Origin: Deroplatys truncata
Taxonomy: Eukaryota; Arthropoda; Insecta; Mantodea; Mantidae
Direction: 5' to 3'
DNA length: 64,000 nucleotides
Assembly: GCA_030765065.1 (NCBI GenBank)
Contig: CM060978.1
Coordinates: 55,704,421 to 55,768,420, forward strand
The stretch's first letter is position 1, and each line of letters begins with the position of its first letter. The position numbers and the translations under genes are program-made. Shown piece by piece: positions 1 through 64,000 of the stretch. The notes beneath the pieces are model-generated. The model had not been told where the DNA came from. It did no database searches and was given only the letters and a program-made list of their open reading frames with translations.

Positions 1-834
1 ATCGAGATAAACATTTGCAGAGTCTATCTTATTGCTAATTTTCTTGTAGATGTAAGTGGAATATATATTTACAAGGGCAATTTGGAAATACAGTAGCCTT
101 TAAGCACATATATATCTCTTAATAGCTGGTTGCTAGGTGCAGCACCATTCCCTTTCCCACAGATTAATACTCTTTGCATATCCAAGACAAAAAAATGAAA
201 TACGAATATCCATTTGAGAAAATTGAAATTTCAGAAATTTGAGAAGTATTGAAAAATTTAAGGGAATAACAAGTAATATCTCGAAAATGGTTCACTCAAC
301 AAAAAAAATGTATATGACAGAAATTGTGTATTTTAACGCGATCTACATTTTTTGTGGAGTAAAATTTTGTCTATCTCTTATGGTTTTACCAGTTATGCAA
401 AAGTCGTTCACAATGAAGAATACTTTTGGAGACATTCCCAGGAAATTCAAGATATACATTTTATTTGTCATGAAAATATCTTAAACCTATGATATTTTAA
501 TCAAAATCGTTAGAGCCATTTTTGAGAAAATTAAAATTCTCGAAAAATCTTCCATGTAAAGGGTACTCTGGGGTGAGGGGATTTTCTTGAAAACCTTCGT
601 GTCGCATCCTTGAAAGATACTGAACCTAAATACCAAGTTTGGTGTTTATCCGACTGTTCGTTTCTGAGTTATGCTGTTCACAGACAGACACACACACACG
701 GACATGTTTCCAAAAATGCTTTTTTTGGATTCAGGGGGTGTCAAACATGTATTTCCGGTGAAATCTCGGTATCGAATTTTTGGGTGGAATAGAATCCTTC
801 CCCTACTTACTATACGTAGTAGAGAAAGCAAAAA
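1..834 (+). repeat. Repeat A copy (5' end beyond window)
   Basis: First of many copies of an unclassified interspersed family. The conserved order is: head (ATCTGATGTGTTACACTCAC, missing here), TTAATCGAGATAAAC, GCTGGTTGCTA, CAATATCTCGAAAATGG, TCTTATGGTTTACCAG, a short CA microsatellite, and a tail of TACTATACGTAGTAGAGAAAG followed by AAAAA. No conserved protein is encoded. Short frames inside are shared between copies only because the DNA is repeated. Confidence 0.85.
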
Positions 835-999
835 TCAGTCTGAGTCTTTATTGATCAGCCCTCGTAGAAGTAAAAAGAGCCGCTGCAGCCTACTTGCGGT
901 GCTCTACCCTGGTTGCAGGGGCTTCATTATACCTTTTACAGGTGTAAAATAAAGACACTGAGTTAGAAATTAGACACATATATAATGAATCATACAAAA

Positions 1000-1714
1000 T
1001 TAAAAAATCCCATGTGTTGTATTTACATCTTTCTCTACTCACTCTTCTACAAACTATACTTACAAAAACCTTTTCTTCTATCTAATCCTTGTTAGTACGG
1101 ATGAATCTTCATTACTCATTTACATATTGCGTTGTAGGTATAAGAAGAATACAATAAGCTAAAGCTAGAACACATCTTTTCAAAGCCGGTCCCTATGTGA
1201 TGGGTTTGAAATTCTTTGTATGAACACGAAAAGGAAATAAATACATAATGATAATAAAGGATTTGCAGTTGAGGAAAGTAATGAAGTATTTAAAAAATGA
1301 AACCAATATCAAGGAATATCTCGGAAATGGTTAATGCCAAAAAGATTGCATTAGACATAAATGTTGTGCTTTAGCGAGAAATCTATATATATATATATAT
1401 ATTTGGTAATACTTTGTCTATCTCTTACGGTTTACGAGTTTTACAGGTCATTCAAAATTAAAAACTTCACAGGATATTCCCAGAAAATTCGATGTATACA
1501 TTTCATTTGTCATGAAAATATTTTAAACATATGGTAATTTAATCAAAATTGTTACAGCCATTTTTGAGAAAATAAAAAAATAACGAAACATTTTCCATGT
1601 AAAGGGTGAGGAATGCTTTGGAAAATCCTGTGTGGTATCCTGGAAGGTCTTAAATTTAAATACCAAGTTTCACACTTTAGAGACTTTTCGTTTTTGAGTT
1701 ATGTTTTTATACAG

Positions 1715-1749
<35 letters not shown>

Positions 1750-1830
1750 CATAATCTTTTTAATCTTGGTGGGGGTTCAGGATGCCTTCTAAATATGTAT
1801 TTCCAGTGAAACATTCACACAACTTACTCT
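1000..1830 (+). repeat. Repeat A, diverged copy
   Basis: Same block order as the other Repeat A copies (CTTTCTCTACTCACTC head, AATATCTCGGAAATGG, TTACGGTTTACGAG, CA run, ATGTATTTCCAGTGAAA) but much more diverged. It carries a CA microsatellite at 1,713-1,750 in the usual internal position. Confidence 0.65.
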
Positions 1831-1839
1831 ACCCATTTA

Positions 1840-2148
1840 TTTTTCTGTCCACTTCTGAATAATCATGATAAATAGTGATCAAAATAGTTCTATTATACAT
1901 TTCGTTTATATACAAGAGGGATACATGAGGCTGAAGCGACAGTCAAATGCGTAAACACATCGGTGTATATGCTGGCTTTGTTGTTGCATACTCTTTGCAC
2001 GATATCACGGGAAACAAAGGAACGGGCGTGTAGCATTTCACAAGATATTGCTTAAAATAATGAAAAACTCAAGCAAACAAAAGGAAATGAATGAAAACGT
2101 CGTATAAAACCAATAGCGTAATATTTTAACGAGCTCCTCTTTTCTTTG

Positions 2149-2197
<49 letters not shown>

Positions 2198-2200
2198 AGT
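1840..2200 (+). repeat. Repeat A fragment with CA microsatellite
   Basis: Contains only the middle blocks of the diverged Repeat A subfamily (cgttatagatacaa-like and gcgacagtcaaatg-like segments, then a degraded 'ctggctttg... cgcgagaaac' block). It is followed by an uninterrupted CA run at 2,154-2,193. Confidence 0.5.
2154..2193. repeat. (CA)n microsatellite
   Basis: About 20 uninterrupted CA units. The His-Thr-rich frames across it are low-complexity artefacts. Confidence 0.95.
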
Positions 2201-2526
2201 GTTGTAACTGGTTGACTGTGAGCTTTAAGTTAGTTTTATTTATTTCTTGGAAGAAACACTCTCACATTTACTCTTCCAGACTGTGCGGAAAATTCCCTCC
2301 TTCCTGCTTGAAATTAAAACCGGTACCCGTGGATTCAGAAACCAGAACGCTGAACTCTCGACCACACAGGTAGTCTTCTGCATTTTGTATGTAGTGTATT
2401 CCTGTCTATCTCTAAGAGTTTCTCATTTTTACAAAATTCAACCAGAATGTAGAGGCTTCATAGGCTGATCATAGAAAATTCAAGATGTACTAGGTGGCCC
2501 AACTGCGCCGTATTTTCAGGTGAGCA

Positions 2527-2625
2527 GATATCCCTTCGTGCGTTAAAAGAGTTGCAGAACTCAAGGGGGCAGTTTCAAGTAAACTAGATCAGTGGGGAGC
2601 TGGCGCATTAATGTGAGCGACCTTC
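2527..2625 (+). repeat. Unclassified repeat C, copy 1
   Basis: About 100 bp are shared, in inverted orientation, with 4,655-4,747. Both contain CCTTCGTGCGTTAAAA, then GTTGCAGAACTCAA and GCGCATTA. Family unknown; it is probably a fragment of a DNA transposon or retroposon. Confidence 0.55.
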
Positions 2626-2858
2626 TTCTATCTTCTTGTTTTTCAGCGATGAGCGGATCGCGCTTATTGAGAGGCAGTTCCCAGACTTCTCTTCTGTGAT
2701 AGACAAAATCAGTGTAAATTGACCGAAAAGGTCTTGGCATGTTTTCTGCTTCAGTTCCGGAGACTGTATTTCCGAAGAAACAAATTCAATTTTAAGATTG
2801 GCAAATAATTAAAATGTCATCATTTGACATATCCGTATACGCCCTTAGCTATTTTTAC

Positions 2859-3466
2859 TTTCTTTACTACGTATAGTAAGCAGGGGAAGTATTGCATTCC
2901 ACCCAAAAATTGGATATCGAGATTTCATCGGAAATACAAATTTTGAGACCCCTTGAATCCAAAAAGAATTTTTTAAAAAAAGTTTCGTGGTGTCTGTGTG
3001 GATGTATGTCTATGTGTCTGTGTGTCTATGAACAGCATAACTCAAAAACGTAAAGTCAGATAAATACCAAAGTATTTAGGTTCAGTATCTTTCAAAGATA
3101 CGACACAAAGATTTTTAAGAAAATCTACCCACCCTTTACATGGGACATTTTTCGAAAATGTTGATCTTCTAAAAAATTGCTCTAACGATTTTGATTAAAA
3201 TACCATATGTTTAAGATACTTTCATGGCAAATTAAATGTATATCTTGAATTTTCTGGGAATGTCCCCAAAAGTAGTGTTCATTCTGATGTATTTTGCATA
3301 ACAGTAAACCTTAAGAGATAGACAAAATTTTTCTACACACAACGTTAAAATACACAATTTATGTCAAATACATATATATTGTCGAGTGAACCACTTCCGA
3401 GATATTCCTTGTTATTGGTTTGAATTTTCCAATACCTATACTTTTTCTCAAACGGGAATTCGTTAT
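2859..3466 (-). repeat. Repeat A copy, truncated
   Basis: Minus-strand Repeat A starting with the conserved tail (ACTACGTATAGTAAGCAGGGG). It runs to the block GGGAATTCGTTATTC, where the next copy is inserted at a T-tract. Confidence 0.8.
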
Positions 3467-4324
3467 TCGTTTTTACTTTTTCTACTACGTATAGTAAGTA
3501 GGGGAAGTATTGTACTCCACCTAAAAGTTCGATACCGACATTTCACCGGAAATATATGTTTTGAGACCCCCTGAATCCAAAAAAAAAGCATTTTTGGAAA
3601 CATGTCTTGTGTGTGTCTGTGTGTGTGAACAGCATAACTCAGCAACGAACAGTCGGATAAACACCAAACTTGGTATTTATATTTAGTATCTTCCGGAGAT
3701 GCGAGACGAAGGTTTTCAAGAAAATCCCCCCACCCCAGATTAACCTTTACATGGAACATTTTCCGAAAATTTTAATTTTCCCAAACATGGCTCTAACGAT
3801 TTTGATTAAAATATCATATGTTTAAGATATTTTTATGGAAAATTAAATGTATATCTTGAATTTTCTGGGAATGTCTCCAAAAGTATTCTTCATTGTGAAC
3901 GACTTGCATAACTGTTAAACCATAAGAGATAGACAAAATTTTACTGCACAGAAATGTAGATCGCGTTAAAATACAGAATTTATGTCATATACATTTTTTT
4001 TGTTGAATGAACCATTTTCGAGATATTGCTTGTTATTCCCTTAAATTTTCCAATACTTATACTTTTTCTCAAATGGGAATTCGTTATTCTATTTTTTCTC
4101 CCTGGTAATGCAAAGAGAATAGAATACTCCACATAGCAACCAGCTCTTGAAACTTTTGACTGTCGCTTAAAGCCTACCAATACCCCTTACTTCTACAAGA
4201 AAAATAGCAATAAGATTAACATCTCGATATGTCGATTAACATGAAGTAGATGGAGAGTAAGCGTTTGTAAAACTAGTTTGTACTAGAGCAGGGAAAGTCA
4301 CGTGAGCGTAACACATCAGATTTT
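3467..4324 (-). repeat. Repeat A copy, near full length
   Basis: Both ends are present: TTTTTACTTTTTCTACTACG at the left and AACACATCAGATTTTTT at the right, about 858 bp. It abuts and truncates the preceding Repeat A copy at a run of T. The 98-residue frame inside it is the recurrent family frame and not a gene. Confidence 0.85.
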
Positions 4325-4457
4325 TTAAACCGAAGTGTTTACCTGTTCTTGTCCAACATCACGGACTTTACACATGGTAGGGTTAAATCAAAGCATTAAA
4401 GCGCTTAATGAAAACCATGCAAACATGCACGCAGTGCTTCATTGGCATTTTTTCGCT

Positions 4458-4460
4458 TTA

Positions 4461-4497
<37 letters not shown>

Positions 4498-4757
4498 CTA
4501 TTATCATCATCTAACGGCACCCTTATGCTGACGACGCTCAATGAGTAAGTGTTCGAAAATTTGCCCCTGTTGATCGATACGATGTTCCAACCATCTCCGT
4601 GTAACCGTATGGACGTTTCTAATAACTGCTGATGTAATAGTAGTAATGGTGTTTTCGACACTAATGCGCCAGTTCGCCACTGACCTGTGTATACTTGGAA
4701 TTGCCCCGTTGAGTTCTGCAACTTTTTAACGCACGAAGGAATATCTTCATACGTCAA
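4458..4757 (-). other. Unclassified region with 99-codon frame; repeat C copy 2
   Basis: The frame shows no family I recognise. Its C-terminus is a (TTA)n microsatellite at 4,460-4,496, read as poly-Ile. Its N-terminal third is the same DNA as the repeat at 2,527-2,625, so this is more likely a transposon remnant than a host gene. Confidence 0.35.
4460..4496. repeat. (TTA)n microsatellite
   Basis: Twelve or so TTA/TAT triplets in a row. Confidence 0.95.
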
Positions 4758-4789
4758 ACTTGGTGTGGTTGATCCACCTCGTATATTTA

Positions 4790-5160
4790 ATTTTTTATGT
4801 CAATATCTCAAACATACGACATTTAAATATAAAACACAGTTATTTTTGAGTAAATTTGTTAAGGATGGTTTGTGGTGAAGGAATTTGATGAAGTTCTTCG
4901 CGTTGCATCCTTGAAACATTCTCAGCTTAAACACTAGTTTAAAGTACTGATACTTTTTCAATTTTGAGGAATGCTGTTCAGGGGCAGAAAGACAGAGGAC
5001 AAGGAGGCACACAAAACCTTTTCTAAAAGAGTTTTTTGGAAGGGACCTGTTTAAAAAAGTGCTTTATTTGTATTCAGGGGTCCTCAAAATATGTATTTCC
5101 GGTGAAATCTCCATATCGAATTTTTGTGTACACAAAGTAAAAATTTGGTGTGTAACACTC
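4790..5160 (+). repeat. Repeat A diverged fragment
   Basis: Retains the downstream half of Repeat A: TTTTTGAGTAAATTTG-like block, the 'cgttgcatccttgaaa' block, the 'tgctgttca' block and the 'atgtatttccggtgaaatc' block. Confidence 0.6.
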
Positions 5161-5680
5161 ACATGACTTTCTCTACTCTTGTAGGTACAAACTATTTTTA
5201 CAAATGTTCATTCTCCATCTACATCATGTTAATCGAGATAAATATTTAGGAAAACTATCTTCTTGCTAATTTGTTTTTGTAGGTGCAAGAGGAATATTGT
5301 AGTCGTTCTCCGTGGTGTAGTGGTTACCATGCTGGCCTCTAGTTAGCGAGGTCGCGGGTTCAAACCCAGCGGAGGGCGATGGATTTTTTAGGTGTAAAAA
5401 TTCCTTAGCATAGCTTTCTTCAGAAGGGAAGTAAAGCCGGTGGTCCCGTGTCGTGGACCACAAGCCTGATAAAGAAGCCTCTGAGCAGAATTACCAGTCT
5501 GTCATGCCCAATATAGAATGGGACACTAAGGAGTACAGCAGTTAAAGAGCGTCCATAAATAAAACTCAGTTTAACTCTTTGGAAATATGGTAAGCTTTAA
5601 GCGATAATCAAATTCTAAGAGCTGGTTGCTAAGTGTAGCATTCCGCTCTCTTTGCATGTTCAGGACATAAAAGAAAAGAA
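5160..5680 (+). repeat. Repeat A head fragment, split by a SINE
   Basis: The Repeat A head (GTAACACTCACATGACTTTC) runs to 'gcaagaggaatattgtag'. It resumes after the SINE at 'ggaaatatggtaagctttaag' and continues to 'tttgcatgttcaggacataa'. The order matches intact copies once the SINE is removed. Confidence 0.75.
5297..5580 (+). mobile_element. tRNA-derived SINE
   Basis: The head (about 5,307-5,373) reads like a degraded tRNA: an A-box-like GTGGTGTAGTGGTTACCATG, an arm-like middle and a B-box-like GGGTTCAAACCC. A non-tRNA body follows, with AGAAGGGAAGTAAAGCCG and GGTCCCGTGTCGTGGAC. Its flanks repeat a diverged 'ggaatattgtag' / 'ggaaatatggtaag', consistent with a target-site duplication inside Repeat A. 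Imperfect T-arm pairing argues against a functional tRNA gene. Confidence 0.75.
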
Positions 5681-5681
5681 A

Positions 5682-6579
5682 AAAAAATCTGATGTGTTAC
5701 ACTCACATGACTTTCTCTACTCTTGTACAATATAATTTTACAAACGCCTATTCTCCATATGCTTCAAGTTAATCGAGATATCGAGATGTCAATCTTATTG
5801 GTAATTTTCTAGTAGATGCAAGGGAAATATGGTAGCTTTTAAGCGATAGTCAAATATTTTAACGCTGGTTGCTATGTGGCGCATTCCATTCTCTTTGCAT
5901 GTCCAGGACATAAAAAAATGAATAACGAATTTGAGAAAAAGTATAAGTATTGGAAAATTTAAGGAAATAACAAGCAATATCTCGAAAACGGTTCACTCAA
6001 CAAAAGAAATGTATATGACATAAGTTGTGTATTTTAACGCGATCTACATTTTTTGTGTAGTACAATTTTGTCTATCTCTTATGGTTTACCAGTTATGCAA
6101 AAGTCGTTCACAATGAAGAATACTTTTAGAGCAATTCCCAGAAAATTCGAGATATACATTTCATTTCTCATGACATTATCTTAAACATATGATATTTTAA
6201 TCAAAATCGTTAGAGCCATTTTTGAGAAAATTAACATTTTCGAAAAATGTTCCATGTAAAGGGTAGTCTGGGGTGGGGGGATTTTCTTGAAAATCTTCGT
6301 GTCGCATCTCTGGAAGATACTGAACCTAAATACCAAGTTTGGTGCTTATCCGGCTGTTAGTTTTTGAGTTATGCTGTTCACAGACACACACATGCACACA
6401 CACAGACTCACACACACACAGACACACACACACACAGACACACACACGGACATGTTTCCAAAAATGCTTTTTTTGGATTCAGGAGGTCTCAAAACATGTA
6501 TTTCCGGTGAAATCTCGGTATCGAATTTTTGGGTGGAATGCAATACTTCCCCTAATTACTATACGTAGTAGGGAAAGTT
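5682..6579 (+). repeat. Repeat A copy, full length
   Basis: Complete from the AATCTGATGTGTTACACTCAC head to the TACGTAGTAGGGAAAGTTA tail, about 898 bp. The internal CA/GA microsatellite has expanded to about 65 bp (6,383-6,448). Confidence 0.88.
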
Positions 6580-7985
6580 ATAATAACGAATTCCCATTTG
6601 AGAATGTTATTGGAAAATCCAAACAAATAAAAGGAATATCTCGGAAATGGTTCGCACCACAAAAAAGTGTATATTACATAAGCTGTGTGTTTTAACAAGA
6701 TCTACATTTTTACTTTCTCTACTACATATAGTAAGTAGGGGAAGTATTGCATTCCACCCAAAAATTCGATACCGAGATTTCACCGGAAATACATGTTTAG
6801 AGACCTCCTGAATCCAAAAAAAGCATTTTTGGAAACATGTCCGTGTGTGTGTCTGTGTGTGTGTGTGTCTGTGTGTGTGTGTGTGTGTGTCTGTGAACAG
6901 CATAACTCAAAAACGAACAATCGGATAAACACCAAACTTGGTATTTAGGTTCAGTATCTTCCAAGGATGCGACACGAAGGTTTTCAAGAAAATCCCCCCA
7001 CCCCAGAGTACCCTTTACATGGAAGATTTTTCGAAAATTTTAATTTTCTCAAAAATGGCTCTAACGATTTTGATTAAAATATCATATGTTTAAGGTATTT
7101 TTATGACAAATAAAATGTATATCTTGAATTTCCTGGGAATGTCTCCAAAAGTATTCTTTATTGTGAACGACTTTCGCATAACTGGTAAACCATAAGAGAT
7201 AGACAAAATTTTACTACACAAAAAATGTAGATCGCATTAAAATATACAATTTATGTCATATACATTTTTTTAGTTGAGTGAACCATTTTCGAGATATTGC
7301 TTGTTATTTCCTTAAATTTTCCAATACTTATACTTTTTCTCAAATTCGTTATTCAATTTTTTATGCCCTGGATATGCAAACAGAATAGAATGCGCCACAT
7401 AGCAACCAGCGTTAAAATATTTGACTAGTGCTTAAAACCTACCATATTTCCCTTGCATCCACATGAACATTACCAATAAGATTCACATCTCGATATCTCG
7501 ATTAACATGAAGCATATGGAGAATAAGCGTTTGTAAAAATAGCTTGTACAAGAGTAGAGAAAGTCATGTGAGTGTAACACATCAGATTTTTTGTGTAGTA
7601 ACATTTTGTCTATCTTCTGCGATTTACTAGTTATGTGAAAGTTATTCAGAATGAAGAGGACTTTTGGGGACACTCCCAGAAAATTCAAGATATGCATTTC
7701 ATTTGCCATAAAAATATCTTAAACATATGGTATTTTAATCAAAATCGTTTGAGCCATTTTTGAGAAAATCAAAATTTTCGAAATATGTTCCATGTAAAGG
7801 GTAGTCTGTGGTGGAGGAATTTTCTTGGAAGTCTTCGTGTCGCATGCTTGGAAGAGTCTAAATTTAAATGCCAAGTTTGGTATTTATCCAACGTTTCGTT
7901 TTTGAGTTATGCTGTTCAAGACACACATGGGCATGTTTCCAATAATGCTTTATTTGGATTCATAGTAGACAAAGTAGAAATTACA
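6580..7985 (+). repeat. Repeat A host copy interrupted by another Repeat A
   Basis: Plus-strand Repeat A blocks run from 'aacgaattcccatttgag' to 'aagatctacattttt' (6,580-6,708). They stop at the T-tract and resume in register with 'tgtgtagtaacattttgtc' at about 7,590, continuing to 7,985. The interruption is the minus-strand copy listed next. Confidence 0.8.
6709..7592 (-). repeat. Repeat A copy nested in Repeat A
   Basis: Full-length minus-strand copy from TTTTTACTTTCTCTACTACA to GTAACACATCAGATTTTTT, inserted into the 'acattttt' tract of the host copy. It contains a long CA/GT run at about 6,843-6,895. Confidence 0.88.
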
Positions 7986-8016
7986 TCATTATCGCATTCT
8001 ATCTTCCTTGTAATTT

Positions 8017-8736
8017 TTACTTTTTCTACTACGTATAGTAAGTAGGGGAATTATTGTATTCCACCCAAAATTTTTTTTGGAAACATGTCCGTGTGTGTGT
8101 CTGTGAACAGCATAACTCAGAAACGAACAGTCGGATAAACACCAGACTTGGTATTTAGGTTCAGTATCTTCCAGAGATGCGACACGAAGGTTTTCAAGAA
8201 AATGCCCCACCCCAGATTACACTTTACATGCAACATTTTTCGAAAATTTTAATTTTCTCAAAAATGCCTCTAACGTTTTGGATTAAAATATCATATATTT
8301 AAGATACTTTCATGACAAATGAAATGTATATCCTGAATTTTCTGGTAATGTCTCCAAAAGTATTCTTCATTGTGAACGACGTTTGCATAACTGGTAAACC
8401 ATAAGAGACAGACAAAATACATTTTTCTTGAGTGAACCATTTTCAAGATATTGCTTGTTATTCCCTTAAATTTTACAATTCTTATACTTTTTCTAAAATG
8501 GGAATTCCTTATTCATTTTTTTTGTCCTGGTAATGCAAAGAGAATGGAATACTCCACATAGCAACCCGCTCTTAAAATATTTGACTATCGCTTAAAGCCT
8601 ACCAATTCCCCTTGCATGTACAAGAAAATTAGCAATAAGATTAACAGCTCGATATCTCGATTAACATGAAGCATATGGAGAATAAGCGCTGATAAAAATA
8701 GTTTGTGAGTTTGTGAGTGTAACACTTCAGATTTTT
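8017..8736 (-). repeat. Repeat A copy with internal deletion
   Basis: Both ends are present (TTTTTACTTTTTCTACTACG and AACACTTCAGATTTTT). It lacks the segment between the 'aaattattgtattccaccc' and 'catgtccgtgtg' blocks, giving about 720 bp. Confidence 0.82.
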
Positions 8737-9129
8737 CTTAGGTTGTTTAGTTGAGCTTTCAAATTATGTTTATTGTCATTCGTTAATCCCAATTAAATTA
8801 CAGAAAAGCTGTCAGCACTCGTGGTATTACGCAAGTTAGTTTGTATTTCATATAAATAAAAATATGCTGCATTAGAAATAAGATTATTTTTGTGAACAAG
8901 TAAAACCTGGCAACCTGAGGGGGATAGAAAAAATTGCTTACGTAATGCATGAAGGACCGATCGGTGTAAAAGAGGACAGCTGTTTGTAAAATTCTCAGAG
9001 AATTGGATTTTTGTTCCCCAACAAACAAGCAACAATAGGTGTGGGGAGGTGCATTGTCTCCGGAAGCCTTACAATAATTTGGCGAGGGGTGCGCGGCGCG
9101 CGGGATAACAAAGGACACAAACGAAGCTA
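8737..9129. other. No gene recognised
   Basis: Mixed-composition stretch with two overlapping minus-strand frames of 80 and 106 codons that match nothing I know. A short GC-rich patch (TGCGCGGCGCGCGGG) lies at about 9,090-9,104. Confidence 0.4.
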
Positions 9130-9300
9130 ATCACTGCAGTGATTCACGTGAGCCAGGTAGATGCTCCATTGTTCCTGGCAACACACCCCTCCAGCTTTGT
9201 TATCCAAACAAGTGATTACTCATTCAGAGCACCGGGACTCGAACCTAGGTACACCTCGTTCGCTCAATCCCATTAACCTGTGACTTCCTACAAATAAACA
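9130..9300 (-). mobile_element. Probable tRNA-derived SINE fragment
   Basis: On the minus strand it carries a perfect tRNA B-box (GGTTCGAGTCCCGG, complementary to about 9,232-9,247). A degraded A-box-like GGTTAATGGGATTGAGCG lies about 30 bp upstream. The tRNA fold is not complete, so a SINE head is more likely than a tRNA gene. Confidence 0.45.
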
Positions 9301-9559
9301 ACTGACAGCGCAACGAACAAATGACTGACGGCCGAAATGCTACGTGAGGGTATTTATTTTAAACGCTTAGAAAAAATTGAAAAAAGAAAAGGTTGACGGA
9401 GTAAAACTGGTTACCTAGGTAACGTTAACTAACGTTCAGCTGTGGATTTTACACACGTAGAACCCACAACTATGCCTGCGAAATCTGCTGACAACGTTTC
9501 TTCTCTCCTTCCTTCTCCTTTTCTTTCTCTTTTGCATCCTATTCTTAAATTTTTCGAAA

Positions 9560-9870
9560 TTAATAACTATTTTCCTTTCTGTGGAATATAAATATTAAAG
9601 ATTTAATAATATTTATATAGTTGGAATTAATTGTTCTTTCACACAAGCCGTGTGTTGGACAGGGTTGGAAAGGTAGAATCAGATGACTGAAAAATTCAAT
9701 GCCATAGCCGGGATTTGAACCACGGATCTCCCTGTCTCCGTTCGGTTGCTCTAACCACTGAGCTACCATGGCAACATGCCGGCACCCCATTAAATTCTCC
9801 AACTGACTCGCATTTTTCCCGGTAAACCACAAGGAGATCTCAAAATGTATTGAGATGTCATACCCCAATG
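9560..9870 (-). mobile_element. tRNA-derived SINE with tRNA-like head
   Basis: Reverse-complement 9,711-9,775 reads as a tRNA-like molecule: acceptor GCCATGG pairing with CTATGGC, A-box TAGCTCAGTGGTTAGAGC, and B-box GGTTCAAATCCCGG. The anticodon arm is irregular. A body of about 150 bp follows. A 102-codon minus-strand frame through the tRNA part is a by-product of the tRNA-like sequence. Confidence 0.7.
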
Positions 9871-10039
9871 GCGAATTACATTCATTGTAAGTACTTAAGT
9901 CCCGGGCTTTTAGTTTAAACCACTATTAGATCAATTAATGGAATAATATCAATGACATTAAAACTAATTCCTTTTTAATTCTCCACTACCTATGTATAGG
10001 ATAAGTCTTGAATTGCAGCCCAAAATTTCGGAAATTGAA

Positions 10040-10240
10040 GTAGATGTTTTGTTAGCTCCACGTATGGAAGCCAATTTGAAGTTGTTTATTTATTTATCTC
10101 TACGTATGGATGCCAATTTGAAGTAGTTTGTATTGAAGGAGTTGTATCGTATTTCAACTGTTGGGGAGCCGAACTTGTAGTAGTTGTTTGCAACTATGGT
10201 AAACAGTTTCCGGTAGCCTTCGCCCCAAATGTATTTTTAC
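10040..10240 (-). repeat. Iterated leader next to LTR-like copy L1
   Basis: Contains diverged repeats of a 'CACGTATGG..GCCAATTTGAAG' motif (minus strand CAAATTGGC..CCATACGTG). It ends at the LTR edge with 'ccggtagccttcgcccc'. The same arrangement flanks copies L2-L5. Confidence 0.6.
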
Positions 10241-11000
10241 TGTTTCTTTAAATATTATATATTTATGTTTGCCTCGGCTGCGTCAGTATTATTGTTAGAG
10301 ACACGGATGTCTCGGCAGGGTTGTGGTACGACTAAGAATGTAGGCTTACACAGATTATAATTTTACTTCACTCCTTTTATTAATGCTTGATACGATTTAA
10401 ATAACACTTCACTGATATAGAGAGCTGTGAGATTCTTTTTTTATTAATTACTTGTACTTTTTAACACGTAAACTTATTTTTGTTTCACACAAATACATAT
10501 TATATTTCTTGAGGACACTTTTGGCGTCTGGTTAGTAACGCTGTCTGCAGGCAACTGAATTGATTTCAACCGTCTAAACTTGTAAATTTCTGTGTTTCAA
10601 GTCTCTGATTGGCTAATCCTACTCCAATAGAATACCTTCATTTAACTAAAGCTTTTTCTGGTTGTTGATTGGCTATTTTATAAACTGTCACTAAAATTAC
10701 ATTATTGTTACTCCAAGAATCACAAGTAGCACTGTTAAACTTTTCTTACTCATTATTGAATCAAGGTTATCTCATTGTTAGCAACTTTTAACTTATTATT
10801 CTCACAGCTCCTACATTATTAAATTACGTAATATATTCACATAACATTATTACACATGGATACAATAATACAAACATATACAATGACTGTTATATACACT
10901 TTTATATATTGTTACATACGCATATTGCTTTAAGGTGGGCTGTTATTAAATTTATATTTTATAATTAGACAGAAATTATTTAAGTGTTAAAACACTGTTA
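10241..11000 (-). mobile_element. Solo LTR-like repeat L1
   Basis: About 760 bp, minus orientation, starting TGTTTCTTTAAATATT (so ending ...AACA in sense). It shares, in order, GCCTCGGCTGCGTCAG, CACTTCACTGATATAG, CTGATTGGCTAATCCTACTC, GGTTGTTGATTGGCTATT and ACATTATTAAATTACGTAAT with L3-L5. CCAAT-type motifs and TG...CA ends fit an LTR. No gag or pol is attached. Confidence 0.65.
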
Positions 11001-11921
11001 CAAAATACATGCTTTGAAGTTCCCGAATTAAGGGGACAAGGTAGTCTGTACACATGGAAATTACACCTTAAGTGTGTTAAATTACCACTGCTCTTAAAGT
11101 TCTCAATGGTTTTTACTGACGTTTCTAAGAATTATTCTATAAACCATGGCAATTATTTCAAGTGGTTGTTTGCATTGATAGCTTATGTAGTTTAGTTCGT
11201 AAAAATTATTTCATTCAGCAGAAAAATAAAATTTACTCCCAAAACATGTGAATTCATGTACCCTTTTCTGTGATACTACTTGCAATACAGAAACACCCTT
11301 TTCCATGCTTGTTTTTAGTATAATCTGCTATCTTCCGAACCTCAATTGTTTAGTTATGTATATTAGTTCACTAGAAATAGAAAAAAAATTGTGTGCTAAG
11401 TCAAAAAAGTAAAAATGTGGAAATTTGAAAAGTTGATGATGTCTTAATATCACTAATATACATTATAAAATTATGATTGTGGTTCAGAAAGTTTAACTAT
11501 CTGTTGTATACATGTACTGAAAATTTCAGCTCTCTCCCTTTCATACTTTCTGAGAAAAAGGTACATAAGTATCCAAAAACGTTGTTTTGAGAAAACTGAA
11601 TTTAAAGTTTGAACCTTAAAATTCTGACACACTTCAGTAAATTCCATGGTCATAATCATCTGCACCTGGATTGCTTCAGCTTTTCTGATTACCTTCTCTT
11701 GGTCCTGGCCTCTTTTGTTGGTTGCTGAACTGTTCGCTGGCATGATATAGTTTTCGTTGTTGAAAGATACAAAATTGTTCTAAAAAGGGGCGTTGCATGA
11801 CAGCTTTAAAGGAAAGCAGACTTGCATTTAAATGGTATTTAAATGACTTAAAAACCTCTTAACCCCCAAAATGTGTATATTTTCTGAAACTGTAAAAATT
11901 TTATTAGTGACTAAACCAAAA
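11001..11921. other. No gene recognised
   Basis: AT-rich. The only longer frame is a 90-codon minus-strand one (11,471-11,743) with an Arg/Glu-rich helix and no recognisable motif. I do not call it a gene. Confidence 0.4.
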
Positions 11922-12749
11922 AAATCTGATGTGTTACACTCACATGACTTTCTCTACTCTTGTACAAACTATTTTTACAAACGCTTATTCTCCATATGCT
12001 TCATGTTAATCGAGATGTTAATGTTATTGCTAATTTTCTTGTAGATGCAAGGGGAATTGGTAGGCTTTAAGCGATAGTCAAATATTTTAAGAGCTGGTTG
12101 CTATGTGGAGTATTCCATTCTATTTCTGTCCAGGGCATACAAATGAATAAAGAATTCCCATTTGAGAAAAGTATTGGAAAATTTAAGGGAATAACAAGCA
12201 ATATCTCGAAAATGATTCACTCAAAAAAAAATGTATATGACATAAATTGTGTATTTGAACGCGATCTACATTTTTTGTGTAGTATAATTTTGTCTATCTC
12301 TTATGGTTTACCAGTTATGCAAAAGTCGTTCACAATGAAGAATACTTTTGGAGACATTCACAGAAAATTCGAGGTATACATTTCATTTGTCATGAAAAAT
12401 CTTAAACATATAATATTTTAATAAAAATCGTTAGAGCAGTTTTTGAGGAAATAAAATTTTTCGAAAAATGTTCCATGTAAAGGGTAATCGGGGATGGGGA
12501 ATTTTCTTGAAAACCTTCGTGTCGCACCTCTGGAAGATACTGAACCTAAATACCAAGTTTGGTGTTTATCCGACTGTTCGTTTCTGAGTTATGCTGTTCA
12601 CGGCCACACACACGTACATGTTTCCAGAAATGCTTTTTATGGATTCAGAGGGTCTCAAAACTTGTATTTCCGGTGAAATCTCGCTATTGAATTTTTGGAT
12701 GGAATAAAATACTTTCCCTACTTACTATACGTAGTAGAGAAAGTAAAAA
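11922..12749 (+). repeat. Repeat A copy, full length
   Basis: Intact from the AATCTGATGTGTTACACTCAC head to the ACGTAGTAGAGAAAGTAAAAA tail, about 828 bp, with an unexpanded CA tract. It is one of the best templates for the family consensus. Confidence 0.9.
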
Positions 12750-13231
12750 TGTGATTTATGACCATATGAGAGTGCCTTGTCTCCTTAAAAAAGCAACCCG
12801 TCTGTGTCTTCGAATTAAAGAACTCAAAAGCAATGCATCGTATAAATACCAAACTTGTCACTGACTTCAAGGAATGTGACACAACGATTTATAACAAAAC
12901 ACTCCTCTCCAAAACTTATAGAATATTTGTCATTATTCTTCATTTTCTGAAAAATGCTTCTAGCAATCTTGATAGCAAATGTTTAAGATGATTATTGCAA
13001 GAGGAATACAACATATCCTTTGAATTTTTTACGGATAGACTGTGAAGTGTGCTTCATTTGGAATTAAATTATTGACTATAATTTTGTATAACTGGTAAAC
13101 CAAAAGGTTTAATAAAGATTCACTATATCCACACAAAAAGAATGTAGATCTTGTTGAAACATGCAATTTATGCCGCATATTATTTATGTGACTTTAACTA
13201 TAATTGAGATATTCGTTCACATTAATTTGAA
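12750..13231 (-). repeat. Repeat A, highly diverged copy
   Basis: Block order on the minus strand is preserved (aaactcaaaagcaat, aaataccaaacttg, aatgtagatcttgttgaaac, attgagatattcgttc). Identity is low and the tail is missing. Confidence 0.55.
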
Positions 13232-14455
13232 TTTTTACTTTACTACATATAGTAAGTAGGAGAACTATTGTATTCCTCCCAAAAATTCGATACCCAGATT
13301 TTTACCGGAAATATATGTTTTGAGGCCTCCTGAATTAAAAAGAAGCATTTTTACTGTCTCTACTACGTATAGTAAGTAGGGGAAGTATTGTATTCTACCC
13401 AAAAATTCAATAGCGAGATTACAACGGAAATACATGTTTTGAGACCCTCTGAATCCAAAAAAAGCATCTTTGGAAACATGTCCGTGTGTGTGTCTGTGTA
13501 CATTATAACTCAGAAACGAACAGTCGGATAAACACCAAACTTGGTATTTAGGTTCAGCATCTTCCAGAGATGCGACACTGATAAACTATAACTGGTAAAC
13601 CATAAGAGATAGACAAAGTTTTACTACACAAAAAATGTAGATCACTTTAAAATACACAATTTATGTACATGTATTTTTTTGTTTGAGTGAACAGTTTTCG
13701 AGATATTGCTTGTTATTACCTAAAATTTTCCAATATTTATACTTTTTCTTAAATGAAAATTCGTTATTCATTTTTTTTGTCCTGGTATTGCAAAGAGAAT
13801 GGAATACTCCACATAGTAACCAGCTCTTATAAGATTTGACTATCGCTTAAAGCCTACCAATTCCCCTTGCATCTACAAGAAAATTAGCAATAAGATTAAC
13901 ATCTCGATTAACATGAATCATATGGAGAATAAGCGTTTGTCAAAATAGTTTGTACAAGAGTAGAGAAAGTCATGTGAGTGTAAAACATCAGATTTTTACA
14001 AAAAGGTCCGTGTGTGTCTGTGTGTCTGTGAACAGCATAACCCAAAACGAAAAGTCGGATAAACTCCAAACCTAGTATTTAGGTTCAATACCTTTCATAG
14101 ATTTGACACGGAGATTTTTAAGAAAATCCCCCACCCCAAACTACCCTTTACAGGGACCAATTTAGAAAAGTTTGATTTTCTCAAAAATGGCTTACGATTT
14201 TGATTAAAATATCATATGTTTAATATATTTCCATAAAAAGTAAAATGTATATTTGAATTTTCTGGAAATTTCACCAAAAGTCCTCTTATTCTGAATGAAT
14301 TGCATAACTCGTAAACCGTAAGAGATATACAGAATTTTTCTACACAAAAATCTAGATATCGTTAAAACACACAATTTATGTCACATACATTTTTTGTCGA
14401 GTGAACCATTTCCGAGATATTCCGTCTTATTTGTTTGAATATTCCATAGTTCATG
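13232..14455 (-). repeat. Repeat A host copy interrupted by another Repeat A
   Basis: Host segments are 13,232-13,348 (tail to 'agaagcattttt') and 13,996-14,455 ('acaaaaaggtccgtgtg' onward). Joined, they follow the family order. The interruption lies exactly at a T-tract. Confidence 0.8.
13349..13995 (-). repeat. Repeat A copy nested in Repeat A
   Basis: Ends are ACTGTCTCTACTACGTATAG and GTAAAACATCAGATTTTT. It has an internal deletion of about 200 bp between the 'gatgcgacac' and 'aactggtaaacc' blocks. Confidence 0.83.
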
Positions 14456-14489
14456 GTAAAGAAGTATTGTTTTATCTTTGTTTATTTAT

Positions 14490-14850
14490 TTACGTAATTT
14501 ATTAGCCTCACGCTTGGGAAGCCAATTTGAGAAGAAGGTGTTTTATTGCCCCACGCTGGGCGCCAATTTGAGAAAGTTTCTATTTACGTAGTTTTGATGT
14601 TAGCCCCACGTTTGGGAGCCAATTTGAGAAAGTGTTTCTGTTTTTTGTTGGACTTTGCACCACGCTTTGGGCGTCACTTTGAAGAGGCAAATTCTGTTCT
14701 TTACGTTGTTTATTTATTTAGCTACACGTATGGACGTCAATTTGAAGAAGATTGTTTGTTAAGTAATATGCTGCTACGTATGAAAAGCCGATTTGAAGAT
14801 GTATTTTTGTTGTTACGCTCCAAGTTTAAAAAAATTTAACTTTGATAGTA
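14490..14850 (-). repeat. Iterated leader array of LTR-like copy L2
   Basis: Six tandem variants of CCACGCTGGGCGCCAATTTG-like units spaced about 49-65 bp (near 14,510, 14,556, 14,604, 14,661, 14,726, 14,778). On the minus strand they read TTGGCGCCCA.CGTGGGGC, close to the primer-binding-site consensus of many LTR retroelements. A 97-codon frame across it is not meaningful. Confidence 0.65.
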
Positions 14851-14852
14851 AA

Positions 14853-15040
14853 CTGCTTCTATAACTATTATTTATGTTTATGTTTCCTCGGCTGCGTCGT
14901 ATTGTTTTAGAAACACGTTTCTCTTAATCAGGGCGTGGTGTGACAAGAATGTATGCTTACAGAGATTTTAAGATATAATTCACTTGTTTTTATTAATCCT
15001 TGATACAAATTAAATAGCACTACACTGATATCAAGAGCTC
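14853..15040 (-). mobile_element. LTR-like fragment L2
   Basis: Carries only the LTR 3' part in minus orientation (TTCCTCGGCTGCGTCG, GACAAGAATGTATGCTTAC, CACTGATATCAAGAGCTC). It is cut off where Repeat A begins. Confidence 0.6.
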
Positions 15041-15951
15041 CATTTATTTCATATTAATCGAGATAAACATTTGCAGAAACGATCTTTTCACATGCAAAGA
15101 TAATTACATTTTACACATAGCGACCATTCTAAAAATATTTGACTATCGCTTAAGGCGTTCTATGTTCCCCTTGTTTTGTATTTGCAACGGCAATATAGAA
15201 ATACAGTAGCCTTTAAGGATAGACATATCTCTTAATAGCTGGTTGCTAGGTGCAGCACCACTCTCTTTACCACAGATTAATACTCTTTGCATATCCAAGA
15301 TGAAAAAATGAATAACGAACTCCCATTTGAGAATATAAGTATTGAACAATTTAAGGGAATAACAAGCAATATCTCGAAAATGGTTCACTCACCAAAAAAA
15401 ATGTAATGACATAAATTGTGTATTTTAACGCGATCTACATTGCTTGTGTAGTAAAATTTTATCTATCTCTTATGGTTTACCAGTTATGCCAAAGTCGTTC
15501 ACCACGAAGAATACTTTTGGAGACATTCCCAGAAAATTCAAGATATACATTTTATTTGTCATGGAAATATCTTAAACATATGATATTTTAATCCAAATCG
15601 TTAGAGACATTTTTGAGAAAATTAAAATTTACGAAAAATGTTGCATGTAAAGGGTAATCTGAGGTAGGGGATTTTCTTGAAAACCTTCGTGTCGCATCTC
15701 TGAAAGATACTGAACCTAAATACCAAGTTTGGTGTTTATCCGAGTGTTCGTTTCTGAGTTTTGCTGTTCTCAGACACACACACAGACACACACACACACA
15801 CACACACAGATACACACGGACATGTTTCCAAAAATGTTTTTTTTGGATTCAGGGGGCCCGAAAACATGTATTTCCGGTGAAATCTCGGTATCGAATTTTT
15901 GGGTGGAATACAATACTTCCCCTACTTACTATACGTAGTAGAGAAAGTAAA
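15041..15951 (+). repeat. Repeat A copy, head missing
   Basis: Starts at ATTAATCGAGATAAAC and runs to TACGTAGTAGAGAAAGTAAA. The internal CA tract is about 40 bp. Confidence 0.85.
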
Positions 15952-17165
15952 AATATATCGGTAATGTTTAAGGCCACAAAAATGTTATGTTAAATAAGGC
16001 GTAAGTATGCATTAAAGAGAATCAAATTTTCTGTGTAGTAAGATTTTTCTGTCTATTTTGGGTTATTAACTATAGCAAAGTTATGCGGAATAAAAAGGAC
16101 TTCATAAGCTATTTGTAGAAAATTCAAAACACACATTTTATTTGTCAATCTAATATCTTAAACATATAGTAGATATTTTAATCAAAATCGTTAGAACCGT
16201 TTTGAGAAAATAAAAAAATTAATTCAATACATTTTGCATGTATAGAGTAATTTGGGTTGCAAGGGTTTTATACTTATACTAGGTATAGTAAATAGGCAAA
16301 GTACTGCATTGCACCCAAAAATTCGATACCGCGATTTCACCGAAAATACTTGTTTTGTAGCCCCATGAATAAAAAAAAGCATTTTTAGAAAAAGGTCCGT
16401 GTGTGTGTGTGTGTGCGTGTGTGTCTGGGTGTCTGTGTGGATGTGTGTCTGTGAACAGCATAACTAAAAACGAACCGTCGGATAAATAGCAAACCTGGTA
16501 TTTAGGTTAAAGGTATCTTTGAAAGATGCCACACGAAGATTTTCAAGAAAATCTCCCACCCCAGGCTACTCTTTATATGAAACATTTTTAAAAAAAAAAT
16601 TATTTTTCAGAAGTGATTCTAACGATTTTGAGTAAAATATCATATATTTAACATATTTTATGACAAATGAAACGTAAAACTTGAATTTTCTCAGAATGTT
16701 CCCAAAAGTTCTCTTCATTCTGAATGGCTTTTGCATAGCTTGTAAACCGTAAGAGATAGGCAGAATGTTTATATACAAAAAATGTAGATCTTGTTAAAAC
16801 ACAGAATTTATGTCTTTTACATTTTTTTGTGGAGTGAACCATTTCCGAGATATTCCTTGTTATTTGTTTAAATTTTTCTCAAATGGGAATTCCGTTATTC
16901 ATTTTTTTATCCTGGACATGCAAAGAGAATGGAATACTCCACATAGCAACCACCTCTTAAAATATTTGACTATCGCTTAAAGCCTACCAATTCCCCTTGC
17001 ACCTACAAGAAAATTAGCAATAAGATGGTTTCTGTAAATGTTTATCTGGATTAACATGAAGTATATGGAGAATAAGCGTTTGTAAATATAGTTTGTACAA
17101 GAGTAGAGAAAATCATGTGAGTGTAACACATCTTCGTGGCACATCTTTGGAAAATGTTGTGCCTG
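15952..17165 (+). repeat. Repeat A host copy interrupted by another Repeat A
   Basis: Diverged host blocks run from 'atatatcggtaatg' to 'gtaatttgggttgcaaggg' (15,952-16,266). They resume at 'cttcgtggcacatctttgg' (about 17,133), which is the next block in the family order. Confidence 0.72.
16267..17130 (-). repeat. Repeat A copy nested in Repeat A
   Basis: Minus-strand copy from 'ttttatacttatactaggtatag' to 'gtgagtgtaacacatc', about 864 bp. Fully colinear with the family. Confidence 0.83.
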
Positions 17166-17315
17166 ACAACCAAATTTACAGAAAACAGCATTTTCAGTGA
17201 TGTATTCCCTTAAGGGAAACTGTGTGACTGTGGTAGTGACTGGTGTGCGGCACTTGTTTGTCATTTATTTTAGCACAATAAGCGAAAGGCGTGTCACAAG
17301 GAACAACAGCTGCAA

Positions 17316-17318
<3 letters not shown>

Positions 17319-17393
<75 letters not shown>
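17319..17393. repeat. Compound (TC)n(AC)n microsatellite
   Basis: About 22 TC units followed directly by about 16 CA units. Confidence 0.97.
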
Positions 17394-17394
<1 letters not shown>

Positions 17395-19350
17395 CTTCAT
17401 CAGAATGTTGCAGCAACAAAGGCACCCTCGTCACACAAAAATGCCACGGTAACTGATCAGGCAATTATTCGGCATTTGTTGTTTACCAGAGACACTCCCC
17501 CCAGTTAGGGGGGCTGTTGACAGTTCAATGGCAGTAGGGGTGTCAAGACACATGAGATGGCAGTTTAAAGTGACTCTTGAGCTAATGGGAAAGCATTCTA
17601 ACACTCTTACAGCTCCATTTTATGCATTTCAAGAAATGATACCATCTTATCATTATTTATTTATTATTTATTTACTTTGTAAACATTACAGGTTTCCCCA
17701 AATAACAATGTTCACTTAATTAAATACTATATTCTTACAATTATAACTCAACGAAAAAATGCACACAAAATAGAATCAATCGAACATGAGAAAAACTTAC
17801 AAAATGAAACAAATAACACAAATTAGACAAAAAATACAAAAATTAGAAAATTGGTAATTTGATACATGATGAATTAGTCAATGTACAATTTGTAGTAGAT
17901 GATCACAGGATAAAGCGAAATTGTTCTGATTCATATTAAATATATCAATATTAAATAATGCAATTTTATACATTATATATAATTATATGCAAGTAATTCT
18001 GCATTAAGGATACACAAAACTGAAATTTATAAATTCTACATTTGTAAAGATATATTTTTAAAATTTATACCGCACACAAGTCATTGGCATGTATTCAATA
18101 TAATCATTAGCTTTCAGGTTATTAATTTGTTTAATTAACTATTTTAATGGTAAATAAAAATGCTCCATACGATGAAAAAATATTTGTTTTGTCTAACAAA
18201 TATTTAAGAAAAGATGTTGAAACATTCATTTTATTGAATGTTTAGATTTTCAGAAACAGGTTATAAAATGATGAGAAACAGTATTTTTACTAATTTTAGT
18301 GCGTTAATTAGTTATTCTAATTAATATTCCTCCAATGATAAGTGATAAAGAAAATTCACTTACAACATTTTAATACTTATAGTTTTAGGTACTTTTTCAC
18401 AAAGGTTGAAGGAAATTGAACAAAAATTGCATCGTGTGAAACATTTTTAACGCATAAAAATGTAGAAATAACAGAAATCGAGAAAAATTAAGAATTTGAA
18501 ATTCTAAAGGGTTATTTGGCCTTGTGCGCAGGCTCATTCTGAGCCTCGTCAATAATAGAAAGCAAATACATGTTATGAAACTTGAAACGTGCTCCTTTTA
18601 CCCAAGAGGAAGTGGATTCAATTAGGAATAATGGCAAATTGCTTCTTGAAAATATATTCCATAAATTAATTAACAAGCCAAATTTCTTCCATTTAATAAA
18701 CTCACACTTCAATAACATAGATAATTACAATTTACAAACCCTTATTCGTTCACCGTTCTTTACATTCTTTACGGCTTCAATGCTTAAAATTAAATCACAA
18801 TAATTACAGAATTGCTTCCTGCTCTCACATTTACCGATATATTTCAAAATAACAGAAATAAGTCTATAGTTCAGACGATCAATCTTTTCCCAGTGAAGAA
18901 TTACTAAAGAGAATTTTGAATTGGTTTAAGCCAAAAACGAGTTTAGAAATACCGTGCAGAATGCCTTCTATCTAAACGTTGTCCTGTTCTCCTCGTACTA
19001 GCTCGCCGTCGAAGAAAGATTGATCAGCCTTGTGGACAGGGCGTTGAATAAAGCTGGAACTGATCCGGCGCCTGCGCAGTCGACGACGACAATCGTCTGA
19101 CGCACTGCGTGACTCAAAATAACTGCGTCGTTTCTTCTTGTTGTTATCGTCTGCTTGAGAACCACTACCATAGTCGTTTCACTTCTGTTCTCGTACATGT
19201 CAGCCTTCCTTTAGTACAGCCCAGTCGCCTAAAATAGATTTCTCCGGGGAGGGTCAATTTGGCACAAACTAGATGTTTAATTGTTATAGATGATGCCTCA
19301 ATATATTGTTGGTTTTTAAGCAAAACTTTATTTCAAATATGCTGTTACAG
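17394..19350. other. No gene recognised; very AT-rich then mixed
   Basis: 17,640-18,500 is strongly AT-rich with no repeat I could match inside the window. 18,500-19,250 has short frames of 66-73 codons with no motif, plus a small CpG-rich patch at about 19,060-19,095 (GGCGCCTGCGCAGTCGACG). Confidence 0.4.
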
Positions 19351-19359
19351 GAAATAATT

Positions 19360-19835
19360 CTAATCTTCAAAGTAAAGGCCATTAGATTCTACAGTCCTGA
19401 GCCATCTTTCAACGAGGTTTGCTATTCTGCACCGGTGCCAGTTTATGGTTTTTGATTCGAAGAATTCGTTGATATCCATTTCAATTGTTTCAATTTCTTC
19501 CACATGGGAAATGGGCCATGGATATAAACAGATGGTAATCTGATGGCTCAAGATCAGGGCTATATGCTGGATGTTGTAGCAGTTCGATTCCTTCTAGTTC
19601 CTGAATTTTGTCTATTGTTCTTTGAGCTGTATCAGGTCTCGAGTTGTACTGCTGCAAGAGAACTCTGTTTCTATTAATTAATGCCGGGTACCTCTGCCTC
19701 AAAACTTGATCAAATCGTTCCAAATGTTGAGAATAAAGATCCACATTGTCTGCACGTCCATTTGGAACAAATTTCCAGTGAATCGCACTTTCAAATCTCC
19801 GCCAGACACTATTATAATTTTGGGACAGAACCGAT
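19360..19835 (-). pseudogene. Mariner transposase 3' fragment
   Basis: Two minus-strand frames give the C-terminal half of a mariner (DD34D) transposase. The upstream frame (19,490-19,744) has QQYNSRPDTA and HPAYSPDLEPSDYHLF; the downstream one (19,360-19,551) ends RWLRTVESNGLYFED. The second catalytic Asp position reads Tyr (QQY), the third Asp in SPDLEPSDYHLF is kept, and a frame change separates the two pieces. The 5' half is missing, cut by Repeat A at 19,838. Dead copy. Confidence 0.88.
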
Positions 19836-19837
19836 TT

Positions 19838-20050
19838 TTACTTTCTCTACTACGTATAGTAAGTAGGGGAAGTATTGTATTCCACCCAAAAATTCGATAC
19901 CGAGATTTCACCGGAAATTAATGTTTTGGGGCCCCCTGAATCCAAAAAAAAACATTTTTGGAAACATGTCCGTTTGTATCTGTAGTGTGTCTGTGAACAG
20001 CATAACTCAGAAACGAACAGTCGGATAAACACCAAAGATGGTATTTAGGT
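19838..20050 (-). repeat. Repeat A tail fragment
   Basis: TTTTTACTTTCTCTACTACG through 'acaccaaagatggtatttagg', then lost. Confidence 0.8.
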
Positions 20051-20229
20051 GAAGAATAAAAAAAAGTAAAAATACAATTATAACGTGTGTTAATATTGTT
20101 CTTTAGCCGTACCAGCCCTGTTAAGAGATACTTGCTCTACAAAATACTACTAACTCGGCTGAGGCATATATAATAAATAAAATAACATTAAAATAATTAT
20201 TACACATAAAATTAACTACGACACCGCCG

Positions 20230-20560
20230 CAAAATTAGGTTCTTAAACGTGGGCTGAAGGTCACCGGAAAGTTTTTACCCAAAGCGTGGGGCGAACACTC
20301 CTAGAAACATATCTCCCGCAAATTTGCATCCATACATGGGGCTGCAACTACTTCAAGTTTGGCATCCTAACGTGGTGCAAGAATAATACTCCTTCAAATT
20401 TGAGAATGGAGTTGTATTATATTTCAACTGTTGGGGAGCTGAACTTGAAGTTTGTTTGCAACCGCACGTATGGTAGCCGGTTTCCGGTAGCCTTCGCCCC
20501 AAATGTACTTTCAGGTGGCCTTTGCCCCAAGTTTAAAAAAAATTAACTTTGTAATTTGAC
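20230..20560 (-). repeat. Iterated leader of LTR-like copy L3
   Basis: Repeats of GTGGGGCGAACACTCC..., CATGGGGCTGCAACTACTTC, GTGGTGCAAGAATAATACTC and GCCGGTTTCCGGTAGCC lie immediately beside the LTR edge, as in L1, L2, L4 and L5. Confidence 0.55.
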
Positions 20561-21312
20561 TGTTTCTTTAAATATTTAATATTTATGTTTGCCTCGGCTG
20601 CGTCAGTATTTATTTTAGCAAGGTTGTGGTTGACTAAGAATGTAGGCTTACACAGATTTTAAGTTTTAATTCACTCCTTTTTGTTAATCCTTGACACAAA
20701 TTAAATAGCACTTCACTGATATCGAGGGCTGTGAGATTCTTTTATTTAATACTTGCACTTTTTAACATGTATACTATTTTCGTCTCACACGAATACGTAA
20801 TTAATTTTCTCGAGGACACATCTCGCGTCTGGTTATGAGCATTGTTTGGAGGCAACTGAACTGATTTCAAGCGCCTAAACTTTGTAAATTTATGTATTTC
20901 AAGTCTCTGATTGGCTAATCCTACTCCAATAGAACACCTTCATTTAACTAAAGCTTTTTCTGGTTGTTGATTGGCTATTTTATAAATTGTTACTAAAATT
21001 ACATTATTGCTTCCAAGAATCAGAAGTAGTATTGTTAAACTCTCAAACTCATTATTGCCTCAAGGTTACCTCATTGTTACCTCATTGTTAGCAACGTTAA
21101 ACTTATTATTCTCACAGCTCCTACATTATTAAATTACGTAATACATTCACATAACATTATTGTACATGTTTACAATAATATAAACATATGCAATGACTGT
21201 TACATACATTTTACGAATTATTACATACACATATTGCTTCAAGGCGAGCTGTTATTGAATCTACATATTATATAATTAGACTGAAATCATTTAAGTATTA
21301 AATTACTGCCTC
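20561..21312 (-). mobile_element. Solo LTR-like repeat L3
   Basis: Minus orientation, from TGTTTCTTTAAATATT to ATTACTGCCTCAAG, about 750 bp. Colinear with L1, L4 and L5, including the two ATTGGCTA (CCAAT) motifs and TCTCGAGGACACATC. Confidence 0.7.
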
Positions 21313-21949
21313 AAGTTTTAGCGTCCATACTGGTTGCAACCGCTGCAATAATACTCCCACACACTTTAAAATATTGTATTACCAACTGCCCACATATTAA
21401 CAATACGGAACAATACCCATAGCACCCTATAAATAGTATTAACAAAAATAAACGCATATATACGTACGATGTAAACCCAATTAAAAACTCAACATTATAT
21501 ATGAGACAGCTTAATAATAATAAATCTAATTATGAACAAAAACTGGACTTTTTAAATGATTTTACTCACGTTTTCACCTATATGTACCCTTAAAATAAGT
21601 TTATTTTCCAGCTATAGGTTTAAACTATATAAACACAAACGTTTAAAGGTATTGCCTATTGCTTATACACGATGTTACGAATCCTCGTGCACTTCAGTTG
21701 GATAGGATGTACCGGTAATGTTGGTTGTATGTTGCAAGGGTTTCAGAGTTACACATTTTAATCAGTTACGAACTGTGACTGTATACATAGCTACATGTAT
21801 ATTTAAAGTACAATATGTATTATAGTTATAAACCTCTGCCAGAGGGGGCGGGATGCGAACTGGGAAGCTCTTCGTTAGAAACCCGCAGCAGCTGTCTATA
21901 GAGGGCGATGCTGAAAATTGTTAGAATGCCATGTTTATTTGACAACTAC
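21313..21949. other. No gene recognised
   Basis: AT-rich, no open frame of note. A short GC-richer segment, 'cctctgccagagggggcggg' near 21,836-21,855, is unassigned. Confidence 0.4.
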
Positions 21950-22610
21950 TTTCTAGTGTTTTGCCGGTAATTTGTTCGAGTTGGTCTAACAGCTTGTTAA
22001 TTATTATCATTTAAAGTTTTTGCGTTCACCCAAAAATGAATTTGACTAGAGATCATTTCCGGGCTATGATTTTTAACGATTTTAAATAGTTATTAACGCC
22101 TAAACAATGTGAAGATCGGCTTAGAAATGCGTTTGGTGAAGAATTTAGGGAACACTTTATAGTTGATACAGGGAATTCAAAAGAGATCAGTTACTGCTTA
22201 GTGATGAATTTCGTGAAGGACGCCCAAGAACTGCTGTTAGTGATGAAAATATTGCAACTGTTCGGACAATGCTTGAAGAAGATCGACGGACATCACGAAT
22301 TTCTTCAGGCGACATTAGGCATTGGTATGAGTCAAATCCAAAACATTTTACACCAACAGTTGGACCTGAGGAAACTTTGTAATCGATGGATTCCACATAA
22401 ACTGACAAGGCAATTTTTGGTGCAGAAAAACTTTGCAAAAACTCAAAGGCGGCACTTCAAATTTGGTTTCGAATACCGCTACGGGTGATTAATCTTGGAT
22501 TTATTGCTATGATCCCGAAAACAAAACTCAACGGCTGAATGGGACTTTCGAACAGAATCTAAGCCTACAAAAATCCCACGAATGCAGGCCAAAACAGCTA
22601 CCTAACATGT
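21950..22610 (+). pseudogene. Mariner transposase, degenerate 5' part
   Basis: The start is probably ATG at 22,036 (MNLTRDHFRAM). Several frame changes follow. Recognisable mariner pieces are SDEFREGRPRTAVSDENI, then LGIGMSQIQNIL and LCNRWIPHKLT, then (another frame) SWIYCYDPEN with the first catalytic Asp kept and a stop codon directly after it. The rest of the catalytic domain is absent. Inactive copy, different from the fragment at 19.4 kb. Confidence 0.88.
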
Positions 22611-22829
22611 AATCTTAATTACGCATACCGTATTATTATTATTATTTAATATATTACGGAATATTAGTATTCATATTCTAAACACTTAATACATGTATAC
22701 AATAAAATTAATAATGCACAAACAGTATGTCAGATTGATGTAACAATCGAAAGCTAAAGCGCACACCAAATACACTTGCCTCGTACGCAGTGACAGTGTT
22801 AGCAATACCAGAACGCTTTTAAACAAAAG

Positions 22830-23317
22830 AAAATTCATGTCTTCCACTCACATGATTTTCTCTATCCTCTATTGTTTTTATAGGGTATACACACTATTTT
22901 TACAACTGTTAATTTTTCTGTCTACTTCAATTTAATCGAGATAAACCTTTCCGAAAATAGCTGCACTATGCATTTCCCTCTAGATACAAAGAGAACAGCG
23001 ATACTCAAATGTTTAAGAACTGGATGCTATATGCTGGCCTTAAAATTCCATACTGTTTCCACGCAATCGCGAGAAACACTTGCATATCGAAAGGACTTTA
23101 AAAGATGACAAAGTATTGAACAATTAGAACGATTAATAACGGATATCTCGGAAATGGCTGCTGTCTCCCCCAAAAAGTTATTTGAAATACATTGGGTGTT
23201 TTAAAGAGATCTACAATTTTCGCATATCACTTAACGTTTACCGGTTATGCAAGTCTTCATTCCTTCCGAATAAATACTTCACAGGCTCCTCCCAGAAAAT
23301 TCAAGGTATACATTTTA
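22830..23317 (+). repeat. Repeat A, diverged subfamily
   Basis: Head-to-middle blocks (CCACTCACATGATTTTCTC, TTTAATCGAGATAAAC, GAACAGCGATACTCAAATG, AACTGGATGCTATATGC, CGGATATCTCGGAAATGG). The 'aactggacgctat' block marks the same subfamily as 53.9 kb and 59.7 kb. Confidence 0.7.
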
Positions 23318-24125
23318 TTGTATTCCACCCAAAAATTCGATACCTAGATTTCACCGGAAATGCATGTTTTGAGACCCCCTGAATCCAGAAAAAACATTTT
23401 TGGTAACATGTCCGTGTGTGTGTCTATGTGCCTGTGAACAGCATAACTCAGAAACGAACAGTCGGATAAACACCAAACTTGGTATTTAGGTTCAGTATCT
23501 TTCAGAGATGCGACACAAAGGTTTTCAAGAAAATCCCCCCACCCCAGATTACCCTTTACATGGAACATTTTTCAAACATTTTAATTTTCTCTAAAATGGC
23601 TCTAAGGATTTTGATTAAAATATCATATGTTTAAGACATTTTCATGACAAATGAAATGTATATCTCGAATTTTCTGGGAATGTCTCCAAAAGTATTCTTC
23701 ATTGTGAACGACTTTTGCATAACTAGTAAACCATAAGAGATAGACAAAATTTTACTACACAAACAATGTAGATCGCATTAAAATACACAATTTATGTCAT
23801 ATACATTTTTTTTGTTGAGTGAACCATTTTCGAGATATTGCTTATTCCCTTAAATTTTCCAATACTTATACTTTTTCTCAAATTCGTTATTCATTTCTTT
23901 TTTTGTCCTGGGAATGCAAGGAGAATGGTATACTCCACATAGCAACCGCCTCTTAAAGTATTTGACTATCGCTTAAAGCCTACCACATTCCCCTTGCATC
24001 TACAAGAAAATTAGCAATAAGATTAACATCTCGATTAACATGAAGCATGTGGAGAATAAGCGTTTGTAAAAATAGTTTGTACAAGAGTAGAGAAAGTCAT
24101 GTGAGTGTAACACATCAGATTTTTT
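23318..24125 (-). repeat. Repeat A copy
   Basis: Starts within the tail block (TATTGTATTCCACCCAAAAA) and runs to AACACATCAGATTTTTTT, about 808 bp. The outermost tail is missing. Confidence 0.86.
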
Positions 24126-24335
24126 TAAAATTGGAATCTAAATTAGCGTCAATTTAAATTGATTCTAAAATGACCATCACAACGTCCTCCAAATAAAACA
24201 TCACTAATGGCATTTACTTTCCCCCATAACATCAAGCAACTTTTATACAAAACATTTTTTTCTACAACGCTTAGTTTTGGGGATATTGTACAGTCTCAAC
24301 TTAAATTGTCCACCCTGTATATTAATCAAAATCGT
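24126..24335 (-). repeat. Foldback-element end (ACAGGGTG family)
   Basis: Shares TCACAACGTCCTCCAAATAA, GCATTTACTTTC and GATATTGTACAGTCTCAACT with the right end of the element at 25,943-27,398. Terminates CACCCTGTAT. Confidence 0.65.
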
Positions 24336-24900
24336 TAGATTCAGTTTTGGACAAATAAAAGATTTCGAAAACTATTCCATGTAAGGGAACTTATATACCA
24401 AGTTTGGTATTTATCCGACTTTTCGTTTTCGAGTTATGCTGTTTACTGACAGACACAGAAAATCTGATGTGACAAGTCACATGACTTTCTCTACCCTCTA
24501 TCGTTTATTAGTGGTATACAAACTAATCTTCTAAAGCGTATTAATTACTCTACTACGTATAGTAGGTAGGGGAAGTAATGCATTCCATCCAAAAATTCCA
24601 TGTTGTAATTTCACCGGAAATATATATTTTGAGGCCAGTTTTAGAGAAAGATCGGTGTGTAAGGTTTTATCTGGATAAACTGGTATTAGCTAGAACACTA
24701 AGGTTTGTAAAAATAGTATGTAGAAGAGTGAGTAGAGAAAGTCTATGATGCTGAGCATTAAATTTTTGTTTTGTATTCGGGATACCTATAAAAGTGTATT
24801 TGAGATCTCGATAACGAATTTTTGGGTGGAACACAATATCCTCTCCACCTAATAGGTGCGTGGTGGAGAAAGTAAAGAGATATACGTCGTAAACACAAGT
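24336..24900. repeat. Several short Repeat A fragments
   Basis: Plus fragment 24,336-24,475 (aatcaaaatcgttagatt ... gttatgctgttta), plus head 24,455-24,540, minus tail about 24,541-24,640 (TACTACGTATAGTAGGTAGG), and tail-like pieces to about 24,870. A scrambled, old region. Confidence 0.55.
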
Positions 24901-25319
24901 GAACAGGTGATAAGATTGACATCGTATGGCGTGAGAGTTTATTGTACGATGTGAACAGTATTACTGCTTGTTGTGACAACAGTTTAGTTGGAGATTCCTA
25001 CAGATCAGCTCCCATGTTGGACTGACTCGAGAGATAAATGTTCACTTGGCACTGAGTGGGCAGTTACAGCCTCGTGCCCAAGTGGAATACAATGTTGTAC
25101 GTCATCAACTTCAGTGGCAACGGATATCACATCTGTGTGGCTAACAAGAAAACTGTATTATATCTTATCTGGAGGAGGCGAGGAGAAGAATGGCAACAGG
25201 GAAGGCTACTGACTCTATTCTGATTCTGCAACATCGAGTTCCTCTACCTATGGCAAATTCACATACCTATATACCTCGATAAAAAATATAACTTCTGTTA
25301 TACGTTTTCAAAGCGATAC
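24901..25319. other. No gene recognised
   Basis: Mixed composition; one 74-codon plus-strand frame (24,988-25,212) without motif. Confidence 0.35.
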
Positions 25320-25925
25320 GGCTATGGTTATTTATGTAAAAGGCGAGGTTTTCTCGGGGCGAGTAAGATGTTTACGGCCGAAGCAAAGCTGAGGCTGGAA
25401 TATCGAAACGATATTCCCCTGCGGTTCGTTCCCACCCTTGCCCATAGGTTTTTTCGGGGTCGTCAGGCGAATGCTGGACTGGTTTCTTTCACTCCCCCCC
25501 AAATTTTTGATCCCACCATTTCGTTCCATTAATCATTTTATTCATCCTTCACCCCGTTTGAGCTCTTTCAGGGTTAGAAGTGTCGGCGATGGTGTTTCGG
25601 TGCAGCGTAATAGGGCAAAAGGATGCTCTCTGCGAAGTTTCTCTGTCCCTCGGTCTTCCGCTGGTTGCCGGGTATAAGGACCGCCCCAGGGAGGGACTCT
25701 ATGTGGTGCGGGGTCCTCGGTCTACCTGTCGAACTGCCGGGGCGTGTACATCTGCAACTGTAGGGACCCTGTCATTGCTGTCCGTCACTCCTGGTTCCAG
25801 CCGCCCGGTGTCTTCCCTTCGGGAGCGCCTCCTTGTGGTGCGTCGGTACAATATCCTACTTCTGGATCGGTGCCGAATCCCCCTCTGCTTCACTATGCTA
25901 ATCCTACGTATAATATTTTGTTTCA
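25320..25925 (+). mobile_element. SINE-like GC-rich repeat S2, copy 1
   Basis: Colinear with 28,535-28,990: GGCGAATGCTGGACTGGTTTC, GGTGTTTCGGTGCAGCGT, GGACCCTGTCATTGCTGTCC, CGTCGGTACAATATCC and TCGGTGCCGA occur in the same order. The overlapping 124-codon and 75-codon frames are not conserved between copies, so I treat it as a non-coding retroposon. Confidence 0.65.
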
Positions 25926-25942
25926 CGCTGTTTGAAATACTT

Positions 25943-27398
25943 TATACAGGGTGAACCATTTAAGTTGAGACTGTGCAATATCTCTAAAACTAAGCGTTGC
26001 AGAAGAAATGGTTTTGAAGTTGCTTGATGTTATGAGGGAAACGGGGGGATTTTTTTAAAGGGGAACCTACCTTTTTATGTTGTTTTCTTACTTCTCATAA
26101 AAAACTAAACAGCATTTGTATAAGGCACTTAGCAATTGTTCTTACACCAGCGTAAATAACAGTGAAATTCTGAATGACTGTGTACCAAGAACGCAATGAA
26201 TGGTTGGACCGTCCATGGATGGTCATCTGAAGGTGGGAACAAACATTTTTTATTTTGTTTCCTTATTCCTCATCACAAAATAAACGGCTTTTTATAAACC
26301 ATTTTCCAATTAGAAAACAACATACAAAATGTAGGTTTCCATTTAAAAAAATCTGATGTGTTACACTCACATGACTTTCTCTACTCTTGTACAATCTATT
26401 TTTACAAACGCCTATTCTCCATATGCTTCATATTAATCGAGATATCGAGATGTCAATCTTATTTGTAATTTTCTTGTAGATGCAAGGGGAATATGGTAGC
26501 TTTTAAGCGATAGTCAAATATTTTATCGCTGGTTGCTATGTGGCGCATTCCATTCTCTTTGCATGTCCAGGACATAAAAAAATGAATAACGAATTTGAGA
26601 AAAAGTATAAGTATTGGAAAATTTAAGGAAATAACAAGCAATATCTCGAAAACGGTTCACTCAACAAAAAAACTGTATATTATATAAGTTGTGTATTTTA
26701 ACGCGATCTACATTTTTTGTGTAGTAAAATTTTGTCTATCTCTTATGGTTTACCAGTTATGCAAAAGTCGTTCATAATGAAGAATACTTTTGGAGACATT
26801 CCCAGAAATTTCGAGATATACATTTCATTTCTCATGACATTATCTTAAACATATGATATTTTCATCAAAATCGTTAGAGCCATTTTTGAGAAAATTAAAA
26901 TTTTCGAAAAATGTTCCATGTAAAGGGTAGTCTGGGGTGGGGGGATTTTCTTTAAAATCTTCGTGTCGCATTCCTGGAAGATACTGAACCTAAATACCAA
27001 GTTTGGTGTTTATCCGACTGTTAGTTTTTGAGTTATGCTGTTCACAGACACACACACACACAGACACACACACACACACAGACACACACACGGACATGTT
27101 TCCAAAAATGCTTTTTTTGGATTCAGGAGGTCTCAAAACATGTATTTCCGGTGAAATCTCGGTATCGAATTTTTGGGTGGAATGCAATACTTCCCCTACT
27201 TACTATACGTAGTAGAGAAAGTAAAAATTAAATTGACCCTAAACTGACCATCATAACGTCTTCCAAACAAAACACGACTAATGGCATTTACCTTTCCCCA
27301 TAATATCAAGCAACTTTTATCAAAAACATTTCTTTCTACAATGCTTAGTTTTGAAGATATTGTACAGTCTCAACTTAAATGATACACCTGTATATATT
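25943..27398 (+). mobile_element. Foldback DNA element with inserted Repeat A
   Basis: The left end (ACAGGGTG, then TTTAAGTTGAGACTGTGCAA, ACTAAGCGTTGCAGA, AGTTGCTTGATGTTATG) is repeated in inverted orientation at 27,290-27,398, giving terminal inverted repeats of about 100 bp. Removing the Repeat A copy at 26,345-27,229 leaves an element of about 570 bp with no coding capacity, so it is non-autonomous. Confidence 0.65.
26345..27229 (+). repeat. Repeat A copy, full length
   Basis: From AAATCTGATGTGTTACACTC to ACGTAGTAGAGAAAGTAAAAA, about 885 bp. Very similar to 5,682-6,579 and inserted in an A/T tract of the foldback element. Confidence 0.9.
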
Positions 27399-27956
27399 GG
27401 TTAAATATTGCCCTGTATATTATGCTGGACATAGACGCAGTCATATGTTTCATATGCTCATTGCAGTTGAAATGAGTTGATGTAATACATGTTGGTAACC
27501 TTGGAGCTTGTACGGTGGCGCCGTCGACGGAGTAACTATCAACTATTTGAAGGATTGTTGAATATGGGACAACAGAAGCATAAAAGCATTATGAAAAGAA
27601 ATATGTGTATAAGTAAATCAATTAAGTTGAGTATTAAGTCTTATTTAATTTATAAAATTAATGCATAAACGCGAAATAATGCAATACGGAATCAAAATGA
27701 TGGTGAAAAGTTATTCTCTTAGTAGATTTATCATTATGTATTAATTAATATGTTGGTGTTGGATTACGAAAAGTAAGTGAAAGGAAAAGCTAAATTTAAC
27801 GTACTGGTTTGGAGACGGGGGAAAAATGAAATTCTAGATAGTATTGTGAATCAGCGGCTATAGCCCAAGCTATTCGGGAGAACAGCGCCGAGCGGTCCGA
27901 GTAAACAACGATAACGCTTGCCAGCGTAAACACCGGACGTGCTATAAGGTGATAAC

Positions 27957-28090
27957 TAGAACTTTCTGGAAGCTTTATCTCTCCCCTTCTCAAGGAAGTA
28001 TGTCGAAATAGTTCCAGAAGGTTCGAAAACCTGGTGGAAGATTTCACTGCCTATATAAGCTTGCGTTCTCGCGCAGTGAGTTCATTTGTG
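27957..28090 (+). promoter_or_regulatory. Heat-shock-type promoter
   Basis: 27,959-27,976 reads GAA-ct-TTC-tg-GAA-gc-TTT, a perfect contiguous heat-shock element. A second, TTC-ca-GAA-gg-TTC, lies at 28,012-28,024, immediately followed by another GAA. TATATAAG is at 28,052-28,059 and an arthropod initiator TCATTT at 28,082-28,087, with its A 32 bp from the TATA start. HSF binding is inferred from these motifs. What it drives is unclear (see next entry). Confidence 0.75.
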
Positions 28091-28534
28091 ACACAGTGCG
28101 GGTCGAGTTCGACAAAGCTGATTTGAGTTAGTGTGCGAGGGAGTTAGCGAAAATGAAAGCGTTTCTGGTTCTCCGAGCGAGTTCTGTGACATCCAGGAGT
28201 GCTACCGCAGAGCGACGGTTGTGGAGGACTTGTATTCGACTCCCGAGTGAAGTGAACTGTCTGGTGTGAAGAGGCTGTGTCATGTATGTAGTGAAGTGAC
28301 GGATAATTGAACTGGTTCGCATTAGTGAAGTGAACTCCCAGTGAAGATAAGCTACATAAAGTGAAGCAGGACACTGAGAACTGAATGACAGTTGGAAGAC
28401 TGGACGAAGCCATATTCTGAAACAAAAATAATAATACATGAGAAAACGTAAACGTGAATTTTCTTGTTGAACTGAAATTATTTTGTATGGTGGACATATG
28501 GCTGCCCACCCGAATAGGATGACTTAGGCGGCAA
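28091..28534 (+). other. 5'-leader-like region without downstream gene
   Basis: Downstream of the heat-shock-type promoter lies about 400 bp rich in AGTGAAGTGA-type words, resembling insect heat-shock or LTR leaders. The first longer-frame ATG (28,487) stops after 11 codons at the boundary with the S2 repeat. No Hsp70 or small-Hsp start is present. It is either a promoter cut from its gene or part of a solo LTR (possible TGTTG start near 27,553). Confidence 0.45.
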
Positions 28535-28990
28535 TGACTGTGGCCCGCATTCGGGAAGTTCCGGAATCCATTCCCGGCAACCGCCTACTCTGGCCCATGG
28601 GTAGTTTTCGTGGTTTTCCCGGGTCGTCGGGTGAATGTTGGAGTGGTTTCTTTCATCCCCCGAATTTCCTGTCCCTCCATTTCATTCATATTTCATCCCG
28701 TTGGTATCTTTCAGCGCCGGAAACGTTGGTGTTTCGGTGCGGCGTGACGGGGTATCCGAATGCCATTGAGGGGCATTGGACTCCCTCTATATGAGTTGGG
28801 GTCCCCTTGTTTGTCTGCTGGAGTGTCTATCTGGATACTTAGAGACCCTATAATTGCTGTGCGTCGCTCTCGTATCCGGCCACCCAGAGTCTCCTCTCGT
28901 CTCACCCTTGCTCCCGGACGCTCCCTCGTGGGACGTAGGTACAATATCCAATCTGAATCGGTGCCGAGTCCTCTCCGTTGTCAATCCTAT
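28535..28990 (+). mobile_element. SINE-like GC-rich repeat S2, copy 2
   Basis: Colinear with 25,320-25,925. Begins with tRNA-like 'ggaatccattcccggc' and TCGTGGTTTTCCCGGG, and ends after CGTAGGTACAATATCC and TCGGTGCCGAGTCC. Confidence 0.7.
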
Positions 28991-29059
28991 TCTACTGGCT
29001 TCCCAAGGTTGCATGGGTAGCTCTAATGAATTAATTTCGTATACCTCCTCTCCCATCTT

Positions 29060-29500
29060 TATAAAATTATTGTAAATGGTGCTATAAAATTTACGACGAA
29101 TCCTCCCACTTATACCTTATAATTGTAATATTGTATAGCCTGGCTATCACAATAACGGGTGAAAAAATAGCCACGTAAATTGCTATTGTAACAAATGAGA
29201 ACACTAGTTACTACTAAACACACTTTGTCACTTAGGTGTTCACACAGCGTAGCAGAAACTTTACGCTTGAAACACTTTTGACACACTTAGAACAGAACAC
29301 AACTGATCCGTCGAATCGAATCACATCTGAACTGCACTCGGCACTACATACTTTTAACTGTCAGAGCTTTTCGACTTCTTGACTGCATTTAAGTTCGTAA
29401 CTTCTTAATTCTGAACTCCCTCACTCGGCATCCTCATATATAGCTCCAGATATGGAGAGGGCTGTTCTAGAAGGGGAGGTTACTAGAACATGCCGAAAGG
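29060..29500 (-). promoter_or_regulatory. Possible second heat-shock-like promoter, minus strand
   Basis: On the minus strand, TTCTAGAA (29,465-29,472) precedes TATATATGAGG (complement of 29,432-29,442). A 5'-leader-like sequence of about 350 bp follows, with AGTGCAGTTCAG and AAGTGTGTCAAAAGTG words. It leads to ATG at 29,056 (MGEEVYEINSLEL...), whose frame runs into the S2 repeat at about 28,990. Only one good TTCnnGAA unit is present, so the assignment is weak. Confidence 0.35.
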
Positions 29501-29670
29501 AATGTAAAACTGCAAGGAAGTGGCACATAATGGGTTCGTTACGCGGTGAAACACATCTCGGTCCCATTTTCTATTTTCGGATCCTAACTCGGTCCCATCT
29601 TCCAAAATGTAAACAATATAGGATAGATGCAAACGTGCTTTGCAGTTTAAAATATACAATTTATTTGAAA

Positions 29671-30480
29671 TAAATTGTTACATTCTCTACCACGTACATA
29701 GTACGTAGAGAGGGTATTGCATTTTACTCAAACATTCGATACGGATATTTCACTGAAGATAATGTTTTGAGTCCCCCTGAATAAAAAAAAGAATTTTTAA
29801 AAAAAGGTCCGTGTATGTGTGTGTCCGTGAACAGCATCTAAAAAACTAAAAGTCGCATAAATATCAAACTTAGTATTTAGGTTGAATATCATCCAAGGAT
29901 GTGACACAAGATTTTCAAGAAAATCCCCCACCTCTAACTACCCTTTATTTTGAACATTTTTTGAAAATTTTGATTTTCTAAAAAATAGCTCTAGCGAATT
30001 TGATTAAAATACCATATACTAAAGATACTTACATGACAAATATAATCTACATCTTGCATTTTCTGGGAATAACCTTTAAAATCCTCTTCATCTGCAAGGA
30101 ATTTTGTATAATCCTGTATAAACATTAAACGTTAAGCGAAAAGTACTACACAATTTATTTCAAATAAGTTTTTTTGTGGCGTAAGCCATTTCTGAGATAT
30201 CCGTTATTAAAGGTTGGAACTGTTCATTTCTTGGTCATTCTTTAAAGTCCTTTCAACAATCAGTTGTTTCTCGCGATTGCATGGAATTTTAAGGTCAGGG
30301 TATATCGTCCACTTCTTAAACATTTGACTATCGCTGTTCTCTTTGTATCCATAACGAAATGTGTAATGTAAAGGTTTATCTCGATTAAAATAAAGTGGAT
30401 AGAAAAAAATAAACTCGTAAGAATAATTTGTATATCAACCCACTAATAAACGATATAGGCTAGAGAAGGTTATGTGAATA
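29671..30480 (-). repeat. Repeat A, diverged subfamily
   Basis: Minus-strand blocks from 'tctctaccacgtacatagtacg' to 'gatataggctagagaaggttatgtga'. The tail palindrome is altered (CGTACATAGTACG). Confidence 0.7.
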
Positions 30481-30600
30481 TATTTTACTTTCCCTAGAAC
30501 CCCTTTACATAAGTAGGGGAGGTATTGCCTTTCACTCAAAAATCGATATCGATATTTCACCGGAAATACATGTTTTGAAGTCCCGGCATACACATGCAGA
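30481..30600 (-). repeat. Repeat A tail fragment
   Basis: 'Tttactttccctagaacc...' to 'aatacatgttttgaagtcc'; only the tail blocks are present. Confidence 0.55.
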
Positions 30601-31331
30601 CTAACACTAGTTTTGCTTTTCCCACACACATACCTGATCGAAATAATCAATAAGGGAGATAAGTTCTAACCCCGGCTGGTGCAATTTCCATGCGAGTTTA
30701 AGACCCGAATCAAGGCACCGAAGTTCTGTATGAGATAGGAACACACAAGAATGTGCAGCGTGCTAAAAGCGTATCCATGTCATGAGAGATTCTTGGCACA
30801 CACACACGCTGAGTATTGTGTCGTGTGAACAGGGAGGAGTAAGCCGATTATCTGATCCCTAAGGGATGCCACAGGCCTTATTAAATCCCGGCCCCTCTAG
30901 CGAAATGATTATCACACATAGATAAGGGGAGATAAATGCAATTTGTGGTGCTAATCTACCGCAATATAAAAAAAAACAGCCATTACAACAACCCCTCAAT
31001 CTAGTATCGTCCTGCATTCGATTTCCAGCCACAGGAGGGAATTTGTGTTTCTTTACAATTATTCCCTGCCCTCTTTAAACCGTTAAAACATAGGATTCAA
31101 ACTGAAGATACCCTCCAGAAGGGCTAAAAGGCAAGTGGATCCTGATTTTACAGCGTTTGAGGATTTTGATTATGAAAATTTAAAAAAAAAATCGTTTGGA
31201 GTACACATAAAGAAAATTAATGCCTCACAGTCTACTCAATTATTCGTATTAATTTTAGAAATAATTCATGTGAACACGTAAATAATGGCCCACACTAAAA
31301 TTGTATACAGAGAACATTTCAATGTATAGTG
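30601..31331. other. No gene recognised
   Basis: Mixed sequence with a poly(A)-like run at about 30,968-30,978 and a B-box-like TTCGATTTCC near 31,020, possibly an old SINE. AT-rich from 31,180. Confidence 0.35.
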
Positions 31332-32092
31332 TGTGAGGCAGTATTTTTAACACTTAAGTGATTTCAGTCTAATTATATAATATCTAAATTCAATAAAAGC
31401 ACGCCTTAAAGCAATATGTGTATGTAATAATATATAAAAAGTGTATATTATAGTCATTTTATATGTTTTTATTATTGTATACATGTGTAATAAAGTTATG
31501 TGAATATATTACGTAATTTAATAATGTAGGAGCTGTAAGAATAATAGGTTAAAAGTTGCTAACAATGAGGTAAGAATGAGGTAACCTTGAGGCAATAATA
31601 AATTAGAAGATTTAATAATGCTACTAGTCGTTCTTGGAGCAACACTAATGTAATTTTGTGACATTTTATAATATAGCCAATCAACTACCAGAAAAAGCTC
31701 TAGGTAAATGAAGGTATTGTATTGGAGTAGGATTAGCCAATCAGAAACTTAAATGGAACAAAATGTACAAATTTAGAAGTCAGTTGCTTGTAGACAGCGC
31801 TCCTAACCGGACGCGAGATGCGTCCTCGAGAAATTTAATACGTATTCGTGTGACGAAAATAGTTTACGTGTTAAAAAGTGCAAGTAATTAATAAAAGAAT
31901 CTCACAGCTCTCTATATCAGTGAAGTGTTATTTAAATTGTGTCAAGAATTAATAAATGTAGTGAAGTAAAAATTATAATCTGTGTAAGCCTACATTCTTA
32001 GTCACACTACTCCCTGCAAAGAAATCCATGTTTCTAACAATAATACTGATGCAGCCGAGGCAAACAAAAGTTATATAATATTTAAAGAAACA
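31332..32092 (+). mobile_element. Solo LTR-like repeat L4
   Basis: Sense orientation, TGTGAGGCAGTATTTTTAAC ... TTTAAAGAAACA, about 761 bp with TG...CA ends. Contains two CCAAT boxes (AGCCAATCAACTACC, TAGCCAATCAGAAAC) and CTCTATATCAGTGAAGTG. No coding region attached. Confidence 0.72.
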
Positions 32093-32235
32093 GTCAAATT
32101 ACAAAGTTAGTATTTATAAATTTGGGACGAAGGCTACCGGGTACTATACGTGCGGTTGCAGCTACTTCAAGTTCGGCTCCCCAACAGTTGAACTACAATA
32201 CAACTCCTACTTCAAATTGGTTTTCCATGCGTGAA
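32093..32235 (+). repeat. Leader segment of L4
   Basis: Starts GTCAAATTACAAAGTTAG directly after the LTR CA end, then GGACGAAGGCTACCGG, CGTGCGGTTGCAGCTACTTC and CGGCTCCCCAACAGTTG. Matches the leaders of L1, L3 and L5. Confidence 0.6.
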
Positions 32236-32395
32236 GCAACAACCTTCTCATGTGACCGAGTGAAGAGCGCCGCGGAAACGTTTAAGACTCGCATTCGGAG
32301 GTCCCAGTTTCGATCCCCGGCTATCACTCACTTTGATCCATGGGTTTTTCGTGGTTTCCCCGGGGGTCGCTAGGCGAATCCGAGTGTGGTTTCTA
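32236..32395 (+). mobile_element. SINE-like repeat S2, copy 3, left half
   Basis: tRNA-like GTTTCGATCCCCGGC, then CCATGGGTTTTTCGTGGTTTC and GGCGAATCCGAGTGTGGTTTC, as in S2 at 25.4 and 28.6 kb. Interrupted after TTTCTA at 32,390-32,395 by the palindromic element. The remainder continues at 50,785. Confidence 0.8.
32390..32395. repeat. Target-site duplication, left
   Basis: TTTCTA directly before the element terminus; an identical copy follows the right terminus. Confidence 0.85.
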
Positions 32396-32439
32396 AGTAG
32401 GATATATAGAGGAATTCGAGCACAGTTTTTTGCGTTTAT

Positions 32440-33370
32440 ATGGGAAAGGATAGGGAAAACGAGGCTAGATGCTAGGTTGAGAGAGTCTTCAAGGAGGAAA
32501 ATGCGTTTATATGCGAGAGATAGGGAATACGAGGGTCGATGCTAGGCTAGACGGGGTTGAAGGAGGGAATGCATCTTATATATGAGAGAGGTAGGGGAAT
32601 ATGAGGAGAAGTGCTAGGCTAGTCAGGAAGGTCTGAATGACAGAGTATACGTCTATATGGGAAAAGATAGGGAAAACGAAGGTAGGTGCTAGGTTGAGAG
32701 AGTCTTCAAGGAGGAAAATGCATTTATATGAGAGATGTAGGAAAACGAGGAAAGGTGTTAGGCTAGGCAGAAGTCGAGGAGTAGAGTAAGGTTTATATGA
32801 GAAGTATAGGAAAACGAGGAGAGGTATTAGGTTAGGAGAATTGAGTTTGTGTTTATAAGGAGAGACGAGAAAACGGAGAGAGATCCTATGCTAGGATAGA
32901 CAGGTGTTAAAGTTAGGTTAGATAGGAAACCAAGGAGTGATACTCAGCTAGAGGGGGGGCAGGAGGGAATGAGCTTTTGAGAGGTAGGGGATACGGGGAG
33001 TGGTGTTAGACTAGACAGGGCTTGAAACGTAGGGCATGGTTTATATGTATGAGAAGTATAGGAACAGGAAGAGGGGTGCTAGGCTAGACAGAGGTTGAGG
33101 AGTAGAGTATAGTTTATATGAGAGGTATAGGAAAACGAGGAGAGGAGTTAGACTAGACAGAGGTCGAGGAGCAGAGTATGGTTTATGTGAGAGTCATAGG
33201 TAAACGAGAGAGGCGTTAGGCTAGACAGAGCTAGAGGAGTAGAGTATGGTTTATATGAGAGGTATAGGAACAGGAGGAGAGGTGTTAGGCTAGACAGGTA
33301 GTGTAGCAGTAGGAATATGGACTTATATACAGGAGAGATAGGGAATAGGAGGTGCTAGACTTGAAAGCGA
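32440..33370. repeat. 68-bp tandem array, left
   Basis: Units built on TTTATATGAGAGGTATAGG..AACGAGGAGAGGTGTTAGGCTAGACAG recur every 68-69 bp (for example at 33,113, 33,182 and 33,250). Outer units are more diverged. Non-coding. Confidence 0.88.
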
Positions 33371-33439
33371 CTTTAGACGTGAACATAATGGAAAACTGTT
33401 TCATGTCAATGTTCTAGACATGCCCATCACGTAACCTAT

Positions 33440-33745
33440 TCAGGGAAAAGGTGACTCGTCAGGGGAAAAAGGTGACTGCTCAGGGAAAAAGGAGGCCCAC
33501 AAAGGGAAAAAGTTGACTAGCAAAGGGAAAAACGTAACCAGCAAAGGGAAAAAGGCGACCAGCAAAGGGAAAAATGTGACCAGCAAAGGGAAAAAGGTGA
33601 CCAGCAAAGGGAAAAAGGCGGCATGCAACGGGAAAAAGGTGACCAGTAAAGGGAAAAATGTCACCAGCAAAGGGAAAAAGGCGACCACCAAAGGGAAAAA
33701 GGTGAGCCATAAAGGGAAAAAGGTGACCTGCAACGGGAAAAGCTA
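33440..33745. repeat. 21-bp minisatellite, left
   Basis: About 14 units of GGTGACCAGCAAAGGGAAAAA with sporadic substitutions. The length is a multiple of three and stop-free, so three long low-complexity frames appear; they are not genes. This array has one more unit than its right-arm partner. Confidence 0.93.
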
Positions 33746-33779
33746 ACCCACTAACACTAACAGGTAAGTAATTCAGGTA

Positions 33780-35650
33780 GTATTGCAAGAGGCTGACTGG
33801 ATCATAGCAGTGTATGATTTCACAGGTAATTCAGCTAGTATCGTATGCATTTAGGCTAATTCGTCTAGTAACACAGGATAGATTCCAGAGGCTAACTGCA
33901 TCATACCTATGCATGATTTCACAGCTAATTCAGCTAGTATCGTAGGTATTTAGGCTAATTCAGGTAGTATCACAGGAGGCTAGATTCCAGTGTTGGGTAT
34001 AGCATAGTTTCATATTTCAAGGTAATTCAGAGGGTATCGTAGGTATTTAGGATAATTCAAGTAACATAGGTGTTTAGAGTAATTAAGCAAGCATTACAGG
34101 AGGGTAGGTTCCAGGGGTTGGTTATAACCTAGCTTCGTATTTCACAGATAGTTCAGGTAATATCGTAAGTATTTGAGGTAATCGACAGAGCTTCACAGAT
34201 ATTATTGATCATTTCGATCAGAGATTTGTATCACAGCTATTTAAGGTAAATGCAGATGATTCAGGTTGTATCAATGGTATTTGAGTCATTTTAACAGGTA
34301 ATTCAGATAGTATCACAGGTGCTCGTGCTAATTTAGAGCAGGAATTCGTATCAGAGCTAGTTAAGGTAATTTCACATGATTCGGGTAGTATCACAGGTAT
34401 TTAAATCATTTTCATAGCCAATTCAGCTAGTATCGTGAGCATTTAAGCTAATTCAGCTAGTATCACAGGAGGCTAGATTCCAGAGGCTAACTGCATCATA
34501 GCTATGCATGATTTCACAGCTAATTCAGCTAGTATCGTAGGTATTTAGGCTAATTCAGGTAGTATCACAGGAGGCTAGATTCCAGGGTTGGGTATAGCAT
34601 AGTTTCATATTTCAAGGTAATTCAGAGGGTATCGTAGGTATTTAGGATAATTCAAGTAACATAGGTGCTTAGAGTAATTAAGCAAGCATTACAGGAGGGT
34701 AGGTTCCAGGGGTTGGTTATAGCCTAGTTTCGTATTTTACAGATAGTTCAGGTAATATCATAAGTATTTGGATAATCAGCATAGTTTCACAGATGCTCGT
34801 AATAATTTCGATCAGAGATTTGTATCACGGCTATTTAAGGTAAATGCAGCTGATTCAGGTTGTATCAATGGTATTTGAGTCATTTTAATAGGCAATTCTG
34901 ATAGTATCACAGGTGCTCGTGCTAATTTAGAGCAGGAATTCGTATCAGAGCTAGTTAAGGTAATTTCACATGATTCGGGTAGTATCACAGGTATTTAAAT
35001 CATTTTCATAGCCAATTCAGCTAGTATCGTGAGCATTTAAGCTAATTCAGCTAGTATCACAGGAGGCTAGATTCCAGAGGCTAACTGCATCATAGCTATG
35101 CATGATTTCACAGCTAATTCAGCTAGTATCGTAGGTATTTAGGCTAATTCAGGTAGTATCACAGGAGGCTAGATTCCAGGGTTGGGTATAGCATAGTTTC
35201 ATATTTCAAGGTAATTCAGAGGGTATCGTAGGTATTTAGGATAATTCAAGTAACATAGGTGCTTAGAGTAATTAAGCAAGCATTACAGGAGGGTAGGTTC
35301 CAGGGGTTGGTTATAGCCTAGTTTCGTATTTTACAGATAGTTCAGGTAATATCATAAGTATTTGGATAATCAGCATAGTTTCACAGATGCTCGTAATAAT
35401 TTCGATCAGAGATTTGTATCACGGCTATTTAAGGTAAATGCAGCTGATTCAGGTTGTATCAATGGTATTTGAGTCATTTTAATAGGCAATTCTGATAGTA
35501 TCACAGGTGCTCGTACTAATTTAGAGCAGGAATTCGTATCTGAGCTATTTAATGTAAATTCACACGATTCGGGTAGTATCACAGGTATTTAAGTCATTTT
35601 AACAGGCAATTCAACTAGTATCACAGGTACTCATGGTAATATAGAGAGTA
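33780..35650. repeat. 594-bp higher-order repeat, left
   Basis: About three copies of a ~594-bp unit (TTCCAGAGGCTAACTGCATC at 33,883, 34,478 and 35,072). Each is made of shorter words such as AATTCAGCTAGTATCACAGG and GTAGGTATTTAGG. It lies downstream of the polymerase 3' end. The regularly iterated short words would suit a protein-binding or replication-related array, but that is inference. Confidence 0.9.
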
Positions 35651-35807
35651 ATTAAATTATAAAACATTTCTCATCCAACGTTACAACAATTTATATACTT
35701 TTTTCTAAATCTTACAAACTTATTATATGTTAAACAGTTATTGTACGATGCGGAGAGGGATAAACTGCATATTGGTTCACAAATTGAAAAGCTTTACGTC
35801 AACATCC

Positions 35808-35813
35808 TTTATT
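35808..35813 (-). terminator. Poly(A) signal of left polymerase gene
   Basis: AATAAA on the minus strand, about 200 bp beyond the polymerase stop codon; mirrored at 47,381. Confidence 0.65.
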
Positions 35814-36016
35814 TTAGTTCGTTATAGATGTCTCTCCCCCTTTATCTAGGCTTGAGACTAGCACTAGGATTGCTCCTAATGGCAGGGTTACCACCTTCCC
35901 TTCCATCTTCTTCTTTCTTCATCAGGCGTCAGCTATCTGCATATACAGCACACAGATAACCTTCTTTTTAAGATTGTAGACTCACTAGAAAATCTTTATC
36001 TTTAACTTACATTCTT

Positions 36017-37342
36017 TTAAGCACTGTTTGTAATGGCGTAATGTCCATACGCATATGTTGTTATCCCGTCCTCAGCAATAATTCTTTTATCATCAAACGG
36101 AGTCAATGCAATTTTATTCACTTGTACTGTAGCAAGAGCATGCTTTCGTGATAGGATCAGATTCATAGGTGTTCTGATGATTTCACTGGTTTTAAGACAG
36201 TCTGTATAGCTGTCAAACGAAATGTACTGCTTAATAGCGCTACGTTTTATACCTTTAATCTTTTTTATCATTGACCCTTGAATATCTAAGGCATACATCT
36301 TAGGACGTAGTCCAACAAAGCGTAGGATGATTTTGCTATTAGCCTCATCTTTAAATTTTCCCAATACCTTCTTGTTCTGAGTAGAGTAACATATATGGTT
36401 GGCAGGGTAATCAGCTGTATCGAGATGCTCAAGAAAACGTAGCTTGTCCTGGTACACATCTTCAGTTGTTACACGATGAATGAACGAATCAGTGTCCATA
36501 TACATAAGTTTCAGGTTTTCAGCTCCATAATAAGGCAACAAAACGTCGTAATGATAGTTATACATTAATGTTTTGGAGATGTCCAACACACTCATACCAA
36601 TGTATATAGGCTTGTTGAATACAATCTGACGAGAGGCCATATGTACAGCAGCTAGATTATCAGCATATATCGTCCTGTCGATAAACGTAGGCTTGGCGAT
36701 CAGCTTCTCTAGAGTTTTTTCATTGGTCACCAGTCGTATATCCATACGGTTACGCAGGTTCTCCATAGTTTTTCCAAACATAGCGTTGTTAAAGAGCTTG
36801 TAGAGATCCTTCTCGAAATCATTTGCAGCTTGTTGTCGTAGCCTGTTGTTAAATTCCACATAAGGTTTCAACCACTGAGACTGTCGGAATTGTAGCACAC
36901 GATGGATTTTTGTTAGTCGTAGTCCATGACTAAGAGCTTGCTTCAAAGCCATGTAATGCACTACATACTTCTTTCGAGGTCCAAGATGAGGTATCAGTTT
37001 CTTTGTAGATGATTCCAATGGTTTCATACATTCTGGCAGGAACGGTAGATCGTTGTGTAGATCGTGAAGTTCAGCAGGATACTCGATGTCGACTTCTAAT
37101 ATGTACCCATGAGGATCATCTTCTTGTAGTGTTTCTAAGTTGATTTCTTCAGGTGACACCCACTGAAATCCACCAAAAGGAAGGGCGTGACACATTGCCC
37201 ACCCATATTGGTTATTAGCGTCCTCGTATGTGATAAATTGGGTTGGTCTCGACGGATCAAACTTATCCATATAAGTGTTATTAGCCTCAGCATACCGATG
37301 GGAAACTTGGCATAAACCTCCTCTTATACCTGATTCCACCAT
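36017..37342 (-). CDS. Protein-primed DNA polymerase B, polymerase half (left)
   Basis: 441 codons covering the palm, thumb and C-terminus of a family B polymerase. Motif A region is DANNQYG (residues 41-47), motif B is KLFNNAMFG (182-190), and motif C is YMDTDSF (281-287) with the two catalytic Asp. The C-terminal NKIALTPFDDKR and AYGH segment is usual for this viral/Polinton group. The listed ATG is internal to the real protein: the upstream half lies in the other frame and overlaps by 19 bp (37,324-37,342). It differs from the right copy by Thr versus Ala at residue 292. All catalytic residues are intact, so the lesion is confined to the junction. Confidence 0.93.
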   Translation of the reverse strand: MVESGIRGGLCQVSHRYAEANNTYMDKFDPSRPTQFITYEDANNQYGWAMCHALPFGGFQWVSPEEINLETLQEDDPHGYILEVDIEYPAELHDLHNDLPFLPECMKPLESSTKKLIPHLGPRKKYVVHYMALKQALSHGLRLTKIHRVLQFRQSQWLKPYVEFNNRLRQQAANDFEKDLYKLFNNAMFGKTMENLRNRMDIRLVTNEKTLEKLIAKPTFIDRTIYADNLAAVHMASRQIVFNKPIYIGMSVLDISKTLMYNYHYDVLLPYYGAENLKLMYMDTDSFIHRVTTEDVYQDKLRFLEHLDTADYPANHICYSTQNKKVLGKFKDEANSKIILRFVGLRPKMYALDIQGSMIKKIKGIKRSAIKQYISFDSYTDCLKTSEIIRTPMNLILSRKHALATVQVNKIALTPFDDKRIIAEDGITTYAYGHYAITNSA

Positions 37343-39660
37343 GAGTAGTTGATCATAATCTGTAACAGTTCCAGCTTAATTCCAGTATACAGTAACATGG
37401 CGTCCCATGTAAGACCTGGAGAGGTAAAATAATGGGCAGGATCAACTTTGTGTGTTTTAAGGGTTTGCTCTCTGAATGTCTCAAAGACATCAGCTAGGAG
37501 AAGTACATCCGAAGTTAAGTAGAGATCGCTGTACTCTCCCAGGTTTCTCACATTAAACAGCTCCCATACATTTCTAGCATGATCGTAGTCAGTATCAGTA
37601 ATTTCTTCTTCATTTAATCTATTGTAGAAGTAGTCCTTAGGAGGCAAGCAGGTCTCGTTCAGGACATCCCATGACGTAACAAAATCATAGGGAAATACAC
37701 CCTTACGGGTCATCAACTTCAATTTGTCTTCTCCAAAGTACTTTAGCGTTTCAGGATACGAGGTTAGATTTTTTACCAACTTATCCAAGCTTGTACTGAG
37801 GAATCGGAAGCTATCCACAAATCGAAGCTTTATATCTCCTACATACTTGGTGAATGAGATATAGCTTTCTTCAGAGTTAGGAATCACCTCCACACGTTCA
37901 CTTGTACAACCCAGCTCCTTAACAATGAAATGAGAGTCATATCCGCTAAGGTTATGCATGAAGACTGGTATATATTTAGGTGTTTTACAGGCTAAATTAC
38001 ATTCATTATGAAGACTTCCACCGCTGATGTGATCATGGTCGCGTACTTTATAGTTCTCTTCTGTAAAGGGTTTTCCACACAAGTAGCATGTCGTAGAAGA
38101 TTCGAAATCCTTTTGCTGTTGATCCATAAGTTTCAGAGGCTTAGCAGATTTGTATATATTACCAATCATTTCTGCAAGAGATGTAAGGTACAGCATAAAC
38201 TTCTGAGCAGCATCAGCACCACGATACACATAGGGTTGCTTAGGAAGACCAGTTTCGAGATGTTCAACACTGGATGTAGGCTTCACGTAAACACAGAAGC
38301 TCATTGGTGTGTGCTCTTGATAAGGGGTTGTATAGGAAGTTTCAGGATTGGGTATACACGTATGGCATGGAGTGAGAATACTCTCAAAATCCGCATAGAT
38401 GACATAAGGTACTTTCAGCATCCTCTCAACATTTTTAAACTGTACAATTGATTTCTCCTTGGTAGGCATAACTACCCTTGCAACACCATGTTGAATACAG
38501 ACGGCTGCATGTTCTTGTAGTTTTTCCTGTCCACTTCGTCCATATCGATCATCAAAATGTGTAAAGCAGCGCTTACAAGTATAAACCCGTCCATTATGGT
38601 TAGTTTTCTGGCGTCGAACGAGTTTCTCAAAATTCTTTATATACACGTAGTGATGTTTTCCACTGCTGTCATTCAATAGTAGCAGGTCGCGATGTTCAGG
38701 CAGTTCAATATCAGCAACCTTTATCGGATACACTTCGTGCTTCTCATCCAACCCGAAAACGTTAATAGACATATTGTTAAACTTCTCAAATTTAGGTATT
38801 TGAGAAAGTGGAGTAGGGTAGGAAACACAGCTGAAGTCGTACTTATCTTGAAGTTGTTTATATTTGCTCACACGTTGCGCATCCTTCCCTATGAATTTAG
38901 CTAATATAGAGTACATGAAACATTTATCGTCGGTAAAGTTCTGAATGTTTATACACGCTTCTTTAGCTCCGACAGATGACGGTAGTGGTATGTAGCTACT
39001 TCCTCGTAACGGGTTGTACTTGTTGATACGAAGTCGAACTCCTTCCACAGCAAGCAAAGCCCAGCTGCTACCCTTAAGCTGAGACTCCTCCATTTCAGTC
39101 ACCAATTTCTTGAATTTCACTTCCATCGTTGACTCCAGATCAGTTTCCAGGAAAACAGCTTGATTCCGTGTTTTAAATGTTTTGTCACAGGTTTCTCCAA
39201 TACTGTTAACAAATCGACACTCAGCCAGCAGATTAATTTTAACACTCTTATGAATGCTAAGCTCTTTATGCACAGCCTGGATTATACGTTGTTTTGCCTC
39301 TTGCAGATACATATTCAGGTCCTTAGCTGATTCGCATCGTATAAAATACGATTTCAATCGTCCTTCGAATGAAGTTTCGTATTCTTTCATATCACAGTCC
39401 TCCATTGTTGACAGTAACTGATGTTTAGTTGGCTCCAATCTTCTTTTCTTCTGAGGGCTGCTTATTTCACATATATCTTCGTGTCGCTGCCCCTTATAAC
39501 CATCTTTGAAGGTTACATTACAATGTTTACATTTGAAGAGCTTCTTGCAGCTCATCTCGTGTCTTCTCTTGTCATAACCTCGGAGGAACTTCTTCCCACA
39601 TTTTCCGCATGCATATCCAGTAGCGCTTGGAATAATATCCTTATACGCTGAGTTATTCAT
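37324..39660 (-). CDS. Protein-primed DNA polymerase B, N-terminal and exonuclease half (left)
   Basis: 778 codons. Two N-terminal zinc fingers of C2HC type (C18, C21, H34, C38; C44, C47, H60, C64) are followed by a KKRR basic patch at 71-74. A third Cys/His cluster is at 362-388. Exonuclease motif I is ADFES (D424, E426). An endonuclease VII-like Cys/His cluster follows (C525, C528, DHDH 541-544, H551, C554-N555). Exo II is HNLSGYDSHF (D575) and Exo III is YLTSD (Y714, D718). The frame then ends prematurely where the polymerase half continues in another frame. The start at 39,660 lies about 134 bp downstream of a TATA/initiator pair. Tyr281 here is His in the right copy. Confidence 0.93.
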   Translation of the reverse strand: MNNSAYKDIIPSATGYACGKCGKKFLRGYDKRRHEMSCKKLFKCKHCNVTFKDGYKGQRHEDICEISSPQKKRRLEPTKHQLLSTMEDCDMKEYETSFEGRLKSYFIRCESAKDLNMYLQEAKQRIIQAVHKELSIHKSVKINLLAECRFVNSIGETCDKTFKTRNQAVFLETDLESTMEVKFKKLVTEMEESQLKGSSWALLAVEGVRLRINKYNPLRGSSYIPLPSSVGAKEACINIQNFTDDKCFMYSILAKFIGKDAQRVSKYKQLQDKYDFSCVSYPTPLSQIPKFEKFNNMSINVFGLDEKHEVYPIKVADIELPEHRDLLLLNDSSGKHHYVYIKNFEKLVRRQKTNHNGRVYTCKRCFTHFDDRYGRSGQEKLQEHAAVCIQHGVARVVMPTKEKSIVQFKNVERMLKVPYVIYADFESILTPCHTCIPNPETSYTTPYQEHTPMSFCVYVKPTSSVEHLETGLPKQPYVYRGADAAQKFMLYLTSLAEMIGNIYKSAKPLKLMDQQQKDFESSTTCYLCGKPFTEENYKVRDHDHISGGSLHNECNLACKTPKYIPVFMHNLSGYDSHFIVKELGCTSERVEVIPNSEESYISFTKYVGDIKLRFVDSFRFLSTSLDKLVKNLTSYPETLKYFGEDKLKLMTRKGVFPYDFVTSWDVLNETCLPPKDYFYNRLNEEEITDTDYDHARNVWELFNVRNLGEYSDLYLTSDVLLLADVFETFREQTLKTHKVDPAHYFTSPGLTWDAMLLYTGIKLELLQIMINYSWWNQV

Positions 39661-39793
39661 CTTTATTCTTGATGTAATAACGTATTAATCACTGATCAAT
39701 GAAATGTAGACCTCTTCACCTTGACACCACTTTAGAAAGCTGATTATTCTTGGAGAGAACACGATGTTAACACCTCAAGACTAATTAGCACAA

Positions 39794-39826
39794 TGAAGTC
39801 CAATGCCCTAGATCACCATATTTATA
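39794..39826 (-). promoter_or_regulatory. Core promoter of left polymerase gene
   Basis: Minus-strand TATAAATA (39,819-39,826) with an initiator TTCATTG whose A is at 39,794, 32 bp from the TATA start. This is classical arthropod RNA polymerase II spacing. Mirrored in the right arm. Confidence 0.78.
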
Positions 39827-39829
39827 GAG

Positions 39830-40440
39830 GGAGCACGAACCTTTTAGATCAATCATAAACTCTCTCCATAACCACCTGTATATGATCGCTCAACGTGTAC
39901 TAACCCCCCAGCCATATAACCTCAAGTCTAGAGACAGGATGTTTATGACGTCACACCCAGAGACAGGATGTCTGGCAGCATCAAACACGTTTAAACTCGT
40001 CTCATAACTACCTGCTTATGCTGTCACACCAGCAAGAGAAGTATTCCCACACGCTCATTCAGACATATATTTCAAATTCAAGCCCACTACCACCATCACC
40101 ACCTATTGTACCAAGGTTAATTCAAGCTGTATTATCACAATACTTAAAAGTAAAAGCTTAAAAGGAAACCTAGAAGATTTTCCCCCTTATTTACTTAATT
40201 ATTTCATGTTTTTATTCCCTTTTCAATTCTTCCTTTCCATCTTCTCACAGAAAGACCATTACATTTCACTACAATCATGAGAAAAGCAATTTTTCCAGAG
40301 TTACACAGATTCTAAGCTTCTAAATCGAACCTGGTAATACTTTTAATAAATGTATTTTAGCTCCCCAATATCAGCATCTACCATTTAATCTTTACTCGAA
40401 CCTGATATGATCCATAAGCTTGAAGATATATGAAATCACC
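39830..40440. other. Unique upstream region, left arm
   Basis: About 600 bp between promoter and B-box array. It contains a local repeat of 'gagacaggatgt' (39,935-39,973). No open frame. Confidence 0.5.
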
Positions 40441-41432
40441 CTTCGGGATTCGATCTGAGTACTTTAAAGTAATATTTGTCACGATAACGATATTTAAGGA
40501 CTAGATACTCTGTTTGAGTTTACCTTGACATGTTTATCTAAATTAAATTACGAGTTATTAAATTTTTGCAAGTAAATTTCATTGAATCGGTATTCGAACC
40601 CAGAACACCAGGAACAAAATAATTTATATTATTAGTCTGACATGTTAAACAAAGCTGTATGTAGTTACATCATCGATCTAAGTGATATATTCTAGTGTAC
40701 AGAGGAAAATTAAGAAAGTCATTAAAAGATGGGGAATCTAACCAAGCACAACTGATTGGCAATTATATACAGCATTAATTACCCATCATAGAAGCTATCA
40801 ATCATGCTTTAGTCCACTCCTCTACCTCACTTAGTTCCCGAGATAATGAAAATTTTAAAATTAGGATCGAACCCAGGATGTCATGTATCTAATTACACAT
40901 CCACAAGATACTACCTAATAACATAAACGCAATAAAGTTTATTTGGCGTCTTTATCTTAATTGGTTTAGGAGTTATTAAATTTATAATTAAATTCCATCG
41001 AATCAGTATTCGAACCCAGAACACCAAGAACAAAATAATTTATAATATGAGTTTGGTATGCTTAAAGGTGCTGTATGTAGTTACAGCATCAATTTAAGTG
41101 ATATTTTCTAGAGTATAGAGTAAAATTAAGCAAGTCATTAAAAAATCGGGATTCGAACTAGAGACAACTGATTAAAAATTATATACAGTATTAATTTCAC
41201 ATTATAACAGCTATCAAACATGCTTTGGTCCATTCCTCTAGCTTTCTTAGTTTCCGAGATAATGAAGTTTTTAAAATTAAGGATCGAACCCAGGACACCA
41301 GGTACCCAAATATACATTTACAAGAAACTACCTAATGACATTAATGTAATAAGGTTTATTTGGCGTCTTTATCTTAATTAGTCTCTGAGTTATTAGAAGA
41401 TGAATTTGTAATCACCCGTAGGATTCGAACCC
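40440..41432 (-). repeat. B-box-like array, left arm
   Basis: Mirror of the right array. Reverse complements of GGTTCGA-type motifs lie at 41,421, 41,281, 41,148, 41,007, 40,864, 40,733 (degraded here), 40,591 and 40,447, roughly every 130-144 bp. Three neighbouring units form a ~415-bp higher-order unit. Confidence 0.82.
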
Positions 41433-41565
41433 AGGCATCCAGGTCAACTTGGAACAATACCCTAATGACGCGGCGCATTCCAAAGAATTGATTAGTTTTT
41501 ATCCCATTGTTCTATCTCTTTTCATTCAGGAGATATAAGCGATTAAACAGTAGAAATATAATGGC

Positions 41566-41628
41566 GACTCCAGCGCAAAGAGATGCCGACATCTGATAAA
41601 GTTCTTTGATCTATGCCGGCAAGCTCCG
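41566..41628. other. Unpaired centre of the palindrome
   Basis: About 63 bp not shared by the arms, between CAGTAGAAATA...ATGG and its inverse. Short GCCGAC / ATGCCGGC words could form a small stem. As single-stranded DNA or RNA this would be the loop of a 9-kb hairpin. Confidence 0.8.
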
Positions 41629-41754
41629 CCCATTTTATTTCTACTGTTTAATCGCTTATATCTCCTGAATGAAAAGAGATAGAACAATGGGATAAAAACT
41701 AATCAATTCTTTGGAATGCGCCGCGTCATTAGGGTATTGTTCCAAGTTGACCTG

Positions 41755-42880
41755 GATGCCTGGGTTCGAATCCTACGGGTGATTACAAATTCATCTTCTA
41801 ATAACTCAGAGACTAATTAAGATAAAGACGCCAAATAAACGTTATTACATTAATGTCATTAGGTAGTTTCTTGTAAATGTATATTTGGGTACCTGGTGTC
41901 CTGGGTTCGATCCTTAATTTTAAAAACTTCATTATCTCGGAAACTAAGAAAGCTAGAGGAATGGACCAAAGCATGTTTGATAGCTGTTATAATGTGAAAT
42001 TAATACTGTATATAATTTTTAATCAGTTGTCTCTAGTTCGAATCCCGATTTTTTAATGACTTGCTTAATTTTACTCTATACTCTAGAAAATATCACTTAA
42101 ATTGATGCTGTAACTACATACAGCACCTTTAAGCATACCAAACTCATATTATAAATTATTTTGTTCTTGGTGTTCTGGGTTCGAATACTGATTCGATGGA
42201 ATTTAATTATAAATTTAATAACTCCTAAACCAATTAAGATAAAGACGCCAAAGAAACTTTATTGCGTTTATGTTATTAGGTAGTATCTTGTGGATGTGTA
42301 ATTAGATACATGACATCCTGGGTTCGATCCTAATTTTAAAATTTTCATTATCTCGGGAACTAAGTGAGGTAGAGGAGTGGACTAAAGCATGATTGATAGC
42401 TTCTATGATGGGTAATTAATGCTGTATATAATTGCCAATCAGTTGTGCTTGGTTCGATTCCCCATCTTTTAATGACTTTCTTAATTTTCCTCTGTACACT
42501 AGAATATATCACTTAGATCGATGATGTAACTACATACAGCTTTGTTTAACATGTCAGACTAATAATATAAATTATTTTGTTCCTGGTGTTCTGGGTTCGA
42601 ATACCGATTCAATGAAATTTACTTGCAAAAATTTAATAACTCGTAATTTAATTTAGATAAACATGTCAAGGTAAACTCAAACAGAGTATCTAGTCCTTAA
42701 ATATCGTTATCGTGACAAATATTACTTTAAAGTACTCAGATCGAATCCCGAAGGGTGATTTCATATATCTTCAAGCTTATGGATCATATCAGGTTCGAGT
42801 AAAGATTAAATGGTAGATGCTGATATTGGGGAGCTAAAATACATTTATTAAAAGTATTACCAGGTTCGATTTAGAAGCTT
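41755..42880 (+). repeat. B-box-like array, right arm
   Basis: Motifs resembling the tRNA B-box GGTTCGANTCC occur at 41,763 (perfect), 41,904, 42,035, 42,178, 42,321, 42,451 (perfect), 42,594 and 42,738. Spacings are 141, 131, 143, 143, 130, 143 and 144 bp; weaker ones are at 42,792 and 42,863. Sequence between motifs repeats every three units (415-416 bp), for example 'taagataaagacgccaaa' after units 1 and 4. No tRNA fold accompanies them. Confidence 0.85.
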
Positions 42881-43360
42881 AGAATCTGTGTAACTCTGGA
42901 AAAATTGCTTTTCTCATGATTGTAGTGAAATGTAATGGTCTTTCTGTGAGAAGATGGAAAGGAAGAATTGAAAAGGGAATAAAAACATGAAATAATTAAG
43001 TAAATAAGGGGGAAAATCTTCTAGGTTTCCTTTTAAGCTTTTACTTTTAAGTATTGTGATAATACAGCTTGAATTAACCTTGGTACAATAGGTGGTGATG
43101 GTGGTAGTGGGCTTGAATTTGAAATATATGTCTGAATGAGCGTGTGGGAATACTTCTCTTGCTGGTGTGACAGCATAAGCAGGTAGTTATGAGACGAGTT
43201 TAAACGTGTTTGATGCTGCCAGACATCCTGTCTCTGGGTGTGACGTCATAAACATCCTGTCTCTAGACTTGAGGTTATATGGCTGGGGGGTTAGTACACG
43301 TTGAGCGATCATATACAGGTGGTTATGGAGAGAGTTTATGATTGATCTAAAAGGTTCGTG
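42881..43360. other. Unique upstream region, right arm
   Basis: Mirror of 39,830-40,320; non-coding, with two 'catcctgtctct' repeats at about 43,224 and 43,252. Confidence 0.5.
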
Positions 43361-43367
43361 CTCCCTC

Positions 43368-43402
43368 TATAAATATGGTGATCTAGGGCATTGGACTTCA
43401 TT
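43368..43402 (+). promoter_or_regulatory. Core promoter of right polymerase gene
   Basis: TATAAATA at 43,368-43,375 and initiator TTCATTG with its A at 43,400, 32 bp downstream. The leader to the ATG is about 134 bp. The element thus carries its own RNA polymerase II promoter. Confidence 0.78.
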
Positions 43403-43533
43403 GTGCTAATTAGTCTTGAGGTGTTAACATCGTGTTCTCCCCAAGAATAATCAGCTTTCTAAAGTGGTGTCAAGGTGAAGAGGTCTACATTTCATTGATC
43501 AGTGATTAATACGTTATTACATCAAGAATAAAG

Positions 43534-45870
43534 ATGAATAACTCAGCGTATAAGGATATTATTCCAAGCGCTACTGGATATGCATGCGGAAAATGTGGGA
43601 AGAAGTTCCTCCGAGGTTATGACAAGAGAAGACACGAGATGAGCTGCAAGAAGCTCTTCAAATGTAAACATTGTAATGTAACCTTCAAAGATGGTTATAA
43701 GGGGCAGCGACACGAAGATATATGTGAAATAAGCAGCCCTCAGAAGAAAAGAAGATTGGAGCCAACTAAACATCAGTTACTGTCAACAATGGAGGACTGT
43801 GATATGAAAGAATACGAAACTTCATTCGAAGGACGATTGAAATCGTATTTTATACGATGCGAATCAGCTAAGGACCTGAATATGTATCTGCAAGAGGCAA
43901 AACAACGTATAATCCAGGCTGTGCATAAAGAGCTTAGCATTCATAAGAGTGTTAAAATTAATCTGCTGGCTGAGTGTCGATTTGTTAACAGTATTGGAGA
44001 AACCTGTGACAAAACATTTAAAACACGGAATCAAGCTGTTTTCCTGGAAACTGATCTGGAGTCAACGATGGAAGTGAAATTCAAGAAATTGGTGACTGAA
44101 ATGGAGGAGTCTCAGCTTAAGGGTAGCAGCTGGGCTTTGCTTGCTGTGGAAGGAGTTCGACTTCGTATCAACAAGTACAACCCGTTACGAGGAAGTAGCT
44201 ACATACCACTACCGTCATCTGTCGGAGCTAAAGAAGCGTGTATAAACATTCAGAACTTTACCGACGATAAATGTTTCATGTACTCTATATTAGCTAAATT
44301 CATAGGGAAGGATGCGCAACGTGTGAGCAAATATAAACAACTTCAAGATAAGTACGACTTCAGCTGTGTTTCCCACCCTACTCCACTTTCTCAAATACCT
44401 AAATTTGAGAAGTTTAACAATATGTCTATTAACGTTTTCGGGTTGGATGAGAAGCACGAAGTGTATCCGATAAAGGTTGCTGATATTGAACTGCCTGAAC
44501 ATCGCGACCTGCTACTATTGAATGACAGCAGTGGAAAACATCACTACGTGTATATAAAGAATTTTGAGAAACTCGTTCGACGCCAGAAAACTAACCATAA
44601 TGGACGGGTTTATACTTGTAAGCGCTGCTTTACACATTTTGATGATCGATATGGACGAAGTGGACAGGAAAAACTACAAGAACATGCAGCCGTCTGTATT
44701 CAACATGGTGTTGCAAGGGTAGTTATGCCTACCAAGGAGAAATCAATTGTACAGTTTAAAAATGTTGAGAGGATGCTGAAAGTACCTTATGTCATCTATG
44801 CGGATTTTGAGAGTATTCTCACTCCATGCCATACGTGTATACCCAATCCTGAAACTTCCTATACAACCCCTTATCAAGAGCACACACCAATGAGCTTCTG
44901 TGTTTACGTGAAGCCTACATCCAGTGTTGAACATCTCGAAACTGGTCTTCCTAAGCAACCCTATGTGTATCGTGGTGCTGATGCTGCTCAGAAGTTTATG
45001 CTGTACCTTACATCTCTTGCAGAAATGATTGGTAATATATACAAATCTGCTAAGCCTCTGAAACTTATGGATCAACAGCAAAAGGATTTCGAATCTTCTA
45101 CGACATGCTACTTGTGTGGAAAACCCTTTACAGAAGAGAACTATAAAGTACGCGACCATGATCACATCAGCGGTGGAAGTCTTCATAATGAATGTAATTT
45201 AGCCTGTAAAACACCTAAATATATACCAGTCTTCATGCATAACCTTAGCGGATATGACTCTCATTTCATTGTTAAGGAGCTGGGTTGTACAAGTGAACGT
45301 GTGGAGGTGATTCCTAACTCTGAAGAAAGCTATATCTCATTCACCAAGTATGTAGGAGATATAAAGCTTCGATTTGTGGATAGCTTCCGATTCCTCAGTA
45401 CAAGCTTGGATAAGTTGGTAAAAAATCTAACCTCGTATCCTGAAACGCTAAAGTACTTTGGAGAAGACAAATTGAAGTTGATGACCCGTAAGGGTGTATT
45501 TCCCTATGATTTTGTTACGTCATGGGATGTCCTGAACGAGACCTGCTTGCCTCCTAAGGACTACTTCTACAATAGATTAAATGAAGAAGAAATTACTGAT
45601 ACTGACTACGATCATGCTAGAAATGTATGGGAGCTGTTTAATGTGAGAAACCTGGGAGAGTACAGCGATCTCTACTTAACTTCGGATGTACTTCTCCTAG
45701 CTGATGTCTTTGAGACATTCAGAGAGCAAACCCTTAAAACACACAAAGTTGATCCTGCCCATTATTTTACCTCTCCAGGTCTTACATGGGACGCCATGTT
45801 ACTGTATACTGGAATTAAGCTGGAACTGTTACAGATTATGATCAACTACTCATGGTGGAATCAGGTATAA
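43534..45870 (+). CDS. Protein-primed DNA polymerase B, N-terminal and exonuclease half (right)
   Basis: 778 codons, the same domain order as the left copy: two C2HC fingers, a third Cys/His cluster, Exo I, an endonuclease VII-like Cys/His cluster, Exo II and Exo III. The only amino-acid difference from the left copy that I see is His281 for Tyr. It ends in the same premature stop as the left copy, 19 bp into the overlap with the downstream frame. The long opposite-strand frames within it (44,743-45,186 and others) are shadows. Confidence 0.93.
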   Translation: MNNSAYKDIIPSATGYACGKCGKKFLRGYDKRRHEMSCKKLFKCKHCNVTFKDGYKGQRHEDICEISSPQKKRRLEPTKHQLLSTMEDCDMKEYETSFEGRLKSYFIRCESAKDLNMYLQEAKQRIIQAVHKELSIHKSVKINLLAECRFVNSIGETCDKTFKTRNQAVFLETDLESTMEVKFKKLVTEMEESQLKGSSWALLAVEGVRLRINKYNPLRGSSYIPLPSSVGAKEACINIQNFTDDKCFMYSILAKFIGKDAQRVSKYKQLQDKYDFSCVSHPTPLSQIPKFEKFNNMSINVFGLDEKHEVYPIKVADIELPEHRDLLLLNDSSGKHHYVYIKNFEKLVRRQKTNHNGRVYTCKRCFTHFDDRYGRSGQEKLQEHAAVCIQHGVARVVMPTKEKSIVQFKNVERMLKVPYVIYADFESILTPCHTCIPNPETSYTTPYQEHTPMSFCVYVKPTSSVEHLETGLPKQPYVYRGADAAQKFMLYLTSLAEMIGNIYKSAKPLKLMDQQQKDFESSTTCYLCGKPFTEENYKVRDHDHISGGSLHNECNLACKTPKYIPVFMHNLSGYDSHFIVKELGCTSERVEVIPNSEESYISFTKYVGDIKLRFVDSFRFLSTSLDKLVKNLTSYPETLKYFGEDKLKLMTRKGVFPYDFVTSWDVLNETCLPPKDYFYNRLNEEEITDTDYDHARNVWELFNVRNLGEYSDLYLTSDVLLLADVFETFREQTLKTHKVDPAHYFTSPGLTWDAMLLYTGIKLELLQIMINYSWWNQV

Positions 45871-47177
45871 GAGGAGGTTTATGCCAAGTTTCCCATCGGT
45901 ATGCTGAGGCTAATAACACTTATATGGATAAGTTTGATCCGTCGAGACCAACCCAATTTATCACATACGAGGACGCTAATAACCAATATGGGTGGGCAAT
46001 GTGTCACGCCCTTCCTTTTGGTGGATTTCAGTGGGTGTCACCTGAAGAAATCAACTTAGAAACACTACAAGAAGATGATCCTCATGGGTACATATTAGAA
46101 GTCGACATCGAGTATCCTGCTGAACTTCACGATCTACACAACGATCTACCGTTCCTGCCAGAGTGTATGAAACCATTGGAATCATCTACAAAGAAACTGA
46201 TACCTCATCTTGGACCTCGAAAGAAGTATGTAGTGCATTACATGGCTTTGAAGCAAGCTCTTAGTCATGGACTACGACTAACAAAAATCCATCGTGTGCT
46301 ACAATTCCGACAGTCTCAGTGGTTGAAACCTTATGTGGAATTTAACAACAGGCTACGACAACAAGCTGCAAATGATTTCGAGAAGGATCTCTACAAGCTC
46401 TTTAACAACGCTATGTTTGGAAAAACTATGGAGAACCTGCGTAACCGTATGGATATACGACTGGTGACCAATGAAAAAACTCTAGAGAAGCTGATCGCCA
46501 AGCCTACGTTTATCGACAGGACGATATATGCTGATAATCTAGCTGCTGTACATATGGCCTCTCGTCAGATTGTATTCAACAAGCCTATATACATTGGTAT
46601 GAGTGTGTTGGACATCTCCAAGACATTAATGTATAACTATCATTACGACGTTTTGTTGCCTTATTATGGAGCTGAAAACCTGAAACTTATGTATATGGAC
46701 ACTGATTCGTTCATTCATCGTGTAGCAACTGAAGATGTGTACCAGGACAAGCTACGTTTTCTTGAGCATCTCGATACAGCTGATTACCCTGCCAACCATA
46801 TATGTTACTCTACTCAGAACAAGAAGGTATTGGGAAAATTTAAAGATGAGGCTAATAGCAAAATCATCCTACGCTTTGTTGGACTACGTCCTAAGATGTA
46901 TGCCTTAGATATTCAAGGGTCAATGATAAAAAAGATTAAAGGTATAAAACGTAGCGCTATTAAGCAGTACATTTCGTTTGACAGCTATACAGACTGTCTT
47001 AAAACCAGTGAAATCATCAGAACACCTATGAATCTGATCCTATCACGAAAGCATGCTCTTGCTACAGTACAAGTGAATAAAATTGCATTGACTCCGTTTG
47101 ATGATAAAAGAATTATTGCTGAGGACGGGATAACAACATATGCGTATGGACATTACGCCATTACAAACAGTGCTTAA
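45852..47177 (+). CDS. Protein-primed DNA polymerase B, polymerase half (right)
   Basis: 441 codons with motif A DANNQYG, motif B KLFNNAMFG and motif C YMDTDSF intact, ending in TAA at 47,175. Ala292 here is Thr in the left copy. Whether a full polymerase is made depends on how the frame change between 45,852 and 45,870 is handled. Without recoding, the two halves would be separate or inactive products. Confidence 0.93.
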   Translation: MVESGIRGGLCQVSHRYAEANNTYMDKFDPSRPTQFITYEDANNQYGWAMCHALPFGGFQWVSPEEINLETLQEDDPHGYILEVDIEYPAELHDLHNDLPFLPECMKPLESSTKKLIPHLGPRKKYVVHYMALKQALSHGLRLTKIHRVLQFRQSQWLKPYVEFNNRLRQQAANDFEKDLYKLFNNAMFGKTMENLRNRMDIRLVTNEKTLEKLIAKPTFIDRTIYADNLAAVHMASRQIVFNKPIYIGMSVLDISKTLMYNYHYDVLLPYYGAENLKLMYMDTDSFIHRVATEDVYQDKLRFLEHLDTADYPANHICYSTQNKKVLGKFKDEANSKIILRFVGLRPKMYALDIQGSMIKKIKGIKRSAIKQYISFDSYTDCLKTSEIIRTPMNLILSRKHALATVQVNKIALTPFDDKRIIAEDGITTYAYGHYAITNSA

Positions 47178-47380
47178 AAGAATGTAAGTTAAAGATAAAG
47201 ATTTTCTAGTGAGTCTACAATCTTAAAAAGAAGGTTATCTGTGTGCTGTATATGCAGATAGCTGACGCCTGATGAAGAAAGAAGAAGATGGAAGGGAAGG
47301 TGGTAACCCTGCCATTAGGAGCAATCCTAGTGCTAGTCTCAAGCCTAGATAAAAGGGGAGAGACATCTATAACGAACTAA

Positions 47381-47386
47381 AATAAA
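47381..47386 (+). terminator. Poly(A) signal of right polymerase gene
   Basis: AATAAA about 204 bp after the stop codon, mirrored in the left arm. Confidence 0.65.
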
Positions 47387-47544
47387 GGATGTTGACGTAA
47401 AGCTTTTCAATTTGTGAACCAATATGCAGTTTATCCCTCTCCGCATCGTACAATAACTGTTTAACATATAATAAGTTTGTAAGATTTAGAAAAAAGTATA
47501 TAAATTGTTGTAACGTTGGATGAGAAATGTTTTATAATTTAATT

Positions 47545-49415
47545 ACTCTCTATATTACCATGAGTACCTGTGATACTAGTTGAATTGCCTGTTAAAATGA
47601 CTTAAATACCTGTGATACTACCCGAATCGTGTGAATTTACATTAAATAGCTCAGATACGAATTCCTGCTCTAAATTAGTACGAGCACCTGTGATACTATC
47701 AGAATTGCCTATTAAAATGACTCAAATACCATTGATACAACCTGAATCAGCTGCATTTACCTTAAATAGCCGTGATACAAATCTCTGATCGAAATTATTA
47801 CGAGCATCTGTGAAACTATGCTGATTATCCAAATACTTATGATATTACCTGAACTATCTGTAAAATACGAAACTAGGCTATAACCAACCCCTGGAACCTA
47901 CCCTCCTGTAATGCTTGCTTAATTACTCTAAGCACCTATGTTACTTGAATTATCCTAAATACCTACGATACCCTCTGAATTACCTTGAAATATGAAACTA
48001 TGCTATACCCAACCCTGGAATCTAGCCTCCTGTGATACTACCTGAATTAGCCTAAATACCTACGATACTAGCTGAATTAGCTGTGAAATCATGCATAGCT
48101 ATGATGCAGTTAGCCTCTGGAATCTAGCCTCCTGTGATACTAGCTGAATTAGCTTAAATGCTCACGATACTAGCAGAATTGGCTATGAAAATGATTTAAA
48201 TACCTGTGATACTACCCGAATCATGTGAAATTACCTTAACTAGCTCTGATACGAATTCCTGCTCTAAATTAGCACGAGCACCTGTGATACTATCAGAATT
48301 GCCTATTAAAATGACTCAAATACCATTGATACAACCTGAATCAGCTGCATTTACCTTAAATAGCCGTGATACAAATCTCTGATCGAAATTATTACGAGCA
48401 TCTGTGAAACTATGCTGATTATCCAAATACTTATGATATTACCTGAACTATCTGTAAAATACGAAACTAGGCTATAACCAACCCCTGGAACCTACCCTCC
48501 TGTAATGCTTGCTTAATTACTCTAAGCACCTATGTTACTTGAATTATCCTAAATACCTACGATACCCTCTGAATTACCTTGAAATATGAAACTATGCTAT
48601 ACCCAACCCTGGAATCTAGCCTCCTGTGATACTACCTGAATTAGCCTAAATACCTACGATACTAGCTGAATTAGCTGTGAAATCATGCATAGCTATGATG
48701 CAGTTAGCCTCTGGAATCTAGCCTCCTGTGATACTAGCTGAATTAGCTTAAATGCTCACGATACTAGCTGAATTGGCTATGAAAATGATTTAAATACCTG
48801 TGATACTACCCGAATCATGTGAAATTACCTTAACTAGCTCTGATACGAATTCCTGCTCTAAATTAGCACGAGCACCTGTGATACTATCTGAATTACCTGT
48901 TAAAATGACTCAAATACCATTGATACAACCTGAATCATCTGCATTTACCTTAAATAGCTGTGATACAAATCTCTGATCGAAATGATCAATAATATCTGTG
49001 AAGCTCTGTCGATTACCTCAAATACTTACGATATTACCTGAACTATCTGTGAAATACGAAGCTAGGTTATAACCAACCCCTGGAACCTACCCTCCTGTAA
49101 TGCTTGCTTAATTACTCTAAACACCTATGTTACTTGAATTATCCTAAATACCTACGATACCCTCTGAATTACCTTGAAATATGAAACTATGCTATACCCA
49201 ACACTGGAATCTAGCCTCCTGTGATACTACCTGAATTAGCCTAAATACCTACGATACTAGCTGAATTAGCTGTGAAATCATGCATAGGTATGATGCAGTT
49301 AGCCTCTGGAATCTATCCTGTGTTACTAGACGAATTAGCCTAAATGCATACGATACTAGCTGAATTACCTGTGAAATCATACACTGCTATGATCCAGTCA
49401 GCCTCTTGCAATACT
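47545..49415. repeat. 594-bp higher-order repeat, right
   Basis: Mirror of 33,780-35,650: about three units of ~594 bp, each with CCTGTGATACTA-CTGAATTA words. Confidence 0.9.
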
Positions 49416-49444
49416 ACCTGAATTACTTACCTGTTAGTGTTAGT

Positions 49445-49740
49445 GGGTTAGCTTTTCCCGTTGCAGGTCACCTTTTTCCCTTTATGGCTCACCTTTTTCC
49501 CTTTGGTGGTCGCCTTTTTCCCTTTACTGGTCACCTTTTTCCCGTTGCATGCCGCCTTTTTCCCTTTGTTGGTCACCTTTTTCCCTTTGCTGGTCACATT
49601 TTTCCCTTTGCTGGTCGCCTTTTTCCCTTTGCTGGTTACGTTTTTCCCTTTGCTAGTCAACTTTTTCCCTTTGTGGGCCTCCTTTTTCCCTGAGCAGTCA
49701 CCTTTTTCCCCTGAACGAGTCACCTTTTCCCTGAATAGGT
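49445..49740. repeat. 21-bp minisatellite, right
   Basis: Units of TTTTTCCCTTTGCTGGTCACC. One unit fewer than the left array, which accounts for the 7-codon difference between the mirror-image low-complexity frames. Confidence 0.93.
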
Positions 49741-49799
49741 TACGTGATGGGCATGTCTAGAACATTGACATGAAACAGTTTTCCATTATGTTCACGTCT

Positions 49800-50730
49800 A
49801 AAGTCGCTTTCAAGTCTAGCACCTCCTATTCCCTATCTCTCCTGTATATAAGTCCATATTCCTACTGCTACACTACCTGTCTAGCCTAACACCTCTCCTC
49901 CTGTTCCTATACCTCTCATATAAACCATACTCTACTCCTCTAGCTCTGTCTAGCCTAACGCCTCTCTCGTTTACCTATGACTCTCACATAAACCATACTC
50001 TGCTCCTCGACCTCTGTCTAGTCTAACTCCTCTCCTCGTTTTCCTATACCTCTCATATAAACTATACTCTACTCCTCAACCTCTGTCTAGCCTAGCACCC
50101 CTCTTCCTGTTCCTATACTTCTCATACATATAAACCATGCCCTACGTTTCAAGCCCTGTCTAGTCTAACACCACTCCCCGTATCCCCTACCTCTCAAAAG
50201 CTCATTCCCTCCTGCCCCCCCTCTAGCTGAGTATCACTCCTTGGTTTCCTATCTAACCTAACTTTAACACCTGTCTATCCTAGCATAGGATCTCTCTCCG
50301 TTTTCTCGTCTCTCCTTATAAACACAAACTCAATTCTCCTAACCTAATACCTCTCCTCGTTTTCCTATACTTCTCATATAAACCTTACTCTACTCCTCGA
50401 CTTCTGCCTAGCCTAACACCTTTCCTCGTTTTCCTACATCTCTCATATAAATGCATTTTCCTCCTTGAAGACTCTCTCAACCTAGCACCTACCTTCGTTT
50501 TCCCTATCTTTTCCCATATAGACGTATACTCTGTCATTCAGACCTTCCTGACTAGCCTAGCACTTCTCCTCATATTCCCCTACCTCTCTCATATATAAGA
50601 TGCATTCCCTCCTTCAACCCCGTCTAGCCTAGCATCGACCCTCGTATTCCCTATCTCTCGCATATAAACGCATTTTCCTCCTTGAAGACTCTCTCAACCT
50701 AGCATCTAGCCTCGTTTTCCCTATCCTTTC
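49800..50730. repeat. 68-bp tandem array, right
   Basis: Mirror of 32,440-33,370 (CTCTGTCTAGCCTAACACCTC, CTCATATAAACCATACTC words). Confidence 0.88.
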
Positions 50731-50778
50731 CCATATAAACGCAAAAAACTGTGCTCGAATTCCTCTATATATCCTACT

Positions 50779-50784
50779 TTTCTA
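50779..50784. repeat. Target-site duplication, right
   Basis: TTTCTA immediately after the terminal CCTACT. Confidence 0.85.
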
Positions 50785-50860
50785 GTTTATCACAATTTCC
50801 TTTCCAGCATTTCTCTTTCATTCCGTTTCCTTCATATTTTCAGGTGTGCTTCTACGTTCC
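50785..50860 (+). mobile_element. SINE-like repeat S2, copy 3, right half
   Basis: '...aatttcctttcc', 'tttcattccgtttcc', 'ttcatattttcag' follow the same order as the S2 body after GTGGTTTC at 28,640-28,700. With the palindrome and one TTTCTA removed, the S2 copy becomes continuous. Confidence 0.75.
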
Positions 50861-51640
50861 CTTCAGCTGCCATGGGGCGGGTGCTGCGTACCCTAGTACT
50901 CGTGGTTACTAGAAGTACGTCGGGCTGAACGTCTGAGCCTTTCGGATTGGGTTGGTCTCGACGAGCTGGTGGTTCCCGTTGCCCATTGAAGATTGCGTAC
51001 GTTTGGACGGTGATGTCCAGGCGGGGTTGAGACTCCAGTAGACGGTAGAGCCGGTGGATCGTTTACTGTCAGCCCTAGTCTTCCCTTGGCATTGGCGCGG
51101 CTAAGTGGCGTATCCGCTTCCGTCCCCGGGTTGGGACTTTATCGACTCCAGGTATTGGCCTAATGAAGAGAACCACGGTAGAATCACTTGATTGACGCCT
51201 TCCCCTGGACCTGAAAGAAGGCCATCGGCTCCGTGTAGACCTTCAAGCAACTTGTGCTTCAAGGTTACGTGGCGTATGGCGGTGCCGCACAGATGACGCG
51301 GATGTATGCTCAATGGAAAGTGTACTCATCGTGCACACCAGAGAGCTGTTTAATTGGTGGGTCGTTCATCGCCCTGGAGTACAAGCTTTGAAATGTTAGG
51401 GACTTCCGCGCGTCTTTGTGGCTTGTCTTCCTACGGTCTGTAGGCTCCTATGGTTCCTTCACTTCAGCTCTTCCTCCTGGTGGGGGTGGTAGAAGCAATA
51501 GATCTATGTAGGTCGCAGGATACAATCTGTTCCCTTGCATCATCTATACCTATACCTATGTGTGTGTATGAGTGTGTATGTGTATGTATGATAACCTCAA
51601 AATCTACTCAACGATTTGGACAATTTTGTCACAATTGAAA
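50861..51640 (+). mobile_element. GC-rich retroposon-like family G, copy 1
   Basis: Inverted relative to 59,816-60,242. They share TTACTAGAAGTACGTCGGGC, GATTGCGTACGTTTGGACGG, CTCCAGTAGACGGTAGAG, AAGTGGCGTATCC and CAGGTATTGGCCT. The region continues to a TGTGTATG-rich tail. No conserved protein; possibly the end of a non-LTR element. Confidence 0.55.
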
Positions 51641-52373
51641 AGTCCTGTTGCTTCTAACGGTTGTGGGTTATGACACACATTCTAATTTCAAATCATAAAT
51701 GAGTTAGGTACTCAAAAGGATTTAGAAAGTCATCATTGAGAATGCCATGGAAAAGTAAATAGTTGCTGTAGTCCACAAAGAGTGTTTCGTAAAAACAAAT
51801 GCCGCTTAGATTTTATTCCCAGCAATAAAAGAAGAGATTTAGAAAACAACAATCGATCCTGTTCTTAGCGGTAAGAATCGTATGTTATATGTATTTCTTT
51901 AATGGCATTTATCAACCACTGCAGATGTGTGTGAATGTGTAATGAAACAGAGTCAAAACCGCAGAATAACTTTTATTCTAATTTTTCAGATGTATACACT
52001 GAGGTTTCTGGACGCCAAAGCCTTCTAATAACCCTCATGTAAGAAAGTTATCTTTATTTCCTTTGTGCTTACGTTGTATTCAAGTTCGTTAATTGTATAA
52101 AGAGAGAAAGTTGATAACATTAGAAATCATTGAACCGAAGTTTTTAACCACCAACTGAGAATATTATTTTTCTGGATGGTCGCAGACTACATACCTTTAA
52201 CTTGGCAGCCTTTGAGTGCGGAATCTTTATGTTCACCAGCTTCACCCCTATTTCGCGGTATATGTTAAGGTTTCTGTATTAAGTGAAAACTATGCCGCTT
52301 TTTAGCTAATAAATAACTATGGGATCAAAGAAAAAGGTACACGGTTTAAAATTTTATCTACAGTAATATTCTA

Positions 52374-52376
<3 letters not shown>
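51641..52376. other. No gene recognised
   Basis: AT-rich, no significant open frame or matched repeat. Confidence 0.4.

Positions 52377-52426
<50 letters not shown>
52377..52426. repeat. (TA)n microsatellite
   Basis: About 25 TA units; the adjoining Tc1 element is inserted at its end, as expected for a TA-targeting transposon. Confidence 0.95.
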
Positions 52427-52429
<3 letters not shown>

Positions 52430-53786
52430 TATGTGATCAAAAGTATCCGGACACCCCCAAAACATACGTTTTTCATCTTAGGTGCATTGTGCTGCCACCT
52501 ACTGCCTGGTACTCATTATCCGCGACCTCAGTAGTCATTAGACATCGTGAAACAGCAGAATGGGACGCTCCGTGGAACTCACGGACTTCGAACGTGGTCA
52601 GGTGATTGGGTGTCACTTGTGTCAGAAGTCTGTACGCGAGATTTTCACACTCCTAAACATCCCTGGGTCCACTGTTTCTGATGCGATAATGAAGTGGAAA
52701 CGTGAAGGGACATGTACAGCACAAAAGCGTACAGCCCGACCTCGTCTGTTGACTGACCCAGATCACCGACATTTGAAGAGGGTCGTAAAGAGTAATAGGC
52801 AGACATCTATCCAGACCATCACACAGGAATTCCAAACTGCATCAGGATTCACTCCAAGTACTATGACAGTTAGGCGTGAGGTGTGAAACCTTGGATTCCA
52901 TGGTCGAGCGGCTGCTCATAAGCCACACATCACGCAGAAAAATGCTAAACGACGCCTCGCTTGGTGTAAGGAGCGTCAACATTACACGATTGAACAGTGG
53001 GAAAACGTTGCGTGGAGTGACGAATCACGGTACACGATGTGGCGATCCGATGGCAGGGTGTGGGTATGGTGAATGCCCGGTGAACGTCATCTGCCAGCGT
53101 GTGTAGTGCCAACAGTGCAATTCGGAGGTGGTAGTGTTATGGTGTGGTCGTGTTTTTTGAGGAGGGGGCTTGCACCCCTTGTTGTTTTGCGTGGCACGAT
53201 CACAGCGCAAGTCCTAAACACCCTTGTTGCGTGATCTGCGATGTTGTTCCGAAGGTATTCATTTCCCATTCGGATGGCGCTGCGGTGGTATGTATCGACG
53301 CCCTTGATTGTCTTGATGTTTTCAGTTGCTATGATATTTTAAGCACCTTCTTGCTTCCCACTGTTAAAGAGCAATTCGGGGATGGCGATTGCATCTTTCA
53401 ACACGATCAAGCACCTGTTCATACTGCACGGGCTGTGGCGGAGTGGTTACACGACAATAACATCCCTCTAATGGACTGGCCTATACAGAGTCCTGACTTG
53501 AATCCTATAGAACACCTTTGGGATGTTTTGTAACACCGACTTCGTGCCAGGCCTCACCGACCTACATCGATACCTCTCCTCAGTTCCGCACTCCGTGAAG
53601 AATGGGCTGCCATTCCCCAAGAAACCTTCGAGCACCTGCTTGAAAGTATGCCTGCGAGAGTGAACGCTGTCATCAAGGCTAAGGGTGGGCCAACACCATA
53701 TTGACTTCCAGCATTACTGATGGAGGGCGCCACGAACTTGTACGTCATTTTCTCCCATGTGTCCGGATACTTTTGATCACGTAGTG
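52427..53786 (+). mobile_element. Tc1-like transposon, copy 1
   Basis: Inverted ends CACTATGTGATCAAAAGTAT and its complement (ATACTTTTGATCACGTAGTG), each next to TA. Full length, about 1.36 kb, with a single broken transposase inside. Confidence 0.92.
52560..53704 (+). pseudogene. Tc1-like transposase (broken), copy 1
   Basis: ATG at 52,560 opens a 108-codon frame with the paired-type helix-turn-helix (ELTDFERGQVIGCHLCQKSV) and ends at a stop near 52,884. The catalytic domain follows in other frames: WSDESRY (first Asp), QHDQAPVHTA (second Asp), SPDLNPIEHLWDVL (Glu). The spacing from second Asp to Glu is 34 residues, so it is DD34E. Stop codons interrupt near 53,070 and 53,531 and a frame change lies near 53,200-53,340. 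The natural end is the TGA at 53,702. Inactive. Confidence 0.9.
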
Positions 53787-53799
53787 TATATTATGTCTT

Positions 53800-54990
53800 A
53801 CATTCACGTTACTTTCTCTACCCACTTACCTACCTACTCTACTCACTTTTGTTACTAAATGTTGCTTTTCTATCTTCTTTAGTTTAATCCAAATAATCCT
53901 TTGCAGAAGTAGTTGCATTACACATTTGGTTATAGATACAATGGAAACAGCGATAGTCAAACGTTTAAGAACTGGACGCTATTTAGAGGTATCATGCTTT
54001 TTCCATGCAATCGCGATAAACAAATAAAACCAAATAAATAAAATCTAAATATACTATCCCTGCACGTTGGTTGCTACGCCGGGATATACATTCAAAGTTT
54101 ACATTTATTCTCAACACTTTTACATTTTATATTACATCAATTTTTTTTGAGACAAAAATAACCACACTACGCAAAGTCTACAAAATAAAAAACTGCAAAT
54201 AAAAGAAAGAAAAAGAATAGAAATTATTAAATTAGAGTAAAGGCATAAACAAAACTTAATTACAATTCAAAATTCTATATTTATCTACACTTGGTGGAAA
54301 CCAGCTAAACTTAGCAACAGCAACCAGTAATCACAAATCGACAGAACTTAACAGAATGACAAACTATTGAACAATTCGAACAATTAATACCTGATATCTC
54401 ATAAATGGATTATGCTACAGAAAAGTTTTTTAAAATAAATTGTGTTTTAAAGCGAACCAGATTTTTATGTATCACTTAACAAGATTATACAAATTTTCTT
54501 CCGAATCAAGACGGCTTCACAGGTTATTCCCCCAAAATTCAGTGTATTGCATTTGTAATGCAAATATATTTAATATGTGGCTTTTTAATAAAAACCATTA
54601 GAGCCATTTTTTAGAAAATCAAAAATTTCAAAAAGTGTTCCAATTAAGGGGTAGTTGAGATGGGAGCATTTTCCTGAAAATCTTTGTGTCGCATCTTTAG
54701 AAGATACTGAATTTAAATACCAAGTTTGGTATACATACTTAAGCTTTCACGACCGGCGTCAATGTTATCCTCTGAAAATGCCCTCTGGATTGTCGGGCGA
54801 AACGTTAGGCGATGGTATATCGTTTAGACCACGGCAAAAAGCCCGGTTTGTTTTAAGAACCTTTTCCTAAAAATGCTATTGTCGGGTTTAGGGTGTCTTA
54901 AAACATGTATTTACGGTGAAATCTTGGTATTGAATTTTTTGGTGGAATACAATACTTTCCCTACTTACTATACGTAGGAGAGAAAGTGAA
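53800..54990 (+). repeat. Repeat A, diverged subfamily, with insertions
   Basis: Colinear Repeat A blocks (ACTTTCTCTACCCACTTACC head, GAACTGGACGCTAT, AATACCTGATATCTC, CATTTTTTAGAAAATC, tail TATACGTAGGAGAGAAAG). They are interrupted by an AT-rich insert (about 54,030-54,350) and by the fragment at 54,737-54,862. Confidence 0.7.
54737..54862 (+). ncRNA. Degenerate hammerhead-like motif in a short retroposon fragment
   Basis: A discrete ~125-bp insert in Repeat A. It contains CTGAAAA-TGCCC ... GGGC-GAAACG: a CUGANGA-like box, a GCCC/GGGC stem II and the conserved GAAA. It is followed by ACG-ttagg-CGA where stem III plus cleavage site would be. CUGANGA..GAAA cores are known in Penelope-like elements and retrozymes. 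The core deviates (AAA for UGA, CGA for CGU) and stem I does not pair well, so it is probably a dead relic. Confidence 0.4.
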
Positions 54991-55297
54991 AAATTTGTCC
55001 ACCATTCCGATCGATGATTGTTCCACCACCAAAGAATACTTACAAGCTATGCAGCATTTCCAGAACTTGAAGACTGTCGAGGGGAGGTTAAAGATATCAG
55101 ACGTTGCACTGATATTTCAGTAACCTGGGATGTTTCAACCGTTATTTAGAATAGCTCAGACTGTGTGAAATTACAGTTAAAATGTCTAATGGAGAGGATT
55201 CACCTTAAAAATCCTATAGTTCTGTGTGGAATAATTTCATAAATCAGAGAGAGAGAGAGAGGTAAATTACATTAATTAATTCGGCATTCGAATATAA
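54991..55297. other. No gene recognised
   Basis: Unassigned; contains a short GA microsatellite at 55,247-55,261. Confidence 0.4.
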
Positions 55298-56128
55298 AAA
55301 AATCTGATGTGTTTCACTCACATCACTTTCTCTACTCTTGTACAAAATATTTTTACAAAAGCTTATGCTTCATATGCTTCATGTTAATCGAGATATCGAG
55401 ATGTTAATCTTATTGCTAATTATCTTGTAGTTGCAACGCGAATTGGTAGGCTTTAAGCGATAGCAAATGTCTTAAGAGCTGGTTGCTATGTGGAGTTTTC
55501 CATTCTCTTTGCATTACCAGGACCAAAAAGAAAAAAAGTATAACGGATTCCAATTTGAGAAAAAGTATAAGTATTGGAAAATTTAAGGGAATAACAAGCA
55601 ATATCTCGAAAATGGTTCACTCAACAAAAAAATGTATATGACGTAAATTGTGTATTATAACGGGATATACATTTTTTGTGTTGTAAAATGTTGTCTATCT
55701 CTTATGGTTTACCAGTTATACAAAAGTCGTTCACAATGAAGAATACTTTTGGAGGCATTCCCAGAAAATTCAAGATGTACATTTTATTTGTCATGAAAAT
55801 ATCTTAAACATATGATATTTTAATCAAAATCGTTAGAGCCATTTTGGAGAAAATTAAAATCTTCCATGTAAAGGGTAATCTGGGATGGAGGGATTTTCTT
55901 GAAAACCTTCGTGTCGCATCTCTGGAAGATACTGAACCAAAGTACCAAGTTTGGTATTTAACCGACTGTTCGTTTCTGAGTGTTCACAGACAGACACACA
56001 CACGAATGTTTCCAAAAATACTTTATATGCATTCAGTGCACCTCAAAACATGAAATCTCGGTATCGAATTTTTGGGTGGAATGCAATACCTCCCGTACTT
56101 ACTATATGTACTAGAGAAAGTAAAAATT
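55298..56128 (+). repeat. Repeat A copy, full length
   Basis: AATCTGATGTGTTTCACTC head to 'tatgtactagagaaagtaaaaa' tail, about 831 bp. Confidence 0.87.
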
Positions 56129-57055
56129 AACCTACAACGTAGAGTGTTTAATACTTTCCCTAAAAATTTCAGCCAAATTTGAAACACGTCAACAAATTTT
56201 CTTCAACCTCCTATGTGTAAACTCTCGGCTGTCTAGTTTCTGATGGATCTTCTTTGTCAGATGTTGGAGAAGAAACAGCACAGCGTGTTATTTCTGGAGC
56301 AGGAAAGGTCAGGAACCACTGAAACGTGTTTTAAAGGACATTTAAAAGTTAACGACTGACTGTTGGAACTGTCAAGTCAGAACTTAATGGTCTGTCTATG
56401 ACTTAGGAGCTCTAGATAAAGATCTGCGTGCTTTATGACCTTTGTTTCTCACATCTTTATTCACTGCTGTAACATCTTCATGACATATCTCGAATTCTTT
56501 TATGCAGTACGTTGCACTTAAATTTGTTTTAATGGCTGTAGTCTGGCTTCGCATGGAAACGTTTTAAAGGGCGATAGGATTGAAGTTTTAGCTGAAAACG
56601 AAAAATATTTTCGATGTTGAATTATACTATACTAATATTCTATTATATTTATAAATCACACGTATGCAGCCTTTACACCCCAATCGATCCTTTCTGCATG
56701 TGGTTTTTCTCGGTTTTACATTTTGCGCATGAAATTAATTGTTTTGTATTTCAGTTTTGCTGTGATACAGAATCTAAATATTTAAGCCTGCATTTTATGA
56801 TTGCTTTCTTCATTGGCTCACAAAAAATTAATTTATACTGAAAAAAGCAAACTTTTAACACCAGCGATTTTATACAAAAAATTTTGTTTCTCCACAACTA
56901 ATAAAATCAACTTAAATCAAATCCTTACATTTATTTCCACTGTACTTAATATTATAAAATGTAGCATACTTTTCTTACAAATTTGCATGTGCAAATCAAG
57001 ATTTAAATTTCTTCGCTAATTAAAATATTTAATTGTATTATATGAAAAACCATTC
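56129..57055. other. No gene recognised
   Basis: AT-rich with short frames of 72-75 codons lacking motifs. Confidence 0.4.
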
Positions 57056-57059
57056 TGCA

Positions 57060-57420
57060 CTTATTGTTTCACAATATCATAGTCGTTGAAATGTTTTCCA
57101 CCAAAGAATTTCTGAAATGTTTTCCACCAAAGAATTTCTTTACATGAAAATCGCTTGGTGTCAAATCCGGACTGTAGGGAGGGTCGTCGGGTTGTTCCCA
57201 AAAAATGATGCGATTAGATCTTGAGGTTGTTTGGCTGTATGCAGTCGGACATTGTCATTCATTATTGTTTCCCTATAAACCTCACACAATTGGCAATGAA
57301 TGTTTGCTGCGTAACATTTCTCGCATTCAAAAAAACGAATCACTGATCAAACTTCGCAGTCGGCGGTCATTCGACTGTTTTGAACATTTTGTAGCGCTCT
57401 AACAATAGGAAAACACAAAG
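57060..57420 (-). pseudogene. Mariner-like transposase fragment
   Basis: Minus-strand pieces MNDNVRLHTAKQPQDLI (second catalytic Asp region) and, in another frame, PSDFHVKKFFGGKHF (third catalytic region and following segment). An internal 26-bp direct repeat (TGAAATGTTTTCCACCAAAG at 57,088 and 57,114) duplicates part of it. Ends and first half are absent; a third mariner lineage. Confidence 0.72.
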
Positions 57421-57479
57421 TGACCATCGTTCATAGCTGCGTCTGACTTCCTAATGAATGAAATGATCGCGCATACTTA

Positions 57480-58267
57480 AAATCGCGACGGCAGCACTGT
57501 GTATTTATTTTGAATTGTTGTTCCCGTTTTTGTTAACATCTCTTCTTTCTCTAAACCAAATAAGGCATTTTTGGAAATATGTCCTAAACGAAAAGTCGAT
57601 AAATACCAAACTTTGTATCTGAATTTAGTATTTTCCAAGGATGCGACACATTTTCTTGAAAATCTCCCCACTCTAAACTGTCCTTTACATGGAATATTTT
57701 TCAAAGATTTTGATTTTCTCAAAAATGGCTCTAACGATTTTGATTAAAATATCATATGTTTAGATATTTTCATGGCAAATGAAATGTATATCTTGAAGTT
57801 CCTGGGAATGTCCCCAAAAGTCCTCTCCATTCTAAATGACTTTCGCATAACTGGTAAACCCTAAGGCATAGACAAAGCTTTACTGCATAAAAAATGTAGA
57901 TCTCGATAAAATACACAATTTATGTGATATATATTTGGTGGAGTGAACCATTTCCGAGATATTCATTGTTATGTGTTTCAATTTTCCAATACTTATACCT
58001 TTTCTCAAATGGGAATTCGTTATTCCTTTTTGTATGTCCTGGACCTGCAAAGAGAATGGAATGCGCCACATAGCAACCAGCTCTTAAAATATTTGACTAT
58101 CGCTTAAAGCCTACCATATTCCCCTTGCATCTACAAGAAAACTAGCAATAAGATGGTTTATGCAAATGTTTATCTCGATTAACATGAAGCATATGGAGAA
58201 TAAGCGTTTGTGAGAATAGTTTGTACAAGAGTAGAGAAAGTCATGTGAGTGTAACACATCAGATTTT
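57480..58267 (-). repeat. Repeat A copy, tail missing
   Basis: From 'ctaaaccaaataaggcattt' through all middle blocks to AACACATCAGATTTTT. Confidence 0.82.
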
Positions 58268-58652
58268 TAAATTTTGTTTGTGTATTGTTTCTGTAAATTT
58301 CTCTTATTTTTTTCTATTTTTGGATTCTGAATTACTGCTATTGCTTGGATGGCAGTTTTAAAACCTGATAAAATAACAATAGCTTAGTAGTTTTGAGCCA
58401 AACAATAGATATTTAAGAGCAGTGTGGTTGCATCAGCTTCTCCATCAAACCTGAAACCTAAAACTAACGTATAATGAAAGCATTTGTTTGAACGTTTATC
58501 TCGATTAACGTAAGGTAGGCGGAAGAATAAGGTTTCGTATGAACAATTTGTATAAGAGATACAATTTTATACTGTTTCTTAAGTTTAGAATAATAATAAT
58601 AATTTAGAACATATATAATAAGCCGTTAAGTATAAGAGAATAAACATTCTGT
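58268..58652. other. Unassigned, with a short Repeat A piece
   Basis: Mostly unmatched AT-rich DNA. 58,490-58,560 retains 'tttatctcgattaacgtaagg', a Repeat A head block. Confidence 0.4.
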
Positions 58653-59393
58653 TGTCTGAGGTAGTATTTTTAACACTTAAATGATTTTAGTCTAATTATA
58701 TAATATAAAATTCAATAACAGCCCGCCTTAAAGCAATATGTGTATAAATAACATATAAAATGTATGTAAGTGTCATTGTATTAATGTTTTATTATTATGT
58801 GCATGTATAATAATGTTATGTGAATGTATTACGTAATTTAATAATGTAGGAGCTGTGAGAATAATAGGTTAAAAGTTGCTAACAATGAGGTAACAATGAG
58901 GTAACCTTCAGGCAATAATGTTTAAGAAAGTTTAATAATGCTACTAGTCATTATTGGAGCAACAATAATGTAAATGTTGAGATAGTTTATAAATAACCAA
59001 TCAACAACCAGAAAAAAGCTTAAGTTAAATGAAAGTATTCTATTGGAGTAGGATTAGTCAATCAGAAACTGAAATAGGGCAAATTGTACAAATTCAGAAG
59101 TCAGTTGCTAGCAGACAGCGTTCCTAACCGGACGCGAGACGCGTCCTCGAGAAGTTTAATACGCATTCAGTATGAGAAAAAAATAGTTTACGTGTTAAAA
59201 AAAATGCTAGTAATTAATAAATAATCTCACAGCTCTCTCTCCTTATATATCAGTGAAGTGTCATTTTAATCGTTTAAAGAATTAATAAATGGAGTGAAGT
59301 ACAAATTATAATCTGTGTAAGACTACATGCTTAGCCGCACTACACCCTGCAAAGAAACGCATGTCTCTAACAATAATACTGACGCAGCCGGGG
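58653..59393 (+). mobile_element. Solo LTR-like repeat L5
   Basis: TGTCTGAGGTAGTATTTTTAAC to CGCAGCCGGGGCA, colinear with L4 but lacking the last ~27 bp before the LTR end. Both CCAAT motifs and CGCGAGACGCGTCCTCGAG are present. Confidence 0.7.
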
Positions 59394-59585
59394 CAGTCAA
59401 ATTACAAAGTTAATATATATGTTTAAACTTGGGCGAAGGCTCCCGGAAACTTCTTACCATATTTGCGGTTACAACTACTACAAGTGTTCGGCTCCCCAAC
59501 AGTCGAAATACAATACAACACAGCATAAAATTAACATACTTCAGATTGACGCCGAAAGCGTGGTGCAAATAACGTAAAGACAACT
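59394..59585 (+). repeat. Leader segment of L5
   Basis: GTCAAATTACAAAGTTAATA, GGGCGAAGGCTCCCGG, GTTCGGCTCCCCAACAGTCG, then GACGCCGAAAGCGTGGTGC: the iterated leader motif again. Confidence 0.6.
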
Positions 59586-59589
59586 CGTT

Positions 59590-60540
59590 TCTCATGTTCT
59601 ATATTCAAAAAACCTTCTCTATCCTCTGTTGTTTGTTAGTGGGTATACAAATTATTGTTACGGAAGTTTATTTTCCTTTCTAACCTTTCCAGAAATAGCT
59701 ACATTATAAATTTCGTTATAGATACAAAGGGAACAGCGATAGTCAAATGTTTAAGAACTGGACGCTATACGCTGGCCTTAAAATGCCATAGTTTCCATAA
59801 CATCGCGAAAAACAAGGTGATGCGAAGGTTCTACCCGGGCAAGGACTAAAGCCCAAGCTTCCCTCCTAAACTCTAGGGTTGGCGGCATCCGAGTAGCCTT
59901 CGCAACCGTGGGAGTTCCCCATAAGGCCAATACCTAGGTCTAAATAGGCCCCCTTACTCGAGGATGGAAGTGGATACGCCACTTACGCGCGTCATCCCAA
60001 AAGAGCGACGACCGAAAACCTCGGTAGGGCCGACAGCAATCTAGCATGCCGTCTACCGGCCAACCAGGGCGCACCGGATGACATTGAGAGGTCTCATAAC
60101 CTCCCGGTACGGAAACCCGCACAGACGTACCCAATCTTCCACGGGTCTCTGGAACCACTGCCCCGCCGAGTCCAACCCATTCCAAACAACGCGCCTTCGG
60201 GTGATGCTCGGACGTTTGGCCCGGCGTACTTCTAGTAACGCACATCGCGAGAAACAACTGAAAATCAACAGGACTTTAAAAGAATGGCTAAGTATTAAAT
60301 AATTCCAACCATTAATGCTCGACATCTAGGAAATGGCTGATGCCACAAAAGTTATTTGAAATAAATTGTGTGTTTCAAAGAGATCTAATTTCTTATGTAG
60401 TACGTGAATCATCTATCGCTTAACGTTTAACTATTATACAAAACTCCTTCCTAATGAAGAAGACTTCACAGGCTATTCCCAGAAAATTCAAGATAAACGT
60501 TCTTTGTTATGTAAATATCTTTAATATTTTAAATACTCAT
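59590..60540 (+). repeat. Repeat A, diverged subfamily, split by family G
   Basis: Blocks 'ttctctatcctctgttgtttg', 'tagatacaaagggaacagcg' and 'gaactggacgctatacgctgg' run up to 'catcgcgaaaaaca'. They resume at 'catcgcgagaaaca' and continue to 'atgtaaatatctttaat'. Confidence 0.72.
59816..60242 (-). mobile_element. GC-rich retroposon-like family G, copy 2
   Basis: About 427 bp, bounded by a 14-bp near-perfect duplication (CATCGCGAAAAACA at 59,801 and CATCGCGAGAAACA at 60,243). Inverted relative to 50,861-51,640 and sharing its blocks. The variable-length duplication indicates retroposition. The frames of 74-105 codons are not conserved between copies. Confidence 0.7.
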
Positions 60541-60668
60541 TTTTAGTGAACAACAATAGATAGCAACATATACGACACATCATTGAATATAACAAAGTTC
60601 AAAGTTTTAAGCCCCCACCATTAGTTCCATTCAGTGCCTACAGCGGCGCTGGGTTTATTTATAAGAAA

Positions 60669-60880
60669 ATGGCAACGCCACAGGAAAAGTCGTTTTGTGT
60701 GCTGCAGTATGCAAAGAGTGTATCCAATGTTTCATTGCAGCGTGCATTTTATTGTAAGTTCAACAACGAGCCGCCTCGCCATTAAAAAATTAACAACTGA
60801 TACAATAAATTCGTAGAAGATGTTTGCATATGCAAACGGAAAAGCACTGGTCGTCCTCGCATAACAAATGGTGCTCAGTT
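60669..60880 (+). pseudogene. DUF4817-type transposase helix-turn-helix fragment
   Basis: Begins ATG GCA ACG (MATPQEKSFCVLQYAKSVS), continues LQRAFYCKFNNEPPRH to a stop at about 60,783, and then in a shifted frame reads KRKSTGRPRITNG. This order (Q-E-K-FCVL, RAF..KF, CxxKSTGRPR) is typical of the N-terminal DNA-binding domain of a Tc1/mariner-related transposase widespread in insects. The catalytic part is absent here. Broken remnant. Confidence 0.7.
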
Positions 60881-60899
60881 TGAACACATAAAATAAAAG

Positions 60900-62215
60900 T
60901 TTAAATATTCCTATATACAGTGATGTATTGCATGTGTCGCCATCTGTTGTCGTCACACTCAGCTCCGAGATGGCGAAGAAGAAGCAACGTAGAGTCGCCG
61001 AGCCTGCTAATGCAGGTCCTTCTTCTTCTCCTCCGGCACCCGAGGAGAACTCGCCGCAGCCGCCGCAGCCCGGGGCAACCTATGCCTCGACCGCAGCTTC
61101 GCCGCCATCCTGCGCAGCTTCGCCGCGAGCCGCCGCGGTCGCCGCCAACATCACCGGGGTTCACGCCACCGATCCTGGGAGCTTCCCAGCCTGCGCAGAT
61201 CTAGCCTGTGCCTCATGGGAGATACAGCGCTGTCATCCGAGGGGTCCCGAGGGACCTGCCGGTCAGGTTCCTCGTCAGCGCAGCTCACCAGCATTGGGGA
61301 CCCACGTCGCTCGTCAGGATCGAGTACGCAGACCTTGGCGACTATGAATCTACCTTGAGGACGGGCCTGCCCTTGTTAGGACGGTGCTTACGAATCGAGG
61401 TTAGCGGATTAGAACGCCAGGAACCCTGCAGGAGTCGACCTGCTCAGCACAACCTAGGTGCCACTACTGTGGTCTCGCCTGCACCACCTCTTCGTGTACC
61501 CAGCACGACCTGCGCCGCCGACACCGCTACTGTGCGACCTGTGGAGGGTCATCACCCTTCACCGGCCAAGCGCTCTGCCCCCAGCACCTACGCCGCAGCC
61601 AGTGACAACTTCACAGCCGCCGATTCCAGCACCATCACCAGCGCCGACACCAGCACCATCACTCTCGCCGATCATAGAGGAAGTTCAGGGCCTACGTGAC
61701 GCCGTTCAGAATCTTCACGTGGTTTTCCTGGCTGGGCAGTTCGACAGCACCTCATCGAGACTTACAGCCATCACAGAAGCCATCCGGGTCTCATCTCTTG
61801 GACCCAGGTTTAAGACGAACCGGAGAGGGTCGCCAAATTCCTGCAGGAATGCAAGGAATACAACCAGCAGTATCATCACCAGTACCATCCTCAATCCTAA
61901 CCTACATTTTCTTCATAACCCTCGCCATTCCTACTAGTGTTGCAGTTAAGTTTCATGGCTGTAACCTAGTAACTACCTTTACCCGCACCCGCCCATAGGG
62001 CAGCAGCCAACAGCCTTCACATACTAACGCGGGTGCTATGCGGGACCGCAAAAAGCCACGCCATTCCACTTATCCTTCTTACTTTTTACATCCGGTGGAG
62101 GAATGTTTAGTGGGTATGCCGACTATTGGTGAGTCCCACACTCTCAGTCCCGCCTCTCTTCGGGGCTGGGGTAAGTGATTAAATCATTTTCTCCTCCACT
62201 CGAAAAAAAAATTGT
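60900..62215 (+). mobile_element. Internally deleted non-LTR retrotransposon
   Basis: Gag remnant followed directly by a 3'-UTR-like segment (CTAACGCGGGTGCTATGCGG, GACCGCAAAAAGCCACGCC, TCTTCGGGGCTGGGGTAAGTG) and an A-run at about 62,203. Endonuclease and reverse transcriptase are missing, so about 3 kb has been lost. Confidence 0.6.
60970..61940 (+). pseudogene. Gag-like ORF1 of a non-LTR retrotransposon, frameshifted
   Basis: ATG at 60,970 opens MAKKKQRRVAEPANAGPSSS, a basic start followed by an Ala/Pro/Ser-rich linker. It continues in a second frame as YSAVIRGVPRDLPVRFLVSA ... CLRIEVSGLE, resembling the PRE_C2HC/RRM-like Gag fold of Jockey-type elements. In a third frame it reads EEVQGLRDAVQNLHVVFLAG, a helix-forming C-terminal stretch. 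At least two frame changes break it. Base composition is far richer in GC than the surroundings. No reverse transcriptase follows. Confidence 0.65.
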
Positions 62216-62570
62216 CGTTCATTATAAATAAATATTGAAAGTCTGTTGCTTCTTTTTGAATAGGCCTGTATTACAAATCTAGAACGATCTCAATTGACAG
62301 CGGACATACCATACATATTAAACACGCAGACAGAAACCTCAAGCTCAACACACTAGCTAACACAGCTAGCTAGTATGTTGACGTTTCTCTTAGTGTTAAG
62401 AACGGCTTTATAGTCCGATATAAATAAGGTTTGTGTTGTGTCTGTGGTTATATTATGTATGTCAGCTGTTTATTGTGATCGTTCTGGATCCGTATTTACT
62501 GTTTCCCAACCTTGGGTTTTTATGACTATACACATCAAGATATACTTTATGTATTTTATATGTGTATATA
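62216..62570. other. No gene recognised
   Basis: AT-rich, with a local 'gctagctagt' and 'acacactagctaacacagc' word. Ends in TATATATA where the Tc1 copy inserted. Confidence 0.4.
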
Positions 62571-63792
62571 TACACAACGTGATCAAAAGTATCTGGGCAC
62601 CTGGCTGAAAATGACGTACAAGTTCGTGGCGCCCTCCATCGGTAACGCTGGAAGTCAATATGGTGTTGGCCCACCCTTAGCCTTGATGACAGCGTTCACT
62701 CTCGCAGACATACTTTCAATCAGGTGCTGGAAAATTTCTTGGGAAATTGCAGCCCATTCTTCACGGAGTGCGGAACTGAGGAGAGGTATCGATGTAGGTC
62801 AGTTAGGCCTGGCACGAAGTCGGCGTTCCAAAACATCCCCAAGGTGTTCTATAGGATTCAAGTCAGGACTCTGTGCAGGCCAGTCCATTACAGGGATGTT
62901 GTTGTCGTGTAACCACTCCGCCACATCCAGTGCAGTATGAACAGGTGCTCGATCGTGTTGAAAGATGCAATCGCCATCCCCAAATTGCTCTTCAACAGTG
63001 GGAAGCAAGAAGGTGCTTAAAATGACAATGTCGGTCTGTGCTGTGATCGTGCCTCGCACAACAACCAGGGGTGCAAGCCCCCTCCTGAAAAACACGACCA
63101 CACCATAACACCACCACCTCCGAATTTCACTGTTGGCACCTCACACGCTGGCAGATGACGTTCACCGGACATTCGCCATACCCACACCCTGCCATCGGAT
63201 CGCCACATCGTGTACCGTGATTCGTCACTCCACGCAACGTTTTGCCACTGTTCAATCGTGTAATGTTGACGCTCCTTACACCAAGCGAGACGTCTTTTGG
63301 CATTTTCATGCGTGATGTGTGGCTTATGAGCAGCCGCTCGACCATGGAATCCAAGGTTTCTCACTTCTCATAGTACTTGGAGTGATCCTGATGCAGTTTG
63401 GAATTCCTGTGTGATTGCCTGGATAGATGTCTGCCTGTTACTCTTTACGACCCTTTCAAATGTCGGCGATCTCTGTCAGTCAACAGACGAGGTCGGGCTG
63501 TACGCTTTTGTGCTGTATACGTCCCTTCACGTTTCCACTTCACTATCACATCAGAAATAGTGACCTAGGGACGTTTAGGAGTGTGGAAATCTCGCGTACA
63601 GACACAAGTGACACCCAATCACCTGACCACGTTCGAAGTCCGTGAGTTCCACGGAGCGTCCCATTCTGCTGTTTCACGATGTCTAGTGACTACTGATAAT
63701 GAGTACCAGGCAATAGGTGGCAACACAATGCACCTAAGATGAAAAACGTATGTTTGTGGGGATGTCCGGATACTTTTGATCACATAGTGTAT
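62571..63792 (-). mobile_element. Tc1-like transposon, copy 2
   Basis: Same family as 52,427-53,786 in the opposite orientation, with ends CACAACGTGATCAAAAGTAT and ATACTTTTGATCACATAGTG next to TA. Slightly shorter (about 1.22 kb) through internal deletion. Confidence 0.9.
62655..63664 (-). pseudogene. Tc1-like transposase (broken), copy 2
   Basis: The start equivalent to copy 1 is at 63,664. The helix-turn-helix part is split by stops. The middle frame (63,017-63,364) carries NAKRRLAWCKERQHYTIEQW and WSDESRY with the first Asp. A frame change near 63,060-63,100 leads to QHDRAPVHTA and SPDLNPIEHLGDVL (second Asp and Glu, DD34E). In the latter, Gly replaces the usual Trp. Another frame change occurs near 62,800. 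Inactive. Confidence 0.88.
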
Positions 63793-64000
63793 ATGTTACG
63801 GGTACCTGATCTAAAAGATTCGCTTTTATACTGAAAAAAAAAGCAATATAAAGGGAACGTAAGAAGTAGGTGAGTCTCTGCATAGCCATTGTAATATCCA
63901 TTATTGGAAATAATAGTAGCTCGTGGACTGAATAACAATTTCCTGGGTAACCATTAGCGGTTCCGTTGGTACGTTGATGATGATGGATGCTGTATTACGT
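63793..64000. other. No gene recognised
   Basis: Unassigned 3' edge of the window. Confidence 0.4.

What the first reader, a model, noticed from the sequence alone, without database searches (positions are those of the whole stretch)
32390..50784. An 18.4-kb palindromic, polymerase-only mobile element with a Polinton-type 6-bp target duplication
Seen: the inverted repeat starts AGTAGG at 32,396 and ends CCTACT at 50,778. TTTCTA is duplicated at both edges, and the two flanks are the halves of one S2 retroposon, so an empty site can be reconstructed. Known: 6-bp duplications, AG termini and protein-primed PolB are Maverick/Polinton traits. Unusual: Polinton inverted repeats are normally hundreds of bp and bracket some ten genes. 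Here the inverted repeats are the element, and each carries only PolB and repeat arrays. This could be a previously undescribed class of palindromic Polinton derivative.
Basis: partly seen in the sequence, partly recalled or inferred. Interest (0 to 1): 0.93.

Follow-up and report, generated by a model that had tools for sequence, protein, structure and literature searches.

The report
Palindromic polymerase-only jumping gene family
A large genome carries a mobile DNA family, about a thousand copies by its end sequence, whose typical copy is a giant palindrome with the same virus-like DNA polymerase gene in both halves, and the two halves of a copy are kept nearly identical to each other as the family spreads.

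Summary
Window 32,396-50,778 is one copy of a high-copy family. The terminal 14-mer occurs 1,149+1,166 times in the host assembly against 19+19 for the reversed control. Perfect, all-different 6-bp target duplications flank 21 of 24 elements read at both ends. PolB hits form 35 divergent pairs (70 of the 95 best-scoring hits); 66 of the 95 lie in a 1,225-aa open frame, while the window copy's PolB is split identically in both arms. Arms are sisters within the element in 10 of 10 pairs tested, 0-14 differences per 4.3 kb; other loci are at median 114-206. PolB is under purifying selection between elements (dN/dS about 0.2). PolB is homologous to PolB of a virus contig with packaging ATPase and integrase genes, but neither of these matches the window element. 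Best reading: a Polinton-derived replicon whose unit is the whole palindrome, probably copied through a snap-back hairpin that equalises the arms, with integrase supplied in trans. The mobile family is well supported; hairpin and trans integrase are inferred.

The parts
32390..32395 (.). left target-site duplication TTTCTA
50779..50784 (.). right target-site duplication TTTCTA
32272..32395 (+). left half of the host retroposon that was interrupted
   Evidence: joined flanks align across the junction to the copy near 28,528
50785..50827 (+). right part of the same interrupted host retroposon
32396..41564 (+). left arm of the palindrome
41565..41629 (.). asymmetric centre, an imperfect hairpin tip; homologous core in 11 of 20 midpoint stretches of end-selected elements
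41630..50778 (-). right arm of the palindrome
32431..33297 (+). subterminal G-rich tandem arrays, period about 69-71 bp
49877..50743 (-). mirror of the subterminal arrays
33442..33741 (+). 21-bp tandem array (one unit more than the mirror copy)
49453..49735 (-). mirror 21-bp tandem array
33875..35666 (+). array of about 594-595-bp units
47544..49318 (-). mirror array of about 594-595-bp units
37324..39660 (-). PolB, N-terminal frame, left arm (778 aa; C2H2-like fingers, N-terminal domain, endonuclease-VII-like insert, exonuclease part)
   Evidence: domains from the mirror copy
36017..37342 (-). PolB, C-terminal frame, left arm (441 aa; polymerase part)
43534..45870 (+). PolB, N-terminal frame, right arm (778 aa)
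45852..47177 (+). PolB, C-terminal frame, right arm (441 aa)
40565..41395 (+). two 416-bp repeats beside the centre, left arm, upstream of PolB
41799..42661 (-). mirror pair of 416-bp repeats, right arm

Best explanation
A Polinton-derived transposon reduced to a replicon: ends that an integrase can insert, plus a polymerase of the Polinton kind, present twice because the transposing unit is a complete palindrome. Shown: it is a real insertion, one of a family of about a thousand or more by end count; the palindrome, with an inherited centre in about half of the midpoints sampled, is the repeated unit; arms are equalised within elements; the polymerase is kept by selection during spread. Inferred: (1) PolB starts at the AGT ends by protein priming, its N-terminal domain being the terminal protein, as proposed for Polintons and bidnaviruses; (2) the displaced single strand is self-complementary and snaps into a roughly 9-kb hairpin whose tip is the imperfect centre; (3) replication or repair through that hairpin makes both arms copies of one sequence, so arms are near-identical at insertion and drift afterwards; (4) a Polinton-type integrase from other elements inserts the linear palindrome with a 6-bp stagger. 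The window copy, with PolB broken identically in both arms, was then probably mobilised by polymerase from other copies.
For: Ends 1,149+1,166 vs 19+19 control; 25-mer end 159+164 vs 0+0; of the first 100 listed 25-mer places, 46 +/- pairs of 9.4-18.7 kb and 8 single ends. Perfect 6-bp duplications in 21 of 24 elements, all different. 35 pairs among the 95 scored PolB hits, all divergent; control: the 128 scored integrase hits contain one inverted pair (positions inspected by eye). Arms sisters in 10 of 10 pairs. Same centre core in 11 of 20 midpoint stretches. Purifying selection: median dN 0.015, dS 0.085 over 78 pairs of 13 loci; end-selected copy against the window pieces 0.016/0.082 and 0.005/0.022. 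Same-length short frame in both arms of 4 of 35 pairs (my count). Short palindromes without detectable PolB (L112, L113) or with PolB fragments (L108) also have 98.3-99.5% similar arms. PolB homology to virus contigs, one of them with rve and Pox_A32 hits. A family of 309-aa rve frames exists in the host.
Against: No hairpin or single-stranded form was observed; the centre's strong fold (z -14.7) is expected of any palindrome. Arm equality could also come from gene conversion in the chromosome. No element with integrase and the same ends was found: the six integrase hits on the listed part of C1 lie 22 kb or more from any listed 14-mer end. 3 of 24 elements lack a matching duplication, one of them with mirrored flanks. 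25 of 95 PolB hits had no partner in the list; 18 of the 59 end groups in the first 100 listed 14-mer places are single. 9 of 20 midpoint stretches lack the window's centre core, and two of these nine show a palindrome with another core (L074, L085). In one of 10 elements (C3:27.7 Mb) one arm is by raw count nearer to another element (6) than to its partner (14). The PF03175 polymerase profile hits the window's N-terminal piece but not the open-frame copies or the virus PolB, and P0002 hits no Pfam family.
Confidence: 0.68

Rival explanations
1. The palindrome is the moving unit, but arms are equalised by ordinary arm-to-arm gene conversion in the chromosome after insertion, as in large chromosomal palindromes, with no hairpin intermediate.
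For: Explains sister arms and short frames of the same length in both arms in 4 of 35 pairs (my count).
Against: Between elements PolB changes under purifying selection (dN/dS about 0.2), so much of the branch shared by both arms accumulated while the element was under selection, not as an inert insertion. Shorter frames in one arm only stand in 7 of 35 pairs (my count), and C1:96.35 Mb has one arm open and the other broken.
Confidence: 0.22
2. The palindromes are assembly fold-back artefacts of a single-arm element.
For: One element has 40 of 40 mirrored flank bases and one integrase copy lies as a 99.9% inverted pair, so fold-backs or inverted duplications may exist in this assembly.
Against: 21 of 24 elements have different left and right flanks joined by a perfect 6-bp duplication; a fold-back would mirror the flank. 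Arms differ by substitutions and repeat units. The 128 integrase hits show one inverted pair.
Confidence: 0.03
3. An ordinary Polinton that lost its central genes once by an internal rearrangement, then spread passively; PolB is a passenger of no importance.
For: None of the other virus-contig genes tested matches the window element; derivatives without detectable PolB also carry palindromic ends.
Against: A 1,225-aa frame in both arms in 21 of 35 pairs (my count, a list biased to good matches) and dN/dS near 0.2 also in an end-selected copy.
Confidence: 0.07

Closest known systems
Polinton/Maverick (and adintovirus-like) elements
   Same: 6-bp duplication, AG-type termini, inverted ends, PolB of the same kind with homologous N-terminal domain and (weakly, E 0.0011 in the virus contig) an endonuclease-VII-like insert, total size near 18 kb
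   Different: No integrase, ATPase or other virus-contig gene tested was found in the window element; inverted repeats of 9.2 kb make up the element, versus 46-1,447 bp in vertebrate Mavericks (PMC8097293, passages; insect values not looked up); two PolB genes facing outward
Foldback / Galileo 2-TIR elements
   Same: Elements made almost wholly of long, internally repetitive inverted repeats, with deletion derivatives (PMC3573991, passages)
   Different: In D. mojavensis Galileo repeats are 18-1,250 bp, duplications 7 bp, the superfamily is P, and the copies with the longest repeats lack the transposase frame; here each arm codes for a polymerase
piggybac-5 of cichlids
   Same: A transposon formed from two segments of one element in opposite senses (PMC11202377, passages)
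   Different: piggyBac-like; no polymerase mentioned in the passages seen
Bidnaviruses
   Same: Polinton-derived PolB whose N-terminal domain of about 400 aa may be the terminal protein; linear DNA with inverted ends (PMC4061559, passages)
   Different: Virus with capsid genes; not a palindrome throughout (recalled)
Self-complementary or end-duplicated viral genomes (parvovirus hairpins, adenovirus defective palindromes)
   Same: Snap-back hairpin logic, protein-primed strand displacement in the adenovirus case (recalled, from no call)
   Different: Those are viral genomes or defectives, not a high-copy transposon (recalled)

Membership tests
Polinton/Maverick | 6-bp target-site duplication | tested here: met
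   21 of 24 elements, all different
Polinton/Maverick | AG-type termini | tested here: met
   AGTAGG//CCTACT; vertebrate motifs (AGT)2//(ACT)2 and (AG)3//(CT)3
Polinton/Maverick | PolB of the Polinton type | tested here: met
   42-43% identity over about 434 aa to PolB of two virus contigs, N-terminal domain 34% over 200 aa; L111 PolB matches both arms of the window element; PF03175 on P0001 only
Polinton/Maverick | protein priming of replication | not testable with these tools
   N-terminal domain present by homology; priming itself needs biochemistry
Polinton/Maverick | retroviral-type integrase in the element | tested here: not met
   Virus-contig and host integrase proteins give no tblastn hit at E 1 in the window element; the only other frame of 120 aa or more is a 151-aa one antisense to PolB. 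A very divergent or intron-split gene is not excluded
Polinton/Maverick | capsid, ATPase and protease genes | tested here: not met
   ATPase and five other virus-contig proteins, no hit in the window element; protease tested only genome-wide by PF00770 and ATPase genome-wide, both empty and both without a positive control
Polinton/Maverick | inverted repeats of some hundreds of bp bracketing unique genes | tested here: not met
   Arms of about 9.2 kb, centre 65 nt
Foldback/Galileo | 7-bp (Galileo) duplication and P-type transposase | tested here: not met
   Duplications are 6 bp; no transposase frame seen in the window element, P-type profile not searched
Hairpin-replicating palindrome | equal arms within an element, different between elements | tested here: met
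   10 of 10 pairs sisters
Hairpin-replicating palindrome | hairpin or single-stranded DNA intermediate | not testable with these tools
   needs extrachromosomal DNA

The most novel reading that the evidence does not exclude
A distinct class of eukaryotic transposon whose replicon is a whole-element palindrome: each cycle passes through a single-strand snap-back hairpin, so one arm templates or corrects the other, the imperfect centre acts as the turning point, and arm divergence works as an insertion clock as LTRs do. It keeps only the polymerase and shares integrase with separate integrase-bearing elements of the same genome, so the Polinton functions are split between two families.
Probability: 0.45. 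Interest if true: 0.92.

Novelty: new variant of a known kind. Interest (0 to 1): 0.86.

Why it matters
Polintons are seen as the junction between transposons, plasmids and DNA viruses. Here the replication part of such an element appears to live on its own at high copy number as a very large palindrome, with concerted arms that suggest a replication route I did not find described for transposons in the papers searched. It makes the question of how protein-primed elements replicate inside a host testable from genome sequence (arm clock, centre inheritance, shared defects), and it is a natural source of very large palindromes in chromosomes.

Tried and rejected
Chance and assembly artefact were rejected by copies with unequal flanks and duplications. 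A single-arm parent was sought: the shortest listed 25-mer pair (9.4 kb, L108) is a palindromic deletion derivative, not a monomer. A full Polinton with the same ends was not found: the 44 matches listed for a virus PolB (36 of 26,187 candidates scored) have frames of 1,097-1,268 aa and several lie as divergent pairs, like this family, but they were not read; ATPase and PF00770 gave none genome-wide, without positive control. Structure prediction of the 441-aa piece with one relative gave pLDDT 34.9 and was not used for a fold search. Single-protein scans of IMG/VR gave nothing; a motif scan brought five contigs without convincing relatives; a second brought 10, one a relative. P0002 matched no phage record and P0001 matched five, only around the endonuclease-VII-like stretch. 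NCBIfam was empty; PDB sequence searches gave nothing for P0002 and only hits above E 0.05, zinc fingers and one other (ActH), for the rest. Papers: 10 searches; in the titles and abstract starts listed I saw no palindromic polymerase-only Polinton; most listed papers were not opened, and subscription papers, Repbase and Dfam were not searched. The dN/dS of the 441-aa piece was set aside because its hits were chosen by protein score. For one search, 6 of 30 loci with stops in the 500 codons were left out and 13 of the 24 open ones used, one arm per element, which leans towards intact copies.
Full report
Observation. The two arms, about 9.2 kb each, differ by 12 substitutions, one 21-bp unit and one base outside the centre and meet around 65 asymmetric nucleotides. 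The joined flanks restore a retroposon whose alignment with another copy near 28,528 runs across the junction. Each arm holds tandem arrays and one polymerase gene, read outward from the centre; in this copy the gene is split into frames of 778 and 441 aa at the same place in both arms.

Copies. The window lies in a 4.29-Gb assembly of 818 contigs, host not named. The 25-base end occurs 159+164 times with no hit for the reversed control, the 14-base end 1,149+1,166 times against 19+19. Only the first 100 places are listed in each case: for the 25-mer these make 46 pairs of 9.4-18.7 kb and 8 single ends; for the 14-mer 41 pairs, median 17.1 kb, 29 of them 16-19 kb, and 18 single ends. Both ends were read in 24 elements: the window, 10 chosen by PolB hits, 10 chosen by ends, and C1:96.35 Mb, C1:16.97 Mb and C1:181.64 Mb. 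Twenty-one have a perfect 6-bp duplication, all 21 different (recount). The three without are C1:271.97 Mb, C1:181.64 Mb and C1:159.01 Mb; the last has 40 of 40 mirrored flank bases and may be an assembly fold-back or a larger palindrome.

Polymerase pairs. The 441-aa piece found 95 scored hits (24,316 candidates of the first look), 66 of them in a frame of exactly 1,225 aa. They form 35 pairs, all divergent, spaced 7.5-13.0 kb and mostly 9.82-9.86 kb, and 25 singles. By my count, both arms have a 1,225-aa frame in 21 of 35 pairs, the same shorter frame in both arms in 4 (the window's among them), a shorter frame in one arm only in 7, and three are near-misses (1,223/1,223, 1,224/1,225, 718/703). 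As a control, the 128 scored hits of a host integrase contain one inverted pair (by eye).

Concerted arms. Thirty of the 95 loci were fetched; they include both arms of 10 elements. In the tree all 10 arm pairs are sisters. Arm differences are 0-14 per about 4,320 sites; the nearest other locus is 6-79 away and the median 114-206. In one element (C3:27.7 Mb) one arm is by raw count nearer to another element (6) than to its partner (14), which sits on a long branch. Independent evolution of arms since the palindrome arose would instead give two arm clades. The arms of C1:96.35 Mb differ by 29 substitutions in 8,402 columns, 21 of them within about 260 bases of a repeat array. Short derivatives are palindromic too: L108 (9.4 kb, PolB fragments, arms 98.3%), L113 (6.9 kb, no PolB detected, 99.5%), L112 (2.8 kb, no PolB detected, 98.9%).

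Centre. Of 20 midpoint stretches of end-selected elements, 11 contain the window's centre core (scores 35-70 against shuffle maxima of 14-18) and 9 do not. Of the nine, three are elements of 9.4-10.5 kb whose midpoint lies in PolB (by eye), two show a palindrome with another core (L074, L085), and four show no palindrome centre in the 701 bases read. Where present, the centre keeps its asymmetry while the arms are equalised. As single strand the window centre folds as one long hairpin, z -14.7, as any palindrome would.

Selection. On 500 codons upstream of the piece used for searching, 13 loci give, over 78 pairs, median dN 0.015 and dS 0.085 (loci with stops left out). A copy chosen by its end, C1:96.35 Mb, compared with the window pieces apart gives 0.016/0.082 and 0.005/0.022. 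The polymerase is therefore maintained while the family spreads, which argues against arm equality being only a slow process in dead insertions.

What the polymerase is. Pfam DNA_pol_B_2 matches the 778-aa piece (E 1.4e-14), but the open-frame copies and the virus PolB do not hit it; their best hit is Endonuclease_7, over its cut-off in three copies and under it in the virus. The 441-aa piece hits no Pfam family. The stronger evidence is homology: two IMG/VR contigs encode, in one frame each, a PolB 42-43% identical over about 434 aa; the N-terminal domain of one also matches (34% over 200 aa), and the PolB of the other matches both arms of the window element, 34% over its residues 181-816 and 43% over 815-1,282. 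That second contig carries Pox_A32-type ATPase and rve integrase genes. Exonuclease and polymerase motifs were recognised by eye from recalled consensus.

Integrase and other genes. Two integrases, the ATPase and five other proteins from the virus contigs and the host gave no tblastn hit at E 1 in the window element; the only non-PolB hit in the six stretches searched is E 0.55 in L112. The host holds an abundant family of 309-aa frames with an rve core; the six such hits on the listed part of C1 are 22 kb or more from the nearest listed 14-mer end.

Mechanism and novelty. The hairpin cycle is inference from anatomy, concerted arms and the protein-primed mode proposed for Polintons and bidnaviruses (PMC4061559, passages). 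In-chromosome gene conversion remains the main rival. Against published comparators (passages only: PMC8097293; PMC3573991; PMC11202377; PMC6431247; PMC2836005) the combination of whole-element palindrome and a polymerase in each arm is new to me; the ten paper searches listed nothing like it by title or abstract start, which does not exclude unopened or subscription papers or repeat databases. It fails defining features of a Polinton (integrase, capsid genes, short inverted repeats), so it is filed as Polinton-derived, not as a Polinton.

Noticed in passing
host assembly, e.g. C72:159,736-160,662 (L114) and 127 further scored hits: Abundant 309-aa rve-type integrase frames, preceded in L114 by the end of another frame; at C72 two copies lie inverted, 99.9% alike, 5.3 kb apart.
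   Followed up: partly
PolB of open-frame copies (L066, L017, L023) and window 43,534-45,870: An Endonuclease VII-like stretch (PF02945; a junction-resolving enzyme family, recalled) lies inside the polymerase, suggestive in a palindromic element; the window copy lacks three residues there relative to the C1:96.35 Mb copy (by eye).
   Followed up: partly
C1:159,011,953-159,030,345: Flanks of this copy are mirror images for the 40 bases read: fold-back in the assembly or a larger palindrome.
   Followed up: partly
C1:178,650,097-178,673,384: A 23.3-kb pair of family ends, the longest in the listed part; nested insertion or a larger form, not read.
   Followed up: no
host C7:156.3 Mb, C8:55.2 Mb, C16:232.1 Mb: PolB frames of 1,263-1,268 aa, some as divergent pairs: perhaps a further subfamily.
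   Followed up: no
window 52,422-53,791 and 62,568-63,794: Inverted pair of a repeat (91-94%) whose frame at 53,135-53,533 looks like the end of a Tc1/mariner-type transposase (by eye).
   Followed up: no
window 5,681-6,578; 26,345-27,222 and others: Dispersed repeat family of about 0.9 kb with many copies in the window.
   Followed up: no
L110:438-878: A virus contig with a related PolB also encodes a phospholipase A2-like domain (PF08398).
   Followed up: no
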